Assembly (NCBI RefSeq): GCF_024704725.1
Contig: NZ_JALIQS010000001.1
Span: 372,001-436,000 of the forward strand
DNA from: Shinella sp. CPCC 101442
GTDB taxonomy: Bacteria; Pseudomonadota; Alphaproteobacteria; Rhizobiales; Rhizobiaceae
DNA length: 64,000 nt
Direction of reading: 5' to 3'
The notes under the pieces were generated by a model, which was given only the letters and a program-made list of their open reading frames with translations, was not told where the DNA came from and ran no database searches. Every line of letters begins with the position of its first letter. Within the stretch, counting starts at the first letter, position 1. A program made the translations under genes and the position numbers. Shown one piece after another: positions 1 through 64,000 of this stretch.

Positions 1-1
1 C

Positions 2-1015
2 GGGTGCCGCTGATTTCGTCGCAGCGACTGCGGCAGGGGCGACCGGCCGAACCATACTTGCCCCTTCCTCCAGCCAACAGAGGGCTTCGACGCCGTCGCT
101 GTAGCGGCGCAGCGGCGGCGGCTCGCTGGAACAGCGCGGCAGGGCCTCCGCACAGCGCGGCGCGAAAACGCAGCCGGCAGGCGTCGCAAGAAGGCTCGGC
201 GGCCGGCCACCAATCGGGGCAAGCTCGGTGCCGGGGCGGTAATTTGCAGGCGTCGAGCGCAGAAGCCCGGCGGTATAAGGATGTGCCGGCGCACGAAAAA
301 CGTCCGCCGCCCCGCCATATTCCAGCCGGTTCCCGGCATACATCACCATGACGTCGTCCGCGACGCTGGAGAGCAGGCCAAGATCGTGGGTGATGAGGAT
401 GACCGTCGTACCGAATTCGCGCCGCATGGTATCGAGCAGTGCCACGATCTGCGCCTGCACGGTGACGTCGAGTGCGGTCGTCGGCTCGTCCGCGATAACG
501 AGCGCTGGCTTCAGGATCAGGGCCATGGCGATCATCACGCGTTGGCGCATGCCGCCGGAAAACTGATGCGGATAATCGTCGAAGCGTTCGGCGGGGGATG
601 GGATGCCGACCTTGCCGAGCATGTCGACGACGCGCGCCCGCGCCTCCGCCGGGCTGATTTTTTCGTGTGCATGCAGCACCTCGGCGATCTGCGCGCCGAT
701 GGTATAAAAGGGATGCAGGCTCGAAAGCGGATCCTGGAAGATCATGCCGATACGCCCGCCGCGCAGGCGGCGCATCTCCTCCTGCGGCAGGCCGATGAGA
801 TTGCGCCCTTCGAACCAGACCTCGCCACCGATGTCGGCATTGGGCAGGAGCCCCATCACCGCCTGGGTCAAGACACTCTTGCCCGATCCGGATTCCCCGG
901 CAATGCCGAACAGCGAGCCCGGTTTGATGGAGAAGGAGACGTTGCGCACCGCATGCACGGTGCCGTCCTCGGTCGGGATATCGACGGTGAGACCCTTCGC
1001 TTCAAGAATAGCCAA
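2..1015 (-). CDS. Peptide/nickel-type ABC transporter ATP-binding protein (DppD-like), 3' end cut by window edge
   Basis: Cytoplasmic ATPase of an oligopeptide-family importer. Reading leftward, the protein opens with a short strand region, then Walker A (ESGSGKSV, about residue 35-42), Q-loop region ([12 protein letters not shown]), signature ([10 protein letters not shown]), Walker B ([12 protein letters not shown]) and the C-terminal oligopeptide-type cysteine region (GCVFAPRC) that defines the oligo_HPY tail of DppD/OppD proteins. About 338 residues are visible and the frame is still open at the edge, close to the usual family length of about 330, so only a short tail, or a fused second ATPase, is missing. 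The chosen start is a TTG giving LAILEAKG; no strong Shine-Dalgarno is visible, so the start is uncertain. It lies 75 bp downstream of the binding-protein gene, separated from it by a hairpin. Confidence 0.88.
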
Positions 1016-1049
1016 GCCAGAACCCGTTCGTCTGCAGAGGAAAGGAAAT

Positions 1050-1075
1050 GCCGGCGGCGACGGGTCGCCGCCGGC
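1050..1075 (-). other. Intercistronic stem-loop after binding-protein gene
   Basis: Perfect 11-bp inverted repeat (GCCGGCGGCGA / TCGCCGCCGGC) with a 4-nt loop between the binding-protein stop and the ATPase start. No U-run follows it in the minus-strand transcript, so it is unlikely to be a complete terminator. Such hairpins commonly protect the 3' end of highly expressed binding-protein mRNA; that role is inferred. Confidence 0.7.
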
Positions 1076-1090
1076 TGGGATTTCAGCCGA

Positions 1091-2836
1091 TCAGCGTTCC
1101 AGCCAGAGGTTGGTCCAGTCGCCTTCGACGCCCAGCGCATAGGGCTGGTAGTTCTTTACCGCCTCGCTGCGATAACGCGGGTTCTTGTTGGCGATCAGCG
1201 GCACGACCGGTGAATCCGCCATCACCAGTTCATCGACCTCGGCCCAGAGCTTGGCCGTCTCCTCGGGCGTCGTGGCATTGATCGCATTGGTGGCGATCTC
1301 GTTGGCCTTCGGATTGTTGTAGTCGGTATAGTTATAGGTCTGGTGCGTGCCGTCGAAGGTGAACTGCGGTTGGAAGACCGAGCGCGCCGCGCCGCCCACC
1401 CAGTCCGGCGTCCAGCCCACGGGCGCGATGTCCCAGGTGCCTTCCTTGGTGTTGACCGGGTTGGTCATGAACTTGGAGTAATAGTCGGCCGCGGTGACCG
1501 GCGTCATTTCCAGCGTGATCCCGGCGCGCGCAAGGCTCGCCTGCAGCGTTGCGGCGGTCGCCACCTCCAGGTCCTTGTTGCGATAGGGCATCTTCAGCGT
1601 GATGCCATCGGGGAAGCCGGCTTCGGTCAGCAGGGCCTTGGCTTTTTCCGGATCGCCCTTCGCTTCCGGCGAGGGATAGAGGTCGAACTTGTGATGGCCA
1701 AGCACGCCGATGCCGAAAATGCCGTTTGCCGGCTCGGCGACGGTCGCTCCGCCCCATTGCTGCACGATGGCCGCCTTGTCGACGGCGTATTGCAGCGCCT
1801 GGCGCACGCGCAGATCCTTCAGCGCGCCCTTGTTGTTGTCCGACACCGTGTTGATGAACAGGAAGTTCGTGTTGCCGGAGGACATCGCCGTCAGCTTCTC
1901 GTCACCGGTGGCGGCAAGCGTGGCGAGGATCGCGGTCGGCACGTTGATGTCATAGGCAAGGTCGGCATCGCCGGACTGAAGCTGCTGCATGATCGCGTCG
2001 GCCTGCAGGCCCATCGTGATGTCGATCTCGTCGACATAGGCCTTGCGCAACGGGTCGCTCTCGGCCTTCCAGGCCGGGTTACGCACCAGCTTCAGGCTGG
2101 TATCGGGCGTATATTCACCGATCGTGTAGGGGCCGCTGCCGATGAAATTGGCGCGATAGTCCGGGCTGTCAGGAATGTAGTCCAGCGTTTCGACGGCGGC
2201 CGGTGCGGGCATCGGCAGGGAAAGCATGTAGACGAAGTCGCCGGCCCGTTCCTTGAGCTTGAAGATCACCGTCTTGTCGTCAGGCGTCTCGATGCCGGTG
2301 ACGTCGTTGGCTTCCAGATAGGCCTTCATCGCAGCCGCCGTCGGCTCGACCTTGGCAAAGCCGTCGCAGAATTCGGACAGGCCGGAGATCAGCGCCGTGA
2401 AATAGGTGAGCGTCGATGCCTGCATATGCGGGTTGCAAAGGCGCTTGAAACCACGCTCCACATCGGCCGACGTGATCTGGCGCGCGCCGGAGGGGGCATT
2501 CCACATCGCACCGTCGCGCAGGGTGAACGTATAGGTGAGGCCGCCGTCGGTCGGCTGCGGAACCTCGGTCGCGAGATCACCGACCGGCTTGAGCGCGACA
2601 TCCGGATCGGCCGAGGCCTCGTAGCTGACGAGCTGGCGGGAAATGGCGCGCATGAGATTGTTGGTCGGAACCATGCCGGCAAGCGCCGGGTCCATGTGAT
2701 CGGGCTCGCCCGTGGCCAGAATGCGCAGCACGCCGCCGGTCTGCGGCTCCTCCTGCGCCAGCGCGCTGCCGGCTTGCAACGTGCCGATCACGGCCGCCGT
2801 CGCCATCAGGAACTTCAAGTTCTTCTGCATCCGCAT
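1091..2836 (-). CDS. Extracellular solute-binding protein, family 5 (peptide/nickel type)
   Basis: Periplasmic receptor of an ABC importer of the DppA/OppA/NikA family. The 581-residue protein begins with a classic signal peptide (MRMQKNLKFLM... ending SALA-QEEP) and continues with the family-5 pattern: GVLRILATGEPDHMDPALAG, a TFTLRDGAMWNAPSGA segment, and a late VGWTPDW stretch. The start used is the ATG at 2836 because GGGAGG lies 6-7 nt upstream; a longer reading is possible but adds 14 residues that would spoil the signal peptide. It is the first gene of a minus-strand unit with the DppD-like ATPase, and is divergent from an XRE-cupin regulator. The ligand cannot be told from sequence. 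Confidence 0.9.
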   Translation of the reverse strand: MRMQKNLKFLMATAAVIGTLQAGSALAQEEPQTGGVLRILATGEPDHMDPALAGMVPTNNLMRAISRQLVSYEASADPDVALKPVGDLATEVPQPTDGGLTYTFTLRDGAMWNAPSGARQITSADVERGFKRLCNPHMQASTLTYFTALISGLSEFCDGFAKVEPTAAAMKAYLEANDVTGIETPDDKTVIFKLKERAGDFVYMLSLPMPAPAAVETLDYIPDSPDYRANFIGSGPYTIGEYTPDTSLKLVRNPAWKAESDPLRKAYVDEIDITMGLQADAIMQQLQSGDADLAYDINVPTAILATLAATGDEKLTAMSSGNTNFLFINTVSDNNKGALKDLRVRQALQYAVDKAAIVQQWGGATVAEPANGIFGIGVLGHHKFDLYPSPEAKGDPEKAKALLTEAGFPDGITLKMPYRNKDLEVATAATLQASLARAGITLEMTPVTAADYYSKFMTNPVNTKEGTWDIAPVGWTPDWVGGAARSVFQPQFTFDGTHQTYNYTDYNNPKANEIATNAINATTPEETAKLWAEVDELVMADSPVVPLIANKNPRYRSEAVKNYQPYALGVEGDWTNLWLER

Positions 2837-2881
2837 GGGTTCCTCCCTTTGAGCCCTATCCTCACGAGGCAGAGTCATTAC

Positions 2882-2892
2882 TCAAAATTTGA
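2882..2892. promoter_or_regulatory. Palindrome in divergent promoter region (candidate operator)
   Basis: TCAAAATTTGA is a perfect palindrome 46 bp upstream of the binding-protein start, in an AT-rich divergent region. A second AT-rich near-palindrome (TAAAATTTTTGT) follows at about 2922. Both are plausible binding sites for the divergently encoded XRE-cupin regulator; this is inference only. Confidence 0.3.
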
Positions 2893-3070
2893 ACCATTGC
2901 AAAAGAAATTGAGGGGTTGTAGTAAAATTTTTGTAGGTCAGGGAATGGTGAGCGTAGAAGGGGGCAGCGTTCGGCGCAATCCTCTCGGTGAAGCCGTTCC
3001 GTGCATCGACATTGCGGATGCCATGGCTCATATTTCGGCAAATCGAACCGATCCGCAAACAGGTGTTGCA

Positions 3071-3664
3071 ATGCCGCAAGAGGCGAAAGCGAGAAAGAGG
3101 GACGTGGCAGACAACGTCGCGGAAGACACGCTCGGTAAGAAGATACGCAAGCACCGCCGTGCCATGGACATGACGCTGCAGCAGGTGTCCGAGCGCGTGG
3201 GGCTTTCCATCGGCTTCCTGTCGCAGATCGAACGTGGCGCCTCGACGCCCTCGCTCGCCTCGTTGTGCAACATCGCCGAAGCCCTCGGCACGAATGTCGA
3301 TGCCTTCATCAAGGCGCCGCGCCAGTCGGGCTCGGTATCGCGGCAGGGCGAACGCACGTCCTTCAGCCTTGGCGATGCGCGCCGCACTTACGAATTGCTC
3401 GGCGGCAGCTTTGCCAATGCAAAACTCCATCCGACGCTGGTGCGCCGTCCGCCGGGCCACGTCTCAGAGATCATGCACAACGAGGGCGAGGATTTCGTCT
3501 ATGTCCTGGAAGGCTGCGTGCTGCTGGAGGTGAATGGCGAGCGCCACATCCTCAACAAGGGCGACTCCATGCATTTCCAGTCGCATCTGCCGCATCGCTC
3601 GGCGACGCTTGGCACTGAAACGACGCTGGAACTATGGGTCCGCACGCAGCCGCTGTTTCTCTAG
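3071..3664 (+). CDS. XRE-family regulator with C-terminal cupin sensor domain
   Basis: Cytoplasmic transcription factor. Residues about 22-78 form a lambda-repressor-like helix-turn-helix (KKIRKHRRAMDMTLQQVSE, then GLSIGFLSQIERGASTPSLA), and residues about 120-190 form a cupin barrel (EGEDFVYVLEGCVLLEVNGE, then KGDSMHFQSHLPHR). This two-domain class usually senses a small metabolite and controls an adjacent uptake or catabolic operon, here most likely the divergent family-5 transporter. The start is chosen just before the HTH; in-frame ATGs at 2945 and 3023 would add an unconserved-looking N-terminus, and 2945 has a weak CAGGGA upstream, so the start is not certain. A terminator-like hairpin follows. 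Confidence 0.88.
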   Translation: MPQEAKARKRDVADNVAEDTLGKKIRKHRRAMDMTLQQVSERVGLSIGFLSQIERGASTPSLASLCNIAEALGTNVDAFIKAPRQSGSVSRQGERTSFSLGDARRTYELLGGSFANAKLHPTLVRRPPGHVSEIMHNEGEDFVYVLEGCVLLEVNGERHILNKGDSMHFQSHLPHRSATLGTETTLELWVRTQPLFL

Positions 3665-3682
3665 ACGCGCGCATAGGCAAAG

Positions 3683-3708
3683 AAAAAGAGCGCCCTTCAC
3701 TCTTTTTT
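3683..3708 (+). terminator. Intrinsic terminator after XRE-cupin regulator
   Basis: AAAAAGAG and CTCTTTTTT form an 8-bp A/U-rich stem around a 9-nt loop, ending in a run of T. It sits 19 bp past the regulator stop. Confidence 0.55.
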
Positions 3709-3718
3709 CGAACGGCGA

Positions 3719-3746
3719 GGGAATAATCCCGAGGGCATCGGTGTCT
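3719..3746 (+). promoter_or_regulatory. Candidate ECF-type promoter
   Basis: GGGAATAA followed after 15 bp by TGTCTT lies 45-70 bp upstream of the secreted-protein start. The GGAA-like -35 and GTC-like -10 resemble ECF promoter elements, and autoregulation by the sigma factor encoded two genes downstream would be typical. This is a pattern match by eye. Confidence 0.35.
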
Positions 3747-3791
3747 TGACATCGGCGGCACAAAAAACCGCCGTAACGATGGGAGACGACC

Positions 3792-4166
3792 ATGAAGTTG
3801 CTGATCCTTTTGCCATTCGCCGTTGCCGCCCTCACGGGCAGCGCGTTTGCCGCCGAACCGTTCAAGACCGTGAAGACCGACAAGGGCGAGGTTCTCGCGG
3901 GCGAAAAGGGCATGACGCTCTATACGTTCAAGAAGGACGAGAAGGGCGAGTCCTACTGCTACGACAAATGCGCCGCCAATTGGCCGCCGGCCGTCGCCGC
4001 TTCCGATGCCAAGGCGGAGGGCGCATATTCGCTCGTCACCCGCAAGGATGGCGCCAAACAATGGGCCAAGGATGGCATGCCGCTCTACTACTGGATCAAG
4101 GACAAGAAGGAAGGCGATACGACCGGCGACGGCGTGAACGACGTCTGGCATGTCGCCAAGCCCTGA
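3792..4166 (+). CDS. Small secreted protein with lipoprotein-repeat (COG4315-type) domains
   Basis: A 124-residue exported protein of unknown molecular role. It has a signal peptide (MKLLILLPFAVAALTGSAFA) and two copies of the pattern found in COG4315 proteins: GMTLYTFKKDEKGESYCYDKC with CAANWPP, then GMPLYYWIKDKKEGDTTGDG with VWHVAKP. There is no lipobox cysteine, so it is probably periplasmic rather than lipidated. A GGGAG Shine-Dalgarno precedes the ATG. Its last 17 bases overlap the ECF sigma gene, and the trio with sigma and anti-sigma factor forms one unit; such proteins are frequent partners of ECF systems responding to envelope or oxidative stress, but the specific signal is unknown. 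Confidence 0.88.
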   Translation: MKLLILLPFAVAALTGSAFAAEPFKTVKTDKGEVLAGEKGMTLYTFKKDEKGESYCYDKCAANWPPAVAASDAKAEGAYSLVTRKDGAKQWAKDGMPLYYWIKDKKEGDTTGDGVNDVWHVAKP

Positions 4167-4716
4167 CCAGCCGAAGAAGCCTGAGGATGGCAGGCGGGAG
4201 GGCATCGCCTCCCCGCCGCCGTCTTTCGACGCGCAGATTCTGGCACTGCTGCCGCAGCTCAGGCGCTATTCGCGCAGCCTGACGCGCTCGGATGCCGAAA
4301 GCGACGACCTGCTGCAGGACTGCGTCGAGAAGGCGCTCGTCAACCGCGCGCAATGGCGCGGCGCGAACATCCGCGCCTGGGCCTATCGCATCATGACCAA
4401 TCTCCACCTCAACGCCCGCCGCGCCGTCGCGCGCCGGCCCTCCGTGGGCATCGAGGAGGCGGAGGGCGTTGTGTCGAATGTCCTTGCCACCGATCCGCTG
4501 GAGCGCAATCGGCTGGTGCGGGCGCTCGAAGACCTTCCCGACGACGCACGCGCCGTGTTGATGCTGGTCGCGGTGGAGGGCCATTCCTATCAGGAGGTCG
4601 CCGGTATCATGGAGATCCCGCTCGGCACCGTCATGTCGCGCCTCTCCCGCGCCCGGCAGATGCTGCGGCAGAAGCTGCAGGAAGAAAACGTGATCCATTT
4701 GCGGAGCCCCAGATGA
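4150..4716 (+). CDS. RNA polymerase sigma factor, ECF subfamily
   Basis: A 188-residue alternative sigma factor. Region 2 is at about residues 30-95 (DLLQDCVEKALVNRAQWRG, then IRAWAYRIMTNLHLNARR) and region 4 at about 120-175 (EDLPDDARAVLMLVAVEGHS, GTVMSRLSRARQMLRQKL), with no regions 1 or 3, as expected of ECF factors. It starts inside the preceding gene and its stop overlaps the next start as ATGA, so the three genes are translationally coupled. It presumably directs RNA polymerase to its own operon and a small regulon and is held inactive by the anti-sigma factor that follows. Confidence 0.93.
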   Translation: MSPSPDQPKKPEDGRREGIASPPPSFDAQILALLPQLRRYSRSLTRSDAESDDLLQDCVEKALVNRAQWRGANIRAWAYRIMTNLHLNARRAVARRPSVGIEEAEGVVSNVLATDPLERNRLVRALEDLPDDARAVLMLVAVEGHSYQEVAGIMEIPLGTVMSRLSRARQMLRQKLQEENVIHLRSPR

Positions 4717-5486
4717 ACGAGACGCATCCCGTTCCCGAAGCGGAGCTGCACGCCTATGCCGACGGCCTGCTCGACGAGACCGGCCGCAAGCGGGTGGAGG
4801 CGCATCTTGCCGAAAACCCGGAAACCGCCCGCATGGTCGCCGACTGGCAGGCGCAAAACGACGGACTGCGCAACGCTTTTGCCGGCTACGCGACCACCCG
4901 CCCCTCCGATCTTCTGCTCGTCGCAGGCGCCAAATCACCCCGGGCACCGCGCCATTCCGCCCTGGCGGCAGCGGCAGTGCTGGTCTTCGCGCTCGGTGGC
5001 CTCGCCGGTCATTTCGGCCCGGCCCTGTTTGAAAAGCCGCCGGCTCAAACAGCGATCGAGGCGCTGCCGCACGAGGCGCGCAACGCCTATCTCATCTATG
5101 CGAGCGAAGTGCGCCACCCCGTCGAGGTCTTTGCCGACCAGGAGGCGCATCTGGCAACGTGGCTCGGAAAACGCCTCTCCATTGCCGACATGAAGGTACC
5201 GAACCTCCAGACGCTCGGCTTCAAGCTCGTCGGCGGCCGCCTGCTGCCCGTCGCCGACAAGCCGGGTGCGATGTTCATGTACGAGAACGAGACCGGACAG
5301 CGCATCACCGTCCTGATCGGCCGCAACGAGGATAACCGCGAAACGAGCTTCCGCGTCGCCGCGGCGGATAATGTCGAGACCTTCTACTGGATCGACGGCG
5401 CCCTCGGCTATGCCGTCACCGGCGACATTCCCCGCGACCTGCTGCAACAGATCGCGGAGGAGTGCTACCGGCAGTTCCCGACCTGA
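4713..5486 (+). CDS. Anti-sigma factor (membrane-anchored)
   Basis: A 257-residue protein coupled to the ECF sigma gene by an ATGA overlap. The N-terminal 60 residues (ELHAYADGLLDETGRKRVEA, then AHLAENPETARMVADW) resemble the cytoplasmic anti-sigma domain of this class but lack the H-x3-C-x2-C zinc motif. One transmembrane helix follows at about residues 84-106 (ALAAAAVLVFALGGLAGHFG), and the remaining 150 residues would be periplasmic, where a signal is sensed. The periplasmic part ends with a conserved-looking segment (ETFYWIDGALGYAVTGDIPR) found in this type of anti-sigma factor. It probably releases sigma on envelope or redox stress; the trigger is unknown. Confidence 0.85.
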   Translation: MNETHPVPEAELHAYADGLLDETGRKRVEAHLAENPETARMVADWQAQNDGLRNAFAGYATTRPSDLLLVAGAKSPRAPRHSALAAAAVLVFALGGLAGHFGPALFEKPPAQTAIEALPHEARNAYLIYASEVRHPVEVFADQEAHLATWLGKRLSIADMKVPNLQTLGFKLVGGRLLPVADKPGAMFMYENETGQRITVLIGRNEDNRETSFRVAAADNVETFYWIDGALGYAVTGDIPRDLLQQIAEECYRQFPT

Positions 5487-5493
5487 CGGATCG

Positions 5494-6495
5494 TCAGACG
5501 GCAGCGTAGCGATTGAGCGGCAAGGCAGCAACCACGCTTTGCGCGACCGCATGACAGGCGACGTTCGAACCGTTCTCCGCGACCTGCAATTCAGGCCGCA
5601 CCGTCGAGCAGACCTCCATGGCCAGCGGACAGCGCGGATGGAAGACGCAGCCTGACGGCGGCTTCAGCGGGCTCGGCAGGTCCCCGGTCAGCGGCGCGCG
5701 GTCGCGCTTGGGGTTTTCCATGTCCGGGATCGTTTCAAGCAGCAGCTTTGTATAGGGGTGCTGCGGGGTGTCGAAGACAGCTTGCCCCGCCCCCTCCTCC
5801 ACCAACCTTCCGAGATACATCACGCCGATGCGGTCCGTCAGGAAGCGCACGACGGAGAGGTTGTGGCTGATGAAGAGATAGGTAAGGCCGAGCCGTTCCT
5901 GCAAGTCCTTCAAGAGGTTCAGCACCTGCGACTGCACGGAGACGTCGAGCGCCGAGGTCGGCTCGTCAAGCAGCAGAAGCTCGGCATCCGCCGCGAGCGC
6001 CCGGGCAATGGAGATGCGCTGGCGCTGGCCGCCGGAAAATTCATGCGGATACTTTCCTGCATCGGCCGGCGCGAGGCCGACCGTCTTCAGGAGCTCACCG
6101 ACGCGTTCACGCCGCGCGTTGCCGTCCAGCGCCCTGTCCATCGGCTCGGCGATGCTGCGGCCGATGCGCCAACGCGGATTGAGGCTGCCGATCGGGTCCT
6201 GAAACACCATCTGCAAGCGCACGGGCGCGGCATCCGGCGTGTTGAAGGCGATCTCGCCCGCCGTCGGCCGGTCGAGGCCGGCGACAAGACGAGTGATCGT
6301 CGACTTGCCGCAGCCGGACTCGCCAACGATGGAAAAGGTCGTTCCCCGCTCGATGGAAAAGCTGACGCCGTCCACGGCCTTGACGATCTTGCGTCCCGAA
6401 CGCGTGACGACGCGCTGCAGGAAGGGTTCGGAGACATCGAAGCTCTTGCCGAGATTGACGACCTTGATCAGTGCGGTATCGGCGGCGTTTCCCAT
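5494..6495 (-). CDS. Peptide-type ABC transporter ATP-binding protein (DppF-like)
   Basis: Second ATPase of a dipeptide-type importer, 333 residues. Walker A is GESGCGKST (about residue 53-61), the Q-loop is MVFQDPIGSLNPRW, the signature is HEFSGGQRQR, Walker B is LLLLDEPTSALD, and the C-terminal oligo_HPY tail has GCVFHPRCPLAMEVC. The ATG at 6495 is preferred over one 24 bases earlier because GGTGGAG lies 8 nt upstream and it begins just after the amidohydrolase stop. It is the last gene of the minus-strand operon 12485-5494. Its partner ATPase is the DppD-like protein at the operon's head. Confidence 0.92.
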   Translation of the reverse strand: MGNAADTALIKVVNLGKSFDVSEPFLQRVVTRSGRKIVKAVDGVSFSIERGTTFSIVGESGCGKSTITRLVAGLDRPTAGEIAFNTPDAAPVRLQMVFQDPIGSLNPRWRIGRSIAEPMDRALDGNARRERVGELLKTVGLAPADAGKYPHEFSGGQRQRISIARALAADAELLLLDEPTSALDVSVQSQVLNLLKDLQERLGLTYLFISHNLSVVRFLTDRIGVMYLGRLVEEGAGQAVFDTPQHPYTKLLLETIPDMENPKRDRAPLTGDLPSPLKPPSGCVFHPRCPLAMEVCSTVRPELQVAENGSNVACHAVAQSVVAALPLNRYAAV

Positions 6496-6499
6496 GGCA

Positions 6500-7687
6500 T
6501 CACTCCACCCAGGCGCCATCGCGCGCGACGATGCGGCCGCGCTTGACCACGAGGCTGCGCTTCGGCCGGTCGACGAGGATTTGCGCGCGGTTCTCGCCCT
6601 CGATCAGCACCAGGCTGCCCTCGCAGCCGACGTCGAGGCCGTGCCCTTCAAGGCCCAGCAGCGTGGCACCACGGCTGGTGCCCATGTCGAGGGCGGCCAC
6701 CAGTTCCTCGTCCGTGCGGCAATAGGAACGATAGGAAAGCAGCCAGCAGCGCTCCAGCATGTCGCCATTGCCGTGCGGGTTCCAGGTGTCGCGCAGCGAA
6801 TCCGAGGCGACCGCGCAACGCACACCCCGCCGCGCCAGTTCGAACATCGGCGGGAAGTTGATCTCGCCGGGAACCGCCGAGATAATGCCGATGCCCGCCT
6901 CCACGAGCGTATCGATCATAGCGTCCACCTTGTCCACCGGCCCATCGCCGAGGCAGAAGGCGTGGCTGACGACGACGCGGTTCTGCATACCAAGCGCCCT
7001 TGTGCGCTCCGCGATCATCGCCAGTTCGGACAGGCCGAGCTCGCCGAATTCGTGCAGGTGGATGTCGATCTTGGCGCCCTTGCGATTGGCGATGTCGAAG
7101 ATCGTGTCGAGATGCCCCTTCGGGTCACCGTCGATATTGGCCGGATCGATGCCGCCGATGACCGAAGCGCCCTCGTCGATTGCCGCCTCCATCAGGTCGG
7201 CTGTGCCGGGATCGATCATCATGCCGAGCTGCGGGAAGGCGACCAGTTCGAGGCCGACGGCATGGTTCGTCTTTTCCCAGGCCTTCAGCACCCCGTGCAG
7301 GTTGTCGAGCTTGTAGCCGGTGGAGATATCGACATGGCTGCGGATATGGGTCGAACCCATGGCGACACACTGGCGCATCAGGTTGCCGGCGCGCTCCTCA
7401 ACATCCCAGGGCAGGTTCTTGCGGATCTCCACCTCGTTGTCGATCATGGCGCGCAGCGACGGCGGCACGTTGATGCTGTGCCACGGCAGGCCCCAGAGGA
7501 TCTTGTCGAGATGGACATGCGCCTCCACGAAGGGCGCTATTGCAACGGCGTTTCGCCCGTCATGCACCGGCACTCCTGCCTCGTGCGGCAGGTTTTTCCC
7601 GACGGCGGCGATCTTGCCCCCCTTGATCAGGATATCGGCGGTTTCCCCGGCATCGGGGCGGACATTGGTTACAAGCAGATCGGTCAT
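6500..7687 (-). CDS. Amidohydrolase family protein, cytosine-deaminase-like
   Basis: A 395-residue metal-dependent hydrolase. The metal-binding start of the barrel reads FVEAHVHLDKILWG (HxHLDK, the form seen in cytosine deaminase/CodA and related amidohydrolases), followed by THIRSHVDIS, KIDIHLHEFGE, NRVVVSHAFCLG and a terminal metal-binding Asp in AVASDSLRDTWNPHGNGDM. N- and C-terminal segments (MTDLLVTNVRP; RSLVVKRGRIVARDG) form the usual composite beta-sandwich. It sits between permease and ATPase genes of a dipeptide-type importer, so it probably deaminates or hydrolyses the imported compound. Substrate is unknown: cyclic ureides, pyrimidine-like or N-acylated compounds are all possible. 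A CAGGAA Shine-Dalgarno supports the start. Confidence 0.87.
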   Translation of the reverse strand: MTDLLVTNVRPDAGETADILIKGGKIAAVGKNLPHEAGVPVHDGRNAVAIAPFVEAHVHLDKILWGLPWHSINVPPSLRAMIDNEVEIRKNLPWDVEERAGNLMRQCVAMGSTHIRSHVDISTGYKLDNLHGVLKAWEKTNHAVGLELVAFPQLGMMIDPGTADLMEAAIDEGASVIGGIDPANIDGDPKGHLDTIFDIANRKGAKIDIHLHEFGELGLSELAMIAERTRALGMQNRVVVSHAFCLGDGPVDKVDAMIDTLVEAGIGIISAVPGEINFPPMFELARRGVRCAVASDSLRDTWNPHGNGDMLERCWLLSYRSYCRTDEELVAALDMGTSRGATLLGLEGHGLDVGCEGSLVLIEGENRAQILVDRPKRSLVVKRGRIVARDGAWVE

Positions 7688-7703
7688 GAAAACATTCCTG
7701 ATA

Positions 7704-8627
7704 TCAGCGCAAGCGGGGGTTCAGAACATCGCGCAGCCAATCGCCGACCATGTTCACGGACAGGACAAGAAGGACGAGGGCAGCGCCGGGGAAGAGCGAA
7801 ATCCACCACTCGCCAGAGAGCAGAAGGTCGTTACCGGCGCGGATGAGCGTGCCGAGGGACGGTTGCGCCGGCGGCATGCCGAGGCCGAGGAAGGAGAGGA
7901 TCGCTTCCGTGAGAATGGCGACGCCGAGGCCAAGGGTCGCCAGCACCAGCACCGGCCCGATCGTGTTGGGCAGGATATGGGTGAGCACGATGCGGGCGCC
8001 GCTGACCTTGCTGATACGCGCCGCCGCGACATAGTCCTTGCGCCGCTCCACCATGGTCGAGGCGCGCACGGTGCGGGCGAACTGCACCCAGTCGGCAACG
8101 CCGATGGCGAGGATCACGACGTAGAACCGCATCTCCTCGCGCATGGCGACCGGCATGACGATCTTGGCGACGCCGTCGATGAAGAAGGCGATCATGATGG
8201 TGGGGAAACTCAGCTGGATATCGCCGAGCCGCATGATCAGCGCATCGACCCAGCCGCCGAAATAACCGGCGGCAAGGCCGAGCAGCACGCCGATCGTTAC
8301 CGAAAACAGCACGGCGGCAAGGCCGACCAGCAGTGAGATCCGCATGCCGTAGAAGATCGACGACAGGATATCGCGGCCCTGCTCGTCGGTGCCCAGCAGG
8401 TACCTGGCCGTGCCGCCATCCGACCAGACCGGCGGCAGGCGCGAATCCATGATGTCGAGCGTCGCGGGGTCGAAGGGGTTGTGCGGGGCTATCCAGTTGG
8501 CCGCAGCCGCGCAGAAGACGAGCGCCAGGAAGACGACGGTCGCGAAGATGACCGCCGGCGAGGTGCGGAAGCGCCAGGCGAAATCGCTTGCCGCCCAGTC
8601 CTTGAGAAGTCCGGTCAATCGGGTCAT
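7704..8627 (-). CDS. Peptide-type ABC transporter permease (DppC-like)
   Basis: Inner-membrane permease, 307 residues. It has the DppC N-terminal segment before and after the first helix (SPAVIFATVVFLALVFCAA, then APHNPFDP), the LGTDEQGRDILSSIFYGMRI motif shared by DppC/OppC proteins, and the EAA-type cytoplasmic loop (DYVAAARISKVSGARIVLTH) that docks on the ATPase. Six hydrophobic segments are visible. The ATG overlaps the stop of the preceding permease gene as ATGA, marking translational coupling with its partner. Confidence 0.92.
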   Translation of the reverse strand: MTRLTGLLKDWAASDFAWRFRTSPAVIFATVVFLALVFCAAAANWIAPHNPFDPATLDIMDSRLPPVWSDGGTARYLLGTDEQGRDILSSIFYGMRISLLVGLAAVLFSVTIGVLLGLAAGYFGGWVDALIMRLGDIQLSFPTIMIAFFIDGVAKIVMPVAMREEMRFYVVILAIGVADWVQFARTVRASTMVERRKDYVAAARISKVSGARIVLTHILPNTIGPVLVLATLGLGVAILTEAILSFLGLGMPPAQPSLGTLIRAGNDLLLSGEWWISLFPGAALVLLVLSVNMVGDWLRDVLNPRLR

Positions 8628-9589
8628 TTCACGCGCATCCTCGGATCGACGAGAAGATAGGTCATATCGACGATCAGGTTGATCGTGACGAAGCTGAAGC
8701 CGACAAAGGCGAGATAAGCGGCCATGACGGGGAAGTCGGCGAACTCGATCGCCTGCAGGATGAGCAGCCCCATGCCCGGCCACTGGAACACCGCTTCCAC
8801 CACGATGGCGAAGGCGATGAGCGAACCGATCTGCAGGCCGACGACCGTGATGACGGGCAGCAGGCTGTTGCGCAGCGCGTGGGTGAGATAGACGGCACGG
8901 TCTGAAAGGCCACGGGCGCGGGCGAACTTGATGAAATCGGCCCGGAACACCTCCAGCATCTCGCCGCGCACGAGGCGCATGATCATGGAGATCTGGAAAA
9001 CCGACAATGTAATCGTCGGCATGATCAGCGCTTTCAATCCACTTGTGGTCAGAAGCCCCGTCGTCCACCAGCCGATCTGCACCGTCTCTCCTCTTCCGAA
9101 GGCCGAAAGCCAGCGCAGCTCCACCGAGAAGACGAGGATCAGCAGCATGCCGATGAGGAACTGCGGCATGGAGATGCCGAGGAGCGAAACAAGCTGGACG
9201 ATACGGCTGAGCAGGCCCTTCGGGCGAAGCGCCGTATAGATGCCCATGGGTATGCCGACGAGAAGCGCCGTGAGCGTTGCGGTCAGTACAAGCTCCAGCG
9301 TCGCCGGCAGGCGCACCAGCATCAGGTCGATGACCGGCTGGCGGTTGCGGTAGGAGACGCCGAAGTCGCCCACGGCTGCGCGCTCGACGAAGCGCCAGAA
9401 CTGCACGATGGTCGGCTGGTCGAGCCCGAGCGCGACGCGCAGCTCCTCGCGCTGTTCCAGCGTGGCGTTCACCCCGAGAATGTTGTTCACGGGATCGCCG
9501 AGGAAATTGAAGACACAGAATGACAGACCCGAGACGACCAGCATGACGAGAACGACGCTGGTGAGCCGGGTGGCGAGCAAGGAGATCAT
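8624..9589 (-). CDS. Peptide-type ABC transporter permease (DppB-like)
   Basis: Inner-membrane permease, 321 residues, of the DppB/OppB type. The N-terminal helix (VLVMLVVSGLSFCVFNFLGD), the GLDQPTIVQFWRF segment, the GVSYRNRQPVIDLM region and the EAA loop (ADFIKFARARGLSDRAVYLT, then THALRNSLLPV) are all typical. It heterodimerises with the DppC-like protein encoded next. A GAGAGG Shine-Dalgarno precedes the ATG. It follows the binding-protein gene after a 57-bp gap that contains a perfect hairpin. Confidence 0.92.
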   Translation of the reverse strand: MISLLATRLTSVVLVMLVVSGLSFCVFNFLGDPVNNILGVNATLEQREELRVALGLDQPTIVQFWRFVERAAVGDFGVSYRNRQPVIDLMLVRLPATLELVLTATLTALLVGIPMGIYTALRPKGLLSRIVQLVSLLGISMPQFLIGMLLILVFSVELRWLSAFGRGETVQIGWWTTGLLTTSGLKALIMPTITLSVFQISMIMRLVRGEMLEVFRADFIKFARARGLSDRAVYLTHALRNSLLPVITVVGLQIGSLIAFAIVVEAVFQWPGMGLLILQAIEFADFPVMAAYLAFVGFSFVTINLIVDMTYLLVDPRMRVK

Positions 9590-9612
9590 CGCAGCCTCTC
9601 ACGGGGAAGAGA

Positions 9613-9636
9613 GGACGGCGCGGGTCTGCGCCGTCC
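9613..9636 (-). other. Intercistronic stem-loop after binding-protein gene
   Basis: Perfect 9-bp stem (GGACGGCGC / GCGCCGTCC) with 6-nt loop between the binding-protein stop and the permease start. It lacks a U-run. It parallels hairpins after the other binding-protein genes of the window and may set the expression ratio between receptor and membrane components. Confidence 0.7.
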
Positions 9637-9646
9637 AGCGGTGGCG

Positions 9647-11218
9647 TCACTTCATCGTGTAGTACCAGAAGCGGGTATATTCGTCGGCCGGAACGATGGC
9701 ATTGACCTTGTCGCTCATGCCCCAGGTCAGGAACTGCTGGTGCAGCATGATCTTGCCGACCTCGTCGCGGTGGATCTTCACCGCCTCGGAGATCATCTCC
9801 TGGCGCTTGGCCGGGTCATATTCCGTACCGATCTTCTCGATCAGCTCGTCGACATGCTTGTTGGAATAGCCCTTCGGATTCCAGGCGCCGAGATCACCCG
9901 TCGGCGTGTGGATGGTCGCCGACATGATGTTGTAGGCGTCGATGGTCGGAAGACCGGCCCAGCCGAGCATGTAGAAGGCATATTTGCCTGCCGGAAGCTC
10001 GGTATCGAACTGCACGGGCGTGTGCATGTTGAGCTGCGCCTTGATGCCGACCTTGGCGAGCATGCCGACGACGGCCTGGCAGATGCGCTCGTCGTTGATG
10101 AACGAGCCGGCCGGGCAATCCATCGGCAGGTTGAAGCCGTCCTTGTAGCCCGCTTCCTCGAGCAGCGTCTTCGACGCCTCGATGTCGAAGGGGAAGCGCA
10201 CATCGAGGCTGGCGTCATAGAACGGCAGTTCGGGCGCGAGCGGCAGCGCCGTCGGGCGGCTGTTGCCGCGCATGATGGAGCGCTTGATGCCTTCGATGTC
10301 GATGGCCTGGTAGATGGCCTTGCGCACGCGCGCATCGGCGAGCGGGTTGCCTTCGACGCCACTGCCTTCCAGCGCGGCGCTCTGCTGATCCATGCCGAAG
10401 AAGATGTTGCGCAGGTGCGGCGCGCGCATGATCTTCATGCCCGGCGTCGCCTCGATGCGCGCGATGTCCTGCGAGGGTGCGTTACGGATGAAATCCACTT
10501 CGCCCGACAGCAGTGCTGCGACGCGCGTCGCGGCATTAGTGATCGGCGTATAGACGATCTCGTCGAGATTATGCTGCGGCTTGTCCCACCAGTCCGGATT
10601 TTTCACGAGGGTGGTACGGATGTCGGGCTGACGCTCCGAGAGCTTGAAGGGGCCGGTGCCGACGCCCTGCGTGCTCATCGCACCGCCCGTATTGGTGGAA
10701 AGATCGATCGGCTTGTCGGCGCCGACGGATTCCTGGAATTCCTTGTCGAGAATGTACCAGCCGGCAAAGTCGTTGAGGAGGAGCGCGTATTTGCGCTTCA
10801 GCGTCACCTCGATCGTGTGGTCGTCGATCTTGGTGATCTCCTTGACCGGCTCCAGCAGGCCGGCGAAGGGCGAACCCGGCGAGCCGGCGCGCACGAAGGA
10901 AAAGATGACATCATCGGCGGTGAACGGGTTGCCGTTGTGGAATTTCACGTCCTTGCGGAGATTGAATTTCCACTTCGTGTCGGAGACCGCTTCCCAGCTC
11001 TCGGCAAGCGCCGGCTCGAGCTTCAGGTCTGCATTCCAGCGCACCAGGCCCTCATAGACATTGGAGAGCAGGCTGAGCGTGAAATCGTCGCGCGCGGCAT
11101 GCGGATCCATGGAGCTGATTTCTTGCGCCTCGGCGAACCGAAGCGTGTTCGCATTCGCGGCCCCCGTTGCCAGGACGGCGCAGGATGCGGCCAAAAGGAC
11201 TTTCAGATAGCGGTTCAT
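9647..11218 (-). CDS. Extracellular solute-binding protein, family 5 (dipeptide type)
   Basis: Periplasmic receptor, 523 residues. A signal peptide ends at about residue 23 (VLATGAANA), followed by the family-5 pattern: TLRFAEAQEISSMDPHAARD, the WKFNLRKDVKFHNGNPFTAD stretch near residues 80-100, GVGTGPFKLSE, and the late DKVNAIVPADEYTRFWYY segment typical of DppA-like proteins. A GGGAG Shine-Dalgarno supports the ATG. It lies between the DppD-like gene upstream and the permease pair downstream, and probably binds the compound processed by the amidohydrolase of the same operon. Confidence 0.92.
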   Translation of the reverse strand: MNRYLKVLLAASCAVLATGAANANTLRFAEAQEISSMDPHAARDDFTLSLLSNVYEGLVRWNADLKLEPALAESWEAVSDTKWKFNLRKDVKFHNGNPFTADDVIFSFVRAGSPGSPFAGLLEPVKEITKIDDHTIEVTLKRKYALLLNDFAGWYILDKEFQESVGADKPIDLSTNTGGAMSTQGVGTGPFKLSERQPDIRTTLVKNPDWWDKPQHNLDEIVYTPITNAATRVAALLSGEVDFIRNAPSQDIARIEATPGMKIMRAPHLRNIFFGMDQQSAALEGSGVEGNPLADARVRKAIYQAIDIEGIKRSIMRGNSRPTALPLAPELPFYDASLDVRFPFDIEASKTLLEEAGYKDGFNLPMDCPAGSFINDERICQAVVGMLAKVGIKAQLNMHTPVQFDTELPAGKYAFYMLGWAGLPTIDAYNIMSATIHTPTGDLGAWNPKGYSNKHVDELIEKIGTEYDPAKRQEMISEAVKIHRDEVGKIMLHQQFLTWGMSDKVNAIVPADEYTRFWYYTMK

Positions 11219-11438
11219 GAGCTACTCCCAGCTTAGAGCGCTTCCCGGCCAGTGGTCCCCCTCGAAGGGATCGTCTTGTCTTATGTCACTCGCCGATATC
11301 GCAGGATTGAATGTTGCCGATCAGCGAGCGTGTCCGCGCCATGGCTTGTCCGCCTCGCCGCCCGGAAGAAGCCCGGGCATCAGCATAGTTTCACAAGCCC
11401 ATTCGATAGTCCACATATTTGTACTCTAAATTATTCTG

Positions 11439-11452
11439 AATTGTGTACAATT
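11439..11452. promoter_or_regulatory. Palindrome upstream of binding-protein gene (candidate operator)
   Basis: AATTGTGTACAATT has perfect 6-bp arms around a 2-bp centre, in an AT-rich patch inside the 244-bp gap between the DppD-like and binding-protein genes. TTGT-type half-sites also occur upstream of the DppD-like gene, so one regulator (GntR-like by motif style) may control both promoters. No regulator gene of this operon is visible. Confidence 0.4.
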
Positions 11453-11462
11453 ATGAAAGCCA

Positions 11463-12485
11463 TCATCCATCGACGCCACCCTGCTGCAGGAAGCACGAAG
11501 CCTCCGTGCCGCCTGCCGGCTGCAGCAGGGGCGTCTCGGCACCGCAGCGCGGCCCGGCCTTCGAACAGCGCGGATGGAAGGAACAGCCCGTCGGCCAGCT
11601 GCCGAGGCGGGGCATGGATCCGCTGATCTGGGCGAGCCGCTCCGGCTGGCGGTTGAGCGGCGGAATGGAGGCCATGAGGCCCGCCGTATAAGGATGGTTG
11701 GGACGCCGCACGACATCATCGACCGGCCCGATCTCGACAAGGCGGCCGGCATACATCACCGCAACCCGGTCGGCGACCTCGGCGATCACGCCCATATCGT
11801 GCGTCACTAGCATGATCGCGGTATCGCGCGTCAGTGCGAGCCGCTTCAAAAGCGCCAGGATCTGGGCCTGGATGGAAACGTCGAGCGCCGTTGTCGGTTC
11901 GTCCGCGATGATCAGTTCCGGCTCGCCGGCCAGCGCCAGGGCGATGACGATACGCTGGCGCATGCCGCCGGAGAACTGGTGCGGATACTGGCCGAACCGC
12001 GTCGAGGGATCGGCAATGCCGACTTCCGCGAGAAGCTGGATGGCCCGTTGACGCGCCTGCGCCGAAGACATCGCCGGAAAATGCGTGCGGATCGTCTCTG
12101 TGAGCTGCCGCCCGACCGTGAACAGCGGGTCGAGGCTGGTCAGCGGGTCCTGGAAGATCGCGCCGATGCGCTTTCCGCGCAGCCGCCGCTGCTCCTTTTC
12201 CGGCAGATTGTCGATGCGTTCGCCGGAGAGATGGATGGTGCCAGCTGCAATCCGCCCCGGCGCCTGCAGCAGGCCGATAAGCGCGCTGCCCGTCAGCGAC
12301 TTGCCGGCACCGGATTCGCCGACGACTCCGAGGATTTCGCCACGCCCGATCGAGAAGGACACGGCGTCGATCGCGACGAGCGCCCTCTCGCGGATGGGGA
12401 ACTCGATCCGGAGGCCGCGAACATCGAGAACGGCGGCTACCGGCTCCGGGTGTACTGCCGTTGCGAATGCACTTGCGCTGGTCAT
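11463..12485 (-). CDS. Peptide-type ABC transporter ATP-binding protein (DppD-like)
   Basis: First gene of the dipeptide-type importer operon, 340 residues. Walker A GESGAGKS (about residue 57-64), IFQDPLTSLDPLF, signature [10 protein letters not shown], Walker [33 protein letters not shown] and an oligo_HPY tail with GCSFHPRC are all present. The start at 12485 is set by GGAGG 6 nt upstream; an in-frame reading reaching back to 12581 would translate the promoter repeats and is rejected. The C-terminus is rich in Gly/Gln and ends close to a separate promoter-like patch before the binding-protein gene. Confidence 0.92.
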   Translation of the reverse strand: MTSASAFATAVHPEPVAAVLDVRGLRIEFPIRERALVAIDAVSFSIGRGEILGVVGESGAGKSLTGSALIGLLQAPGRIAAGTIHLSGERIDNLPEKEQRRLRGKRIGAIFQDPLTSLDPLFTVGRQLTETIRTHFPAMSSAQARQRAIQLLAEVGIADPSTRFGQYPHQFSGGMRQRIVIALALAGEPELIIADEPTTALDVSIQAQILALLKRLALTRDTAIMLVTHDMGVIAEVADRVAVMYAGRLVEIGPVDDVVRRPNHPYTAGLMASIPPLNRQPERLAQISGSMPRLGSWPTGCSFHPRCSKAGPRCGAETPLLQPAGGTEASCFLQQGGVDG

Positions 12486-12537
12486 CACAGCCTCCAGATT
12501 GTGCAACCCGGGCCGCGGCCGAAGGATGCCGGATAAT

Positions 12538-12561
12538 ATACAATAGAGAATACAATAGAGA
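12538..12561 (-). promoter_or_regulatory. Tandem 12-bp repeat in the promoter of the dipeptide-type importer operon
   Basis: ATACAATAGAGA occurs twice head to tail with no spacer, 53 bp upstream of the operon's first start codon. On the transcribed strand each unit reads TCTCTATTGTAT and could provide both a -10-like TATTGT and repressor half-sites. Confidence 0.45.
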
Positions 12562-12568
12562 TTCACTC

Positions 12569-12583
12569 TTGTGTCAAACACAA
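12569..12583. promoter_or_regulatory. Inverted repeat upstream of importer operon (candidate operator)
   Basis: TTGTGT-CAA-ACACAA is a perfect 6-3-6 inverted repeat directly beside the tandem 12-bp repeat. It is likely part of the same regulatory region. Confidence 0.35.
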
Positions 12584-12608
12584 AGATTCAGCACCTGCCA
12601 CGCAAACG

Positions 12609-12642
12609 AAGACCGGCCGCCCAGGGATGGGCGGCCGGTCTT
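12609..12642 (-). terminator. Strong hairpin after the RTX gene
   Basis: A 15-bp stem beginning AAGACCGGCCGCCCA and closing TGGGCGGCCGGTCTT lies 26 bp past the RTX stop in the minus-strand transcript. It ends in UU rather than a long U-run, so it is an atypical but strong candidate terminator. Confidence 0.6.
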
Positions 12643-12667
12643 GCAGTTCCGCTTGTCGGACGAGCGG

Positions 12668-15619
12668 TCAGATCAACAGGAAGTCCGAAGTCGAAAGCGT
12701 CGTCACCTTGGCAAGCGTGGTGACGAGGACGGCATCCGCCTCGTTGCCGGTGCCGTCGGCGTCGTACCAGAGGCGGCCATTGTCCTTCTCGAAGAAGAAC
12801 TGCGCGGCCGCACCGGTCGCCTTCAGGTCGTTGCCGGAATAGAGCACGAGCTTGGAGAAGCCGAAGACGTCGTTGTCGATGGCGAGTTTGTCTTCGCCGC
12901 GCTTGAAATCCGTGATGAGGTCGCCTGAGCCGACCGCCTCGCCGGATGCGTAGACGAACTGATCGGCGCCAGCACCACCGGTCAGCGTATCGCCATGACC
13001 GCCACCCTCCAGCTTGTCGTTGCCGGCGCGGCCATCCAGCCTGTCATCACCGAGCCCGCCTTTCAGGTAATTCGCGGCGCTGCTGCCGAGGATGGTGTCG
13101 TCGCTGTTGCGGCCGATGACATTCTCGATGCTGGTGACGGTGAGGCCGGTCGCCACGCCACCATTCTTCGTGTTGTCCGCAAGGTCGAGAATAACGGACT
13201 GATTGGAAACGATATTGAACTCCAGCGTGTCGATACCCGCACCACCATCGAAGTAGTCCTTGCCGGTCTCGTCCGTGTAGCGGACGAAATGGTCGTTTCC
13301 GACATCGCCATAGAGCTTGTCATTGCCCTTGCCGTCGATGAGATAGTCATCGGCTGCTCCACCCCGCAGCGTATCGTTGCCGGCCGCCCCATCGAGATAG
13401 TCCGCGTCGGCGCCCGCCGTCACGGTGTCGTTGCCGGCGCTGCCCATGTAGTCGAGCGCTTCCATGCCGGTGAAAGACGTCGTCGTGTTGATCTTCACGA
13501 GGCCGCCGGTGAAGACGAAGGCGGCGTTGAAGGTTTCCTCGGAGAAATCGATGACGACACGGTCCGCTCCGGAGCCGCCGGAGGCATAGTCACCGGCATT
13601 CATGTTGAGGACATCGTTGCCGGCCTCGCCGTAGAGTTTGTCGGCGCCTGTATCCTTGATGCCGCCGCTGGCCCAGATGATGTCGTTGCCGTCACCGCCA
13701 GAGATCGTATCGGCACCATTCCCGCCAATCAGCTCGTCACTGCCGCCGAGCCCCTTGAGCGTGTCGTTGCCTGCCATGCCGTTGATGTAGTCGTCGAGAT
13801 TGCCTGCCGTGATCGCATCGTTGCCCTGGCCGGCGGAAATGTGCACCCGCTCGAAACCCTTGGCCGTGACGTCGCCATTGACCATCGTCGCATTGGCCGA
13901 AAGCGTGAAGGAAAGGTTCTTCGTGCTGTCGTAGCGGTTGATCCAGAGCGTATCCGTGCCCGAGCCGCCATCGGCGGTATAGCGTCCGGCGACGGAACCG
14001 CTCGCATTGTTGATGGTGACGATATCGTCGCCGGCACCGCCGATGATCGTCGTCAGGCCTGTGCCTGTGCGCGCGTCGGCCGAGATATGGTCGTGGCCGT
14101 TGCCGCCATCGAGACGGTTGGCACCGCCGCCGTCGATGATCCGGTCATTGCCATCGCCACCCGTCACCTTGTCGTCGCCGGTGGTCGAGTAGAACTGGTC
14201 GTCGCCCTTGCCGCCGGTCATCGTGTTGTTGCCGCTGCCAGCATCGAAATCGACATGGCCGGCCGTGCCGGCGGACAGCACATCGTTGCCGCTGCCGGTT
14301 TCGATCGTAAAGCTTTCGGCATCGGTGATGACGGTCCCGTCGGAGAGCCTGGCCGTCGCGCCGGAGACGCTGAAGGTGAGGTTCGCCGTGCTGTCGGCCC
14401 GATCGACCCAGACGGTGTCGAAACCCTTGCCGCCCTTGATCGTGTCCTTGCCGCCGCTGCCGACGATCAGGAGGTCGTCACCGTTGCCGCCGTCGAGCAC
14501 GTCAATACCCATGCCGCCATTCAGATGGTCGTTGCCGCCGAGACCGATCAGCGTGTCGTTGCCCGACATGCCCGAAAGCGTATCGTTGCCGGTCCAGCCG
14601 GTGAACCTGTCGGCGTTTTCCGAACCGCTGATGTCGTAGGTCTCGAAATTGACGATCGTCGTTCCGTTCGACAGCGTCTGCTTCGTCGCGGATGTCTTGG
14701 CTGTGAACGTGCCTGAAACGCCGCTCAGCGAAAGCTCGTCCACGCCGGCACCGCCATCCAGGATATCTTTGCCTTCAGCCGACCAGCTTTCCATGCTGTG
14801 CAGGATCACGTCGTTGCCCTCGCCGCCGCGAACCGTATCGTCGTCGCCATTGCCGCTGAGATAGTCGTCGCCGGTGCCGCCGTCGATCACATCGCGGCCG
14901 CGGCCGCCCTGGATCGTATCGCCGCCGGACTCGCCGTAAATCTTGTCGTTCCCGTCGTGGCCGTAGAGGTAATCGCCGCCGGCACCGCCATAGAGCGTAT
15001 CGTTGCCGTCATCGGCCGAAAGCCAGTCGACGCCGTACCCGCCGGACATGTAGTCGTCACCGGCACCGCCGAGCAACGAGTCGTTACCGTTGCCGCCATA
15101 GAGCTTGTCGTTGCCGTTGTCGCCCGACAGCCAGTCGCGGCCGATGCCGCCGCTCAGCGTGTCGCTGCCGTCGCCGCCCTCGAACCAGTCGTCCCAGCGC
15201 CCGCCGGTGAACGTGTCGGCAAAGTTGCTGCCTTCCAGCCGGAAGCTCTCGACATTGACGATCGTCGCGCCAAACACGGATTTGGAGAGGATCGGATCGA
15301 AGGCGGTGAAGCTCACGCCCTTGGTGGAGGCGCTGAAGTTGATTTCGAGCTCGTCGAAACCAAGCCCCCCGTCGATGTTGTCACCGGCAAGCTCCGCCAC
15401 GCTCAGGTTGCGGATTTCATCGTCGCCCGTCCCGGCTTTGATCGTATCGGCGCCGAGCCCTCCGGTGATCGTGTCGTCACCCGAACCGGTGCTGATGCTG
15501 TTGTTGGCATTGGTGCCGGTGACTGTCTGGTTGCCGACGCCGGGAATGGTGTAGGCGGCAAGCGCTTCGAGGGAAAGAGGCGCCTGAAGCGGCGCGATGG
15601 AAATCGTTTTCTGGCTCAT
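12668..15619 (-). CDS. RTX (hemolysin-type calcium-binding repeat) secreted protein
   Basis: A 983-residue acidic, repeat-rich protein. From about residue 45 almost to the end it consists of blocks of GGxGxDxx nonapeptides (for example GGDGSDTLSGG, GGNGNDSLLGGAGDD, GGSGADRVVID), which fold as calcium-bound parallel beta-rolls, alternating with about 60-residue linkers such as KGVSFTAFDPILSKSV and NLTFSVSGATARLSD. There is no Sec signal peptide; the C-terminus ends with a short hydrophobic tail (STSDFLLI) of the type I secretion kind. GAGGAAG lies 6 nt before the ATG at 15619. No catalytic domain is recognisable, so an adhesin, biofilm or surface-layer role is more likely than an enzyme. No type I secretion genes lie nearby. 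Confidence 0.9.
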   Translation of the reverse strand: MSQKTISIAPLQAPLSLEALAAYTIPGVGNQTVTGTNANNSISTGSGDDTITGGLGADTIKAGTGDDEIRNLSVAELAGDNIDGGLGFDELEINFSASTKGVSFTAFDPILSKSVFGATIVNVESFRLEGSNFADTFTGGRWDDWFEGGDGSDTLSGGIGRDWLSGDNGNDKLYGGNGNDSLLGGAGDDYMSGGYGVDWLSADDGNDTLYGGAGGDYLYGHDGNDKIYGESGGDTIQGGRGRDVIDGGTGDDYLSGNGDDDTVRGGEGNDVILHSMESWSAEGKDILDGGAGVDELSLSGVSGTFTAKTSATKQTLSNGTTIVNFETYDISGSENADRFTGWTGNDTLSGMSGNDTLIGLGGNDHLNGGMGIDVLDGGNGDDLLIVGSGGKDTIKGGKGFDTVWVDRADSTANLTFSVSGATARLSDGTVITDAESFTIETGSGNDVLSAGTAGHVDFDAGSGNNTMTGGKGDDQFYSTTGDDKVTGGDGNDRIIDGGGANRLDGGNGHDHISADARTGTGLTTIIGGAGDDIVTINNASGSVAGRYTADGGSGTDTLWINRYDSTKNLSFTLSANATMVNGDVTAKGFERVHISAGQGNDAITAGNLDDYINGMAGNDTLKGLGGSDELIGGNGADTISGGDGNDIIWASGGIKDTGADKLYGEAGNDVLNMNAGDYASGGSGADRVVIDFSEETFNAAFVFTGGLVKINTTTSFTGMEALDYMGSAGNDTVTAGADADYLDGAAGNDTLRGGAADDYLIDGKGNDKLYGDVGNDHFVRYTDETGKDYFDGGAGIDTLEFNIVSNQSVILDLADNTKNGGVATGLTVTSIENVIGRNSDDTILGSSAANYLKGGLGDDRLDGRAGNDKLEGGGHGDTLTGGAGADQFVYASGEAVGSGDLITDFKRGEDKLAIDNDVFGFSKLVLYSGNDLKATGAAAQFFFEKDNGRLWYDADGTGNEADAVLVTTLAKVTTLSTSDFLLI

Positions 15620-15688
15620 GGCTTCCTCGCAATTGGAACCTGCGCCCGATGGCGCGTGCATCGATTGCTAATCGGACCAATAGCGCAA

Positions 15689-15708
15689 AGGTGTTCCTTT
15701 GGTAACAC
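15689..15708. other. Inverted repeat between cysG and the RTX gene
   Basis: GGTGTT-N8-AACACC followed by the small palindrome CCCGC-ATA-GCGGG, about 70-100 bp upstream of the RTX start and past the cysG stop. It could be the RTX operator or part of the nitrate operon terminator. No clear U-run is seen. Confidence 0.3.
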
Positions 15709-15780
15709 CCGCATAGCGGGAAGCATGCGAACGCGCGTCGTACCCCTGCTTTATGCGCAGGCAAGCATCCCGAGGTCTCC

Positions 15781-17262
15781 TCACCGCAGCGATTTGCAGA
15801 GCGCGTGCCGTGGAGGCTGAGAAGGGAGATGAGCATCGATGGCGGAACTGGTGTTCCGGGCGGCGAGCGCATCGCCGACGGCGATCAGGACCGGATTGTC
15901 GTAACCGATCTGCGCGATCCCCTCGGGAATCGCCGCGAGCGTTCCACGCCAGCTGCGTTCCGTCGCGCGACTGATCTCGCTCATGATGACAACGGGTGTT
16001 GCCGCCGGTAGCCCTTGCTCGACGAGCTTGTCGGCGATCAGCGTGGCTGTCCGCCCCCCCATGTAGAAGACCGTGGTGGTTCGGCGATCCGCGACGCGCG
16101 CCCAGTCGACGTCGTCAGGCAGGCCGCCATGCCGGGAATGGCCGGTGACGAGCCGCAGCGATTGCGCGTGGTCGCGGTTGGTCAGCGACAGGCCGAGGCG
16201 GGAGGCCATGGCGCTTGCCGCCGTGATGCCGGGAACGACATCGACGGGGATTTTTTCGCGGTCGAGATGGGCGATCTCCTCGCCGGCCCGACCGAAGACC
16301 ATGGGGTCGCCGGATTTCAGCCGCACCACCTTTTTGCCGGCCTTGGCGAGCTTGACCATCAGGGCATTGATGTCCTCCTGGCGGCAGCTCTCGCGGCCGC
16401 CGCGTTTTCCGACCAGCAGACGTTTCGCCTCCCGCCGCGCAAGCTCCAGCACGTCGGCGGAGACAAGGTCGTCAAAGAGAATGACGTCGGCCGCCTGCAG
16501 CGCGCGCACGGCCTTCAGCGTCAGCAGCTCCGCATCGCCCGGCCCCGCACCGACCAGCGTCACGCGACCGATGGCGGGGGCTTCCGCGAACCTTTCGGCA
16601 TCAGCAAGAAGCACCCCGCCTACGCCCTCCTCCGGCGTATCCAGTGTGGAAAAGACGCAGTCGGAAAACCGCTCCCAGAAGGCACGGCGCTGGGGACCGG
16701 GCTGGAGACGCCGGTTGACCGTCTCGCGCAGGGACTGCGCCAGCACTGCCCATGCTTTCAGGCTGCGCGGCAGCAGCGTCTCGATCTTGCGGCGGATCGT
16801 TTGTGCCAGGATGGGGGCGGCACCGTCGGTGGAGATCGCGATGACGACGGGCGAGCGGTTGACGATGGACCCGAACTGGAACTGGCAGAACGCCGGCTTG
16901 TCGATGACATTGACGGGTACACCCGCCGCCCGGGCCGCCGCAAAGAACGCCGCCGCGTCATCGTCGCAATCGCCGATCGCGAGCGTGGCGCCGGGAAGAT
17001 CGGTCGAAGACCAGGGGCGACGGTGCGGGGTCAGACGGTCCGGCGCGCGGGCGAGCAACGCCTCGAAAGCCTCGCTGAACATCTCGGCATAGACATCGAC
17101 CCGGGCGCCGCAGGCGGCAAGCAGCTCCGCTTTCCACATCGCAGCATCCGTGCCACCCGCAACGACGACGCGCCGCCCCTCCAGCGCCCAGAAAACCGGG
17201 AGCTTGGCCAGCGGCTCCATGCGGGCGAAAACATCATTCCGCAGCGGCGGCGAGACATCCAT
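15781..17262 (-). CDS. cysG: Siroheme synthase (uroporphyrinogen-III methyltransferase / precorrin-2 dehydrogenase / ferrochelatase)
   Basis: Makes siroheme, the cofactor of the nitrite reductase encoded upstream in the same operon. The 493-residue protein has an N-terminal NAD-binding precorrin-2 dehydrogenase/chelatase part (RVVVAGGTDAAMWKAELL, FCQFQFGSIVNRSPVVIAIS), a dimerisation segment, and a C-terminal methyltransferase beginning GRVTLVGAGPGDAELLTLKA with VGKRGGRESCRQEDIN, RLKSGDPMVFGRAGEE and VVPGITAASA motifs. It starts 29 bases inside the end of nasA with AGGGGGG upstream, so it is translationally coupled. Being last in the nitrate operon, it is probably co-induced by nitrate. Confidence 0.93.
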   Translation of the reverse strand: MDVSPPLRNDVFARMEPLAKLPVFWALEGRRVVVAGGTDAAMWKAELLAACGARVDVYAEMFSEAFEALLARAPDRLTPHRRPWSSTDLPGATLAIGDCDDDAAAFFAAARAAGVPVNVIDKPAFCQFQFGSIVNRSPVVIAISTDGAAPILAQTIRRKIETLLPRSLKAWAVLAQSLRETVNRRLQPGPQRRAFWERFSDCVFSTLDTPEEGVGGVLLADAERFAEAPAIGRVTLVGAGPGDAELLTLKAVRALQAADVILFDDLVSADVLELARREAKRLLVGKRGGRESCRQEDINALMVKLAKAGKKVVRLKSGDPMVFGRAGEEIAHLDREKIPVDVVPGITAASAMASRLGLSLTNRDHAQSLRLVTGHSRHGGLPDDVDWARVADRRTTTVFYMGGRTATLIADKLVEQGLPAATPVVIMSEISRATERSWRGTLAAIPEGIAQIGYDNPVLIAVGDALAARNTSSAIDAHLPSQPPRHALCKSLR

Positions 17263-19891
17263 CGACGACCCCCCTGATTTCGGCGCGGCAGGAGCCGCAA
17301 TTGGTGCCGGCATTGAGTACCTTGCCGACGGCTTCCACGCTCTGACAGCCGCCGCGCACAGCGGCGACGATCTGGTTGACGCCGACACCGAAGCAGGCGC
17401 AGACGGTCGCGCCGGGATCCGGCTTGTCCGCTCCCGGCCGGCCGGCGACGAGCGCAAAACGCTTGCGCAGGTTGGCGTGATCGGCCGAAAGCTGGGCGAT
17501 TGCCCAATTGCGGGCAACCGCAACGGGTTCGCGCGCCAGGAAGCAGGCCGCAAGGAGGCGCGGACCGTCGAAGAAGGCGAGACGCGCGTCGCCGGTCTGC
17601 GCATCGGTGTAGCCGAGCGGCTCCACTCCATCGGGGATAACAAAGACGCGGCGACACCAGTCCGCCCATTCAGCGACCGGATCGGTGAAGCCCAGTTCCA
17701 GCCGCCAGCCGCCTTCAGCCTTCGCCAGGGCCCAGTAGGCGGCGTCGGGATCGACGGGCTTCACCTGCGAGACCGCGAAGCCATAGTGCCGCACCGTGAA
17801 CCGGCGTGCGGCGACGGCAACGTTTTTCGATGCCGGCTGCCCGGAAAGACGGTCGACAATCGCGGGCACGACGGCATCGATGCGCGCCTTGGCCGCGAAC
17901 TGATCGTTCCAGTGCATGGGCGCGAAAATGCTGCCGCGCGCCTGACGCTCGGTGATGAGCGCCCGCACGACCACCCTGCCCCTTGGGCTTTCGATCTCCA
18001 CGAGCCCGGCATTGCCGATCCCGATCTCCATCGCATCGCGCGGATGCAGTTCGGCGAAGGGTTCCGCGATATGCGAGGAGAGGCGCGCGCTTTTGCCCGT
18101 GCGCGTCATGGTGTGCCATTGGTCGCGGATGCGGCCGGTGTTCAGCGTGAAGGGATAATCGGCGTTGGTGCGGTCGGCATCGGCCGGCTCGACGGCGATG
18201 AAGCGGGCCTTGCCATCGGCATGGTAGAAACCACCATCGGCAAAGAAACGGGTTTCGGTGCGCGCCTGCCCCATCGGCCGCGGCCACTGGAAGGGCTCGA
18301 GCGCATCGTAGGCGTCTGCGTCAAGACCAACATGGGCACCGATATCGAAATCCCGGCTGCCGGCATTTTCGAAAGCCGAGAGGGCCGCATGTTCGGAGAA
18401 GATTTCTGCTGGCGCGTCATAGGCGAAGGCCTCGACGAAACCCATGCGGCGGGCAACCTCGGCGAGCTGACGCCAGTCCGCCATGGCCTCGCCCGGCGCA
18501 TCGAGAAAGGCACGCTGCCGGGAAATGCGGCGCTCGGAATTGGTGACCGTGCCGCTCTTCTCTCCCCATCCGAGCGAAGGCAGCACCACATCGGCGTGGC
18601 GCGCGGTATCCGTCTGTTTGATGATGTCGGAGACGACGACGAACGGGCAGGCTTGGATTGCCGCCTCGACGGCCTCGGCATCCGGCATCGAGACGACGGG
18701 GTTCGTCGCCATGATCCAGAGGGCTTTGATGCGCCCCTCCGCCATGGCCTGGAACAGGTCGACGGCTTTGAGGCCCGGCTTGTCCGCAATGGAGGGAGAC
18801 GCCCAGAAACGCTGCACGCGGTCGCGGTCGTCGGCGCTTTCGATCGCCATATGGGCGGCGAGCATGTTGGCAAGGCCGCCGACTTCGCGCCCCCCCATGG
18901 CATTGGGCTGGCCGGTCAGCGAGAACGGTCCCATGCCCGGCTTTCCAATGCGGCCGGTGGCAAGGTGGCAATTGAGGATCGCATTGACCTTGTCGGTTCC
19001 CGACGAGGACTGGTTGACGCCCTGGCTGTAGCAGGTGACGACCTTTTCGGTCGCCGTGAACAGGCGGTAGAATTCGCGCAGCTGCATGGCCGGAAGCCCG
19101 GTCCGCTCCAGCACCTCGCCAAAGGAAACGCCACCGGCCGCTGCGAAAGCATCCGCGAAACCGGACGTATGCGCCGCGACATAATTCTGGTCGACGGCGC
19201 CATTGGAGACCAGATGGGAAAACAGGCCGACGAACAGCGCCACGTCCGTATCCGGCCGGATCGCGAGGTGCAGATCGGCGATATCGGCGGTCATGGTACG
19301 GCGCGGATCGATGACGACCACCTTCATCCCCGGCCGCTTCGCCTTTGCGGCAGCTATGCGCTGATAGAGCACGGGATGGCACCAGGCGAGGTTCGAACCG
19401 GTGAGAACGACGAGGTCTGCCAGATCCAGATCCTCATAGGTTCCCGACACCGTATCCGCCCCGAAGGCGCGACGATGGCCGGCAACGGAGGAGGACATGC
19501 AAAGCCGCGAATTCGTATCGATATTGGCCGAACCGACAAATCCCTTCATCAGCTTGTTGGCGACGTAATAGTCCTCCGTCAGGAGCTGGCCGGAAACATA
19601 GAAGGCGACGGAATCGGGGCCGTGCTCCGCGATCGCCGTGGTGAATTTCTCGGCGACAAGGTCGAGCGCCTCGTCCCAGGATGCCGGCCGGCCGCCAATC
19701 TCAGGATGAAGGATGCGGCCGTCGAGATCGATCGTCTCGGCAAGCGCCGAGCCCTTCGAGCAGAGCCTCCCATAATTCGAAGGATGGTCCGGATCGCCCG
19801 TCACGGAGACGGTGCCATCTTGCGCGACCGTCGCGATGACCCCGCAGCCGACGCCGCAATAGGGGCAGGTTGTCTTGACCGCCTTTTCCAT
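17234..19891 (-). CDS. nasA: Assimilatory nitrate reductase, catalytic (molybdopterin) subunit
   Basis: Cytoplasmic reduction of nitrate to nitrite. The 885-residue protein opens with a 4Fe-4S motif (CPYCGVGCGV, then GRLCSKG), carries the bis-MGD molybdopterin oxidoreductase core (VLTGSNLAWCHPVL, GTDKVNAILNCHLATGRIGK, GPFSLTGQPNAMGGREVGG) and a molydopterin-dinucleotide C-terminal part (RIRDQWHTMTRTGKSARLS). From about residue 830 there is an extra BFD-type 2Fe-2S domain (VCACFGVGVNQIV, then GTNCGSCRAEI), which in this subclass takes electrons from a reductase partner. The ATG follows the nirD stop without a gap. No separate NasB/NasC-type electron-transfer gene is present in the operon. Confidence 0.95.
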   Translation of the reverse strand: MEKAVKTTCPYCGVGCGVIATVAQDGTVSVTGDPDHPSNYGRLCSKGSALAETIDLDGRILHPEIGGRPASWDEALDLVAEKFTTAIAEHGPDSVAFYVSGQLLTEDYYVANKLMKGFVGSANIDTNSRLCMSSSVAGHRRAFGADTVSGTYEDLDLADLVVLTGSNLAWCHPVLYQRIAAAKAKRPGMKVVVIDPRRTMTADIADLHLAIRPDTDVALFVGLFSHLVSNGAVDQNYVAAHTSGFADAFAAAGGVSFGEVLERTGLPAMQLREFYRLFTATEKVVTCYSQGVNQSSSGTDKVNAILNCHLATGRIGKPGMGPFSLTGQPNAMGGREVGGLANMLAAHMAIESADDRDRVQRFWASPSIADKPGLKAVDLFQAMAEGRIKALWIMATNPVVSMPDAEAVEAAIQACPFVVVSDIIKQTDTARHADVVLPSLGWGEKSGTVTNSERRISRQRAFLDAPGEAMADWRQLAEVARRMGFVEAFAYDAPAEIFSEHAALSAFENAGSRDFDIGAHVGLDADAYDALEPFQWPRPMGQARTETRFFADGGFYHADGKARFIAVEPADADRTNADYPFTLNTGRIRDQWHTMTRTGKSARLSSHIAEPFAELHPRDAMEIGIGNAGLVEIESPRGRVVVRALITERQARGSIFAPMHWNDQFAAKARIDAVVPAIVDRLSGQPASKNVAVAARRFTVRHYGFAVSQVKPVDPDAAYWALAKAEGGWRLELGFTDPVAEWADWCRRVFVIPDGVEPLGYTDAQTGDARLAFFDGPRLLAACFLAREPVAVARNWAIAQLSADHANLRKRFALVAGRPGADKPDPGATVCACFGVGVNQIVAAVRGGCQSVEAVGKVLNAGTNCGSCRAEIRGVVDGCLAAAAE

Positions 19892-20221
19892 CTATTCGGC
19901 CGCCACCATCAGGCTTTCAAGCGCGATGAAGAGCGCGCCGCCATCGTTCTTCAGCGCAATCGTCCTCACCGCCCCCTCATCCGCGCCGAGCGCCTTGCCG
20001 GTTTCGAGCGAGATCACCCAATTGTGCAGCGGGCACGTCACCGCTTTCGCATGAACGATGCCCTGCGACAGCGGTCCACCCTTGTGCGGGCAATGATCCT
20101 CGATGGCGAAAACTTCGTTTTCGCCGGTGCGGAACACGGCGATCTTGCCTTGCGGGGTTTTGACGCAACGCGCGCCACGCAGCGGAATGTCGGCGATATC
20201 TCCGATGGCAAACCAGTTCAT
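19892..20221 (-). CDS. nirD: Nitrite reductase small subunit, Rieske-type
   Basis: Small subunit (109 residues) of NAD(P)H-dependent assimilatory nitrite reductase. The Rieske fold is evident, and both pairs of cluster ligands are kept: C-P-H in DHCPHKGGPLSQG and C-P-L-H in VTCPLHNW. In Escherichia coli NirD these ligands are lost, so this form may bind a 2Fe-2S cluster. A strong AGGAGGT lies 6 nt before the ATG. It sits between nirB and nasA in the nitrate operon. Confidence 0.93.
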   Translation of the reverse strand: MNWFAIGDIADIPLRGARCVKTPQGKIAVFRTGENEVFAIEDHCPHKGGPLSQGIVHAKAVTCPLHNWVISLETGKALGADEGAVRTIALKNDGGALFIALESLMVAAE

Positions 20222-20231
20222 GTCCGACCTC

Positions 20232-22682
20232 CTATTCCGCTGCTTCCGGGTAGCCGATGGTCGCCATCGGCCTGAATTCATGTTTGTCCTTGCCGGAGAC
20301 ACGCTCCGACCAGGGATCGACCTGGGCAAATTTCTGGGAAAAGACGAAGCGCTCGTAATAGGCCTTGCGCTTGTCGGCATCGCCCATGATCTGGCGGCGG
20401 ATCTCATCGAGCCCGATGCGCTTCGCCCATTTGTAGATGCGCTCGAGATAACGCGCCTGCTCGCGGTACATCTGCGTCAGCGCCACGATATGCTCCAGCG
20501 CCTCGTCCTCGCTCTTCACGAGGCCGAGCACTTCCGTGCCCTTGATGTCGAGGCCTGCGGCACCGGCGAAATGGATCTCGAAACCCGAGTCCACGCAAAT
20601 GACGCCGATGTCCTTGCAGGTCGCTTCCGCGCAGTTGCGCGGACAACCGGAGACGGCGAGCTTCAGCTTGGCCGGGGTCCAGGAGCCCCACATGAACTTT
20701 TCGATGCGAATGCCGAGCCCGGTGGAATCCTGCGTGCCGAAGCGACACCAGTCGGAACCGACACAGGTTTTTACCGTGCGAAGCCCTTTTGCGTAGGCTT
20801 GCCCCGAGATGAAACCGGCCTTGCCGAGATCGGCCCAGACGGCGGGCAGGTCTTCCTTCTCGATGCCAAGCAGGTCGATACGCTGGCCGCCCGTGACCTT
20901 CACCAGGGGTATCTCGAACTTGTCGACCACGTCGGCGATAGCGCGCAGTTCGCCGGAATTGGTCACCCCGCCCCACATGCGCGGCACGACGGAATAGGTG
21001 CCGTCCTTCTGGATATTGGCGTGCACGCGCTCATTGATGAAGCGCGACTGGTAGTCGTCGGCATAGTCGTCCGGCCAATCGCAGACGAGGTAATAGTTGA
21101 GCGCCGGGCGGCACTTGGCGCAGCCGCAGGAGGTCTTCCATTCCAGTTCCTGCATGACGGCCGGAATGGTCTTCAGCCCCTTCGCCTTGATCAGGCGGCG
21201 CACATCGTCATGGCCGAGATCGGTGCAGCCGCACATCGGCTGAACGGCGACGGGGTTGTAGCTGTCGCCGAGCGTCAGCGTCATCAACTGCTCGACGAGG
21301 CCGGTGCAGGAGCCGCAGGAGGCCGACGCCTTGGTGTGGGCGCGCACCTCGTCGAGTGCGGTGAGGCCTTTCTCCGTGATGGTCGAGACGATCCTGCCCT
21401 TGCAGACGCCGTTGCAGCCGCAGATTTCCGCATCATCCGGCAAGGCTGCAACGGCCGCCATAGGGTCCAGCGGAGCACCCCCCTGATAGGCTTGGCCAAA
21501 GATCAGCGTCTCGCGCATCTGCGAGATGTCGGTCTCCTTCTTCTTGAGATCGTTGAACCAGGCGCCATCGGCGGTTTCGCCATAGAGCACCGTGCCGATG
21601 ATCCTGTTGCCCTTCAGCACCAGCCGCTTGTAGACGCCGGCCGAGGCATCGCGCAGCACGATCTCCTCGCGGTCGTCGCCATCGGCGAAGTCACCGAGCG
21701 AAAAGAGTTCGATGCCGGTCACCTTCAGCTTGGTCGGCGTATCCGAATGCTTGAAGGCGGCCCCCTGCTCACCGGCAAGATGGGAAGCCGTCACACGGGC
21801 CATCTCGTAGAGCGGCGCGACGAGACCATAGACCATGCCGCCGACCTCGGCGCATTCGCCGAGCGCCCAGATGCTGCCGTCGGAGGTCTGCATGCCGTGA
21901 TCGACGACGATGCCGCGGTTGACGGCAAGTCCCGCCTCCCTGGCAAGCCCGACGCTCGGGCGAATGCCGACGGCCATGACGACGAGCGTCGCGGGGATGA
22001 TGCGGCCATCCTCCAGCTCGATGCCTTCGACCTTGCCGTTGCCGATGATGGCCTTGGTGTTCGCCTTGCAGACGATCTTGATGCCGCGCCCTTCCAGCTC
22101 CTTCTGCAGGAGGTAGCCGGCGGCCGGATCGAGCTGGCGATCCATCAGGGTCGGCATGACATGGAGCACGGTGACATCCATGCCGCGGCCGGCAAGACCC
22201 GCCGCCGCTTCGAGGCCGAGCAGACCGCCGCCGATGACGACGGCCTTTTCGCGCGACTGGGCGGCGAGCAGCATGGCCTGCACGTCGTCGAGGTCGCGGT
22301 AGGTGATGACGCCGGGCATGTCCTTGCCCGGAACAGGCAGGATGAAGGGCACGGAGCCGGTGGCGATGACCAGCCGGTCGTAGCGCTCCGTCACGCCGTG
22401 ATCGGACGTGACCGTCTTGGCAGTGCGATCGATGGCGACGATGCGATGGCCCTTGTAGAGGGTGATGCCGTGCTTGATGTACCAGCCGTCGCCGTGGATG
22501 ATGATCTCTTCGTAATCCTTCTCCCCGGACAAGACCGGCGAGAGCATGATGCGGTCGTAATTGACGCGCGGCTCGGCGTTGAAGATGGTGACCTCGTAGC
22601 GGCCGGGCGCCTTTTCGAGGAGGTGCTCCAGCATGCGCCCCGGCGCCATGCCATTGCCGATGATGACGAGTTTCTCGGTCAT
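20232..22682 (-). CDS. nirB: Nitrite reductase [NAD(P)H] large subunit
   Basis: Six-electron reduction of nitrite to ammonium in the cytoplasm. The 816-residue protein starts with an FAD/NAD(P)H pyridine nucleotide-disulfide oxidoreductase module (MTEKLVIIGNGMAPGRMLEH; AVVIGGGLLGLEAAAGLAGR), then BFD 2Fe-2S motifs (CGCNGVCKGRIVS, ASCGSCTGLVEQ, CGCAKCRPALNYY), and ends with the siroheme/4Fe-4S sulfite-reductase-like half, whose cysteines are in CVGSDWCRFGTQDS and SGCPRNCAEATCKD. Length and order match NirB. AAGGAAAC precedes the ATG. It follows narK by 15 bp. Confidence 0.96.
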   Translation of the reverse strand: MTEKLVIIGNGMAPGRMLEHLLEKAPGRYEVTIFNAEPRVNYDRIMLSPVLSGEKDYEEIIIHGDGWYIKHGITLYKGHRIVAIDRTAKTVTSDHGVTERYDRLVIATGSVPFILPVPGKDMPGVITYRDLDDVQAMLLAAQSREKAVVIGGGLLGLEAAAGLAGRGMDVTVLHVMPTLMDRQLDPAAGYLLQKELEGRGIKIVCKANTKAIIGNGKVEGIELEDGRIIPATLVVMAVGIRPSVGLAREAGLAVNRGIVVDHGMQTSDGSIWALGECAEVGGMVYGLVAPLYEMARVTASHLAGEQGAAFKHSDTPTKLKVTGIELFSLGDFADGDDREEIVLRDASAGVYKRLVLKGNRIIGTVLYGETADGAWFNDLKKKETDISQMRETLIFGQAYQGGAPLDPMAAVAALPDDAEICGCNGVCKGRIVSTITEKGLTALDEVRAHTKASASCGSCTGLVEQLMTLTLGDSYNPVAVQPMCGCTDLGHDDVRRLIKAKGLKTIPAVMQELEWKTSCGCAKCRPALNYYLVCDWPDDYADDYQSRFINERVHANIQKDGTYSVVPRMWGGVTNSGELRAIADVVDKFEIPLVKVTGGQRIDLLGIEKEDLPAVWADLGKAGFISGQAYAKGLRTVKTCVGSDWCRFGTQDSTGLGIRIEKFMWGSWTPAKLKLAVSGCPRNCAEATCKDIGVICVDSGFEIHFAGAAGLDIKGTEVLGLVKSEDEALEHIVALTQMYREQARYLERIYKWAKRIGLDEIRRQIMGDADKRKAYYERFVFSQKFAQVDPWSERVSGKDKHEFRPMATIGYPEAAE

Positions 22683-22697
22683 GATGTTTCCTTGCGA

Positions 22698-23924
22698 TTA
22701 CGCGGCGACGGCCGAGACGGAGGGGCGCTCCATCTGGCGGATGGAGAGGTGCATCCAGATCAGCGAGACGGCGACGACGGCGAAGAGCAGCAGGAAACAG
22801 CTCGACCAGAGGCCGGTCGCATCCTTGAGCAGGCCGAAGGCGATGGGCAGGACGAAGCCGCCGAGCCCGCCGACCATGCCGACGATGCCACCGACGGCGC
22901 CGACGCTATCGGGATAGTAGGCCGGGATGTGCTTGTAGACGGCGGCCTTGCCGAGGCTCATGACGAAGCCGAGCACGAAGACCACGACGATGAAGACGGC
23001 CGGCGTGAGGCCTGACGGCAGCGACAGGATGAGCGTCGCGACCGCCGAGACGGCGAACATGCAGTACATGACGGAGCGCGCGCCCTTGCGATCCGACAGC
23101 ATGCCGCCAAGCGCCCGGAAAATGCTGCCGGGAATGGAATAGGCGGCGGCGACCATGCCGGCGGTGGCGATGTCGAAGCCATAGACGCCGACGAGGTAGC
23201 GCGGCAGCCAGAGCGCCAGCGCCACGAAGCCGCCGAAGGCGAAGAAATAGTACAGCGAGAAGCGCCAGACCTGGGCCTTCTTCAAGGGCGCGAATTCCTC
23301 ACGCAGGCTGCGCTTCGGCGCCTTGCCGTCACGGCGGCTCCGAAAGGCCGGATCGTCGCTGGTGGTGAACCAGAAGAGACATGCGGTGAGGATCAGCGCC
23401 GTGGCCCAGACTTCCGCGACCATCTGCCAGCCGGCGGCGACGAGCACGAAGGGCGCGACGAATTTCGTGAGCGCCGCGCCGACATTGCCCGCGCCGAAGA
23501 TACCGAGCACGGTGCCCTGCTTTTCCGCCGGGAAGAAGGGCGAGACATAGGCGACACCGACGGCGAAGGACCCGCCGGCAAGCCCCACGCCGAGGCCTGC
23601 GAGCAGCATCTGCGGGAAGGTCGTGGCATGCGACAGCAGAAGCGTCGACAGCGCCGATGCCAGCATGGTCAATGTGTAGACGAGACGGCCGCCAAAACGC
23701 GGCGTCCAGACACCGAGAAGGATCCGCACCAGCGAACCGGTGAGGATCGGCGTCCCGACCAGGAGACCGAACTGAGCCTCCGAGAGGCCGAGGTCATCCT
23801 TGATGCGGATGCCGATGATCGCGAAGATCGTCCAGACCGCGAAACAGATGGTGAAGGCGAAGGTGGACATCCAGAGCGCGATGGCGGGTTCGCGTGGGGA
23901 CGAAGGCTGCTTGATCTCAGACAT
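22698..23924 (-). CDS. narK: Nitrate/nitrite transporter, major facilitator superfamily (NarK/NasA type)
   Basis: Inner-membrane nitrate importer, 408 residues, about 12 helices. It has the NNP-family signature regions: the N-terminal FAVWTIFAIIGIRIKDDLGL loop, GLGVGLAGGSFAVGVAYVSP with the first nitrate-signature glycine pattern, and GIVGMVGGLGGFVLPIAFGL in the second half. The start at 23924 has CGGAGAAG just upstream; a start 21 bases earlier lacks this. It is the first gene of the nitrate assimilation operon, preceded by a structured leader with terminator. Fumarate- or methyl-group-type MFS alternatives are unlikely given the neighbours. Confidence 0.93.
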   Translation of the reverse strand: MSEIKQPSSPREPAIALWMSTFAFTICFAVWTIFAIIGIRIKDDLGLSEAQFGLLVGTPILTGSLVRILLGVWTPRFGGRLVYTLTMLASALSTLLLSHATTFPQMLLAGLGVGLAGGSFAVGVAYVSPFFPAEKQGTVLGIFGAGNVGAALTKFVAPFVLVAAGWQMVAEVWATALILTACLFWFTTSDDPAFRSRRDGKAPKRSLREEFAPLKKAQVWRFSLYYFFAFGGFVALALWLPRYLVGVYGFDIATAGMVAAAYSIPGSIFRALGGMLSDRKGARSVMYCMFAVSAVATLILSLPSGLTPAVFIVVVFVLGFVMSLGKAAVYKHIPAYYPDSVGAVGGIVGMVGGLGGFVLPIAFGLLKDATGLWSSCFLLLFAVVAVSLIWMHLSIRQMERPSVSAVAA

Positions 23925-23972
23925 GGCTTCTCCGAGGCCCGACAAGGTCGTGCCGCTCCATCTTGGGGGTGA

Positions 23973-24043
23973 AAAACAAAAAGCCGCTGGCCAGGTGCTG
24001 GCGGCACGGGGTCCGTGCGCACAGAATCCTGATCAGCGGCTTT
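23973..24043 (-). terminator. Leader terminator upstream of narK (target of NasT antitermination)
   Basis: In the minus-strand RNA, AAAGCCGCTG pairs with CAGCGGCTTT across 71 nt, with a nested hairpin (GCACGG-ACC-CCGTGC), and is followed directly by TTGTTTTT. It lies 49 nt before the narK ATG and after the putative ANTAR hairpin. This is the layout of nas leaders in which NasT prevents termination when nitrate is sensed. Confidence 0.8.
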
Positions 24044-24051
24044 GCTGGTGG

Positions 24052-24071
24052 GGTGCCCGTCGTTGGACACC
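24052..24071 (-). promoter_or_regulatory. ANTAR-type hexaloop hairpin in the narK leader
   Basis: GGTGTCC-AACGAC-GGGCACC forms a 7-bp stem (one G-U pair) with a six-base loop having A at position 1 and G at position 4, the two bases reported as conserved in ANTAR RNA targets. It is about 22-41 nt after the predicted transcription start. A clear partner hairpin upstream is not obvious; GGCC-CCAG-GGCC just 5' is a possible degenerate one. Confidence 0.7.
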
Positions 24072-24103
24072 GATTTCGTGGCCCTGGGGCCCGATTATTG
24101 AAA

Positions 24104-24120
24104 AGCAATCGGCGTGCCAG
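24104..24120 (-). promoter_or_regulatory. Sigma-54 promoter of the nitrate assimilation operon
   Basis: CTGGCACGCCGATTGCT on the minus strand matches the -24/-12 consensus (TGGCACG-N4-TTGCW) at every key base with the correct spacing. The predicted transcription start is near 24093. TGCAC-containing inverted repeats 45-110 bp upstream (GTGCAGCAC at 24166-24174; GTGCAG and GCGCA blocks at 24194-24229) are candidate NtrC enhancer sites. Confidence 0.82.
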
Positions 24121-24248
24121 TTTCGACAAGCCATTGTTTTAGCGGGAGAAGAAGAGATTTCCAGCGTGCAGCACTCAGCGAACGGCGCTTAACCTGTGCA
24201 GCGCAGAGCCAAATTTTGTGCAGTGCGCATAAATTAAGCGCCGCTTGT

Positions 24249-25463
24249 TCAGCCGGTGGACTGGGAGGCGATATAGGCCTCCACATCGTCAGGATCGAAG
24301 CGCCCGCCATCGAAGAACCCATCCGGTCCAAGCGTCAGCGCGCCGGAGGAACCGACAGGCGTCGCGACGGTCAAGGCACCCTCGACCTTGGCGCTTGCAG
24401 AGGGCATGGCGATACCAAGGTCTTTCAGCGCGGCTCGATAGATATCCGGCCGATAGGTTTCCGCCGCGATGCGCTGACGCTCCGCCGTGTGCTCGATCTG
24501 CCGCCAGCGAACCATCTGGGTGTAGAACCACAGGGCGTGGCTCTTCCAGGGGAAGGTCGCGGCCTTGGCGTTCGGCACGAAGAAATCGCTGATGGTTTGC
24601 ACCGCTCCGCCGCCGACCGGCAGATTGCCGTTGAGCGCCGGGAGAAGCAGTTCCACGTCGCGCCCGACATAGGCGGGCTTTGCGAGAAGCGTCGCAAGCG
24701 CCTCGTAGTTCTCCGGCCGGGCGCACCAGAGCGAGGCCTGATGCAGCGCAACCAGCAGCGCGGCCATGGCTTCCGGATTGGTTCCGCCCCAGCGAGCATT
24801 GACGCCGAGCACCTTCTCCGGGCTCGACCGCCAGATCGCCGCCTTGACGGTCGCAAGATGTCCGCCGCGGCGAAGCACGCCAAAAGTGTTCCAGGGCTCG
24901 CCCGCGCAATAACCGTCGATCACGTCCTCAGCCAGCGCATCGCCCATATCCGGTGGCGGCAGCACGACGACCTCGATTTCGCGATCCGGATCGATGCCGT
25001 TCGCCGCCAGCCAATAGCGCAGTTCGTAATTGTGACCGGAATAGGCATGCACGACACCGAAACGCAGCGGCGTGCCTTTCCGCGCATCAATGACCTTGCG
25101 GAGTGCCGCGCCATTCGTGCGCGCGTCGAGATCCACCGTCGCGCCATGCTCCGCCATTGCCTGCCAGAGCGCCGGCGACACCGTCACCGCATTGCCGCCA
25201 AGCCCGAGCGCCATCGGCACGATCATTTCCGGCGCGGGAACGTTGAGGCCGAGATTGCCGGCGATCGGCATGGGCCCGAGGATATGCGCGACGTCGATAT
25301 GGCGCACGGCAAGACGGTCGCGAATGCTCGCCCAGGAACGTTCGCGCAACAGCGTAAGGTCGATCGCCTGCTCTTCGGCAAAGCCCATTTCGCGGGCGAC
25401 GACAAGGAGTGCGCTGTCGAGCAACGGTACGAAGCCGGCGGTAATGGCGTGGCGCGTCGTCAT
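24249..25463 (-). CDS. nasS: Nitrate-responsive regulator NasS (cytoplasmic nitrate-binding protein)
   Basis: A 404-residue member of the NrtA/CmpA nitrate-binding family, but with no signal peptide (MTTRHAITAGFVPLLDSALL), as expected for the cytosolic sensor NasS. Family features include the opening TAGFVPLLDSALLVVAREMG, FGVVHAYSGHNYELRYWLAA, DGYCAGEPWN and GRDVELLLPALNGNLP. In known systems NasS holds NasT inactive until nitrate or nitrite binds. Its ATG overlaps the nasT stop as ATGA. The 324-bp region that follows contains no gene but the sigma-54 promoter, hairpin and terminator of the nitrate operon. Confidence 0.93.
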   Translation of the reverse strand: MTTRHAITAGFVPLLDSALLVVAREMGFAEEQAIDLTLLRERSWASIRDRLAVRHIDVAHILGPMPIAGNLGLNVPAPEMIVPMALGLGGNAVTVSPALWQAMAEHGATVDLDARTNGAALRKVIDARKGTPLRFGVVHAYSGHNYELRYWLAANGIDPDREIEVVVLPPPDMGDALAEDVIDGYCAGEPWNTFGVLRRGGHLATVKAAIWRSSPEKVLGVNARWGGTNPEAMAALLVALHQASLWCARPENYEALATLLAKPAYVGRDVELLLPALNGNLPVGGGAVQTISDFFVPNAKAATFPWKSHALWFYTQMVRWRQIEHTAERQRIAAETYRPDIYRAALKDLGIAMPSASAKVEGALTVATPVGSSGALTLGPDGFFDGGRFDPDDVEAYIASQSTG

Positions 25464-26062
25464 TGCGTCCCTCCGGGATCGAGCAGGCTGGCCGCCGTGA
25501 CAAGGCTCTGGGCGATCTCGACGATCTTGCGGTTCTGGTTCATCGCCGTGCGGCGCAGCAGCGCATAGGCTTCATCCTCCGAGAGCCCGCGCGAGCGCAT
25601 CAGAAGGCCCTTGGCGCGGTCGATCACCTTGCGGTTTTCCAGCTCGCCACGCGTTTCCTCGAGTTCCCGATTGAGCCGCGAAAAGGCATTGAAGCGGCTG
25701 ATCGCCATCTTGAGGATCGGGCGTACCCGCTCCTGTTTCAGCCCGTCGACGATATAGGCCGAAACGCCGGCCTCGACCGCAGCCTCGATGGAGGCCTCGT
25801 CGGACCGGTCGACAAACATGGCGATGGGGCGCTTTACGGCGCGGGAGAGCTGGAACATGCTTTCCAGCATGTCGCGGTTCGGATTTTCGAGATCGATGAC
25901 GATGACATCGGGATTGAGATCGGCGATGCGACGCGCGAGGCCGTGCATGATATCGATGACCGTGACCTGATCATAACCGGCATCGCGCAGCCCTTCTTCG
26001 ATGATGGCGGCACGGATGCGATTCTCGTCGATAACAAGTACGTTCAGTCCGCTCGGTTTCAT
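25460..26062 (-). CDS. nasT: ANTAR-domain antitermination regulator NasT
   Basis: A 200-residue response-regulator-like RNA-binding protein. Residues 1-120 form a receiver domain (LNVLVIDENRIRAAIIEEGL; VIVIDLENPNRDMLESMFQL), and residues about 135-195 form the ANTAR domain (RKVIDRAKGLLMRSRGLSED, then EAYALLRRTAMNQNRKIVEI). Freed from NasS by nitrate, it binds hexaloop hairpins in leader RNA and stops early termination; the matching leader lies downstream in front of narK. It is the first gene of the nasT-nasS pair. No other histidine kinase is linked, in line with control by NasS rather than phosphorylation. Confidence 0.95.
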   Translation of the reverse strand: MKPSGLNVLVIDENRIRAAIIEEGLRDAGYDQVTVIDIMHGLARRIADLNPDVIVIDLENPNRDMLESMFQLSRAVKRPIAMFVDRSDEASIEAAVEAGVSAYIVDGLKQERVRPILKMAISRFNAFSRLNRELEETRGELENRKVIDRAKGLLMRSRGLSEDEAYALLRRTAMNQNRKIVEIAQSLVTAASLLDPGGTQ

Positions 26063-26263
26063 CCATCCACCGCATCGCCATCGTCGAGGCTCCCTTGCAC
26101 ATGCGTCAAGCGGACCGTGAAATCAAGCGGTCTTACCCTTGAGATGGTCCGTCGGCAGCGCAGTCGCGCGGCGCGACGCTGGAACGGATGCCAGCGACGA
26201 CGGGGATGAGCGCCGGGAAATCGGCCACCACACCACAATGCCGACGCGGGCAAAAACGGAGGA

Positions 26264-28024
26264 TCAGCCCCTTACCGGAAAGGGATGGACGGAGCCGCCT
26301 TCCGTCTGCGCCGCCTGGAGATTGCGATAGCGCCCATTCTTGCGGGCGATGAGATCGGCATGATTGCCGCTCTCGACGATACGGCCATCGTCGACGACGA
26401 GGATGCGGTCGGCATTGGCGATCGTGGCGAGACGGTGGGCGATGACCAGCGTCGTACGGCCTGCCGAAAGCTCGGCCAGCGATTGCTGGATCGCCCGCTC
26501 CGTCTCCGTGTCGAGCGCCGACGTCGCCTCGTCGAGGATGAGGATCGGCGGGTTCTTCAGGAAGATGCGGGCAATCGCCAGACGCTGCTTCTGACCGCCC
26601 GAAAGCTTGACCCCGCGCTCGCCGATGACGGTGTCGAGACCGTCGGCGAGGTTGGCGATCACATCGTCGAGGCGGGCGCGTTTCGCCGCATCGAGGATTT
26701 CCGCCTCGGTGGCATCGAGCCGACCATAGGCGATGTTCTCGCGGATCGTGCCGGCGAAGAGGAAGACATCCTGCTGCACGATGCCGATATTGGAGCGCAA
26801 CGACCGCAGGGTCATGTCCCTGACATCCACGCCGTCGATGGCGATCGTGCCGGATGTGATCTCGTAGAACCGCGGCAAAAGCGAGCAGATCGTCGTCTTG
26901 CCGGCACCCGAGGGACCGACGAAGGCGATGGTCTCACCCGCCTTGATCGACACGTTCAGCCCGTCGAACACCGCCTTGGCGGCGCTGTAGCCGAAGCCGA
27001 CATCGCGGTATTCTATATCGCCCCGGAGGCGGCTGACCTCTTTCGCATCCGCCCGGTCGCGGATGTCAGGCTCGGTATCGAGGAACTGCGTGTAGCGCGT
27101 AAAGCCGGCAATGCCCTTCGGATAGGTCTCGATGATCGAATTGATCTTGTCGATCGGCCGGAAGAACACATTGACGAGCAACAGGAAACCGACGAAGCCG
27201 CCGGCCGAAAGCTCGCCATGCACGACGAACCACGAGCCCGCCAGCATCACCACCACCTGCACGAAGCGCATCGAGAGATAGGAAAGCGAGGCCGAGGCCG
27301 CCATCACCTTGTAGGCCTGCATCTTGGTCGTGAGATAGTTGCTGTTGCTCTCGGCAAACAGCTTGCGCTCGTGATCCTCGTTGGCGAAGGCCTGAACGAC
27401 GCGGATGCCGCCGACATTCTCCTCGATGCGGGCATTGAAGTCGGCGACACGGCCGTAGAGCGCGTGCCAGGTGGTGGTCATGCGCGCGCCGTAATGCGTC
27501 GTCACCCAAGCCGTCAGCGGCACGATGACGGCGGTGATCAGCGCCAGCGGCACATGCACCCAGAGCATCAGGAGGAAGGCGCCGATCAGCGTCATGATGG
27601 CGATGAAGAGGTCTTCCGGCCCGTGATGGGCGACCTCGCCGATCTCCTCGAGGTCCTTCGTCAGCCTTGCCACGAGATGGCCGGTCTTCTGGTTGTCGAA
27701 ATAGCCGAAGGAGAGTTTTTGCAGATGATCGAAAGCCTTACGACGCATCTCGGCCTCGATGCGCACGCCCAGCATATGGCCCCAATAGGTGACGATGACC
27801 TGCAGGCCGGCACTGAAGAGATAGATCAGGAACAGCCCCACGGCGGCAAGCGCGATCATGTCGAGCTGGCCGGTCGGCAACAGGCGATCGATGAACAACG
27901 TCACGGCAACCGGAAAGGCGAGCTCCAGCAGGCCCGCCACGACGGCGGACGAAAAGTCCAGTGCGAACAGGCCACGGTGCGGGCGGTAGTAAGCGGCAAA
28001 ACGCTTCAGGAGGTCGGACATCAA
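26264..28024 (-). CDS. ABC exporter, fused permease and ATPase (MsbA/lipid-exporter type)
   Basis: A 586-residue half-transporter expected to homodimerise in the inner membrane. Residues about 15-310 form the six-helix type 1 export domain (YYRPHRGLFALDFSSAVVAG, GGFVGFLLLVNVFFRPIDKI), and residues 335-575 the ATPase with Walker A GPSGAGKTT, LSGGQKQRLAIARI, Walker B ILILDEATSALD and the H-loop AHRLATIA. The divergent gene encodes a siderophore-interacting protein and an IRO box lies between them, so export or import of a siderophore, or another iron-linked role, is the best guess; peptide or lipid export is also possible. Confidence 0.88.
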   Translation of the reverse strand: MMSDLLKRFAAYYRPHRGLFALDFSSAVVAGLLELAFPVAVTLFIDRLLPTGQLDMIALAAVGLFLIYLFSAGLQVIVTYWGHMLGVRIEAEMRRKAFDHLQKLSFGYFDNQKTGHLVARLTKDLEEIGEVAHHGPEDLFIAIMTLIGAFLLMLWVHVPLALITAVIVPLTAWVTTHYGARMTTTWHALYGRVADFNARIEENVGGIRVVQAFANEDHERKLFAESNSNYLTTKMQAYKVMAASASLSYLSMRFVQVVVMLAGSWFVVHGELSAGGFVGFLLLVNVFFRPIDKINSIIETYPKGIAGFTRYTQFLDTEPDIRDRADAKEVSRLRGDIEYRDVGFGYSAAKAVFDGLNVSIKAGETIAFVGPSGAGKTTICSLLPRFYEITSGTIAIDGVDVRDMTLRSLRSNIGIVQQDVFLFAGTIRENIAYGRLDATEAEILDAAKRARLDDVIANLADGLDTVIGERGVKLSGGQKQRLAIARIFLKNPPILILDEATSALDTETERAIQQSLAELSAGRTTLVIAHRLATIANADRILVVDDGRIVESGNHADLIARKNGRYRNLQAAQTEGGSVHPFPVRG

Positions 28025-28120
28025 CTATGCTTTCAGTATCGGCGCTGCGACTATGACGATCAACTAACCCGTCTCTTCCACATCCGCGACAAATTTTTGT
28101 CGGCCAAAACGGCTTTCTGC

Positions 28121-28141
28121 GCGCGCCCTGTTCGGGCGCGC
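28121..28141. other. Strong hairpin in the divergent region
   Basis: GCGCGCCC-TGTTC-GGGCGCGC is a perfect 8-bp palindrome with 5-nt loop, 30 bp from the IRO box. It has no U-run in either direction. It could insulate the two divergent promoters or lie in the leader of the exporter mRNA. Confidence 0.45.
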
Positions 28142-28171
28142 AAACTTGCGGCTTGCCATCGCGCGCAAACA

Positions 28172-28186
28172 TGATAATTTTCATCA
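28172..28186. promoter_or_regulatory. Iron-responsive (RirA/IRO-type) operator
   Basis: TGATAATTTTCATCA fits the rhizobial IRO box TGA-N9-TCA exactly and is also nearly palindromic, like a Fur box. It is in the AT-rich part of the 339-bp divergent region between the ABC exporter and the siderophore-interacting protein, whose functions fit iron control. The rest of this region holds one hairpin and no gene. Confidence 0.6.
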
Positions 28187-28363
28187 TATTAAATCTCCGC
28201 CCGGACGGCAATGCTCGACCGTGCGTATATCTTTTCCGCGACCGGCCAGAGGCCGGCACCTCCATCGGGACCTGTCATTTCTATCCACATCCGGCCGTGC
28301 TGCCGATCGCCCGTAACCGCGCGGCGACGCAGCCCGACACCGTCCCAGAAAACAAGGATGACC

Positions 28364-29428
28364 ATGAACGCGCTTCCGCAATTCAAGCTCTCGGGCATCG
28401 CACGGCCCAAGGATGCCGCCGGCATGCTCGACGAAGTCTGCGAGCATTTTCTTGATCATGCCGAGGTCCATCGCACCGGCAATCTCGTGCGGATGACGAG
28501 CGAAATCGGCATTGCGGACCTGCGCCTCATGGATGGCGAGTTGCGGATCGAGCTTGCCTGTCCGTCACCGGACCTGCTGCAGATCAGCCGCAACATCGTC
28601 GCAGAACACCTCTTCTATTTCGCCGGTGAGGATCCGTTCGAGCTTATCTGGTCCGACCCGGCAACACTTGCCCAACTGCCGAACATCCACGAGATCACGG
28701 TGGTCTCGACGGAGGATGTGACGCCGCATATGCGGCGGGTGAAATTCGCCTGCGCCGACGTTGCGCCCTTCGTCAATGCCGATATGCATGTACGTCTTCT
28801 CGTGCCGCCGCGGGGACGCATTCCGGTCTGGCCGGGATTGCAAGAGGATGGCCGCGCCGCCTGGCCGACCGGCGAGGACAAGTTACTGGTGCGAATTTAC
28901 ACGATCCGGGCTGTCGATGTCGAACGCGGCGAATTGTGGATCGACGTGCTCCAGCACCCCGCGGCCGGCGTCTCGACACCCGGCGCGGATTTCGCGCGCG
29001 ACGCGCAGCCGGGCGACCGGGCGGCGCTGCTCGGACCGGGTGGCGGCGGCCTGCCTCAGGCCCAAAAAATCCTCTTGGTCGGCGACGAAAGCGCCCTTCC
29101 CGCTATTGCCCGCATCGCCGCCGAGGCGCCGGCGGGCACACGGATAGACGCAATCATCGAAGTCGAGGATGCGGCAGAGGAACAGCCTCTTGCAACCGCC
29201 GGCACGCTCGAAGCCCGCTGGCTGCATCGCAAGGCCTATCCCCCGGGCGCAGCAAACACGATCGCCGAGACGGCCCTCGCAGCAATTGCCGGGATCGACA
29301 AAGAGACTTTCCTCTGGGTTGCCTGTGAGAAGGAGGATGTTCGCCAGATCCGCGCCGCGCTGAAGACGCGGCAGCATGATCGCAAGCGCATGTATGTTGC
29401 CTGGTACTGGGAGCGCGATCCGGGCTGA
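28364..29428 (+). CDS. Siderophore-interacting protein (ViuB/SIP family) with N-terminal DUF2218 domain
   Basis: A 354-residue cytoplasmic flavin-dependent ferric-siderophore reductase candidate. Residues about 15-90 resemble DUF2218 (AEVHRTGNLVRMTSEIGIAD); then comes an FAD-binding barrel with the RIYTIR motif in place of RxYT and DVLQHPAAGVSTPGADFARD, followed by a NAD(P)H-like part (ILLVGDESALPAIARIAAEA) and the C-terminal YVAWYWERD. It would reduce and release iron from imported siderophores. AAGGA lies 5-6 nt before the chosen ATG. The upstream IRO box suggests induction under iron limitation. Confidence 0.9.
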   Translation: MNALPQFKLSGIARPKDAAGMLDEVCEHFLDHAEVHRTGNLVRMTSEIGIADLRLMDGELRIELACPSPDLLQISRNIVAEHLFYFAGEDPFELIWSDPATLAQLPNIHEITVVSTEDVTPHMRRVKFACADVAPFVNADMHVRLLVPPRGRIPVWPGLQEDGRAAWPTGEDKLLVRIYTIRAVDVERGELWIDVLQHPAAGVSTPGADFARDAQPGDRAALLGPGGGGLPQAQKILLVGDESALPAIARIAAEAPAGTRIDAIIEVEDAAEEQPLATAGTLEARWLHRKAYPPGAANTIAETALAAIAGIDKETFLWVACEKEDVRQIRAALKTRQHDRKRMYVAWYWERDPG

Positions 29429-29489
29429 TACGCGGCTAACGCCAGCGGCTTGGTTCAATCGTCATTGGCCGGAACGGCGAAGGGAGATA

Positions 29490-29651
29490 TCAGCCGACCA
29501 AGCCGAAGATCACGGCGCTGACAAAGAGGAATGCGCCGACAACGGCGATGTTGCTGACCAGAACCTGCCGCTCTGCGCGACGCGCACGGCGGTCGCTGAT
29601 GGCGCCAAGTGCGCCATAGGTGGAACGGCCGTCGAGTTTCACATTGCTCAT
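29490..29651 (-). CDS. Small single-pass membrane protein, 53 aa, unknown
   Basis: A 53-residue ORF: a basic, soluble N-terminus (MSNVKLDGRSTYGALGAISD, then RRARRAERQ) followed by one hydrophobic helix (VSNIAVVGAFLFVSAVIFGL). An AAGGG block lies 11-12 nt before the ATG, a longer spacing than usual. The arrangement of charged head then helix, codon use like the neighbours and lack of overlap with another gene argue that it is real. Its job is unknown. It lies convergent to the siderophore-interacting gene and downstream of the saccharopine-dehydrogenase-like gene. Confidence 0.6.
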   Translation of the reverse strand: MSNVKLDGRSTYGALGAISDRRARRAERQVLVSNIAVVGAFLFVSAVIFGLVG

Positions 29652-29734
29652 TCGCCATCATCCCTTTTTGGAGGCTGTTTTTTGGCCTTCCGGGGGCGGA
29701 CTGTCATGCCCGCCCGTTCTCTGGAATGAAGTTA

Positions 29735-29749
29735 TATAGGATCCCTATA
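29735..29749. promoter_or_regulatory. Palindrome TATAGG-ATC-CCTATA
   Basis: Perfect 6-3-6 inverted repeat 84 bp upstream of the small membrane protein start, in the short gap below the saccharopine-dehydrogenase-like gene. It may be an operator for the small gene or part of a terminator for the operon; the adjoining TTTTTT supports neither clearly. Confidence 0.3.
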
Positions 29750-29811
29750 AGTTTGGTAGGGTATTTTTTCTCAATTTCGCCACACTCGTAAATTCGCGTT
29801 TCACACTTCTG

Positions 29812-30999
29812 TCACGTGACGGACTTGGCGATACGAAACTTCCGTTTTTCGAGTTCGGGAAAATAGGTCGCGACGTCGAAATAGCTTTCCGGTGCGTGGA
29901 CGCCCGGCTTCTTCGGCAGCTTGAGGATGAGCTGCGCGGCGATGGAGGCGTTCATCGAGGTGCAGGCATCGACATAGGGACCGTATAGCGGGTCCGGCGA
30001 GACCGTGACCTCGACGCGCACCGTGCGCTCCACGCCGTCCTTCCGGCCACGGCCGATGGCGAAGTGGATTTCATGGCTATCCTGCGCGGGGATTTTCTCC
30101 GCGTGTTTGCGGATATTGCGCTCGATCACCTTGTTCAGGACATCGAGCGGTTTCACTTTTACGCCGCCGATCTCCACCGGCTCGTCGAAATCGCCGAAAC
30201 CTGCCTTCACAAGCCCCACCCACGCCTCGTGCTCGCGGTGCGGCAGATGCAGCTTCCAGGAAAACTCCCGGATGCCCTTCTCGCGGATGCCGTCCGCAAG
30301 CGGCACGGTCAGCTGTTCGGAATGCGGCGAATGCATGAATTCACAGCGGCCCCATGGCTCCGGCAGGTCGAGAAATTCACTGCCGCTCATCGGCGCGCAT
30401 TCGACATGTTTGCCGTCGTAGAACTGCGTGCTTGGATGGGCGTATTCGGCAAGCACCGTCGAGACACTGTAAGGCGGTACGAGAACCGGGTTTTCGTCCC
30501 CAACCAGCTCGGCGGCCCAGTAGAGGTTGATCCTGTCGATCTCGTCGAGTTCATCGGCGACCGCGCGGCAGATGACATTCGACATGCCGGGATCGGCACC
30601 GCACCCCAGGACCGCCGGAACGCCCGCCGCCTTGAAGCGTTCGTGCTCGGCCAGCTGCTTGACCGTGTAGGTGCCAAGGCCGCCAAGGTCCATGTAAGGC
30701 ACCTTGAGGGCAAGCGCCGCTTCGAAGATGGTCATCTGAAAGCCGAGCAGGGTCGGCACGCAGTTGATGCAGATATCGGCGCCGGAAATGGCGGCGTTCA
30801 GCGCCGACGCATCGGTCACGTCGAGATCGACGAGGGTGATACGCAGGTCGGCGAGCTCGTTTGCCAGCGCCTCCATTTTCTCACGCGCCGCATCGCAAAT
30901 GCGGATGGCGGTGATGTCGATGATGGCGCGGTCGGAAACGAGGTCGCGCACGATGCCCGCGCCCATGAAGCCTGCGCCGCCGAGAAGGGTGATGATCAT
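29812..30999 (-). CDS. Saccharopine dehydrogenase-family oxidoreductase (carboxynorspermidine-synthase-like)
   Basis: A 395-residue NAD(P)-dependent enzyme. It begins with a Rossmann motif (IITLLGGAGFMGAGIVRDL), and carries CINCVPTLLGF, PYMDLGGLGTYTVKQLAEHE and GCGADPGMSNVICRAVAD, the catalytic/substrate region of the family that includes lysine-forming, carboxy(nor)spermidine and opine-type dehydrogenases. AAGGA before the ATG at 30999 sets the start; the longer frame has no ribosome site. It is the last gene of the minus-strand operon that begins with the polyamine-type importer, so an amine or amino-acid conjugate substrate is likely. Reaction direction and substrate are not known. Confidence 0.85.
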   Translation of the reverse strand: MIITLLGGAGFMGAGIVRDLVSDRAIIDITAIRICDAAREKMEALANELADLRITLVDLDVTDASALNAAISGADICINCVPTLLGFQMTIFEAALALKVPYMDLGGLGTYTVKQLAEHERFKAAGVPAVLGCGADPGMSNVICRAVADELDEIDRINLYWAAELVGDENPVLVPPYSVSTVLAEYAHPSTQFYDGKHVECAPMSGSEFLDLPEPWGRCEFMHSPHSEQLTVPLADGIREKGIREFSWKLHLPHREHEAWVGLVKAGFGDFDEPVEIGGVKVKPLDVLNKVIERNIRKHAEKIPAQDSHEIHFAIGRGRKDGVERTVRVEVTVSPDPLYGPYVDACTSMNASIAAQLILKLPKKPGVHAPESYFDVATYFPELEKRKFRIAKSVT

Positions 31000-31025
31000 T
31001 GTTCTGTCCTTGAATGAAAAATGTC

Positions 31026-32531
31026 TCAGACGTGCTTGCGCCCGCCATCCTCGTAGAACCAGTCGTCCGGATAGGGATACCACCAGCTCTGGATCACCGG
31101 CTTGTGGTCGATGATGACCATTTTCGAGCGGCGGAAGGCATCGAGCCCGAGTTTCGACAGTTCTCTGCCGAGGCCGGATTTCTTCCAGCCGCCGAAAGGC
31201 AGTGCGTCATTGTCGATCAGCGGATTGTTGACCCAGACCATGCCGGCCTCCAGCCGGTCCGCCGCCTCCATCGCCTCTTCGAGCGAGGTGGTGAAGATCG
31301 ACGCGCCGAGGCCGAATTCGCTGTCGTTCGCCCGCTCGATGGCCTCGTCGAAATCCTTCACCCGCATGACGGCGGCGACAGGCCCGAAGCACTCCTCGCG
31401 CAGGATCGCCATGTCGGGCGTGCAGTTGGTGAGGATGGTCGGCTCGTAGAACCAGCCGGTCGGCTCGCTCTGCGGGATTTTTCCGCCCAGCACCACAGTC
31501 GCGCCCTTGGCCTTCGCATCCTCGACCAGCCGGATGACCTTTGCACGTGCCGCCTCGCTGACGAGCGGGCCAATTTCGGCGCGCCCGAGGCCATTGCCGA
31601 TGCGCAGGCGCTTCGCCTCGGCGACGAACTTTTCGATGAATGCGTCATGCACGGCATCGACAACGAAAAATCGCTCCGCCGAGGTGCAGACCTGGCCGGA
31701 CATGTGGAAAGCCGCGGTCACGGCCCCTGCGGCGGCGACATCGAGCGGCGCATGGGCCGTTACGATCATCGGGTCGGAGCCGCCCGCCTCGATGATGGCC
31801 GGCTTCATTTGCGACGCCGCGGCCATCGCCACGGCCTTGCCGGCGGCAACGGAACCGGTGAAGGCGACCGCATGGGTTTTGGCCGAGGCGATCAGCGCGC
31901 TGCCGAGTTCGGCGCCGCCCGGCAGGCACGCGATCAGGCCCTCGGGCAGCGCCTCAAAGACAGTCATGAATTCCAGCGTGGAAAGTGTGGTCGCCGGCGC
32001 CGGCTTGATGATGCAGGCATTGCCCGAGGCGAGCGAGGCGGCGACCGTCCAGCACATCAGGAGGATCGGAAAATTGAACGGCATAATGTGCACGCTGGTG
32101 CCAAGCGCCTCATAACGCGCGTGCTGGAAGGACCCTGCCTGCGTCGTGCCCGCAACCTTGCCAGCCTCGTCGCGGGCCATTTCCGCGAAATAGCGGAAGG
32201 CGCCGGCGCAGTTCGCCACCTCGCCGATCGCCTCCGGATAGGGTTTGCCCATTTCCCGAGACATCAGTTCCGCGCAGCGCCGCATATCGGTCGCCTCGAT
32301 GCGATTGGCGATGCGATGAAGCACCGTCGCCCGGGCCTTGGCGTCGAGCCGCTTCCAGCCGCGCTGCGCCGTCGCGGCCGCATCGAGCACGGCGTCCATG
32401 TCGTCGAGCGTCGTATCGGCGAAAGTGCCGACGGTCGCGAGCGTCGCGGGGTCGATCACGCCATGGTGCGCACCCTTGCTGGAGACATAGGCCGGGTGCC
32501 GGTAGAATACGGGTTCGGCGGGGTTGAACAT
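31026..32531 (-). CDS. NAD(P)-dependent aldehyde dehydrogenase
   Basis: A 501-residue ALDH superfamily enzyme. The catalytic Cys is in SGQVCTSAERFF (about residue 280), the general-base Glu in IIEAGGSDPMIV, the cofactor region in AFTGSVAAGKAVAMAA and PFNFPILLMCWT, and the C-terminal segment is PFGGWKKSGLGRELSKLGLD. AAGGAAA lies a few bases before the ATG. It follows the paired cupin genes after a 154-bp gap with a palindromic element, and precedes the saccharopine-dehydrogenase-like gene by 26 bp. It probably oxidises an aldehyde made from the imported compound, such as an aminoaldehyde. Confidence 0.92.
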   Translation of the reverse strand: MFNPAEPVFYRHPAYVSSKGAHHGVIDPATLATVGTFADTTLDDMDAVLDAAATAQRGWKRLDAKARATVLHRIANRIEATDMRRCAELMSREMGKPYPEAIGEVANCAGAFRYFAEMARDEAGKVAGTTQAGSFQHARYEALGTSVHIMPFNFPILLMCWTVAASLASGNACIIKPAPATTLSTLEFMTVFEALPEGLIACLPGGAELGSALIASAKTHAVAFTGSVAAGKAVAMAAASQMKPAIIEAGGSDPMIVTAHAPLDVAAAGAVTAAFHMSGQVCTSAERFFVVDAVHDAFIEKFVAEAKRLRIGNGLGRAEIGPLVSEAARAKVIRLVEDAKAKGATVVLGGKIPQSEPTGWFYEPTILTNCTPDMAILREECFGPVAAVMRVKDFDEAIERANDSEFGLGASIFTTSLEEAMEAADRLEAGMVWVNNPLIDNDALPFGGWKKSGLGRELSKLGLDAFRRSKMVIIDHKPVIQSWWYPYPDDWFYEDGGRKHV

Positions 32532-32574
32532 GGTATTTTCCTTGACGTTCTGCGGATCGGAAGGCTGACCGACC

Positions 32575-32685
32575 TTTTCCCTTCCCGCTCGTGGAGGAAG
32601 GGAGACGATGCGGCGCAACAAGTCCCTTCTTCCCGCCTACGGAGAGAAGAGACCGGGAGGCGGACGGGAGGTCGAAGCCTCTCCC
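32575..32685. repeat. Palindromic intergenic element, two adjacent hairpins
   Basis: CCCTTCC-N8-G-GGAAGGG near 32579-32603 and a second imperfect hairpin (TTCTTCCCGCC...GGAGAGAAGA) near 32627-32651 fill the gap between the second cupin and the aldehyde dehydrogenase. GC-rich mosaic hairpins like these are common intergenic repeats in rhizobia. No other copy is seen in the window. Confidence 0.4.
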
Positions 32686-33033
32686 TCAGCGGATCATGTA
32701 AACCTTCTTCACCGTCTCATGGACCGTGCATTCGCCCTTCCAGTCCTTCGGGAAGAAGGCGGCGGTGTCGGGCATGATCTCGATCACTTCACCGCTCTCG
32801 TGCACATAGGTGCAGCGCCCCTCGAGGAAGTGGCAGAACTCGTCGCTGGTGACATGGCAGAACCATTTGCCCGGCGTGCAGATCCAGAGGCCGCATTCGG
32901 ATTGGCCATCCGGACCCTTGTGGATGACTTTGCCGGAGGTGCGGCTCTCACCCTCGATCATGGTGGGGATCACGCCCCAGTCCTTGAGATCGGTTTCTTC
33001 CAGCGGCTTGCGCATCAGGGGTGTCGCGGTCAT
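32686..33033 (-). CDS. Cupin-domain protein (EutQ/DUF861-like), copy 2
   Basis: A 115-residue single-domain cupin. The barrel is recognised from GLWICTPGKWFCHVTSDEFC, HFLEGRCTYVHESGEVIEI and AAFFPKDWKGECTVHETVKK, ending in KVYMIR. An excellent AAAGGAAAC precedes ATG. It is visibly a duplicate of the upstream cupin: the DEFCHF core, GEVIEI/GEVIEV and WKGECTV/WTGECTV blocks align without gaps. Small cupins of this group bind metal and may isomerise or hydrolyse sugar or amine acids, or serve as a sensor. Its place between glycosyltransferase and aldehyde dehydrogenase suggests a catabolic role. Confidence 0.87.
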   Translation of the reverse strand: MTATPLMRKPLEETDLKDWGVIPTMIEGESRTSGKVIHKGPDGQSECGLWICTPGKWFCHVTSDEFCHFLEGRCTYVHESGEVIEIMPDTAAFFPKDWKGECTVHETVKKVYMIR

Positions 33034-33061
33034 GGGTGTTTCCTTTCGTTTTTTCTTTGCG

Positions 33062-33424
33062 TCAGACCAGCATGTAGATGTTGCGCATAGTCTCGATGAC
33101 GGTGCATTCACCGGTCCAGCCACCGGGGAACATGACGACGGTGCCGGCCTCGACCTCGATCACCTCGCCGTCGTCCGAGCGATAGACCGCGCGTCCGGCC
33201 ACGAAATGGCAGAACTCGTCACGCGGGATCGACAGGCGCCAGCGGCCGGGCGTGCAGACCCAGATGCCGGATTCCGGCTGGTTGTTCGGTCCCTTGAAGA
33301 CGAGCCGGCCGGAGGAACGGGATTGCCCTTCCTGACTATCCGGTTGGTCGCCCCAATCGACGAGATCGGAAAAGGTCGTCGCGTTGTAGATGTGCGGCGC
33401 CGTGGCTTTCGTCGTCTCAACCAT
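33062..33424 (-). CDS. Cupin-domain protein (EutQ/DUF861-like), copy 1
   Basis: A 120-residue cupin paralogous to the following gene. Core features are SGIWVCTPGRWRLSIPRDEF, CHFVAGRAVYRSDDGEVIEV and VVMFPGGWTGECTVIETMRN. The ATG at 33424, overlapping the glycosyltransferase stop, has AGGTG upstream; a GTG nine bases earlier is an alternative. Overlap with the glycosyltransferase gene indicates translational coupling. Function is unknown beyond the fold. Confidence 0.87.
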   Translation of the reverse strand: MVETTKATAPHIYNATTFSDLVDWGDQPDSQEGQSRSSGRLVFKGPNNQPESGIWVCTPGRWRLSIPRDEFCHFVAGRAVYRSDDGEVIEVEAGTVVMFPGGWTGECTVIETMRNIYMLV

Positions 33425-34709
33425 TGTAGACACCTGTCTTCACGAGTTGGTCGAGAATGCCGGCCGCCTTCTTCGGGCCGTTGCGGGCCTGCATATGGGC
33501 GCTGGTGGCGGCAAGGCGCGTCTTCATGGTCGGATTGTTGACGCAAGCCTCCAGCTTGGCGGCGAGGTCTGCATCCGTCCAATCGTACCGCGGCATCTTG
33601 AAGCCGTGGCCGGTCTCGTCGACACGTGTCGCATTGTCGTGGCCATCCCAGACATAGGGCATGATGATCGCCGGCTTGCCGAAATAGAGGCACTCCGTGA
33701 ACGAGTTGTTGCCACCGTGATGGATGGCCGCATCGACCTGCGGGATGACCGAGGGTTGCGGGAACCAGCTGTCGACGATGACATTGCCGGGCAGGTTCTC
33801 GTATTGGTCCTTGTAGTCGCCGACATTGACCAGCGCCCGGTAGGGCAGCTTGCCGATGGTCGCGATCAGCCGCTTCAGGAGATCCGTATCCCCCGCGCCG
33901 AGCGAGCCGAAGGAGATGTAGATCAGCGGCTTGTCGTTGTTCTCAGCGAAGGCCGGAACCTCGTAGGGCTTTTCCTTGCGCACGCAGCCTTCGAGATACT
34001 GGAACTGTGTCGGGTCGAGCCGATGCTCGCGGTCGAATTTCACCGCCTCCGGATAGAGCAGCAGGTTCATGAAGGGCGAGGCTTCGAAGAACTGGCCGAT
34101 GGGATAGGCCGCCTCGTCGTTCTCGCCGAGAAAGCCGTTGAAGTCATCGTGGATCGGTTTGATCACGGCATTGAAATGATCGCGATAGGCCGCATGGCCG
34201 GCGAAATCCTTCTCGCCGCAGCCGGAGAGATGCGGCGGGATTTTCGGATCCTCGATCTCGTTTTCCGAGCAGGAAATGATGCGCACCCAGGGCGTACCGT
34301 ATTGCTTGATCGCCGGGAAGAGGATGACGTTATCGACGCAGATGAGGTCCGGCTTGATCCTGGCCAGCACGCCCGGCAGGTCCTTCTGGGCCCATTTGGC
34401 GCTGTCGACGATCGCCGTCCAGCAATCCTTCACATAGTTGTCGACCTGGTCGTAGGGCGATTTACGGAAATTCGGGATGTGGCCGTTGATGAAATCCTCC
34501 CAGAACTTCGCCATCTGCTCGGGCGGCATGGGCTCGGAGAGGTTCACCGCATGGGCTTCGAAGCCGTAACCCTCATAGACCGAAACGAAACCGGGGTCGG
34601 AGAGGAAGACGGCCTTGTGGCCGAGCGCCTCGACGGCTTGCGCGATGCCGACGGAGTTCAGCGCCGGGCCGAAGGCCGCTTCCGGGAAAAATGCGATGGT
34701 CTTGGACAT
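33417..34709 (-). CDS. Family 1 glycosyltransferase (UDP-glycosyltransferase/MGT type), copy A
   Basis: A 430-residue GT-B fold enzyme. N-terminal acceptor half: IAFFPEAAFGPALNSVGIAQ, DLICVDNVILFPAIKQYG. C-terminal nucleotide-sugar half: LIYISFGSLGAGDTDLLKRL, VIVDSWFPQPSVIPQVDA, and the donor-binding HHGGNNSFTECLYFGKPAII with PYVWDGHDNATR, where WDGHDNA replaces the usual D-Q-x-x-NA. GAGGGGA before the ATG sets the start. It begins 17 bp after the importer ATPase gene, in an operon otherwise devoted to uptake and oxidation, an unusual place for a glycosyltransferase. It has a paralogue on the divergent arm. The acceptor is unknown. Confidence 0.88.
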   Translation of the reverse strand: MSKTIAFFPEAAFGPALNSVGIAQAVEALGHKAVFLSDPGFVSVYEGYGFEAHAVNLSEPMPPEQMAKFWEDFINGHIPNFRKSPYDQVDNYVKDCWTAIVDSAKWAQKDLPGVLARIKPDLICVDNVILFPAIKQYGTPWVRIISCSENEIEDPKIPPHLSGCGEKDFAGHAAYRDHFNAVIKPIHDDFNGFLGENDEAAYPIGQFFEASPFMNLLLYPEAVKFDREHRLDPTQFQYLEGCVRKEKPYEVPAFAENNDKPLIYISFGSLGAGDTDLLKRLIATIGKLPYRALVNVGDYKDQYENLPGNVIVDSWFPQPSVIPQVDAAIHHGGNNSFTECLYFGKPAIIMPYVWDGHDNATRVDETGHGFKMPRYDWTDADLAAKLEACVNNPTMKTRLAATSAHMQARNGPKKAAGILDQLVKTGVYNG

Positions 34710-34726
34710 GGTGTTCCCCTCTTTAT

Positions 34727-35773
34727 TCATTGGAAGATCCGGCTTTTCGCCGGATCAATCTTGAGGCTCAGCGCATCGCCGATCTTCCAGTTGCCCGCAC
34801 CGCTCGCGGGGATGCGGACCTGAAGCGGCGTCTCGGTGGCGCTTGTCCTGACATGCAGCACCCGGTCGAGGCCGTGATAGGCGATATCGACGATGGCGCC
34901 GGATACCGGCAGGTCGCCGGGCGGGCCGATGGCGATGTTTTCCGGGCGAACGGCGAGCGTCGCCGCGCCGGCATTGCCCCGTGCCTTCACCTGCAGACCG
35001 TCAGCCGCGAAGACGCCACTCGCGTCCACTTTGCCGTCGATGAAATTCATGACGCCGATGAAATTGGCGACGAAGCGATCCGCGGGGCGCTCGTAGACCT
35101 CTTCCGGCGCGCCGACCTGCAGGAGGCGGCCGTCCTTCAGGATCGCCATGCGGTCGGCCATGACCAGCGCCTCCTCCTGGTCGTGCGTGACGATGATGAA
35201 GGTGATGCCGATCTCGTTCTGCATACGCTTCAGTTCGAGCTGCATCCTTTCCCGCAGCTTCTTGTCGAGCGCGCCGAGCGGTTCGTCGAGCAGCAGCACC
35301 TTCGGGCGTTTCACCAGCGCGCGGGCGAGCGCCACACGCTGCTTCTGGCCGCCCGAGAGCTGTTCGGGCTTGCGGTCGGCGAATTGCGTCAGGTCCGTCG
35401 TCGCCATGGTCTCATCGACGCGGCGGCGGATTTCCGTCTTGGCGAGCCGCTCCATTTCAAGGCCGTAGGACAGGTTCTGCCTGACCGTCATATGCGGAAA
35501 GAGCGCGTAGGACTGAAACATCAGGTTGAGTGGCCGCTTTTCCGGCGGCAGCGGGGAAATGTCCTTGCCCTCGAGCAGGATGCGGCCGGCATTCGGGCTT
35601 TCGAAACCGGCGAGCATGCGCAAGAGCGTGGTCTTGCCGCAACCCGAGGGGCCGAGCAGCGCGAAGAACTCGTTCTCGCGGATATCGAGCGTCACATTAT
35701 CGACCGCCGTCACCGGCCCGAACGCCTTGCCGACACCCTCGATGCGCAGGATCGGATTGCTGGATGCGTTCAT
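34727..35773 (-). CDS. Polyamine-type ABC transporter ATP-binding protein (PotA-like)
   Basis: ATPase of a spermidine/putrescine-family importer, 348 residues. Walker A is GPSGCGKTTLLR (about residue 40), the Q-loop MFQSYALFPHMT, signature LSGGQKQRVALARAL, Walker B VLLLDEPLGALDKKLR, H-loop VTHDQEEAL, and a C-terminal TOBE domain with LAVRPENIAIG. The ATG overlaps the permease stop as ATGA. Together with two permeases and a PotD-like receptor it makes a full importer. The glycosyltransferase gene follows by 17 bp. Confidence 0.93.
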   Translation of the reverse strand: MNASSNPILRIEGVGKAFGPVTAVDNVTLDIRENEFFALLGPSGCGKTTLLRMLAGFESPNAGRILLEGKDISPLPPEKRPLNLMFQSYALFPHMTVRQNLSYGLEMERLAKTEIRRRVDETMATTDLTQFADRKPEQLSGGQKQRVALARALVKRPKVLLLDEPLGALDKKLRERMQLELKRMQNEIGITFIIVTHDQEEALVMADRMAILKDGRLLQVGAPEEVYERPADRFVANFIGVMNFIDGKVDASGVFAADGLQVKARGNAGAATLAVRPENIAIGPPGDLPVSGAIVDIAYHGLDRVLHVRTSATETPLQVRIPASGAGNWKIGDALSLKIDPAKSRIFQ

Positions 35774-36561
35774 GGGACCTGCTGTTGTCTGTTGAGCCAT
35801 TGCGAGATCAGAAGCGCCGTCGCGCTGACGCCCATGACGATGGTGGCGAGCGCGTTGACCTCGGGTGTGATGCCGAAGCGGATCATCGAATAGATCTGCA
35901 TGGGAAGGGTGATGGACGAGCGCCCGGCGCCCGCCGTGAAGAAGGCGATGATGAACTCGTCGACCGAGAGCGTGAAGGCGAGCAGCGCGCCGGCAACAAT
36001 CGACGGCAGAAGCACCGGAAAGGTGACGCGCCAGAAAGTCGTCCAGCCGGACGCGCCGAGATCGCGCGAGGCCTCGACGATGGAGAAGTCGAAATGTTTG
36101 AGCCGGGCGCGCACGACCGAGCAGACGAAGGCGAGGTCGAAGATGACGTGGCTGATGACGATGGTGTGCAGGCCCATCGCCAGGCCGAGGCGCGAAAAGA
36201 AGGTGAGCAGCGCCACCGCAAGCACGATGTCGGGAATGACCATCGGCGCGAAGGCGAGCGCTTCCAGGCCGTTGCTCTTCCTGCGCCGCGTTTCCATGCC
36301 GAGCGCCAGCAGCGTGCCGAGCACCGTCGAGATGACCGTCGCGAAGATAGCGACGATGAACGTGTTGCCGGCCGCGCGCAGAATATCCGTATTGGCCAGC
36401 AGAGCACCGTACCAGCGGACGGAAAAGCCGGACCAGGAGGTCGGCAGGCCGCTGTCGTTGAAGGAGAGCAGCACGAGCACGGCGATCGGCAGGTAGAGGA
36501 AGCCGAAGACAAGGAGCAGCACGATGCGCCCCGGCAGTTTGCTGGAAAACGTCGCGTTCAT
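35770..36561 (-). CDS. Polyamine-type ABC transporter permease (PotC-like)
   Basis: A 263-residue inner-membrane permease with six hydrophobic segments. The PotC-type opening (VLLLVFGFLYLPIAVLVLLS, FNDSGLPTSWSGFS, RWYGALLAN) and the EAA loop (EASRDLGASGWTTFWRVTFP) are clear, followed by ALLAFTLSVDEFIIAFFTAG. It overlaps both neighbours by four bases, so permeases and ATPase are strictly coupled. Confidence 0.93.
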   Translation of the reverse strand: MNATFSSKLPGRIVLLLVFGFLYLPIAVLVLLSFNDSGLPTSWSGFSVRWYGALLANTDILRAAGNTFIVAIFATVISTVLGTLLALGMETRRRKSNGLEALAFAPMVIPDIVLAVALLTFFSRLGLAMGLHTIVISHVIFDLAFVCSVVRARLKHFDFSIVEASRDLGASGWTTFWRVTFPVLLPSIVAGALLAFTLSVDEFIIAFFTAGAGRSSITLPMQIYSMIRFGITPEVNALATIVMGVSATALLISQWLNRQQQVP

Positions 36562-37460
36562 TGCGCCGCCTCCCCCTTGCGCTCGCCGCTGGCATGGGCC
36601 GTGGCGCGGGCCTGCAGCAGGAGCAGCACGATCATCGTGAGGATCAGCGCGGCACCGAGCGCGGCACCGAAGGGCCAGTCGTTCGCCGTCAGGAACTGGT
36701 CGTAGACGAGATTGCCGACCATCTGGAACCGCCCGCCGCCGAGAAGCGCAGGGGTCACGAAGTTGCCGATGGAGAGCACGAAGACGAAGACGCCGCCCGC
36801 CGCAACCCCCGGCAAGGTGAGCGGGAGCGTGACGCGCAGGAAGGTGCGGACCGGACCGGCACCGAGATCGCGCGAGGCCTCCATCAGCTCCGGGTTGAGC
36901 CGCGACAGCGTCGAATAGATCGCGAGGATGACGAAGGGCAAGTAGTTGTAGACGAGACCTGTGATGACGGCGCTCTCGGTGTAGAGCATCGACAGCGGCT
37001 CGCCCGTATAGCCAAGCGAACGCAGGAGATTGTTGATCAAGCCCTCGCGATTGAGCAGCACGATCCAGGCATAGGTGCGGATCAGGTAGTTGCTCCAGAA
37101 GGGCAGCACGGCGAAGAACAGCAGGATCGGCTGCGACATCCTTGGCGCACGACTGATCGCGTAGGCGGCGGGATAGGCGATGAGGATGGCGATCACTGTC
37201 GCCGTCAGCGCGATGCGCGCGGAATTCAGGAAAATCTTCGCATAGAGCGGATCGGCGACGCGGGCGAAATTTTCCAGCGTGACCGTGTATTCCACCCCAC
37301 CCCAGACGCCGCGCTGGAAGAAGGCATAGCTCAACACCAGCAGGCATGGCACCACCATGAAGGCGACGAGCCAGGCGACGCCGGGCGCGGCGAGCAGGTT
37401 CGGTCTGGTGGCATTAAGGGACAAGGCTTCGCTCCCGCGGTGCCGCAAGCCACCGCGCAT
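36558..37460 (-). CDS. Polyamine-type ABC transporter permease (PotB-like)
   Basis: A 300-residue permease. It shows the PotB/PotH-like N-terminal helix (PGVAWLVAFMVVPCLLVLSY), FWSNYLIRTYAWIVLLNREG, the EAA loop (EASRDLGAGPVRTFLRVTLP) and NFVTPALLGGGRFQMVGNLV, all standard for this family. The ATG used has no ribosome site; a TTG 36 bases further in, preceded by GGGAG, gives a shorter and more family-like N-terminus (SLNATRPNLLAAPG) and may be the true start. It follows the receptor gene after a 70-bp gap with a hairpin. Confidence 0.9.
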   Translation of the reverse strand: MRGGLRHRGSEALSLNATRPNLLAAPGVAWLVAFMVVPCLLVLSYAFFQRGVWGGVEYTVTLENFARVADPLYAKIFLNSARIALTATVIAILIAYPAAYAISRAPRMSQPILLFFAVLPFWSNYLIRTYAWIVLLNREGLINNLLRSLGYTGEPLSMLYTESAVITGLVYNYLPFVILAIYSTLSRLNPELMEASRDLGAGPVRTFLRVTLPLTLPGVAAGGVFVFVLSIGNFVTPALLGGGRFQMVGNLVYDQFLTANDWPFGAALGAALILTMIVLLLLQARATAHASGERKGEAAQ

Positions 37461-37483
37461 ACAGGATTTCTGGATGAAGAATA

Positions 37484-37518
37484 CCCGTGGCGACAGGCCG
37501 CCTTCCGGCCGCCACGGG
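37484..37518 (-). other. Intercistronic stem-loop after PotD-like gene
   Basis: CCCGTGGCG and CGCCACGGG form a perfect 9-bp outer stem; GGCCGCC/GGCGGCC-type pairing inside makes a nested hairpin. It lies between the receptor stop and the permease start, with no U-run, as at the other binding-protein genes here. Confidence 0.7.
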
Positions 37519-37530
37519 AAGGGTCCAAGA

Positions 37531-38589
37531 TCAGTTCGCGGCCTTGATCTCGCTTACGATGCGCGAATAATCCTTCTGCGCTGTCCCGAGATCACGCAGA
37601 AGCTCGTATTTGACGAGGTCCGCAGGCGCCATGGCCATGTTCGGGTACTGCTCGGAAAGCGCCTTGTCGAGGCTTTCCATCGCCGCCTTGTTCGGCACCT
37701 TGTAGAGGATGTTCTGCGCGGCCCAGGCGTGGTTCTTGGCGTCGAGGATGAAGTTGATGAACTTCATCGCCGCATCCTTCTTCTCCGAGCTTTTCAGGAC
37801 GACGATCGTGTCGATCCAGAGGTCGGAGCCTTCCTTCGGCACGACGAACTTGATGTCCTTGTTCTCGGTGATGCCATAGTTGCACCAGCCGTCCCAGGCA
37901 TGCACCAGCGAAGCCTCGCCGGAGACGAGCTTGGAATAGAAGGTCGTGTCGTCATAGGCGAGCAACGTCTTCTTCGCCTCGATGAGCAGGTTTTTGACCT
38001 CCTCAAGCTTGGCCGGATCCTTCTCGTTGACCGAGAAACCCTTGGCGAGTTCGCCCGCGGCCATCAGCCAGCGATCGGTCGCCAGCATCGTCGTTTTACC
38101 CTTGATGGCATCGGCCGGCTGGAGCAGGTTCAACCAGCTGTCCGGCGTGTCCTTCACGAGATCGGAGCGGTAGCAGAGGCCTGTCGTGCCCCAGGTATAG
38201 GGCACCGAGAAGGTGTTGCCGGGGTCATAGGCGAGCGTCGCGGCTTCCGGGTAGAGATTGGCAAGGTTCGGCACGGCCGCCTTGTCGATCGGCTCGGCGA
38301 GCCCCTGCCCGTTCAGGATTTCGGCAAAGGGCGAGGAGACGAAGACCACGTCGTAGCCCTTGCCACCGCTCGCCATCAGCTTGCCCATGACTTCTTCATT
38401 GGTGGCATGGTTGACCACCTCGATCTCCAGTCCCGTCGCGGCCTTGAACGTATCCGCGATATCGGGGGCCATGTAGCCGGCCCAGTTCGAGATGACGAGA
38501 TCGGCGGCAGACGCCGTACCCGCCGCAAGGCATGCGGCAGCCAGCGCCGCGGCCGCGCAGGTCGCAGTCAGTCGGTTCTTCACGGTCAC
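37531..38589 (-). CDS. Polyamine-type periplasmic binding protein (PotD-like)
   Basis: A 352-residue receptor. The start is a GTG at 38589 with AAGGGAG 6 nt upstream, giving a signal peptide (KNRLTATCAAAALAAACLAA, cut after ASA). The mature part has the PotD pattern: LVISNWAGYMAPDIADTFKA, EVVNHATNEEVMGKLMASGG, YDVVFVSSPFAEILNGQGL and YTWGTTGLCYRSDLV. The acidic and aromatic ligand residues of spermidine/putrescine binders cannot be assigned with certainty, so a modified amine or opine remains possible. It is the first gene of a nine-gene operon and is divergent from a GntR-type regulator. Confidence 0.9.
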   Translation of the reverse strand: MTVKNRLTATCAAAALAAACLAAGTASAADLVISNWAGYMAPDIADTFKAATGLEIEVVNHATNEEVMGKLMASGGKGYDVVFVSSPFAEILNGQGLAEPIDKAAVPNLANLYPEAATLAYDPGNTFSVPYTWGTTGLCYRSDLVKDTPDSWLNLLQPADAIKGKTTMLATDRWLMAAGELAKGFSVNEKDPAKLEEVKNLLIEAKKTLLAYDDTTFYSKLVSGEASLVHAWDGWCNYGITENKDIKFVVPKEGSDLWIDTIVVLKSSEKKDAAMKFINFILDAKNHAWAAQNILYKVPNKAAMESLDKALSEQYPNMAMAPADLVKYELLRDLGTAQKDYSRIVSEIKAAN

Positions 38590-38668
38590 GGAAGACTCCC
38601 TTGTTTCGTTGTTCCAACCTCTTTGACGGGCGCGCCGGTTCTCCGGTCTCATTCCCTGTCGCATGGCA

Positions 38669-38690
38669 GTATTATTTAGAAAAAAAATAC
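38669..38690. promoter_or_regulatory. AT-rich inverted repeat between divergent arms (candidate operator)
   Basis: GTATT-N12-AATAC inside an A/T-rich patch of the 172-bp divergent region, the obvious place for a binding site of the GntR-type regulator encoded next. The centre contains a run of eight A. Confidence 0.35.
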
Positions 38691-38761
38691 GTCAATAGGG
38701 TCGGTGCATTTTTGTGGCCCGCGTATTTCCGGACTTGCGAAACCACGGCTCAAAGGGCAGC

Positions 38762-39724
38762 ATGCACGGCGATGGAAGGCAGACGCGAACAATGACCCCC
38801 GAGCCGAAACGCACCAACTTCCGCCATGTCGAACTGGCGCAAAAAATACTGGACGTTGCCGGCGAGCGCGGCATGGCGCCCGGCGAGCGGCTGGCCGAAC
38901 AGGCGCTCGCCTCGCTCTGCAACGTCTCGAGAACTCCGATCCGCAAGGCTTTGCAGATACTTGCCGAGCGCGATCTGGTCACGGCGGATGCCGAGGGCGG
39001 CTATCTGCTTGCCATCGACCCCGTGGCGACCGCCCGCCTCGAAGACACCGCGGAAGGCGAGGGCGAAGGCGAAATCTATGCCGCGATCCTGCGCGACCTC
39101 TCCGCCGGGCGCATCGCCGAAAACCAGACCGTCGCCGCCCTGCAGCGCCGCTATGACGTCTCACGCCAGACGGTACAAAATGCACTGATGAAACTGGCCG
39201 AGGAAAATCTCGCCGAACGCGCCGCCGGACAGCAATGGCTGCTCAAGCACTTCGCGATCAGCGGGGACGCGGCTGCGAAAAGTTACGAATTCCGTCTTGC
39301 GACGGAACCGCTTGCCCTGACGCTGCCGGAGTTCAAGCGCGACATGCCGGCGATCACGGCGCTACGCCAGTCGATGCTGATCCTGCGCGGGATGAACGAG
39401 ACGAATTTCGACCGCAAGCTCTTCGACCGGACGGATTACGATTTTCATCTATTGATCGCCCGCTCCTGCGGCAATCCGTTCATGGCGGAAGCACTGACCA
39501 ACCACCATCGCCGCCGCCGCGCCAGCCCGCCGGCCGGCCACGTGAACGCCTTCCGACTGATGCAGTCCAACATCGAACATATCCAGATCCTCGAGCAGAT
39601 CGAGCGCGGCCAGATGGAGCTTGCCGCCGATCTGATGCGTGTGCATATACAGCTCTCCCAATCGCAGCGCCCCCGGCTTGCCGGCCGCGGCGTTCCCCCC
39701 GCCTTCAAACTCATCGCGCGTTAG
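38762..39724 (+). CDS. GntR-family regulator with two winged-helix domains
   Basis: A 320-residue transcription factor. A first GntR winged helix occupies about residues 12-72 (AQKILDVAGERGMAPGERLA, then NVSRTPIRKALQILAERDLV), and a second, similar one about residues 87-145 (IYAAILRDLSAGRIAENQTV, YDVSRQTVQNALMKLAEENL). The helical C-terminal sensor region (LRQSMLILRGMNETNFDRKL, YDFHLLIARSCGNPFMAEAL, LEQIERGQMELAADLMRVHI) resembles FCD. Of several in-frame starts, the ATG at 38762 follows AAAGGG and is preferred; 38792 is possible. It is divergent from the importer operon and precedes the second glycosyltransferase by 6 bp, so it probably controls both arms. Confidence 0.87.
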   Translation: MHGDGRQTRTMTPEPKRTNFRHVELAQKILDVAGERGMAPGERLAEQALASLCNVSRTPIRKALQILAERDLVTADAEGGYLLAIDPVATARLEDTAEGEGEGEIYAAILRDLSAGRIAENQTVAALQRRYDVSRQTVQNALMKLAEENLAERAAGQQWLLKHFAISGDAAAKSYEFRLATEPLALTLPEFKRDMPAITALRQSMLILRGMNETNFDRKLFDRTDYDFHLLIARSCGNPFMAEALTNHHRRRRASPPAGHVNAFRLMQSNIEHIQILEQIERGQMELAADLMRVHIQLSQSQRPRLAGRGVPPAFKLIAR

Positions 39725-39730
39725 CCCTCC

Positions 39731-41032
39731 ATGGCGCCAGCAAAGACCATCGCCCTTTTCCCGGAAGCGAGCTACGGCGCGGCGCTCAACTGCGTCGGCA
39801 TCGCCCAGGAACTTCGGCGTTTGGGCCATCGCCCGGTCTTCATCTGCCACCCGGGCTTTTCCGGCGTCTTCGCGGAATACGGCTTTGCCGAATACCAGCT
39901 GACCGAGGCCGACGCTGCGCCGACGGACTGGAACGACTTCATCGAACGCCACCAGGATGCCTTTCGGCAGGCCCCGTTCGACCAGCTGGAAAGTTATGTC
40001 GGCCCGACCTGGGAGGCGATCGTCGATACGGCCATGCGGGTGGAGGAGCCGCTGCGCCAGTTGCTCGGCCGGCTGAAGCCGGATGCGATCGTGCTCGACA
40101 ACGTCGTGATGTTTCCGGCCATCGCCAATGCCGGCGTACCGTGGATCCGCGTCGTCTCCTGCGCCGAGACGGAAATCCCGGACGAGAATGTGCCGCCCTA
40201 CCTGTCCGGCTGCGGCGACAACGAGCGTGCAGCCTGGACGGCGTTCGCCGACCGTTATGAAAAGACCGTGGCGTCCGCCCACAGGCGCTTTTCCGCCTTC
40301 CTTGCCGAATGCGGCCTCAAGGCTCCGACGGCACCGGTCTTCCTCGGCCCCTCGCCCTGGCTGAACCTGTTGCTGGCGCCCGACATCATCCGCCATGATC
40401 GCCATGCGGCGCTCGACCCCAGGCGTTTCATCTTTCTCGACGGTTGCGTGCGTCATGAGGCGCCTTATACGCCGCCGCGTTTCGCCAGCCACAACGAGGC
40501 GCCGCTGGTGCTGACGAGTTTCGGCTCGCTCGGCGCGATGGATGTCGCGATGATGAAGCGCATGATCGCCGTCTTCGCTACCCTGCCCTGCCGCTTCCTC
40601 GTCAATGCCGGTCACTGGCGCGAGGAGTATCGCGAGGTGCCGGACAATGTCTTCATCGACAGCTGGTTCCCGCAGCCTTCGGTGGTCGAACAGGCAAGCC
40701 TCTTCATCCATCACGGCGGCAACAATTCCTTCTGCGAGGCGCTTTATTACGGCGTGCCGTCGCTCGTCATGCCCTATTGCTGGGACGGCCACGACAATGC
40801 GGCGCGCGCCGCCGAAACCGGCGTTGGCCGCCGGCTCGGTCGCTATGACTGGAGCGACACGGACCTGACGGCCGCCATCGACGGCCTGCTCGGCGATCAC
40901 GAGATGCAGGCGCGCCTCAAGGCGAATGCAGCAAAGATGCATAAGGCGGCGGGCGTGACACGTGCTGCGGAGGAAATTGTCCGGGTTATGTCGGACGCCT
41001 CCATCGGGGCGGGAGAGGCATCGAATGCGTGA
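39731..41032 (+). CDS. Family 1 glycosyltransferase (UDP-glycosyltransferase/MGT type), copy B
   Basis: A 433-residue paralogue of the enzyme on the opposite arm; the N-terminal TIALFPEASYGAALNCVGIA, central DSWFPQPSV and donor-site HHGGNNSFCEALYYGVPSLV with PYCWDGHDNAARAAETG align almost without gaps. It belongs to the same GT-B class and keeps the same WDGHDNA variant. It starts 6 bp after the regulator stop with a poor ribosome site, suggesting coupling. Its end overlaps an aldehyde dehydrogenase remnant. Sugar donor and acceptor are unknown. Confidence 0.88.
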   Translation: MAPAKTIALFPEASYGAALNCVGIAQELRRLGHRPVFICHPGFSGVFAEYGFAEYQLTEADAAPTDWNDFIERHQDAFRQAPFDQLESYVGPTWEAIVDTAMRVEEPLRQLLGRLKPDAIVLDNVVMFPAIANAGVPWIRVVSCAETEIPDENVPPYLSGCGDNERAAWTAFADRYEKTVASAHRRFSAFLAECGLKAPTAPVFLGPSPWLNLLLAPDIIRHDRHAALDPRRFIFLDGCVRHEAPYTPPRFASHNEAPLVLTSFGSLGAMDVAMMKRMIAVFATLPCRFLVNAGHWREEYREVPDNVFIDSWFPQPSVVEQASLFIHHGGNNSFCEALYYGVPSLVMPYCWDGHDNAARAAETGVGRRLGRYDWSDTDLTAAIDGLLGDHEMQARLKANAAKMHKAAGVTRAAEEIVRVMSDASIGAGEASNA

Positions 41033-41624
41033 CCACCTCTTCATCGACGGCATCTGAGCTTCTCCCGTGAAGGGTGGCACATTCGAGGTCATCGATGCTG
41101 ACGCCCTCGAAACTGATGCCGCTCACCGCGTTGGAGCTTGGCGCCATCGTTGCGGAAGCAGGGCTTCCGGCCAGCGTGCTCAACATCGTCACCGGCCTTG
41201 GCCCTGAGGCCGGCCAGCCGCTGTCCGAACATCCCGGCATAGACAAGCTCACCTTCACCGGCACCGTGCCGACGGGCGCGAAAATCATGGCGGAGGTGCG
41301 CGATATCAAGAATGTCAGCCTCGAACTCGGCGGCAAGTCGCCTTTCGTGATCTTCGCCGACGGCGATATCGAGAAGGCCGAGGACAATTTTGCGTGGACC
41401 GAGGAAATTTTCGGGCCGGTCGTCTGCGGCAAGACGTTCAAGAACGAGGCGGACGCGATCCGCATGGCAAACGACAGCCGCTTCGGCCTCGCCGCCGCCG
41501 TCACGTCGAAGGACAAGGCGCGCTGCGAGCGGGTGGCAAGGGCCTTTCGAACCATCTCGAGGTCAAGCAGATCACGTCCTTCAACAGCGACGAGCCCTGG
41601 GGCTGGTACATCAAGCCAGCCTGA
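41025..41624 (+). pseudogene. Decayed aldehyde dehydrogenase
   Basis: An N-terminal ALDH piece (MRDHLFIDGI) runs into a stop after ten codons; a second block in another frame reads LPASVLNIVTGLGPEAGQPL, LTFTGTVPTGAKIMAEVRD and SLELGGKSPFVIFADGDIE (cofactor and Glu regions). This then jumps in frame to EEIFGPVVCGKTFKNEADAI, losing the catalytic-Cys segment. A final +1 shift yields GLSNHLEVKQITSFNSDEPW and the end of the protein. At least two internal deletions and two frame changes are therefore present. The fragments resemble the betaine-aldehyde-dehydrogenase group and are not a copy of the intact enzyme at 31026-32531. Confidence 0.85.
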
Positions 41625-41815
41625 GGCGTGCCGCTGGCGGGTTGCGACGCCATGCGTTCTGGGCCATAAATCGCTCCCCACCTGTCGAAGGCCAGCCGTC
41701 ATCATGAGTGTCGCGGGCCGTGCGTGATCCCCACGCCACGGCGAATCCCCCCGCGCTCCGGTTCGGCCCCGGCATGGGTAACGACAATGCGGACCGACAA
41801 AAAGGAGAACGCATC

Positions 41816-43048
41816 ATGGGACACCTTGGCACGGCTTGGCGCAAGCGCGACTACCATCGTCAATGGCTCTGGCGGGAAGCGAACCGCCTGTTCGATTTCT
41901 TCCAGAACCGGGCCTTCAACCCGCTCGGCGGCTTCCACGAACTCGACGCCGAGGGCCGGCCGCTCAACCCCGGCAATCCGATTCGCGGCCTCCATTCCAC
42001 CGCCCGCATGGTGCATTGCTTCGCGATCGGCAGCCTGCTCGGCCGCCCTGGTTCGGACGACGTCGTCGACCACGGCATGAAGTATCTCTGGGAAAAGCAC
42101 CGTGATGCCGAACGCGGCGGCTACCATTGGTCACTCGACAATTCCGGCCTGCTCGACGCCAGCAAACAGGGCTATGGTCACGCCTTCGTTCTGCTCGCCG
42201 CTTCCAGCGCCAAGCTTGCCGGCCACCCGGATGCCGACCGCATGATCGCTGATGTCACCGGCGTGCTGGAAACCCGTTTCTGGGAAGCCGCGCATGGCGC
42301 GATTGCTGAGGAATTCGAAGCGGACTGGTCGCCGGTCCCCGGCTATCGCGGCCAGAACTCCAACATGCATCTGACGGAAGCCTTGATGGCCGCCTTCGAG
42401 GCGACCGGCGAGAAGAGTTATCTCGACAAGGCGGAAAGCATCGCCGACCTCGTCATCCGCCGCCGCGCCGGCGAAAACGGCTTTCGCGTGCCCGAGCATT
42501 TCGACGAGAACTGGGTGCTCGACAAGGACTATCGCGGCAACGAGATGTTCCGCCCCTCCGGCACGACGCCCGGCCACTGGCTGGAATGGGCACGCCTCAT
42601 CCTCCAGCTCTACGCGCTCGGCGGCAAGAAGCACGGCTGGATGCTGGACGCGTCGAAGGCGCTCTTCGCGCAATCCATCGCGCTCGGCTGGGACACGGAA
42701 AAGGGCGGTTTTTTCTACACGCTCGACTGGGCCGACGAGCCGGCCAAGCGCAACAAGCTGTGGTGGCCAATGGCCGAGGGTGTGGGCGCCGCCGCCTTCC
42801 TCGCCGAGCACCTGCCGAGCGATTTCCACGAGATCTGGTATCGCAAGATCTGGGACGTCATCGCCCGCCAGTTCCTCGATCAGGACCGTGGCGGCTGGCA
42901 TGAGGAACTGACGGAAGACCTCGTGCCGAGCTACACCCTTTTCGCCGGCAAGGGGGACATCTATCATGCGCTCCAGGCCTGCCTGATCCCGCTTTATCCG
43001 GCGACGGGCAGCCTCACCAGGGGCATCATCGAGGCGGGCGGCCGCTAG
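41816..43048 (+). CDS. AGE-family sugar isomerase/epimerase (N-acylglucosamine 2-epimerase, mannose-isomerase-like)
   Basis: A 410-residue (alpha/alpha)6-barrel enzyme. Family blocks visible are NPLGGFHELDAEGRPLNPGN, STARMVHCFAIGSLLGRPGS, GGYHWSLDNSGLLDASKQGY, GHAFVLLAASSAKLAGHPDA, RGQNSNMHLTEALMAAFEAT and GTTPGHWLEWARLILQLY, with the His residues expected to act in 1,2-isomerisation. AAGGAG before the ATG is excellent; upstream in-frame sequence is unrelated. It probably interconverts a ketose and aldose such as fructose and mannose, or a related sugar. It follows the pseudogene after 190 bp with no other feature. Confidence 0.88.
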   Translation: MGHLGTAWRKRDYHRQWLWREANRLFDFFQNRAFNPLGGFHELDAEGRPLNPGNPIRGLHSTARMVHCFAIGSLLGRPGSDDVVDHGMKYLWEKHRDAERGGYHWSLDNSGLLDASKQGYGHAFVLLAASSAKLAGHPDADRMIADVTGVLETRFWEAAHGAIAEEFEADWSPVPGYRGQNSNMHLTEALMAAFEATGEKSYLDKAESIADLVIRRRAGENGFRVPEHFDENWVLDKDYRGNEMFRPSGTTPGHWLEWARLILQLYALGGKKHGWMLDASKALFAQSIALGWDTEKGGFFYTLDWADEPAKRNKLWWPMAEGVGAAAFLAEHLPSDFHEIWYRKIWDVIARQFLDQDRGGWHEELTEDLVPSYTLFAGKGDIYHALQACLIPLYPATGSLTRGIIEAGGR

Positions 43049-43082
43049 GCCGCCTCTTCACCGCCGGGCAGACGGGATTGGA

Positions 43083-43487
43083 ATGATAGACATACCGGAC
43101 CAGATCTCGACCGCATGGTTCGCCGCCGCCTCGGTGGCGTTCCTCGCAAAACACTTCCTGGCGGATTTTCTCTTGCAGACGGACTGGATGGCGGCGGGCA
43201 AGGACCGGCCGGAAGGCTGGCTCCTGCCGCTTGCCGCCCACGCCGGCTTGCATGGCGCGATGACCGGTATGCTCTTCCTCGCCGTCGCCCCGTCGATGGC
43301 CTGGCTGGGGCTCGTCGATATGCTCGTGCACGGCGCCATCGACCGCCTGAAGAGCATTTCGACGCGCCGCAAGGCCCTGACCCCGCGCCAGACCGCGTTC
43401 TGGTGGCTGTTCGGCCTCGACCAGACGCTGCATCACCTCACCCATATCGGCCTTGCGATCCTTCTCGCCGCCGGATCTGCCGCTTAG
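43083..43487 (+). CDS. DUF3307 membrane protein
   Basis: A 134-residue protein with about four hydrophobic segments (TAWFAAASVAFLAKHFLADF; LLPLAAHAGLHGAMTGMLFL; AWLGLVDMLVHGAIDRLKSI; HHLTHIGLAILLAAG). His and Asp residues inside membrane segments (HFLADFLLQTDW, HGAIDRLK, GLDQTLHHLTH) are the DUF3307 hallmark. Function is unknown. It has a GGATTGG patch just before the ATG and stands alone after the sugar isomerase. Its stop runs into a dispersed palindromic repeat. Confidence 0.85.
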   Translation: MIDIPDQISTAWFAAASVAFLAKHFLADFLLQTDWMAAGKDRPEGWLLPLAAHAGLHGAMTGMLFLAVAPSMAWLGLVDMLVHGAIDRLKSISTRRKALTPRQTAFWWLFGLDQTLHHLTHIGLAILLAAGSAA

Positions 43488-43536
43488 CGCATTTCCGGAC
43501 ATAAAACCGCTTCGCACTTTTGCTGGAGACGATTTA
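43487..43536. repeat. Dispersed intergenic palindromic repeat, copy A
   Basis: GCGCATTTCCGGACATAAAA followed by CCGCTTCGCACTTTTGCTGGA. It aligns with copy B at 57945-57991 (GCGATTCCGGG..., CGCTGCGCACTTTGCCGGA). It is an imperfect palindrome sitting directly after a stop codon, as rhizobial intergenic repeats often do. Confidence 0.6.
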
Positions 43537-44406
43537 GGACAGCGCCTCGCGCAGCAGGAGATCCGTGAGCGCGAACTGGTCGGCGAACCAGCGATCCGCC
43601 GCGTGCCACATCAATGGCGCCAGCTTGATATCATGGCCGCCGCGCGTATCCGTCTCGACAAGACCGACATCGCGCGCCGCCTCGACGATACGGCGCACAT
43701 GTGTGCGCGAAACACCCGTCTGCACCGCCAGCCGCTGGTAGCCGGTCGCGACGACCGCACCGTCGTTGCCCTGCGCGCCGCGTAGAAGAAGCAGCATGAT
43801 CATGTAGCCGCAGTCATGCGCAAGGAACGGCGCAAGCGGAAGGTGCCGGCGGATGAGGCGACTGATATCGGGCAGATGCGCCAGCGTGGCGCGGCGCATG
43901 CCCTTGTGCAACGTCGTGTCCGGTGGCCCCTTCCGCCCTTCAGTCGGCGAGAGGCCGAGCGACGAAAGCCCGTCCAGAAGAACGCCGAGCACCTTCGCGT
44001 CGCGCGCCAGAAGCGCATTGCTCGGCACGAGCAGGCGCACGCGCCGGTCGGAGGCGTGGGGCTGCTGGGAGAGAAAACCATATTTGCGAAGGTAGGAGAC
44101 CTGCGCCTCGACGCGGTTGCGGCTGGCAACGCCGAGGTCCGTCACCTCCCGCTGAAGGCGACCGAGCGTCAGCCAGGTGGAGGACTGCGCGGTATCCTGG
44201 CCGGCATGCAGTGCCAGGACCGCGAGGTAACAGAGAAAACGCCCCTCCTCAAGGATAAGCCGGTTGAAGAGATGGTTTCCTTCATAGAGCGCCAGCTTGC
44301 CGGCTATCACGCGGTCGCGAGCCTCGGCAAATCCCGGTGCGGCCAAAAATTGGTACGGCGGCACGCGAAACGCCACCGAGGCGTCGTCGAAACGAACCTG
44401 ATCCAT
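43534..44406 (-). CDS. Helix-turn-helix protein of unknown family (probable regulator)
   Basis: A 290-residue protein not assigned to a named family. Two winged-helix-like segments can be seen: about residues 76-135 (TWLTLGRLQREVTDLGVASR, NRVEAQVSYLRKYGFLSQQP, DRRVRLLVPSNALL) and about 220-280 (YQRLAVQTGVSRTHVRRIVE, AARDVGLVETDTRGGHDIKL). No ligand-binding or catalytic motif is evident. It is divergent from an AraC-type regulator across a 253-bp region without other features. A DNA-binding role is the reasonable inference. Confidence 0.7.
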   Translation of the reverse strand: MDQVRFDDASVAFRVPPYQFLAAPGFAEARDRVIAGKLALYEGNHLFNRLILEEGRFLCYLAVLALHAGQDTAQSSTWLTLGRLQREVTDLGVASRNRVEAQVSYLRKYGFLSQQPHASDRRVRLLVPSNALLARDAKVLGVLLDGLSSLGLSPTEGRKGPPDTTLHKGMRRATLAHLPDISRLIRRHLPLAPFLAHDCGYMIMLLLLRGAQGNDGAVVATGYQRLAVQTGVSRTHVRRIVEAARDVGLVETDTRGGHDIKLAPLMWHAADRWFADQFALTDLLLREALS

Positions 44407-44659
44407 GCTGCTCCCCTATTCGGATCAGCGCCCTGCCCGGCGCCGGGATCTAAAAGACCCAATATTCTCCATGGGGTTCGAGTGGGCGCGAACTGTCAAT
44501 CGTGGCAACTCATGCATGCATCAATATGAGACGCAGCGACAAAAGAATGATACGCAGTGCCAAACCGCCCCAACCCCTCGCCTTGCGAATTTCCAGGAAC
44601 CTTCGCCCGTTTAAGGACTTGAGGGGTATATGCCCGCAGCCTAATGATCGTGAATCGCA

Positions 44660-45709
44660 ATGAGTTCTGCCGACAAGCTGCTCTCCAACTCCGTAACCGC
44701 CCGGGCCGGTGCAGACGTTCGCCGGGCAAGCCACCTCTTCGCCGAAACGCTGGATCCGGTGTTTCGCACCACGCTTCTGACGCCGGAGCGGCCGGACAAC
44801 TTCCACGCCGAGCTTTCCACCTATTTCATGGGGCCAGCTCTGCTCTTCGCCGCCGACATGGCCGGCACGACTTATACATTCTCCCGCGACCTGCGCAGGA
44901 TCGCCCGCACCGGGCTCGACCTCATCCTCGTTCAGGTGACGCTCGATGGCGGCGACATCCGCACCGTCAACGGCGAGATCCTCCATGTCGAGGCCGGTGA
45001 TATCTCCATGTTCGACCTCTCACGCCCCATGCAGGCCGAAACGCAAGGCTGCCGCAATCTCACGCTCGTGCTGCCGCGCCACATGCTCTTCGGCAAGGAT
45101 GTGCAGAATGACGCTCTGCACGGTCTCGTCCTCAAACGCCCGACCAGCACGGCACGGCTGATCGGCAGCCATCTGCGCACTCTCTTCGAAGACCTCTCGG
45201 ACATTACCCAAGCCGAAGCGCCGGCAATCGTTGCCGCCACGGCAAACCTCGTCACCAATCTCGTCGGCCCGCAGATCAACGATCGCAGCCAGCCTTCCCC
45301 GACCGTGCGCGGGGCCGTCATCATGGAAATCCGGCGGTATATCGAGCAGCAAATGGCCCATCCGGATCTTGGCCCGGACCACCTCTGCAAGATGTTCGGC
45401 CTGTCGCGCGCCTCGCTCTACCGGCTTTTCGAGCCGGTCGGCGGCGTCACCGACTATATCCGCACCCGGCGCTTGCGCGCCGCGTTCGACACGCTGGCGA
45501 ATGATAACAAACGTACCGTCGGCGAAATCGCCTACGCCTCTGGTTTTCCTGATATTTCGGCGTTTTCCCGCGCCTTCCGCCACCAGTTCGGCATGAGCCC
45601 GAGCGAGGTGCGCGAGACAGGCGATCGCAAGCCCCGCCCCCTCAGTTCCGTCGAACGACAGGCTGCCGCGTCGGTCCATGACTGGCTGCGCATCATCGGC
45701 TCCCTGTAG
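44660..45709 (+). CDS. AraC-family transcriptional regulator
   Basis: A 349-residue regulator. The N-terminal part carries an AraC-binding-like sensor domain (DLILVQVTLDGGDIRTVNGE, EAGDISMFDLSRPMQ), and the last third is the double helix-turn-helix (GPDHLCKMFGLSRASLYRLF, VGEIAYASGFPDISAFSRAF, RHQFGMSPSEVRE). It lies 79 bp upstream of a polyamine-utilisation operon on the same strand and is its most likely controller. The ATG has a poor ribosome site, so the start may be slightly different. Confidence 0.9.
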   Translation: MSSADKLLSNSVTARAGADVRRASHLFAETLDPVFRTTLLTPERPDNFHAELSTYFMGPALLFAADMAGTTYTFSRDLRRIARTGLDLILVQVTLDGGDIRTVNGEILHVEAGDISMFDLSRPMQAETQGCRNLTLVLPRHMLFGKDVQNDALHGLVLKRPTSTARLIGSHLRTLFEDLSDITQAEAPAIVAATANLVTNLVGPQINDRSQPSPTVRGAVIMEIRRYIEQQMAHPDLGPDHLCKMFGLSRASLYRLFEPVGGVTDYIRTRRLRAAFDTLANDNKRTVGEIAYASGFPDISAFSRAFRHQFGMSPSEVRETGDRKPRPLSSVERQAAASVHDWLRIIGSL

Positions 45710-45748
45710 ACATCTTGCCGTTTGACAGCTGACATCACATCAAACAAT

Positions 45749-45760
45749 ATGTGATCACAT
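45749..45760. promoter_or_regulatory. Palindrome ATGTGATCACAT before the polyamine operon (candidate operator)
   Basis: A perfect 12-bp palindrome 29 bp before the first start codon, with a related half (GACATCACAT) 11 bp upstream. It is likely the site of a dimeric repressor or of the AraC-type protein encoded just upstream. Confidence 0.5.
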
Positions 45761-45788
45761 TTCTTGAATGAACCAGCTGGAGATCGGG

Positions 45789-47162
45789 ATGGAGAGGGCG
45801 AACCTGGAGGCGCGCGCCCGCGCGCTCATCGAGGCGGAAGCAGAGGTGTTTCGCGCGAAGAGGCCGCGTTGCGCCGCTGCGCATGACGAGGCGGCATCGG
45901 GCTTCTTCGATGGCGTACCGCAGCACTGGATGCTCGACTGGCCGACCCCCTTCCCCCTCGTCGTCGATCAGGCGAGCGGCGTCGACCTCGTCGATCTCGA
46001 CGGCAACCGCATCGTCGATGTCTGCCTCGGCGATACTGGCGCGATGTTCGGTCATGGCCCGGCCCCGGTTCTCGAAGCGCTGAAGAACACCGCTACGCGC
46101 GGCCTCACCACCATGCTGCCTTCCTCGGATGCGCAGATCGTCGGCCGCCTGCTGGTCGAACGATTCGGCCTGCCCCGCTGGCAACTGGGCGCGACGGCAA
46201 GCGACGCCAACCGCTTCGCCATCCGCATCGCCCGCGCCGTCACCGGCCGCGCCAAACTGCTGGTCTTCGACGGATGCTACCACGGCGCCGTGGATGACAC
46301 GCTGGTCGATCTCGTCGATGGCAAGACCATCTCCCGCCGCAACCTTCTCGGCCAGGTCCGCGACCTCGGCGAACTCACCGTTTCCATTCCCTTCAACGAT
46401 GAAGCGGCACTCGCAAAGGCGCTCGCGGCGCACGACATCGCCTGCGTTCTCGCCGAGCCGGTCATGACAAACTGCGGCATGATCCCGCCCGCGCCCGGTT
46501 TCCACGATGCGCTGCGTCGCCTGACGCGCGACGCCGGCACGCTGTTGCTCATCGACGAGACACATACGATCTCCACCGGCCTCGGCGGCTATTCCATCGT
46601 GCATGGTCTCGAGCCCGACCTCGTCGTCATGGGCAAGCCGATCGGCGGCGGCGTTCCCGTCAGTGTCTGGGGCATGACGCAGGCGATTTCCGACAAATTG
46701 CACGTCATCCGCCGCGAACAGAGCGGCCACGGCCATTCCGGCATCGGCACCACGCTCTCCGGCAGCGCATTGCAACTCGCCTGCCTGCGCGCCTGCCTCG
46801 AACATGTCATGACCGAGGATGCCTATCGCAGGATGCAGGCCAATGCCGACCGCATCGAAACCGGCTTCAAGGCGGCCATCGCCGCCGCCGGCCTCGACTG
46901 GACGGTTTCGCGCGTCGGCGCCCGGCTGGAAGTCGTCTTCTCGCCCGTGCCGGTGACGAATGCCGCCGAGGCCCGCGCTGCCGCTTCCGATGTGATCGAG
47001 GCCGCACTGCATCTCTCCATGCTGAATCTCGGCTACCTGCTGACCCCCTTCCACAATATGGTACTCGTCAGCCCTGCCCTGTCCGAAAAGCAGGCGGATG
47101 GCCTCGTCGAGGCCTTCGCGACCGTGCTTGGCCGCCTTGCCGAGCGGAGGGCCGCCGCGTGA
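45789..47162 (+). CDS. PLP-dependent class III aminotransferase (glutamate-1-semialdehyde-aminotransferase-like)
   Basis: A 457-residue fold-type I PLP enzyme. The cofactor lysine is in VVMGKPIGGGVPVSVWGM, the PLP-stacking Asp in LLLIDETHTISTG, and the substrate region in FDGCYHGAVDD, RGLTTMLPSSDAQIVGR. Length and motifs match GSA-like aminotransferases rather than a heme-pathway HemL, given the operon context. The ATG at 45789 has GGAG 6 nt upstream; an ATG 21 bases earlier is possible. It overlaps the next gene by four bases (GTGA). In polyamine or diamine breakdown it would remove the terminal amino group. Confidence 0.87.
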   Translation: MERANLEARARALIEAEAEVFRAKRPRCAAAHDEAASGFFDGVPQHWMLDWPTPFPLVVDQASGVDLVDLDGNRIVDVCLGDTGAMFGHGPAPVLEALKNTATRGLTTMLPSSDAQIVGRLLVERFGLPRWQLGATASDANRFAIRIARAVTGRAKLLVFDGCYHGAVDDTLVDLVDGKTISRRNLLGQVRDLGELTVSIPFNDEAALAKALAAHDIACVLAEPVMTNCGMIPPAPGFHDALRRLTRDAGTLLLIDETHTISTGLGGYSIVHGLEPDLVVMGKPIGGGVPVSVWGMTQAISDKLHVIRREQSGHGHSGIGTTLSGSALQLACLRACLEHVMTEDAYRRMQANADRIETGFKAAIAAAGLDWTVSRVGARLEVVFSPVPVTNAAEARAAASDVIEAALHLSMLNLGYLLTPFHNMVLVSPALSEKQADGLVEAFATVLGRLAERRAAA

Positions 47163-48547
47163 GCCGTGATCTCGCCACCCGCCCGCCGGAGGCAGCCGAT
47201 ATTGCCGAAGCTGAAGCCTTCCTCGCCGCGCATCCGGAAATCACGTCCTTCGATCTCGTGCTGATCGACCTCAACGGCATCGCGCGCGGAAAGATCATCC
47301 GCCGGCATGAGTTGCTGCCGATCTTCCGCTCCGGCCGACATCTGCCCGGCTCCATCCTCGGTCTCGACGTAACGGGCGAGGATGTCGAGGAGACCGGTCT
47401 CGTCTGGGCCGATGGCGATGCCGACCGCCGCGCCTGGCCCATCGCCGGCTCGCTCGTTCCATTGCCCTGGACGTCGCCTCCGCGCGGCGAAGTGCGCCTC
47501 GCGCTCTTCGAGCTGGACAGCGCACCGATGGCAGCCGACCCGCGCCATGCGCTGGCGCGTCAGGTCAAGCTGCTCGAAGCCGACGGTTTCCACCCGGTTC
47601 TCGCCTATGAGCTGGAATTCTACCTGCTCGACCGCGAACGGACGGCCGGTGGAGATTTCCAGCCGCTCCGCCTGCCGCTCTCGGGAGAACGGCCGGATGG
47701 TATCCAGGTCTATGGCGTCACCGAACTCGACCGGCTGGAACCGTTCATCGACGCGGTCTATCGCGGCGCGGAAGCGCAGGGCCTGCCCGTCGAAACCATG
47801 ATTTCGGAATATGCCCAGGGCCAGTTCGAGTTGACGCTGCGCCACGGCGGCGCGCTGCGTGCCGCCGACGATCTCGCCATGCTGAAGCGCCTTATCCGGG
47901 CGCTCGCCGTGCGCCACGGCATGATGGCCTGCTTCATGGCCAAACCCTTCGCGGGCCGTGCCGGCTCCGGCATGCATGTCCATGCGAGCCTTGCCGATGG
48001 CGCAGGCGACAATCTCTTCGCGGACCAAGGCGAGGCGCTTTCGCCGCTCCTGAAACAGGCCGTCGCGGGCCTTCTCGAAACCATGCACGAGTCCATGCTG
48101 GTCTTCGCCCCGCACTTCAATTCCTGGCGCCGTTTCTCCGCGCAGAGCTACGCGCCGACCACCCCCACCTGGGGCACCAACAACCGTAGCGTCGCGGTGC
48201 GTGTCCCCGCCGGCTCTCCTGCCGGCCGTCACCTCGAACAGCGCGCCGCCGGCATCGATTCCAATCCCTATCTGGTGGGCGCGACGGTGCTTGCCGGCAT
48301 GCGCAAGGGCATTCTCGCAAAGGCCGATCCCGGTCCGGAAACCACAGCCTATGCCGAGGCGACGGGTGACGAACTGCCACCGGACTGGCGTAGCGCCATC
48401 GAGACGGCGACACGCTCGCCTTTCCTGAAGGAAGCGCTCGGCGAACGGCTGCACCACGTCTACCTCGCCCTCAAGCGTGCGGAATACCGCCGCTTCGCCA
48501 GCGAAGTGACCGCGCTGGAACGCTCGCTCTACGGCGAGATCGTCTGA
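47159..48547 (+). CDS. Glutamine-synthetase-family enzyme, gamma-glutamylpolyamine synthetase-like
   Basis: A 462-residue GS-fold ligase. N-terminal beta-grasp: FDLVLIDLNGIARGKIIRRH. Catalytic part: FHPVLAYELEFYLLDRERTA, ISEYAQGQFELTLRHG, MAKPFAGRAGSGMHVHASLA, APTTPTWGTNNRSVAVRVP. The adenylylation Tyr loop of housekeeping GlnA is not seen. Such GS variants (PuuA, GlnA3) glutamylate putrescine, spermidine or other amines with ATP. It starts with GTG inside the aminotransferase stop, and the third gene encodes an acetylpolyamine amidohydrolase, supporting a polyamine substrate. Confidence 0.9.
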   Translation: MSRDLATRPPEAADIAEAEAFLAAHPEITSFDLVLIDLNGIARGKIIRRHELLPIFRSGRHLPGSILGLDVTGEDVEETGLVWADGDADRRAWPIAGSLVPLPWTSPPRGEVRLALFELDSAPMAADPRHALARQVKLLEADGFHPVLAYELEFYLLDRERTAGGDFQPLRLPLSGERPDGIQVYGVTELDRLEPFIDAVYRGAEAQGLPVETMISEYAQGQFELTLRHGGALRAADDLAMLKRLIRALAVRHGMMACFMAKPFAGRAGSGMHVHASLADGAGDNLFADQGEALSPLLKQAVAGLLETMHESMLVFAPHFNSWRRFSAQSYAPTTPTWGTNNRSVAVRVPAGSPAGRHLEQRAAGIDSNPYLVGATVLAGMRKGILAKADPGPETTAYAEATGDELPPDWRSAIETATRSPFLKEALGERLHHVYLALKRAEYRRFASEVTALERSLYGEIV

Positions 48548-48549
48548 CC

Positions 48550-49584
48550 ATGAAAACCTTCTACACCGCCGATCATAACCTGCATCACAGCGGCATGGAG
48601 CTCTCCTTCGGCCGCATCGTGGAAACCTTCGAAAAGCCGGTGCGCGCCGAAATCGTCCTGAAACGCGTGCAGGACGTCGGCCTCGGCCCTGTTCTGGAAC
48701 CGGCATCCTACGACCGCGCCATCATCGAACGCATCCACACGCCCGACTATCTGGATTTTCTGGAAAGCGTCTTCGCCGAGTGGCGGGCGGCCGGGCGCGA
48801 CGGCGAGGTCTGGCCCTATAGCTGGCGCCACCGCTCCATGCCGATGATCGACGCCCCGCCCGCGGGCCTCGACGCACGGCTCTCCTACTATTCCTTCGAC
48901 ATGGCCGGGTCTATCACCGAGACGACATGGCAAGCCGCCAAACGGGCCGCCCACACCGCGCTTGCCGGCGCCGATGTCGTGCTCGCGGGCGAGCGGGCCG
49001 CCTTCTCGCTCTGCCGCCCGCCCGGCCACCATGCGGGGCGCGACTTCTTCGGTGGCTACTGCTACCTCAACAACGCCGCCATCGCCGCCCAGCGCTTTCT
49101 CGACAACGGCCATGCGCGCGTCGCGATCTTCGACGTCGATTACCACCACGGCAACGGCACGCAGGAAATCTTCTACGACCGCGACGACGTGCTGCTGGCA
49201 AGCCTGCACGGCGACCCGGATTTCGAATTCCCCTTCCATCTCGGCTATGCCCGCGAACGCGGCGCCGGCAATGGCGAAGGCCACAATCTCAACTATCCCT
49301 TGCCCGCCGGCACGACATGGCCGGAATGGCAAACCGCCTTCGAGGACGCGCACGAAAAAATCCGCGCCTACGCTCCGACCGCCCTCGTCATCTCGCTCGG
49401 CGTCGATACGTTCAAGGACGATCCGATCTCGCAGTTCAAGCTGGAGAGCGAGCACTTTACGACCATCGGCCGCCGCATCGCCGATTTGAACCTGCCGACG
49501 CTGTTCGTCATGGAAGGCGGCTACGCTGTCGACGCACTCGGCGTCAACGCCGTGAATGTGCTACAGGGGTTTGAAGGCGCCTGA
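48550..49584 (+). CDS. Acetylpolyamine amidohydrolase (class II histone-deacetylase-like)
   Basis: A 344-residue zinc hydrolase of the HDAC superfamily. The catalytic His pair is in RPPGHHAGRDFFGGYCYLNN, the zinc Asp-x-His in DVDYHHGNGTQEIF, the second zinc Asp in SLGVDTFKDDPI, and the late glycine loop in FVMEGGYAVDALGV. The HSGMELSFGRIVETFEKPVR start and DPDFEFPFHLGYARE loop are those of bacterial acetylpolyamine deacetylases (AphA type, about 340 residues). It starts 2 bp after the preceding stop. It would free acetylated polyamines for glutamylation or transamination. Confidence 0.93.
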   Translation: MKTFYTADHNLHHSGMELSFGRIVETFEKPVRAEIVLKRVQDVGLGPVLEPASYDRAIIERIHTPDYLDFLESVFAEWRAAGRDGEVWPYSWRHRSMPMIDAPPAGLDARLSYYSFDMAGSITETTWQAAKRAAHTALAGADVVLAGERAAFSLCRPPGHHAGRDFFGGYCYLNNAAIAAQRFLDNGHARVAIFDVDYHHGNGTQEIFYDRDDVLLASLHGDPDFEFPFHLGYARERGAGNGEGHNLNYPLPAGTTWPEWQTAFEDAHEKIRAYAPTALVISLGVDTFKDDPISQFKLESEHFTTIGRRIADLNLPTLFVMEGGYAVDALGVNAVNVLQGFEGA

Positions 49585-49591
49585 GGCGCCC

Positions 49592-50740
49592 TCACACGTC
49601 CTTGTGCAGGTTGTTGCGCGACAGGTTCTTCACGTCGCGCTCGCCGCACAGTGCCATGGTGATGTCGAGTTCCTTGCGGATGATCTCGAGCGTGCGGCGC
49701 ACGCCGGCCTTGCCGCCGGCACCGAGGCCATAGAGGAAGGGACGGCCGATATAGGTGCCCTTGGCGCCATAGCAGAGCGCTTTCAGCACATCCTGGCCGG
49801 AGCGGATGCCGCCATCGAGATGGACCTCCATCTTGTCGCCGACGGCATCGACGATGCGCGGCAGCATGCTGATCGAGGAGGCAGCGCCGTCGAGCTGGCG
49901 GCCGCCGTGGTTGGAGACGATGATGGCGTCCGCGCCGCTGCCGAGCGACATGCGCGCGTCCTCTTCGTCAAGGATGCCCTTGAGGATCAGCTTGCCGCCC
50001 CAGCGGTCGCGGATCCACTCGATATCTTTCCAGGAGAGCTGCGGGTCGAACTGTTCCGACGTCCAGGACGAGAGCGACGACAGGTCTCCGACACCCTTGG
50101 CGTGGCCGACGATGTTGCCGAAGGTGCGGCGCTTGGTGCCAAGCATGTCAAGGCACCAGAAGGGGCGCGTCGCCATCTGCCAAAGATGTTTCGGCGTGAA
50201 GCGCGGCGGGGCGGAGAGGCCGTTGCGCAGGTCCTTGTGGCGCTGGCCGAGGATCTGCAAGTCGAGTGTCAGCACCAGCGCCGAGCACCCCGCCGCCTTG
50301 GCGCGGTCGATGAGGTTGAGGACGAAATCCCTGTCCTGCATCACGTAGAGCTGGAACCAGAAGGGCTTTGACGTGACCGAGCGCACATCCTCGATCGAGC
50401 AGATGCTCATCGTGGAGAGCGTGAAGGGCACGCCGAATTCTTCGGCGGCCTGGGCTGCCAGCATTTCACCATCGGCGTGCTGCATGCCGGTAAAGCCCGT
50501 CGGCGCGATGGCGACGGGCATGGATACCTTCTCGCCGATCATCTCGCTGGCAAGCGAGCGATTGGTCATGTCGACGAGCACGCGCTGGCGCAGCTTGACC
50601 TTGTGGAAATCCTCTTCGTTGGCCCGGTAGGTGCCCTCGGTCCAGGCGCCGGAATCCGCATATTCGAAGAACATTTTCGGCACACGACGGCGTGCCTGTT
50701 CCTTGAGGTCTGCGATCGTCAGGGCCTGCTCTACGCTCAT
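49592..50740 (-). CDS. lldD: L-lactate dehydrogenase (FMN-dependent, LldD type)
   Basis: A 382-residue flavoenzyme oxidising L-lactate to pyruvate at the membrane. FMN and catalytic features: AIAPTGFTGMQHADGEMLAA, FWFQLYVMQDRDFVLNLIDR, LTLDLQILGQRHKDLRNG, LKGILDEEDARMSLG, and SNHGGRQLDGAASS containing the catalytic His and Arg. GAGGA 6 nt before the ATG at 50740 sets the start. Glycolate and mandelate oxidases share the fold, but the length and GGRQLDG pattern are those of LldD. Its upstream region has two TCATTTG direct repeats (50860-50890), a possible regulator site. Confidence 0.92.
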   Translation of the reverse strand: MSVEQALTIADLKEQARRRVPKMFFEYADSGAWTEGTYRANEEDFHKVKLRQRVLVDMTNRSLASEMIGEKVSMPVAIAPTGFTGMQHADGEMLAAQAAEEFGVPFTLSTMSICSIEDVRSVTSKPFWFQLYVMQDRDFVLNLIDRAKAAGCSALVLTLDLQILGQRHKDLRNGLSAPPRFTPKHLWQMATRPFWCLDMLGTKRRTFGNIVGHAKGVGDLSSLSSWTSEQFDPQLSWKDIEWIRDRWGGKLILKGILDEEDARMSLGSGADAIIVSNHGGRQLDGAASSISMLPRIVDAVGDKMEVHLDGGIRSGQDVLKALCYGAKGTYIGRPFLYGLGAGGKAGVRRTLEIIRKELDITMALCGERDVKNLSRNNLHKDV

Positions 50741-50916
50741 GATGTCCTCACACCTGTCGGGCCGTAGCCACGACATTCCGTTTCATCGGGGGATGGCAAT
50801 CTTTAAGAGGAGGATGGAGACGCGGCAAGAGCGAGCGGGAACATTCTCTTGCAAATGATCTATTTACAAATGAAATATTTCCATTCGCCTCTGCGATGAA
50901 CCTCGTAGGCACATTC

Positions 50917-50954
50917 AAAAACGAATACGCCCTCCCGGCAGAACCGGAAGGGCG
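50917..50954 (-). terminator. Intrinsic terminator after fba
   Basis: In the minus-strand RNA CGCCCTTCCGG pairs with CCGGGAGGGCG around a 5-nt loop, followed by TATTCG and a run of five T. It lies 22 bp past the aldolase stop. Confidence 0.7.
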
Positions 50955-50975
50955 CTGGACGATCTGTGACCGCGC

Positions 50976-52019
50976 TTACTTCGTGGCGTAGAACTTCGCC
51001 ATGTCAGGCAGGCGCTTGGTGCGGATGCTTGAGGCCTTGCCGGCGGTGCGGAAGGCTTCGAAGCGCTCGCGGCAGACTTCCTGCATGCGGGCGGTCGCCG
51101 GCTTCAGGTAGGTGCGCGGGTCGAAATTGTCAGGCTTTTCCTTGAAGTTCTTGCGGATCGTGCCGGTCATGGCGAGGCGCAGGTCGGTATCGATATTGAC
51201 CTTGCGCACGCCGAGCGGGATCGCCTTCTGGATTTCGGCGACCGGAACACCCCAGGTCTGCTTCATCTCGCCGCCATAGGCGGTGAAGAGGTCCTGCAGG
51301 TCCTGCGGTACGGACGACGAGCCGTGCATGACGAGATGCGTGTTCGGCAGCTTCTTGTTGATCTTGGCGATCGTCTCGATCGACAGGATGTCGCCATCGG
51401 GTGCGCGGGTGAACTTGTAGGCGCCGTGGCTGGTGCCGATGGCGACCGCAAGCGCATCGACGCCGGTCTTGGAGACGAAGTCCAGCGCCTGGTCCGGATC
51501 GGTCAACAGCTCGTCGCGCGTCAGTTTGCCTTCAAAGCCGTGGCCGTCTTCCTTCTCGCCGGCGCCCGTTTCCAGGTTGCCGAGACAGCCAAGCTCACCT
51601 TCGACCGAAACACCGGCCGCATGCGCGATCTTCACGACCTCGGCCGTGACGTCGACATTGTATTCGTAGCTGGCGATCGACTTGCCGTCGGCGAGCAGCG
51701 AGCCGTCCATCATGACGGAGGTGAAGCCGTTGGTGATGGCCGAGATGCAGGTCGAGGGCTGGTCGCCGTGATCGAGATGCAGGCAGACCGGGATGTGCGG
51801 GTATTCTTCGGCCGCGCCCAGGATGAGGTGACGCAGGAACGCATCGCCCGCATAGGAGCGCGCACCGCGGCTTGCCTGCAGGATCACCGGGGAGTCCGTC
51901 GCATCCGCCGCACGCATGACCGCCTGGACATATTCCAGGTTGTTGACGTTGAATGCCGGCAGTGCGTAGTCGTTCTCCGCTGCGTGGTCGAGCAATTGCC
52001 GCATGGTGATCAATGCCAT
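50976..52019 (-). CDS. fba: Fructose-bisphosphate aldolase, class II
   Basis: Zinc-dependent aldol cleavage of fructose 1,6-bisphosphate in glycolysis/gluconeogenesis, 347 residues. Zinc and phosphate residues are in [65 protein letters not shown] and [14 protein letters not shown]; the ending [20 protein letters not shown] matches the CbbA-type subfamily common in alphaproteobacteria. GGAGGACAGG before the ATG is very strong. It stands as a single gene with terminators on both sides. Confidence 0.95.
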
Positions 52020-52162
52020 TCCTGTCCTCCTTTAGGATGCTGATTTCACGGGTTCGCGGCACTATTCACAGAACGGTCCGCCATATGCAACAGGCCTCAA
52101 AGACCGCAGTGTAAGCCAAATCGATTAAATGGCATAAGCGAAATAAATTTCCCGTGGATAGG

Positions 52163-52194
52163 GTAAAAATCCGGCCCGCTCGCGCGGGCCGGAT
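52163..52194 (-). terminator. Intrinsic terminator after ftsK
   Basis: ATCCGGCCCG and CGGGCCGGAT form a perfect stem around CGCGAG, followed by TTTTT in the minus-strand transcript. It lies about 70 bp past the ftsK stop and upstream of the aldolase promoter. Confidence 0.8.
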
Positions 52195-52266
52195 CCGGAA
52201 AATCCATCCATTTCAAATAAGTAGGACAAATGCCCGACGGCTGGGCAATCGCCGCCGGAGAAAATG

Positions 52267-54975
52267 TCAGTCGTCTTCGGCCGGTTCCGGCGTCTGGAAG
52301 CTGCCGCGCTCGCCCGAGACGATCTCGCGCTTGCCAACATGGTTGGCAGGACCGACCAGGCCTTCCTTCTCCATGCGCTCGACGAGGGACGCAGCCCGGT
52401 TGTAGCCGACGGCAAGGCGGCGCTGGATGTAGGAGGTCGAGCACTTGCGGTCGCGCAGGACAACCTTCACGGCCTTCTCGTAGAGGTCGTCGCCATCCTC
52501 GGCCGCGATGTCGCCCTTGTCGAACACCGCACCGCCGGTTGCCGGCTTCTCGTCTTCCTCTTCCTCCTCGTCAGCGGTGACCGTTTCCAGATATTCCGGA
52601 CGGCCCTGGGCCTTGAGGTGCAGCACGACCTTCTCGACTTCCTCGTCGGAGACGAAGGGGCCGTGCACGCGGGAAATGCGGCCGCCGCCGGCCATATGCA
52701 GCATGTCGCCCTGGCCGAGGAGCTGTTCGGCACCCTGCTCGCCGAGAATGGTGCGGCTGTCGATCTTCGACGTCACCTGGAAGGAGATGCGCGTCGGGAA
52801 GTTGGCCTTGATCGTGCCGGTGATGACGTCGACCGAGGGGCGCTGCGTCGCCATGATCAGGTGGATGCCGGCGGCACGCGCCATCTGGGCCAGACGCTGG
52901 ATCGCACCCTCGATCTCCTTGCCGGCAACCATCATCAGGTCGGCCATCTCGTCGACGATGACGACGATATAGGGCATCGGATCGAGCGAGAGTTCCTGCT
53001 CCTCGTTGATCGCCTCGCCGGTTCCCTTATCGAAGCCGGTCTGGACATTGATGGTGATCGTTTCGCCCTTGTCGCGCGCCGTCGCCACGCGGCTGTTATA
53101 GCCGTCGATATTGCGCACGCCGAGGCGCGACATCTTCCTGTAGCGGTCCTCCATCTCGCGCACCGCCCATTTCAGCGCCATGACGGCCTTCTTGGGATCG
53201 GTGACGACGGGGGTCAGCAGGTGCGGAATGCCGTCATAGATCGACAGTTCCAGCATCTTGGGATCGACCATGATCAGGCGGCACTCTTCCGGGCGGAAGC
53301 GGTAGAGCAGCGAGAGGATCATGGTGTTGATGGCAACGGACTTGCCCGAGCCGGTGGTGCCGGCGACGAGCAGGTGCGGCATCTTCGCGAGTTCCGCGAT
53401 GACGGGTTCGCCGCCGATGGTCTTGCCGAGGCAGAGCGGCAGCTTGAAGCCGGTGCGGGCGAAATCCTGGCTCTCGATCATCTCCCGGAAATAGACCGTT
53501 TCGCGCGTCTGGTTCGGCAGTTCGATGCCGATGACGTTGCGGCCGGGCACGACCGCGACGCGGGCCGAGAGTGCCGACATGGAGCGGGCGATGTCGTCGG
53601 CGAGGCCGATGACGCGCGAGGATTTAACACCCGGCGCAGGCTCGAATTCGTAGAGGGTGACGACCGGACCCGGACGCACATGAATGATCTCGCCGCGGAC
53701 GCCGAAATCTTCCAGCACGCTTTCGAGGAGACCGGCATTCTGCTCCAGCTGTTCCTGCGTCAGAACGAAGCCCACGGTGCGCGGCGGCTCCTGCAGCAGG
53801 TCGCGCGGCGGATACTCGTAGGTATCGCCGGCCGGCGTCGCCAGGGTGACCTGGAACGGCTTGGCGCGCGAAAGCACCGAGGACGGCATTTCGCGCACGG
53901 GTTCGGCAATCGCGACCGGGGATACGGCCGGGACCACGGCGGCGGGCGTCGGCGTGAATTCGAAAACCGGCAGCACGATCTCGGACGCGGTTTCCACGGC
54001 GGGCGCCGGAACAACGACCACAGGCTCGGCTTTCACCTCCGGCACGAGGACGACCGGCTCTGCGGCGGCCATACGGGCAACCGCCGGGCGGCATTCGACG
54101 ACGCGGAAGAGTGCGGCGATCGAGGATGGCTCGTCACGCTTTTCCGACACCGGCACGGGCGCCGGAGCGACCGCGACGGGCGGCGGCATGCGCACGACCG
54201 TAACCGCAGGCGCGGGCTTCATGCGCATCTCGGATGCGTCCTCGTCGGGAACCAGCGTTTCCCAGAAGGCGTGATCAGAAAGATGGGCAAAGCGGGCGAT
54301 CGCCGCGCGCACATCCGCCTTCACCACGGGCTTCGCGATGGCCGATACCGGCGCGGGCATCGGGACGGCCAACCGTGCGACGACGGGCGCGCTCGGCTTG
54401 AACACGACAGCGGCATCGGCCGGCGCACCGGTCGTGCCGGCGGCGACCACCGCCTGGACCAGCGGCGGGGCAGGTTCGGCCGGCGCGGGCGCGGCGGCTT
54501 CCGCCTGCTTCTCCTCGAAGCGGCGACGACGGTCGTCAAGGGCTTCGCGCAGGCGCTGGAGAAGCTCGGCCTGGCTGAGCTGGGGCGTCAGGGTGGGTTG
54601 GGGTGTCTGCACTGCTTGTTCTATCGTGTTGACGGCGGGTTCAGCCTGCTGCCTCTCTTCGGCGGCGGCTTCCTCGATCCTGGCGGCGACCTTGTCGGGC
54701 GTGCGGGTGAAACGCACGTTCGGGGCCATGTAGAAATGACTTTCCCAGCTGCCATCGGAAAATTGGCCGGGATCGTAGCTGCGCAGTGCCGGCGAGCGGA
54801 ACCTCGGATGATAGGCCTCGTCGTTCGCCACCGGCTCTTCAGCCGCGTGCCAGTCTTCCACCTCCGGCGCCACATCGGGCAAGGCATTGTTTTCGTAGGG
54901 GTGCTGCAACGTTTGATCGTCGCTTTCCCCTTCGGTTTCGAGGATGGGATAGAAGTTTGTTCTGGAAATACGCAT
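52267..54975 (-). CDS. ftsK: DNA translocase FtsK, soluble-type (no N-terminal membrane domain)
   Basis: A 902-residue DNA motor. The first about 410 residues are a low-complexity Pro/Ala/Val/Glu linker with no transmembrane helix, unlike full FtsK with four. Then come the alpha domain ([40 protein letters not shown]), the RecA-like beta domain with Walker [16 protein letters not shown] and Walker [14 protein letters not shown], and the gamma domain ([40 protein letters not shown]) that reads KOPS sites. Many rhizobia carry such an extra FtsK/SpoIIIE-like protein next to the membrane-bound one. It ends in EPAEDD and is transcribed alone. Confidence 0.9.
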
Positions 54976-55082
54976 GAACCTGCACACTCGACGATCATTG
55001 CCGATAGGGATGCGTAGATGGTTAGGAAATGAAGGTTAACAATGTCTTTGGAACGGACGGAAATCGTGTTTCCGCTCCCGTT

Positions 55083-56150
<1,068 letters not shown>

Positions 56151-56161
56151 GGGAAACCCTT

Positions 56162-56992
56162 TCAGCCTTTGACCGCGCCGGCCGTCAGGCCCTGCACGAG
56201 ATAGCGCTGGATGAGGAGGAAGAAGAGGCAGGCCGGGATAAGCGCAAGCACGCCCGCCGCCATCATCTGCCCGAAATCGACCGAGAATTTCGAAACGAAG
56301 GTGAGCAGCCCGACCGGAAAGGTCGAGGCATCGTTGCCGGAGATCAGCATCAGCGCGAAGAGCAACTCGCTCCAGGCGGCCGTGAAGACGAAGCCGAGGG
56401 TGGCGGCGATGCCGGGCAGCGTCAGCGGCAGGATGATCTGGCGGAAGGCGACGAACTGCGTGGCGCCGTCGATCATCGCCGCCTCCTCCAGGTCCTTCGG
56501 AATGCCGTCGAAGAAGGACTGCATGAGGAAGGTCGCGAAGGGCACGTTGAAGGCGGTGTAGACGATGACGAGGCCGGTGAGGCTGTTCGTAAGCCCAAGC
56601 GGCGAGAGCATCTTGAAGATCGGGGCGACCAGCATCACCAGGGGGAACATCTGGGTGACCAGCATCAGGGCGACGATCCAGTATTTCGCCCGGAACTGGA
56701 AGCGCGACAGCGCGTAGCCGGCGAGCGAGGCGAGGACGGTCACCGTTATCGCCGTGGAACCCGCGACGATGAGGCTGTTCTTGAAAAAGGTCGGGAAGGC
56801 GCTGTGTGCGATGACGAAGGCATAGTGGTCGAAGGTCGTGCGCGACGGCCACATGCGCACGCCTTCGCTGTAGAGCAGGTCGTTCGGCGTCACCGAGACC
56901 TTCAGCAGCCAGAACAGCGGGAAGAGCGCGAAGACGATATAGGCGAGGATCGCGAGGCGATGCAGGATGGTGAGGACGGGTCTGCTTCTCAT
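56162..56992 (-). CDS. Sugar-type ABC transporter permease (UgpE/MalG family)
   Basis: A 276-residue permease with six hydrophobic segments and the CUT1 EAA loop (KDLEEAAMIDGATQFVAFRQ, IILPLTLPGIAATLGFVFTA) near the middle. It pairs with the permease encoded just upstream; they are 4 bp apart. The N-terminal MRSRPVLTILHRLAILAYIV and PNDLLYSEGVRMWPSRTTFD are usual for MalG-type proteins. Confidence 0.92.
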   Translation of the reverse strand: MRSRPVLTILHRLAILAYIVFALFPLFWLLKVSVTPNDLLYSEGVRMWPSRTTFDHYAFVIAHSAFPTFFKNSLIVAGSTAITVTVLASLAGYALSRFQFRAKYWIVALMLVTQMFPLVMLVAPIFKMLSPLGLTNSLTGLVIVYTAFNVPFATFLMQSFFDGIPKDLEEAAMIDGATQFVAFRQIILPLTLPGIAATLGFVFTAAWSELLFALMLISGNDASTFPVGLLTFVSKFSVDFGQMMAAGVLALIPACLFFLLIQRYLVQGLTAGAVKG

Positions 56993-56996
56993 GGCA

Positions 56997-57920
56997 TCAC
57001 CCCTTGTTCAGCAGCGTCTGCCGCAGCAGCACGATCAGCAGCGAATAGACGAGTAGAAGGACGAGCAGCACGAGGGCGATTGCCGAGGCGTAGCCGAAGT
57101 CGAGCCGTTTGAAGGCCTGCGTGAAGATGTAGCTTGCAACGATCTGCGTGCGGTCCGCCGGTCCGCCATTGGTCATGACGATGATCAAGTCGGCGAAGTT
57201 GGAGACCCAGACCGTGCGCAAGAGAACGGTGATGGCGATGGTGGGCGCCAGGAACGGCAGCGTGATCGAGACGAAGCGCTGTACCGGCCCCGCCCCATCT
57301 ATGCTCGCGGCCTCATAGAGATCGCGCGGGATCGCCTGAAGTGCGGCCAGCAGCGTGATCGCGAAGAAGGGAATGCCCCACCAGACATTGGCGGCGATCG
57401 GCCCCCACATGGCGAGATGCGGATCGGAGAGGATGTTGTTCGGCGCATCGAGAATGCCGAGCGCATGGAGCCAGTGCGGCAGCGGACCGATGACCGGATT
57501 GAACATCCACGCCCAGTTGAGACCGGCCAGGAAGCTCGGCACCGCCCAGGGCAGAAACACCAGCGCCTGCACGAGGCCGCGACCGGCGAAGGGCTTGTCG
57601 AGCAAAAGCGCGAGGATGAGCCCGAAGATGAACTGCAGGAAGACCGAAGCCCCCGTCCACCACAGCGTGTTGCGCAACGCCCGGAAAAAGGCCTGGTCCT
57701 GCCCGAGCGCGCGAAAATGATCGAGCCCGATGAAGCCGCCGGAAAACGGGTTGAGCAGCTGGATATCCCGGAAGGCATAGGAAATGCCGAGCGCCAGCGG
57801 CACCAGCATGACGCCGATGATCAGGACAAGCGCGGGCGCGCTGTAAAGATAGGGTTCCGACGCATCGGCGATCCGCTTCCGGAGCGGTTTTGCGGCGTGC
57901 GGATGGGCAGCAAAGGTCAT
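56997..57920 (-). CDS. Sugar-type ABC transporter permease (UgpA/MalF family)
   Basis: A 307-residue permease. It has a basic N-terminus, a first helix (YSAPALVLIIGVMLVPLALG), the NTLWWTGASVFLQFIFGLIL segment, ALVFLPWAVPSFLAGLNWAW, and the EAA loop (RDLYEAASIDGAGPVQRFVS, ITLPFLAPTIAITVLL). It follows the binding-protein gene after a 146-bp gap holding a perfect hairpin and a dispersed repeat. Confidence 0.92.
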   Translation of the reverse strand: MTFAAHPHAAKPLRKRIADASEPYLYSAPALVLIIGVMLVPLALGISYAFRDIQLLNPFSGGFIGLDHFRALGQDQAFFRALRNTLWWTGASVFLQFIFGLILALLLDKPFAGRGLVQALVFLPWAVPSFLAGLNWAWMFNPVIGPLPHWLHALGILDAPNNILSDPHLAMWGPIAANVWWGIPFFAITLLAALQAIPRDLYEAASIDGAGPVQRFVSITLPFLAPTIAITVLLRTVWVSNFADLIIVMTNGGPADRTQIVASYIFTQAFKRLDFGYASAIALVLLVLLLVYSLLIVLLRQTLLNKG

Positions 57921-57944
57921 CGTCTCGCTTCCCTTGGGGCCTTT

Positions 57945-57991
57945 AAGCGATTCCGGGCGCGAAATCGCTGCGCACTTTGCCGGAATTGCTT
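57945..57991. repeat. Dispersed intergenic palindromic repeat, copy B
   Basis: AAGCGATTCCGGGCGCGAAA then TCGCTGCGCACTTTGCCGGA and ATTGCTT; ends form the inverted repeat AAGC-ATTCCGG / CCGGAATTGCTT. It aligns with copy A at 43487-43536. It lies between the binding-protein and permease genes. Confidence 0.65.
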
Positions 57992-58023
57992 GAGGTGGCG
58001 GGGCGTTTCAAAAGGGTGAATGT

Positions 58024-58055
58024 CTCCGGGCGGAGCCTCGTATCTCCGCCCGGAG
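58024..58055 (-). other. Intercistronic stem-loop after binding-protein gene
   Basis: Perfect 12-bp stem CTCCGGGCGGAG / CTCCGCCCGGAG with an 8-nt loop, 12 bp past the binding-protein stop, no U-run. It is the longest of four such hairpins in the window. Confidence 0.75.
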
Positions 58056-58066
58056 TTTCCTCAGGC

Positions 58067-59326
58067 CTATTTCTTGGCGAGGAACTTCTGCTGCGCCTTG
58101 GTCAGGTAGTCGGCCCACTGGTTGGCGAGGTCTTCCGGCGTGATATCGCCGAGAAGCGCCTCCTGCGTGGTCTTGATCGCCATGGAATCCTTGAAGAAGG
58201 CGAATTCCTCGAGGTAGGTCGGCATGACGGTCAGCACGACATCCTTATCGGCAAGCTCGTCGAACCAGCCCTTGAACTGCTCGCTGGCATAGAACGGGTC
58301 TTTTTCCGCCGACTTGTGAACCGGCAGCGCGCCGGTGCGCTTGTTCCACTCGATGTTGCCCTCGGGGCTTTCCAGCGCCTCGATGAGCTTCCAGGACAGG
58401 TCCTTGTTCTGGCTGGAGGACAACATCGACCAGCCGGCGAAGCCGATCGTCGTGAAGGCCTTGCCGCTCGGCCCCTTCGGCATGGTGGTGACGCCGAAGT
58501 CTTCCGGCTTCATGCGTTCCGCGATGGCGATGAGCGCATCCGGGTCCTGGTCGAGGAAGGCGCAGGTGCCGCCGTAGAAGCCGGCAACGATTTCGTTGAA
58601 GCCCCAGTTGACGCTGTCCTTCGGTGCTAGACCCTTCTTGTAGAGATCGATGACCCAGGTCAGGCCCTTGACCCAGCCTTCCTCGTTCATCGTCGAGGTG
58701 CCGTCTTCGTTGAAGAATTTGTTGGAGCCGGCCATCGTTGCGCCGAACATCACCCAGCCGTTCAGGCCGCCCGGACCGCCGCGAAGGCAATACCCCGACT
58801 TGCCGGGCAGCTTGGCCACGGCTTCCGACGCCTTGACGAAATCGTCCATGGTCTTCGGTGGCTCGGAAACCCCGGCCTCGGCGAGCAGCTTCTTGTTGTA
58901 GAACATGGCGCGCAGGTAGAAGCCGTAGGGCAGCATGTAGGCGGTGTCGTTGACGTCGCGGCCGAGTTCCAGCGCACGTTCGGTCAGGCCGCCGGTATGC
59001 TCCCACGTCTTCAGATAGGGTTCGAGGCTTTCGAGCATGCCGTTATTGGCATAGAGCGACAGCCAGGTGTCGGGCATTTCCATGACGTCAGGCACTTCCC
59101 CGGCCGAGACCATGGTGGCGAACTTCTGGAACGCCTCGCCCCAGGGCAGCGAGATGATCTCGACCTTGGTGCCGGGGTTCGCAGCTTCGAACTTGCCCAC
59201 GATGGATTTCAGCGTCTCGGTGCGCTCGGGGCTGGTGATCACCTCGACCAGCTTCAGCGTCGTATCGGCCAGCGCGCTCGTCGCCATCAACGAGGTGAGC
59301 AGGGCTGCGGTCAAAAGTCTCTTCAT
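58067..59326 (-). CDS. Extracellular solute-binding protein, family 1 (sugar type)
   Basis: A 419-residue receptor. Signal peptide MKRLLTAALLTSLMATSALA; then family-1 features: TLKLVEVITSPERTETLKSI, VGKFEAANPGTKVEIISLPW, EVPDVMEMPDTWLSLYANNG, and the late DKDVVLTVMPTYLEEFAFFK. GAGGGAAC precedes the ATG. It sits between the PLP-enzyme gene and the two permeases in one operon. A substrate processed by that enzyme, such as a sulfur amino acid or conjugate, is conceivable but unproven; CUT1 receptors usually take sugars. Confidence 0.9.
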   Translation of the reverse strand: MKRLLTAALLTSLMATSALADTTLKLVEVITSPERTETLKSIVGKFEAANPGTKVEIISLPWGEAFQKFATMVSAGEVPDVMEMPDTWLSLYANNGMLESLEPYLKTWEHTGGLTERALELGRDVNDTAYMLPYGFYLRAMFYNKKLLAEAGVSEPPKTMDDFVKASEAVAKLPGKSGYCLRGGPGGLNGWVMFGATMAGSNKFFNEDGTSTMNEEGWVKGLTWVIDLYKKGLAPKDSVNWGFNEIVAGFYGGTCAFLDQDPDALIAIAERMKPEDFGVTTMPKGPSGKAFTTIGFAGWSMLSSSQNKDLSWKLIEALESPEGNIEWNKRTGALPVHKSAEKDPFYASEQFKGWFDELADKDVVLTVMPTYLEEFAFFKDSMAIKTTQEALLGDITPEDLANQWADYLTKAQQKFLAKK

Positions 59327-59364
59327 GGTCGTTCCCTCTTTTCTGGTTGCTTCGGATTTTGACG

Positions 59365-60537
59365 TCAGGCTTCGGTCGCGGCTGAGATCGCCGTTTCCAG
59401 ATCACTCCACAGAGCCTCGGTTCCCTCCAGGCCGATATGGAGACGCACGGACCGCGCGTGGATGCCGAAGGCATGCGCGGAATTGGGCTGGGCCTTCTGC
59501 TCCAGCACGACCTCGCCCGGCACGATCAGGCTCTCGTGCCCGCCCCAGGAGACGCCGAGCTTGAAGAGCTTGAGGCGATCGGCAAAGGCGCGGATATCCA
59601 CGCCCTCGCGGAAGATGAAGGAAAACAGGCCGGATGTGCCGTTAAGGCCCGGCGGCAGGCGATTGGCGAGCGCGGGATGGCAGACCGTCTCGACGACATC
59701 GAGCGCCTGCAGGCGCCTGGCGATCTCGAGCCCCGCAGCCTCGTGCGCCTTCATGCGGATCGGCAGGGTTCGAAGGCCGCGGATCAGCAGCCAGGCATCG
59801 AAGGGCGACAGCTTCCCGCCGAGATAAGGATAGGCCTCCGCGCGGATGCGGCCGACCAGTTCCTTCGATCCGGTGACGATGCCCGCGACGACGTCGCTGT
59901 GGCCGCCAAGATATTTCGAGGCCGAATGCAGCACGAGATCGACGCCGAGCGTCAGCGGGCGCTGGAAGATCGGGCTTGCCCAGCTGTTGTCGATGACGCT
60001 GACGACGCCGTGGCGCTTGGCGAGTGCGGCGAGCGCGCCGACGTCGTGCGCCTCCATCACCCAGCTCGTCGGGCTTTCGAGATAGAGCAGCTTGGCGCCC
60101 GGCAGGGCTTTGGCCACCGCCTCCTCGTCGCGCCCGTCGACATAGGTCACCTCGATCTTCATGCGTTTCAGATGCGTGCCGAACAGGCGGAAGGCATCCG
60201 GGTAGCAATGACGGACGGCAACGATGCGGTCGCCCGGTTCAACGAAAGAGAGCACGGTGGAGGAGATCGCCGCCATGCCGCTGGCAAAGCCCAGCGCATC
60301 CTCGCCGCCTTCAAGCTTGGCCAGCATTTCTTCGAAGGCGCGCACCGTCGGGTTGAGGCCGCGTGTGTAGATCGGCCGCACGATCTCGCCGCGATAGGCG
60401 GCGACCATCTCGTCATAGCTGCCGAAGGTGAAGAGCGAGGTCTGCACGATCGGCGGCACCACCGCCTCGAAGGCGTTCGCCTCGTCATGGGCGACGATGA
60501 GGGAGGCAAAGTCGAACGGATCGGCTCCGTTGGTCAT
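59365..60537 (-). CDS. PLP-dependent Cys/Met metabolism enzyme (cystathionine beta/gamma-lyase family)
   Basis: A 390-residue fold-type I PLP enzyme of the cystathionine-synthase/lyase family. The cofactor lysine is in LHSASKYLGGHSDVVAG, with the YTRGLNPTVRAFEEMLAKLE, EGGEDALGFASGMAAISSTV and YLESPTSWVMEAHDVGALAA family blocks, and SLGG-like ending GVSWGGHESLIV. Whether it is a lyase (beta or gamma) or a synthase is not clear from the motifs. Its ATG overlaps the regulator stop as ATGA, with AAGGAAA upstream. A gene in this class inside a sugar-type importer operon is unusual. Confidence 0.9.
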   Translation of the reverse strand: MTNGADPFDFASLIVAHDEANAFEAVVPPIVQTSLFTFGSYDEMVAAYRGEIVRPIYTRGLNPTVRAFEEMLAKLEGGEDALGFASGMAAISSTVLSFVEPGDRIVAVRHCYPDAFRLFGTHLKRMKIEVTYVDGRDEEAVAKALPGAKLLYLESPTSWVMEAHDVGALAALAKRHGVVSVIDNSWASPIFQRPLTLGVDLVLHSASKYLGGHSDVVAGIVTGSKELVGRIRAEAYPYLGGKLSPFDAWLLIRGLRTLPIRMKAHEAAGLEIARRLQALDVVETVCHPALANRLPPGLNGTSGLFSFIFREGVDIRAFADRLKLFKLGVSWGGHESLIVPGEVVLEQKAQPNSAHAFGIHARSVRLHIGLEGTEALWSDLETAISAATEA

Positions 60538-61256
60538 CGGGACATTTCCTTGATGTCTTCCTCGACGACGTCGAGAATCTTGAGGGTTTCGATGCGCGCG
60601 GTCTCGGGGTCCTGCGCGGCGATCGCATTGAAGAGCGTGCGGTGGAACGGGAAGGAGCGCCGGGCGAAATCCTGCCGGTCGAACGGTTCTTCCCAGAAAC
60701 GCTCGAAGGCATCGCGCATCTGTTCCAGAAGCTGCCTGAACAGCGGGTTGTGCGTCGCGTCGTAGATGGCGAGGTGGAAGGCGAGGTCTTCCGGGCCGGA
60801 CGTGCCCTTGGCAATATGGACCCGCTCCATCTCGTCGAGCTTTTCCTCGATGATGACGAGATCTTCGGCCGTACGGCGCCGCGCCGCCACCATGTTCGCC
60901 TCGCATTCGATGCCGCGGCGAACTTCCAGCGTCTGAAGAAGGATGTCGCGCAGATGCGCGGCATCGAAGGAGAGCGGCATGTGCACGGTCGCCGTGGTGA
61001 TCGGCTTCAGGAGATAGGTGCCGCTGCCCTTGCGGCTTTCGATGACGCCGAGCGCCTGGAAATGGCGGATCGCCTCGCGGATCGTCGAACGCCCGACCAC
61101 AAGCGCCGCCATCAGCTCGCGCTCGGCCGGCAGCCGGTCGCCCGCCTTCAGGCTTGCCCGGTCGATGTAGGAGGCCAGCGCCTCCGTCACCTGCCGCGCA
61201 CGGTCGATGGGCGGCAACGGCGCTATCTGCGGCCTGCTGCTCGGTTCCGCTGGCAT
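60534..61256 (-). CDS. GntR/FadR-family transcriptional regulator
   Basis: A 240-residue regulator. The winged helix is at about residues 16-85 (RARQVTEALASYIDRASLKA, GDRLPAERELMAALVVGRST, IREAIRHFQALGVIESRKGS), and the FCD ligand domain follows (LEVRRGIECEANMVAARRRT, DLAFHLAIYDATHNPLFRQL, FHRTLFNAIAAQDPETARIE) with metal-binding His/Asp typical of the group. Starts at 61304 and 61322 would place the operator inside the coding region; the ATG at 61256, with AGGGGA upstream, is therefore preferred. It heads the operon with the PLP enzyme and importer, and likely controls it. Confidence 0.92.
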   Translation of the reverse strand: MPAEPSSRPQIAPLPPIDRARQVTEALASYIDRASLKAGDRLPAERELMAALVVGRSTIREAIRHFQALGVIESRKGSGTYLLKPITTATVHMPLSFDAAHLRDILLQTLEVRRGIECEANMVAARRRTAEDLVIIEEKLDEMERVHIAKGTSGPEDLAFHLAIYDATHNPLFRQLLEQMRDAFERFWEEPFDRQDFARRSFPFHRTLFNAIAAQDPETARIETLKILDVVEEDIKEMSR

Positions 61257-61289
61257 GACGCCAATTCCCCTGTTTGATGTCAGCTTCTC

Positions 61290-61307
61290 AAATTGGTCTG
61301 ACATCTT
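61290..61307 (-). promoter_or_regulatory. FadR-subfamily GntR operator upstream of the regulator
   Basis: AAATTGGTCTGACATCTT contains the TTGGTCTGAC core of operators used by FadR-subfamily regulators (LldR/PdhR-like ATTGGTCTGACCAAT), with a degenerate right half. It is 34 bp before the preferred start, which fits autoregulation. Confidence 0.55.
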
Positions 61308-61373
61308 AGCATTATGCGACACCCCTCCCCTGTCAAGAGGTTAGTCATCGGCAAGCAGGCTGATCACCCATGA

Positions 61374-61406
61374 AAAAGCAAAAGGCCGATCCATGCGGAT
61401 CGGCCT
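61374..61406 (-). terminator. Intrinsic terminator after ATP-grasp gene
   Basis: AGGCCGATCC and GGATCGGCCT form a perfect 10-bp stem with a 4-nt loop, followed by TTTTGCTTTTT in the minus-strand transcript, 28 bp past the stop. Confidence 0.85.
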
Positions 61407-61434
61407 GTCAGCAAGGGCAAGTAGGCGGTTTGGA

Positions 61435-62373
61435 TCAGGCAGCGTTGGGGATCTTGAAGCCGAGGGTCCATTTCTCGCCGAGCAGGCGATCATAGTCCGC
61501 CGGATCGAACCGCATGAACCCGCCGTCCGGATAGAGCGTCACTTCCCCGAGCCGAACCCAGTCGTCGCTGGCATAGAGATCGATCCTGAGGAAATCGAAA
61601 TCACGCCCGACCGCCTCGACGATGCGCATCATCTCGTCGAATCGCGCGGGCTTCGGCACCTCGCCCGGATACGCCTCGAGATAGTCCGGATCATGGAGCG
61701 GCAGGCGGACCCAGTCCGGCGTGTAGTGGCAGGCATAGCCCTTGCCGTCGACGCGCATGTTCACCTCGATATGCGAAACGACACCATCGAAGGTGAAGAA
61801 GCGATAATCCCACGGCACGCCGCCATCGACAACCAGCATTGCCTCGATCAGGACCTGCGGCTCAACCGCGCTGTAGGCCCATTCACGATTGTAATGCGCG
61901 TGATCGAGCTTCAGCCAGGCCGGCGCCGGATTGTCTTCGAGAAGGCGACGTATGTCCGCTTGCGTGTAGAGGAACCGGCCCTGCGTGCTCGCATGGGTCG
62001 GCTTCACCACCGCCGGCAGCGACACCTTCGTCCAGTCCACCGCCGCTAGGTCGGTTCCGACCCAGTAGGTCGGCGTCACATAGGCGTGACCGAGCTTTTC
62101 CGCGACGAAGGCTTTCACGCCCGCCTTGTCGACCAGCATGGCGTAGATCGGCTTGCGATCGTAGAGCTTGCGCGCCTGAACCTTCTCGCAGAACGTCCGG
62201 GGACGATCGATGTCGGGCCATTCGCCCTTGATGACCCAGTATTTCAGCTTCAGGTAAAGTTTATCCGGCAGCGGCGCAATCACGCGCCAGATCAGATGGT
62301 GAAACATCTGCTTGAGCGACCGCGACTGGGAGCCGGGAATAAGGAATGTCTCCTCGCGGACCGGTTTCTCCAT
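61435..62373 (-). CDS. ATP-grasp-type polysaccharide biosynthesis protein (TupA-like)
   Basis: A 312-residue protein with the TupA-like ATP-grasp pattern often annotated as glycosyltransferase in capsule and O-antigen loci: LKYWVIKGEWPDIDRPRTFC, EKVQARKLYDRKPIYAMLVD, LPAVVKPTHASTQGRFLYTQ, AHYNREWAYSAVEPQVLIEA, and the metal-site end FDFLRIDLYASDDWVRLGEV with TLYPDGGFMRF. GAGG 6 nt before the ATG at 62373 sets the start. It probably joins an amino acid or similar group onto a polysaccharide. It is divergent from a flippase gene, suggesting a surface-polysaccharide locus that continues past the window. Confidence 0.82.
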   Translation of the reverse strand: MEKPVREETFLIPGSQSRSLKQMFHHLIWRVIAPLPDKLYLKLKYWVIKGEWPDIDRPRTFCEKVQARKLYDRKPIYAMLVDKAGVKAFVAEKLGHAYVTPTYWVGTDLAAVDWTKVSLPAVVKPTHASTQGRFLYTQADIRRLLEDNPAPAWLKLDHAHYNREWAYSAVEPQVLIEAMLVVDGGVPWDYRFFTFDGVVSHIEVNMRVDGKGYACHYTPDWVRLPLHDPDYLEAYPGEVPKPARFDEMMRIVEAVGRDFDFLRIDLYASDDWVRLGEVTLYPDGGFMRFDPADYDRLLGEKWTLGFKIPNAA

Positions 62374-62461
62374 GATCGCCTCAGATACCTTTATTTTGCC
62401 GTCCCCCACCAATGCCCGGCTTTATTTAATTCAAAGTTATCTTTTCGTGAGAAAAGGGCGA

Positions 62462-63970
62462 ATGACCAGCGTTCTCGGCTCCTCCCTGCTCAACCTGGCG
62501 GCAACGCTCGTCTCGCTGGTCGCAGGCTTCCTCGTCAGCGTCATCACAGCGCGCGTGCTCGGCCCGGCGGGCTCGGGCCTGGTTGCCTATGCGATGTGGG
62601 TCATCGTCTGCGCGGCCGCAGTGGCGGATCGCGGTTTCCCGCAACTGGTGTTGCGCTACGTGGCAGCCGTAAGCGACCGGGGCGACAACGCCTGGGCGCC
62701 GCTCGTGCGCCGCGCCTTCACCGTCTTTCTCCCGGCGGTCGCCGTCGCCTTCCTCCTGTTCCTCGCCTATGGCGTCCATCACCATGTGTCGGGCGCACCC
62801 GCCTCCTGGCTCTGGATCGGCGCAAGCCTGCTGTTCCTCGCCTATACGCTGTCGGCCTTTTCCATCGCTGTCGCCCGTGGGCGCGGACGCTTCGGCGAGG
62901 TGGCCGCCACCACCGTTGTCGGCAGCCTGTTCCAGGTGCCGGTCGTTTTCGCCGGCGCCGTCATCATCGGCCCCGGTGGTGCGCTGCTCGGAATGCTGAC
63001 GCGCTACCTGCCGCAGGTTTTCTGCCTTGCCAGGCACCTCGACCGCCGAACACCTGCCCCACCCGCGGCCCTGACGCCGGAAATGCACGCCTATCGGCGC
63101 AGCATGTGGACCAACGATGCGATCGACATCGTCGTCCTCACACGCATCGAATTCCTGGTTGTCGGCTATTTCCTTGGCGATGCGGATATCGGTTACTTCG
63201 CTGCAGCAATCGTCTTCTCGGGCCTGGTCAGCCAGTTGACGCTTCAGCTTTCGCCGGCCTTCCTGGTCGGCCTTGCCGCGCGCGCCGCCACCGACGGCGC
63301 CGCTCCACCCAGCGCGCTCTATCGCAATTGCCTGCGGTTCGCGGCGCTTTTCGTCATGCCGCTGGGCATCGGCGGGGCCGCGATCATCCCCGCGCTCATC
63401 CCGGTCGTCTTCGGCGCGGACTTCGCCCCGGCGGCGAATGCCGGCGTGCTCTTCATGCTCGCCTCGGTGCCGGCGGGTCTTGCGGTCGTGCCCTGGTCCT
63501 ATCTTGCGGCGCGCGAGCAAGGCAACCGGCTGCTCAGGGTGACAGTCGCTTCCGCCGTCCTCGTCTTCATCCTGCTCGTCATCGCCGTTCCCTCGGCCGG
63601 CCTGCTCGGCGCGGGATCGGCGCGCATCATTGCCGAGAGCCTGACGCTCGGGCTTCTGCTGATGGCGGTCGGCTCCCATGGCGGCCCCACCGTGCCCTGG
63701 GGCGCCCTCGCCCGCACATTCGTCGCGGCAAGCGCATGCGGCGGCGTCGCTTTCGCCGTGACGATCCTGCTGCCGGGCCCTGTGGGGCTGCCGGTCGCCG
63801 TGGCCCTCGGAGCGCTCGTCTATGCCGTTGCGGCGCGGATGCTGCGGTTGATTGCCTCCGACGAGGCGGCGCGGATCGTCGACATGGTCGAGGGGCGGTT
63901 GCCGGGCGGCCTTCGTCCGCTCGCGCGTCGCATCGCCGGTCTCATTGCGCCTGCGCCAGGTCCCGGCTGA
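62462..63970 (+). CDS. Polysaccharide flippase (Wzx/MATE-like, oligosaccharide-lipid translocase)
   Basis: A 502-residue integral membrane protein with about 12-14 hydrophobic segments. The N-terminal SLLNLAATLVSLVAGFLVSV followed by ITARVLGPAGSGLVAYAMWV is the Wzx/polysaccharide-biosynthesis signature; SLFQVPVVFAGAVIIGPGGA and EFLVVGYFLGDADIGYFAAA are also typical. It would flip undecaprenyl-linked repeat units for export. AAAAGGG precedes the ATG. It is divergent from the TupA-like gene, with 88 bp between them. The last 30 bp of the window show nothing. Confidence 0.88.
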   Translation: MTSVLGSSLLNLAATLVSLVAGFLVSVITARVLGPAGSGLVAYAMWVIVCAAAVADRGFPQLVLRYVAAVSDRGDNAWAPLVRRAFTVFLPAVAVAFLLFLAYGVHHHVSGAPASWLWIGASLLFLAYTLSAFSIAVARGRGRFGEVAATTVVGSLFQVPVVFAGAVIIGPGGALLGMLTRYLPQVFCLARHLDRRTPAPPAALTPEMHAYRRSMWTNDAIDIVVLTRIEFLVVGYFLGDADIGYFAAAIVFSGLVSQLTLQLSPAFLVGLAARAATDGAAPPSALYRNCLRFAALFVMPLGIGGAAIIPALIPVVFGADFAPAANAGVLFMLASVPAGLAVVPWSYLAAREQGNRLLRVTVASAVLVFILLVIAVPSAGLLGAGSARIIAESLTLGLLLMAVGSHGGPTVPWGALARTFVAASACGGVAFAVTILLPGPVGLPVAVALGALVYAVAARMLRLIASDEAARIVDMVEGRLPGGLRPLARRIAGLIAPAPGPG

Positions 63971-64000
63971 TCGTTTTCAGGCGTGCACCGTGGCAAGTGT

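Follow-up and report, generated by a model that had tools for sequence, protein, structure and literature searches.

A conserved cluster of polyamine-type importer, glycosyltransferase and cupin genes in Shinella sp. CPCC 101442, with a possible role in amine breakdown through a glycosylated intermediate

The gene cluster described here lies in a 64,000-nucleotide stretch of the Shinella sp. CPCC 101442 genome (hereafter the window), and its genes were identified by Pfam and NCBIfam profile scans, apart from one cupin that was called through its identity to the other. Read 5' to 3', the minus strand encodes a PotD-type solute-binding protein (37531..38664; PotD model, 6e-39), which might instead start at a GTG at 38589 that has a better ribosome site, a PotB-type permease (36558..37460; PotB model, 2e-77), a PotC-type permease (35770..36561; PotC model, 4e-71) and a PotA-type ABC ATPase (34727..35773; TIGR01187 potA, 1e-106); the starts of the last two were inferred, longer open reading frames having been scanned. 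There follow the glycosyltransferase GT1 (33417..34730; PF06722 and PF00201; alternative start at 34709), the cupin CUP1 (33062..33424; 46% identical to CUP2 and overlapping the GT1 stop), the DUF861/Cupin_3 cupin CUP2 (32686..33033; PF05899, 2e-16), an aldehyde dehydrogenase of the betaine- or amino-aldehyde type (ALDH, 31026..32531; PF00171, 9e-144) and a saccharopine-dehydrogenase-like enzyme (SDH, 29812..30999, in a frame open to 31083; PF03435, 8e-17, and PF16653, 8e-12). The reading frames of PotB and PotC and of PotC and PotA each overlap by 4 bases and those of GT1 and CUP1 by 8 bases, which fits a single predicted transcript.

The divergent plus-strand arm comprises a GntR/FCD regulator (38714..39724; PF00392 and PF07729), a second glycosyltransferase, GT2, paralogous to GT1 (39731..41032; 47% identity), the remnant of a second aldehyde dehydrogenase (ALDH2, 41095..41615) and an enzyme of the N-acylglucosamine 2-epimerase/mannose isomerase superfamily (AGE, 41816..43048; PF07221, 8e-121; 361 bits against NF051846, for which 600 are needed). 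All the genes that the initial annotation had named in the two arms were recovered in the order it gave. Its description of ALDH2 as dead was also correct, since a tblastn search with an intact relative retrieved pieces only, corresponding approximately to residues 175-270, 376-433 and 467-491 of 492, together with a weak 40% match to residues 1-72 at an overlapping place. A separate synthetase-like gene is found at 47159-48547, outside the cluster.

As in the PotABCD spermidine/putrescine transporter, all four subunits of the importer are encoded within one gene run. PotA scored 356.8 bits against the 355.6 required by TIGR01187, and PotB, PotC and PotD scored under their equivalog cut-offs. 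The binding protein retains W34, Y37, S83, W229, W255, D257 and Y293 (E. coli numbering) but differs from its E. coli counterpart in having Thr, Trp, Pro and Leu in place of D168, E171, Y85 and Q327, respectively; all 20 members compared have the replacing Thr (T196) and Trp (W199). Only D257 is therefore kept among the acidic polyamine-binding residues D168, E171 and D257, and the loss of two of these three suggests that the ligand is probably not an ordinary polyamine. The initial annotation had also considered an opine-like substrate. This can be set aside, because the agropine permease protein (6hly) is a far weaker match (2.5e-8) than the polyamine-type proteins 4eqb (3e-43) and 1pot, the E. 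coli PotD (3.9e-36, within a range of 4e-36 to 4e-38).

GT1 resembles UGT-type (GT1) glycosyltransferases over almost its full length, the nearest solved structure being the spider-mite enzyme UGT203A2 (7lvy; E 3e-51). The C-terminal donor motif HHGGNN, with E346, D362 and N366, as well as D133, the Asp partner of the catalytic His, are invariant in 11 aligned members. Unlike in UGT203A2, which carries His at the catalytic site, this residue is replaced by Pro in all 96 GT1 copies (Pro22 in the window) and by Ala in all 79 GT2 copies. The usual DQ donor motif also lacks its Gln, and WDG(H/Q/L)DNA stands in its place. GT1 is under purifying selection, with dN of 0.024-0.094 against dS of 0.52-0.64 in four comparisons. 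Because the catalytic His is gone, the acceptor of GT1 would most likely be a nitrogen or another group that needs no general base. In the available part of one report, the amine-glucuronidating human enzymes UGT1A4 and UGT2B10 likewise lack the catalytic His, and UGT2B10 retains the Asp (PMC8781437). The same part of that report states that UGT1A4 makes O-glucuronides too, so that N-glycosylation is not implied by the loss of the His (PMC8781437). An N- and O-glycosyltransferase that functions outside catabolism is characterised in the accessible portion of another source (PMC7435583), and apart from it the titles and abstracts listed in the searches showed nothing relevant on amine N-glycosylation in catabolism.

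The family profile of CUP1 matches 3bcw (E 9e-13), an uncharacterised protein that, together with TM1112, represents the nearest solved structures to the cupins. Both cupin domains are in one open frame in eight loci (L047, L048, L127, L129, L176, L188, L189 and L192); an apparent further fusion in L041 proved to be an out-of-frame extension. The best NCBIfam match of ALDH was TIGR01804, with 388 of the 668.6 bits needed, and ALDH fell below the cut-offs of the 25 best-scoring families listed. SDH contains both of its Pfam domains and matches carboxyspermidine dehydrogenase (8deb; E 4e-14), and it reached 28 of the 800 bits required by the carboxynorspermidine synthase equivalog.

Conservation of this neighbourhood had been put forward as a check on the initial annotation, and the neighbourhood is conserved: PotDBCA, GT1, cupin and ALDH occur in order on one strand in 72 of the 80 named loci, and GT2 lies on the opposite strand in 75. 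Among the exceptions to the order, five (L075, L096, L103, L115 and L123) come from stretches that are short or lie at a contig end, and L101, L106 and L108 are genuinely different arrangements. Across 125 pooled loci encoding GT1, a cupin adjoins GT1 in 117, and ALDH is present in 107, a PotD-type binding protein in 101, GT2 in 87, SDH in 47, ALDH2 (intact in many relatives) in 44 and a glutamine-synthetase-like ligase in 29. These counts exclude L024, a 3.2-kb contig of genome G114, and distant matches of 34-44% identity in Streptomyces (two records), Nonomuraea and Pseudomonas frederiksbergensis; in the two of these four records whose annotation was examined, no cupin or ALDH adjoined. The search behind these matches gave 15 plasmid records, five of which were viewed with their neighbourhoods and a sixth (H1) through annotation from a close relative. 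The core of the system is GT1 and the cupin, followed by ALDH, whereas the importer, SDH, ALDH2, the glutamine-synthetase-like gene and an FAD oxidase, found like the ligase in some relatives, are exchangeable modules. The two ligases scanned scored 190 and 250 bits against GGputSyn, for which 650 are needed. The AGE enzyme, listed in the initial annotation as a sugar isomerase, is present in the window but is a lineage-specific neighbour and not part of the core, since it occurs in only 6 of the 125 loci, the window included.

The gene set is also found on plasmids of haloarchaea, and the archaeal and window glycosyltransferases are 59% identical. Histidine-utilisation, glutamine-synthetase-family, aminotransferase and FAD-oxidoreductase genes surround the Natrialba copy, and the neighbours of the Natronorubrum copy are FAD-oxidoreductase, aminotransferase and polyamine-type ABC genes. 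In six loci (L176-L180 and L182), GT1 and a cupin were found and neither PotD nor ALDH was detected, and L187 has GT1 alone, so breaking down a compound may not be what all copies have in common.

Genes that could return a free sugar to the nucleotide-sugar pool accompany the cluster in some relatives. An AmgK-like kinase is encoded in 15 of the 125 loci, from six families and from named Rhizobiales; in 11 its gene separates CUP2 from ALDH, with the strand unchanged, and in four it is beside ALDH. The kinase motifs RD(Y/F)HVDN and DFQD are conserved in all 11 operon copies compared. A ROK kinase and a phosphohexomutase adjoin the glycosyltransferase, cupin and ALDH genes in both haloarchaeal loci, one of which was scanned, and L190 and L191, from one genus, carry a stand-alone GlmU-like uridylyltransferase in the same gene run. 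The full-length GlmU (445 aa) beside ALDH2 in L089 looks like a housekeeping gene and was not counted. In 108 of the 125 loci, among them the window, the stretch examined contained no sugar kinase or mutase.

Based on gene content, conservation, residue changes and co-occurrence, we infer a cycle in which an amine-like compound would be taken up and oxidatively broken down via a sugar-tagged intermediate, with the sugar recycled, a tentative reading to which we assign a probability of about 0.43. The PotDBCA importer would bring in a ligand that carries one or more cationic groups, and GT1, perhaps together with GT2, would move a sugar from a nucleotide sugar onto the compound or an early product of it. 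The cupins would work alongside GT1, with the glycosylated intermediate as their possible substrate, and ALDH would oxidise an aldehyde derived from the compound. In the lineage of the window this aldehyde may come from cleavage of a secondary amine by SDH; in other lineages an FAD amine oxidase, with or without the glutamine-synthetase-like ligase, could take the place of SDH. The sugar would then be freed and reused by way of the anomeric kinase, or of a kinase and mutase, in some relatives, and of the GlmU-like enzyme in one genus, while in the window genome housekeeping enzymes would need to reactivate it. No glycosidase that could free the sugar was noticed in passing.

The cluster is read most economically as acting through a glycoside intermediate, and the gene set is assigned to no pathway in the titles and abstracts listed in the searches. 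In these respects the proposal of the initial annotation, an uncharacterised uptake and oxidation of an amine via a glycoside, is supported, and its opine and detoxification variants are not. The case for a glycosylated intermediate appears stronger than was apparent at that stage, given the His-less glycosyltransferases and the sugar-1-phosphate-forming enzymes in some relatives. A more specific version, which we regard as somewhat doubtful, is that a sugar that can be recycled, probably a hexosamine such as GlcNAc delivered as the UDP-sugar, would protect and mark the amine during oxidation: a His-less glycosyltransferase would N-glycosylate the amine, and after oxidation and release the sugar would be reactivated by an anomeric kinase and a uridylyltransferase. 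This would be a sugar counterpart of gamma-glutamylation common to bacteria and archaea. Glycosyltransferases are associated with building and detoxifying and are not known for nutrient breakdown, and a reusable sugar tag would give cells another chemistry, besides gamma-glutamylation, with which to handle reactive amines and amino-aldehydes. If true, the proposal would account for a gene set that many soil and marine bacteria and some haloarchaea carry, annotated but with no role assigned, and provide a source of UGT-fold enzymes active without the usual catalytic His.

The cluster might instead serve biosynthesis or modification, the amine being taken up and built into a glycosylated osmolyte, signal or metallophore whose acid part ALDH would make. 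A glycosyltransferase with an anomeric kinase and a uridylyltransferase forms a typical set for donor supply, gammaproteobacteria-like loci contain a BetI-like regulator, a TonB receptor and an MFS transporter, and the lack of a noticed glycosidase points the same way. We nevertheless consider this unlikely, as the ligase and FAD oxidase modules and SDH suit breakdown, a PotD-type importer accompanies most loci, and the Natrialba and Natronorubrum copies have the neighbours given above. It is more doubtful still that a glycoside or amino sugar is imported, the glycosyltransferases working in reverse or shifting the sugar and ALDH and SDH oxidising the aglycone. GT1-family enzymes are reversible, and the AGE enzyme of the window and the TonB receptor of some loci would fit such a route; however, reverse transfer gives the nucleotide sugar directly, making the kinase and uridylyltransferase of some relatives superfluous, the AGE enzyme is rare, and PotD still has the aromatic residues of polyamine-type proteins and one of the acids. 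That the catalytic His and the Gln of the donor motif are consistently missing could also mean that GT1 and GT2 are no longer glycosyltransferases and that their GT-B fold now serves a different reaction, on a nucleotide or phosphate compound, but the retained HHGGNN donor loop and Asp partner and the linked sugar-1-phosphate-forming genes make this improbable. Detoxification by conjugation of a toxic amine or macrolide-like compound, to which matches to mite UGTs of a detoxification-tied family and to the macrolide glycosyltransferase model MGT might point, is scarcely credible, because the MGT scores (108 and 130 bits) are under the 260-bit cut-off, on which ground macrolide resistance was rejected, the linked transporter is an importer and not an efflux pump, and the archaeal identity is far above what we would expect of a detoxification enzyme.

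The breakdown route favoured here is paralleled by the Puu (gamma-glutamyl-putrescine) pathway, which likewise imports an amine, attaches a covalent tag to it and oxidises amine and aldehyde, and whose ligase and FAD oxidase have counterparts in some relatives of the locus. It differs in that the proposed tag is a sugar rather than glutamate, and in the window cluster glycosyltransferases and cupins are present and a gamma-glutamyl-amine synthetase is absent. The conversion of free sugar to nucleotide sugar is comparable with AmgK/MurU cell-wall sugar salvage, as outlined in the available part of PMC5371407. Unlike the salvage enzymes, the operon kinases sit with a glycosyltransferase and ALDH, and the two that were scanned reach 243 and 229 of the 500 bits required for AmgK; the window cluster has no such kinase. 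The window genome does encode an AmgK homologue elsewhere (G000:C17:34181-35194), which was discounted as part of the pathway: it resembles a fusion of TsaE and AmgK and has a MurU-like neighbour, both the TsaE and MurU labels being read from the sequence and from known motifs, and the operon kinases are 29-35% identical to it. In a quick tree the operon kinases formed no separate clade, and this TsaE-AmgK protein was a long branch among them. L188 carries a second kinase, 60% identical, outside the gene run.

All genes named in the initial annotation of the Shinella sp. CPCC 101442 window are present, on both strands and in the order proposed. The minus-strand run (38664-29812) encodes PotD, PotB, PotC, PotA, a family-1 glycosyltransferase (GT1, 33417-34730, minus strand), two cupins (CUP1 and CUP2, 46% identical, CUP2 being a DUF861/Cupin_3 protein in Pfam), an aldehyde dehydrogenase (ALDH) and a saccharopine-dehydrogenase-like enzyme (SDH). 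Overlaps of 4 bases at PotB/PotC and at PotC/PotA and of 8 bases at GT1/CUP1 would be consistent with a single transcript. The plus-strand arm comprises a GntR/FCD regulator, a second glycosyltransferase (GT2, 39731-41032, plus strand; 47% identical to GT1), a second aldehyde dehydrogenase (ALDH2) and an isomerase of the N-acylglucosamine 2-epimerase (AGE) superfamily. ALDH2, called dead in the same annotation, is indeed a remnant, retaining approximately residues 175-270, 376-433 and 467-491 of an intact 492-residue relative plus one weak N-terminal match to it. The window genome (6.1 Mb in 29 contigs) contains 36 matches to the solute-binding family SBP_bac_8, which makes PotD-like importers a common feature of this organism.

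Within the same order, 18 of 297 genomes were found to encode a GT1 relative (E <= 1e-30); at E <= 1e-100, relatives were present in 13 of 385 genomes of the same class, 8 of 398 of the same phylum and 9 of 244 from the order of G346, a genome of the same phylum and a different class; these genome sets overlap, and each count includes its centre genome. The GT1 of Shinella sp. WSJ-2 is 97% identical to the window protein. Named genomes yielded 218 relatives from 234 candidate stretches and, in the best 80 of the 218, PotDBCA, GT1, cupin and ALDH are ordered on one strand in 72 loci, with GT2 on the opposite strand in 75, confirming that the neighbourhood is conserved. A GT1 relative at 59% identity was also present on haloarchaeal plasmids of Natrialba magadii and Natronorubrum aibiense; searching with the archaeal protein retrieved no further archaeal plasmids carrying one. 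The patchy distribution of GT1 across families suggests horizontal spread. The gene cluster is real and conserved, and it is undescribed in the literature searched (result lists partly comprising the top 10, with thin coverage of subscription journals), where no pathway assignment of the gene set was found.

In order to define what travels with GT1, we pooled 125 loci, including the window and some loci represented in two collections. Because many stretches end early, all counts are lower bounds: a cupin directly follows GT1 in at least 117 loci, and at least 107 contain ALDH, 101 PotD, 87 GT2, 47 SDH, 44 ALDH2, 32 an FAD oxidase, 29 a glutamine-synthetase-like ligase, 15 a kinase resembling the anomeric sugar kinase AmgK, 6 an AGE isomerase and 2 a ROK kinase with a phosphohexomutase. 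SDH and the ligase occurred together in none of the 125. Dereplication at >=97% GT1 identity left 110 loci (cupin 103, ALDH 93, PotD 86, AmgK 14), and at 85% it left 39 (35, 28, 21 and 7, respectively). These co-occurrences point to a core of GT1 and cupin, followed by ALDH, with exchangeable importer and oxidizing partners. Eight loci have no cupin next to GT1: in four the stretch stops soon afterwards (L035, L075, L103 and L115, the first and third being equal in length and probably one contig), two genuinely lack it (L045, L187), and in L185 and L186 it follows a second glycosyltransferase gene. The latter pair represents another paired-glycosyltransferase version, differently laid out, with two GT1-type genes on opposite strands and a single cupin, and L186 also has an ALDH. 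Both cupin domains share a single open frame in L047, L048, L127, L129, L176, L188, L189 and L192. In Mesorhizobium the GT2 arm is often extended by the ligase and FAD oxidase, and the oxidase follows ALDH in other alphaproteobacterial loci (L155, L181, L183, L184); these modules fit amine oxidation.

The nearest solved structure to GT1 is the spider-mite UGT203A2 (7lvy, E 3e-51), bacterial macrolide enzymes being far behind. Alignment pairs its AFGHVNA with AFGPALN in GT1, and the N-terminal catalytic His of the UGT fold is replaced by Pro in all 96 GT1 copies examined and by Ala in all 79 GT2 copies; across the 125 loci, Pro was found in 124 and one was unreadable by pattern. In an alignment of 11 members, the archaeal ones included, neither the Asp partner of that His (D133) nor the donor loop HHGGNN varies, and dN and dS indicate purifying selection on both glycosyltransferases. 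Human UGT1A4 and UGT2B10, described as glucuronidating amines, likewise lack the catalytic His, UGT2B10 retaining the Asp (PMC8781437); a review cites Kerdpin et al. 2009 for the His and Pro residues (PMC5075577). By analogy, the loss of the His suggests an amine acceptor, and does not prove one, since UGT1A4 is also described as making O-glucuronides (PMC8781437). The spider-mite UGT family has been described as acquired from bacteria (PMC9704763), and the cupin-linked GT1 family may lie near the donor lineage.

CUP2 and ALDH flank the gene for the AmgK-like kinase, all three on one strand, in 11 loci (L034, L039, L040, L076, L089, L091, L106, L127, L151-L153); in L188-L191 the kinase gene is beside ALDH. 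AmgK is described as an anomeric MurNAc/GlcNAc kinase producing a sugar alpha-1-phosphate (PMC5371407). Two operon kinases scored 243 and 229 bits against the AmgK cut-off of 500; both motifs, RD(Y/F)HVDN and DFQD, are retained in the 11 copies compared, which share 29-35% identity with the single AmgK homologue of the 6.1-Mb window genome. In a quick tree that homologue falls on a long branch among them, the operon kinases forming no separate clade. From that single homologue, the chance of an AmgK in a 20-kb stretch is about 0.3%, far below the 7 of 39 dereplicated loci observed, assuming one copy per genome. L188 shows exceptions, having a second AmgK-like gene (17716-18777, minus strand) outside the GT1 run, 60% identical to the in-run kinase and with an ABC-type ATPase gene nearby. 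In two genomes of a single genus (L190, L191) the run goes on, adding a GlmU-like uridylyltransferase of the stand-alone type, an MFS transporter and SDH. Upstream of its kinase there is a TonB-dependent receptor, and the cupins are followed by a BetI-like TetR gene. In both haloarchaeal loci (Natrialba pair scanned), a ROK-family kinase and a phosphohexomutase adjoin ALDH. Different lineages thus place different enzymes for a predicted route from free sugar to sugar-1-phosphate beside a glycosyltransferase, its would-be user, the putative continuation to UDP-sugar being confined to one genus. For this reason we prefer the reading that the sugar is recycled; kinship to AmgK and GlmU would make GlcNAc only the likeliest candidate.

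Profile alignment with E. coli PotD shows W34, Y37, S83, W229, W255, D257 and Y293 conserved in the binding protein, with D168 changed to Thr, E171 to Trp, Y85 to Pro and Q327 to Leu, all of these being ligand-site positions of PotD. The replacing Thr and Trp (T196 and W199) do not vary among 20 members. A better fit than putrescine or spermidine is a ligand that is cationic at one end and different at the far one. Judged from gene content, residues and co-occurrence, such an amine-like ligand would be imported, it or an early intermediate would be glycosylated by GT1, SDH or the FAD oxidase would form an aldehyde for oxidation by ALDH, and the sugar would be released and reactivated. The earlier suggestion that an amine is handled as a glycoside gains support from the His-less glycosyltransferases and the relatives' sugar-activating genes, its chemistry still being a prediction from sequence. 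Against a sugar tag, 108 of the 125 loci, the window included, have no sugar-activating gene in the stretch; six (L176-L180, L182) have GT1 and cupin without detected PotD or ALDH, two of which, L177 and L179, show a PotA-like match (32%); and L187 has GT1 alone. No glycosidase was noticed in the loci, without a dedicated search, which also counts against it.

Among known systems, the cluster would in its working be most like the gamma-glutamyl-putrescine (Puu) route, differing by the tag. The window cluster lacks the ligase of that route, and two relatives' ligases scanned reached 190 and 250 bits versus 650 for gamma-glutamylputrescine synthetase; the window cluster is therefore not a Puu member. 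A standard polyamine importer was ruled out by the binding site. Macrolide-resistance and opine systems were ruled out by the tests made.

Directly beside the cluster lies a second amine-type run (44660-49584, plus strand), encoding an AraC/FeaR-like regulator, a class III aminotransferase, a glutamine-synthetase-family protein, whose best matches, to glutamine synthetase III at 210 bits and to gamma-glutamylputrescine synthetase at 193 bits, stay under their cut-offs, and a protein with the histone-deacetylase fold. The last belongs to a kind that includes acetylpolyamine amidohydrolases. Elsewhere in the window, a large protein with RTX calcium-binding repeats (997 aa) is encoded at 12668-15661 (minus strand).
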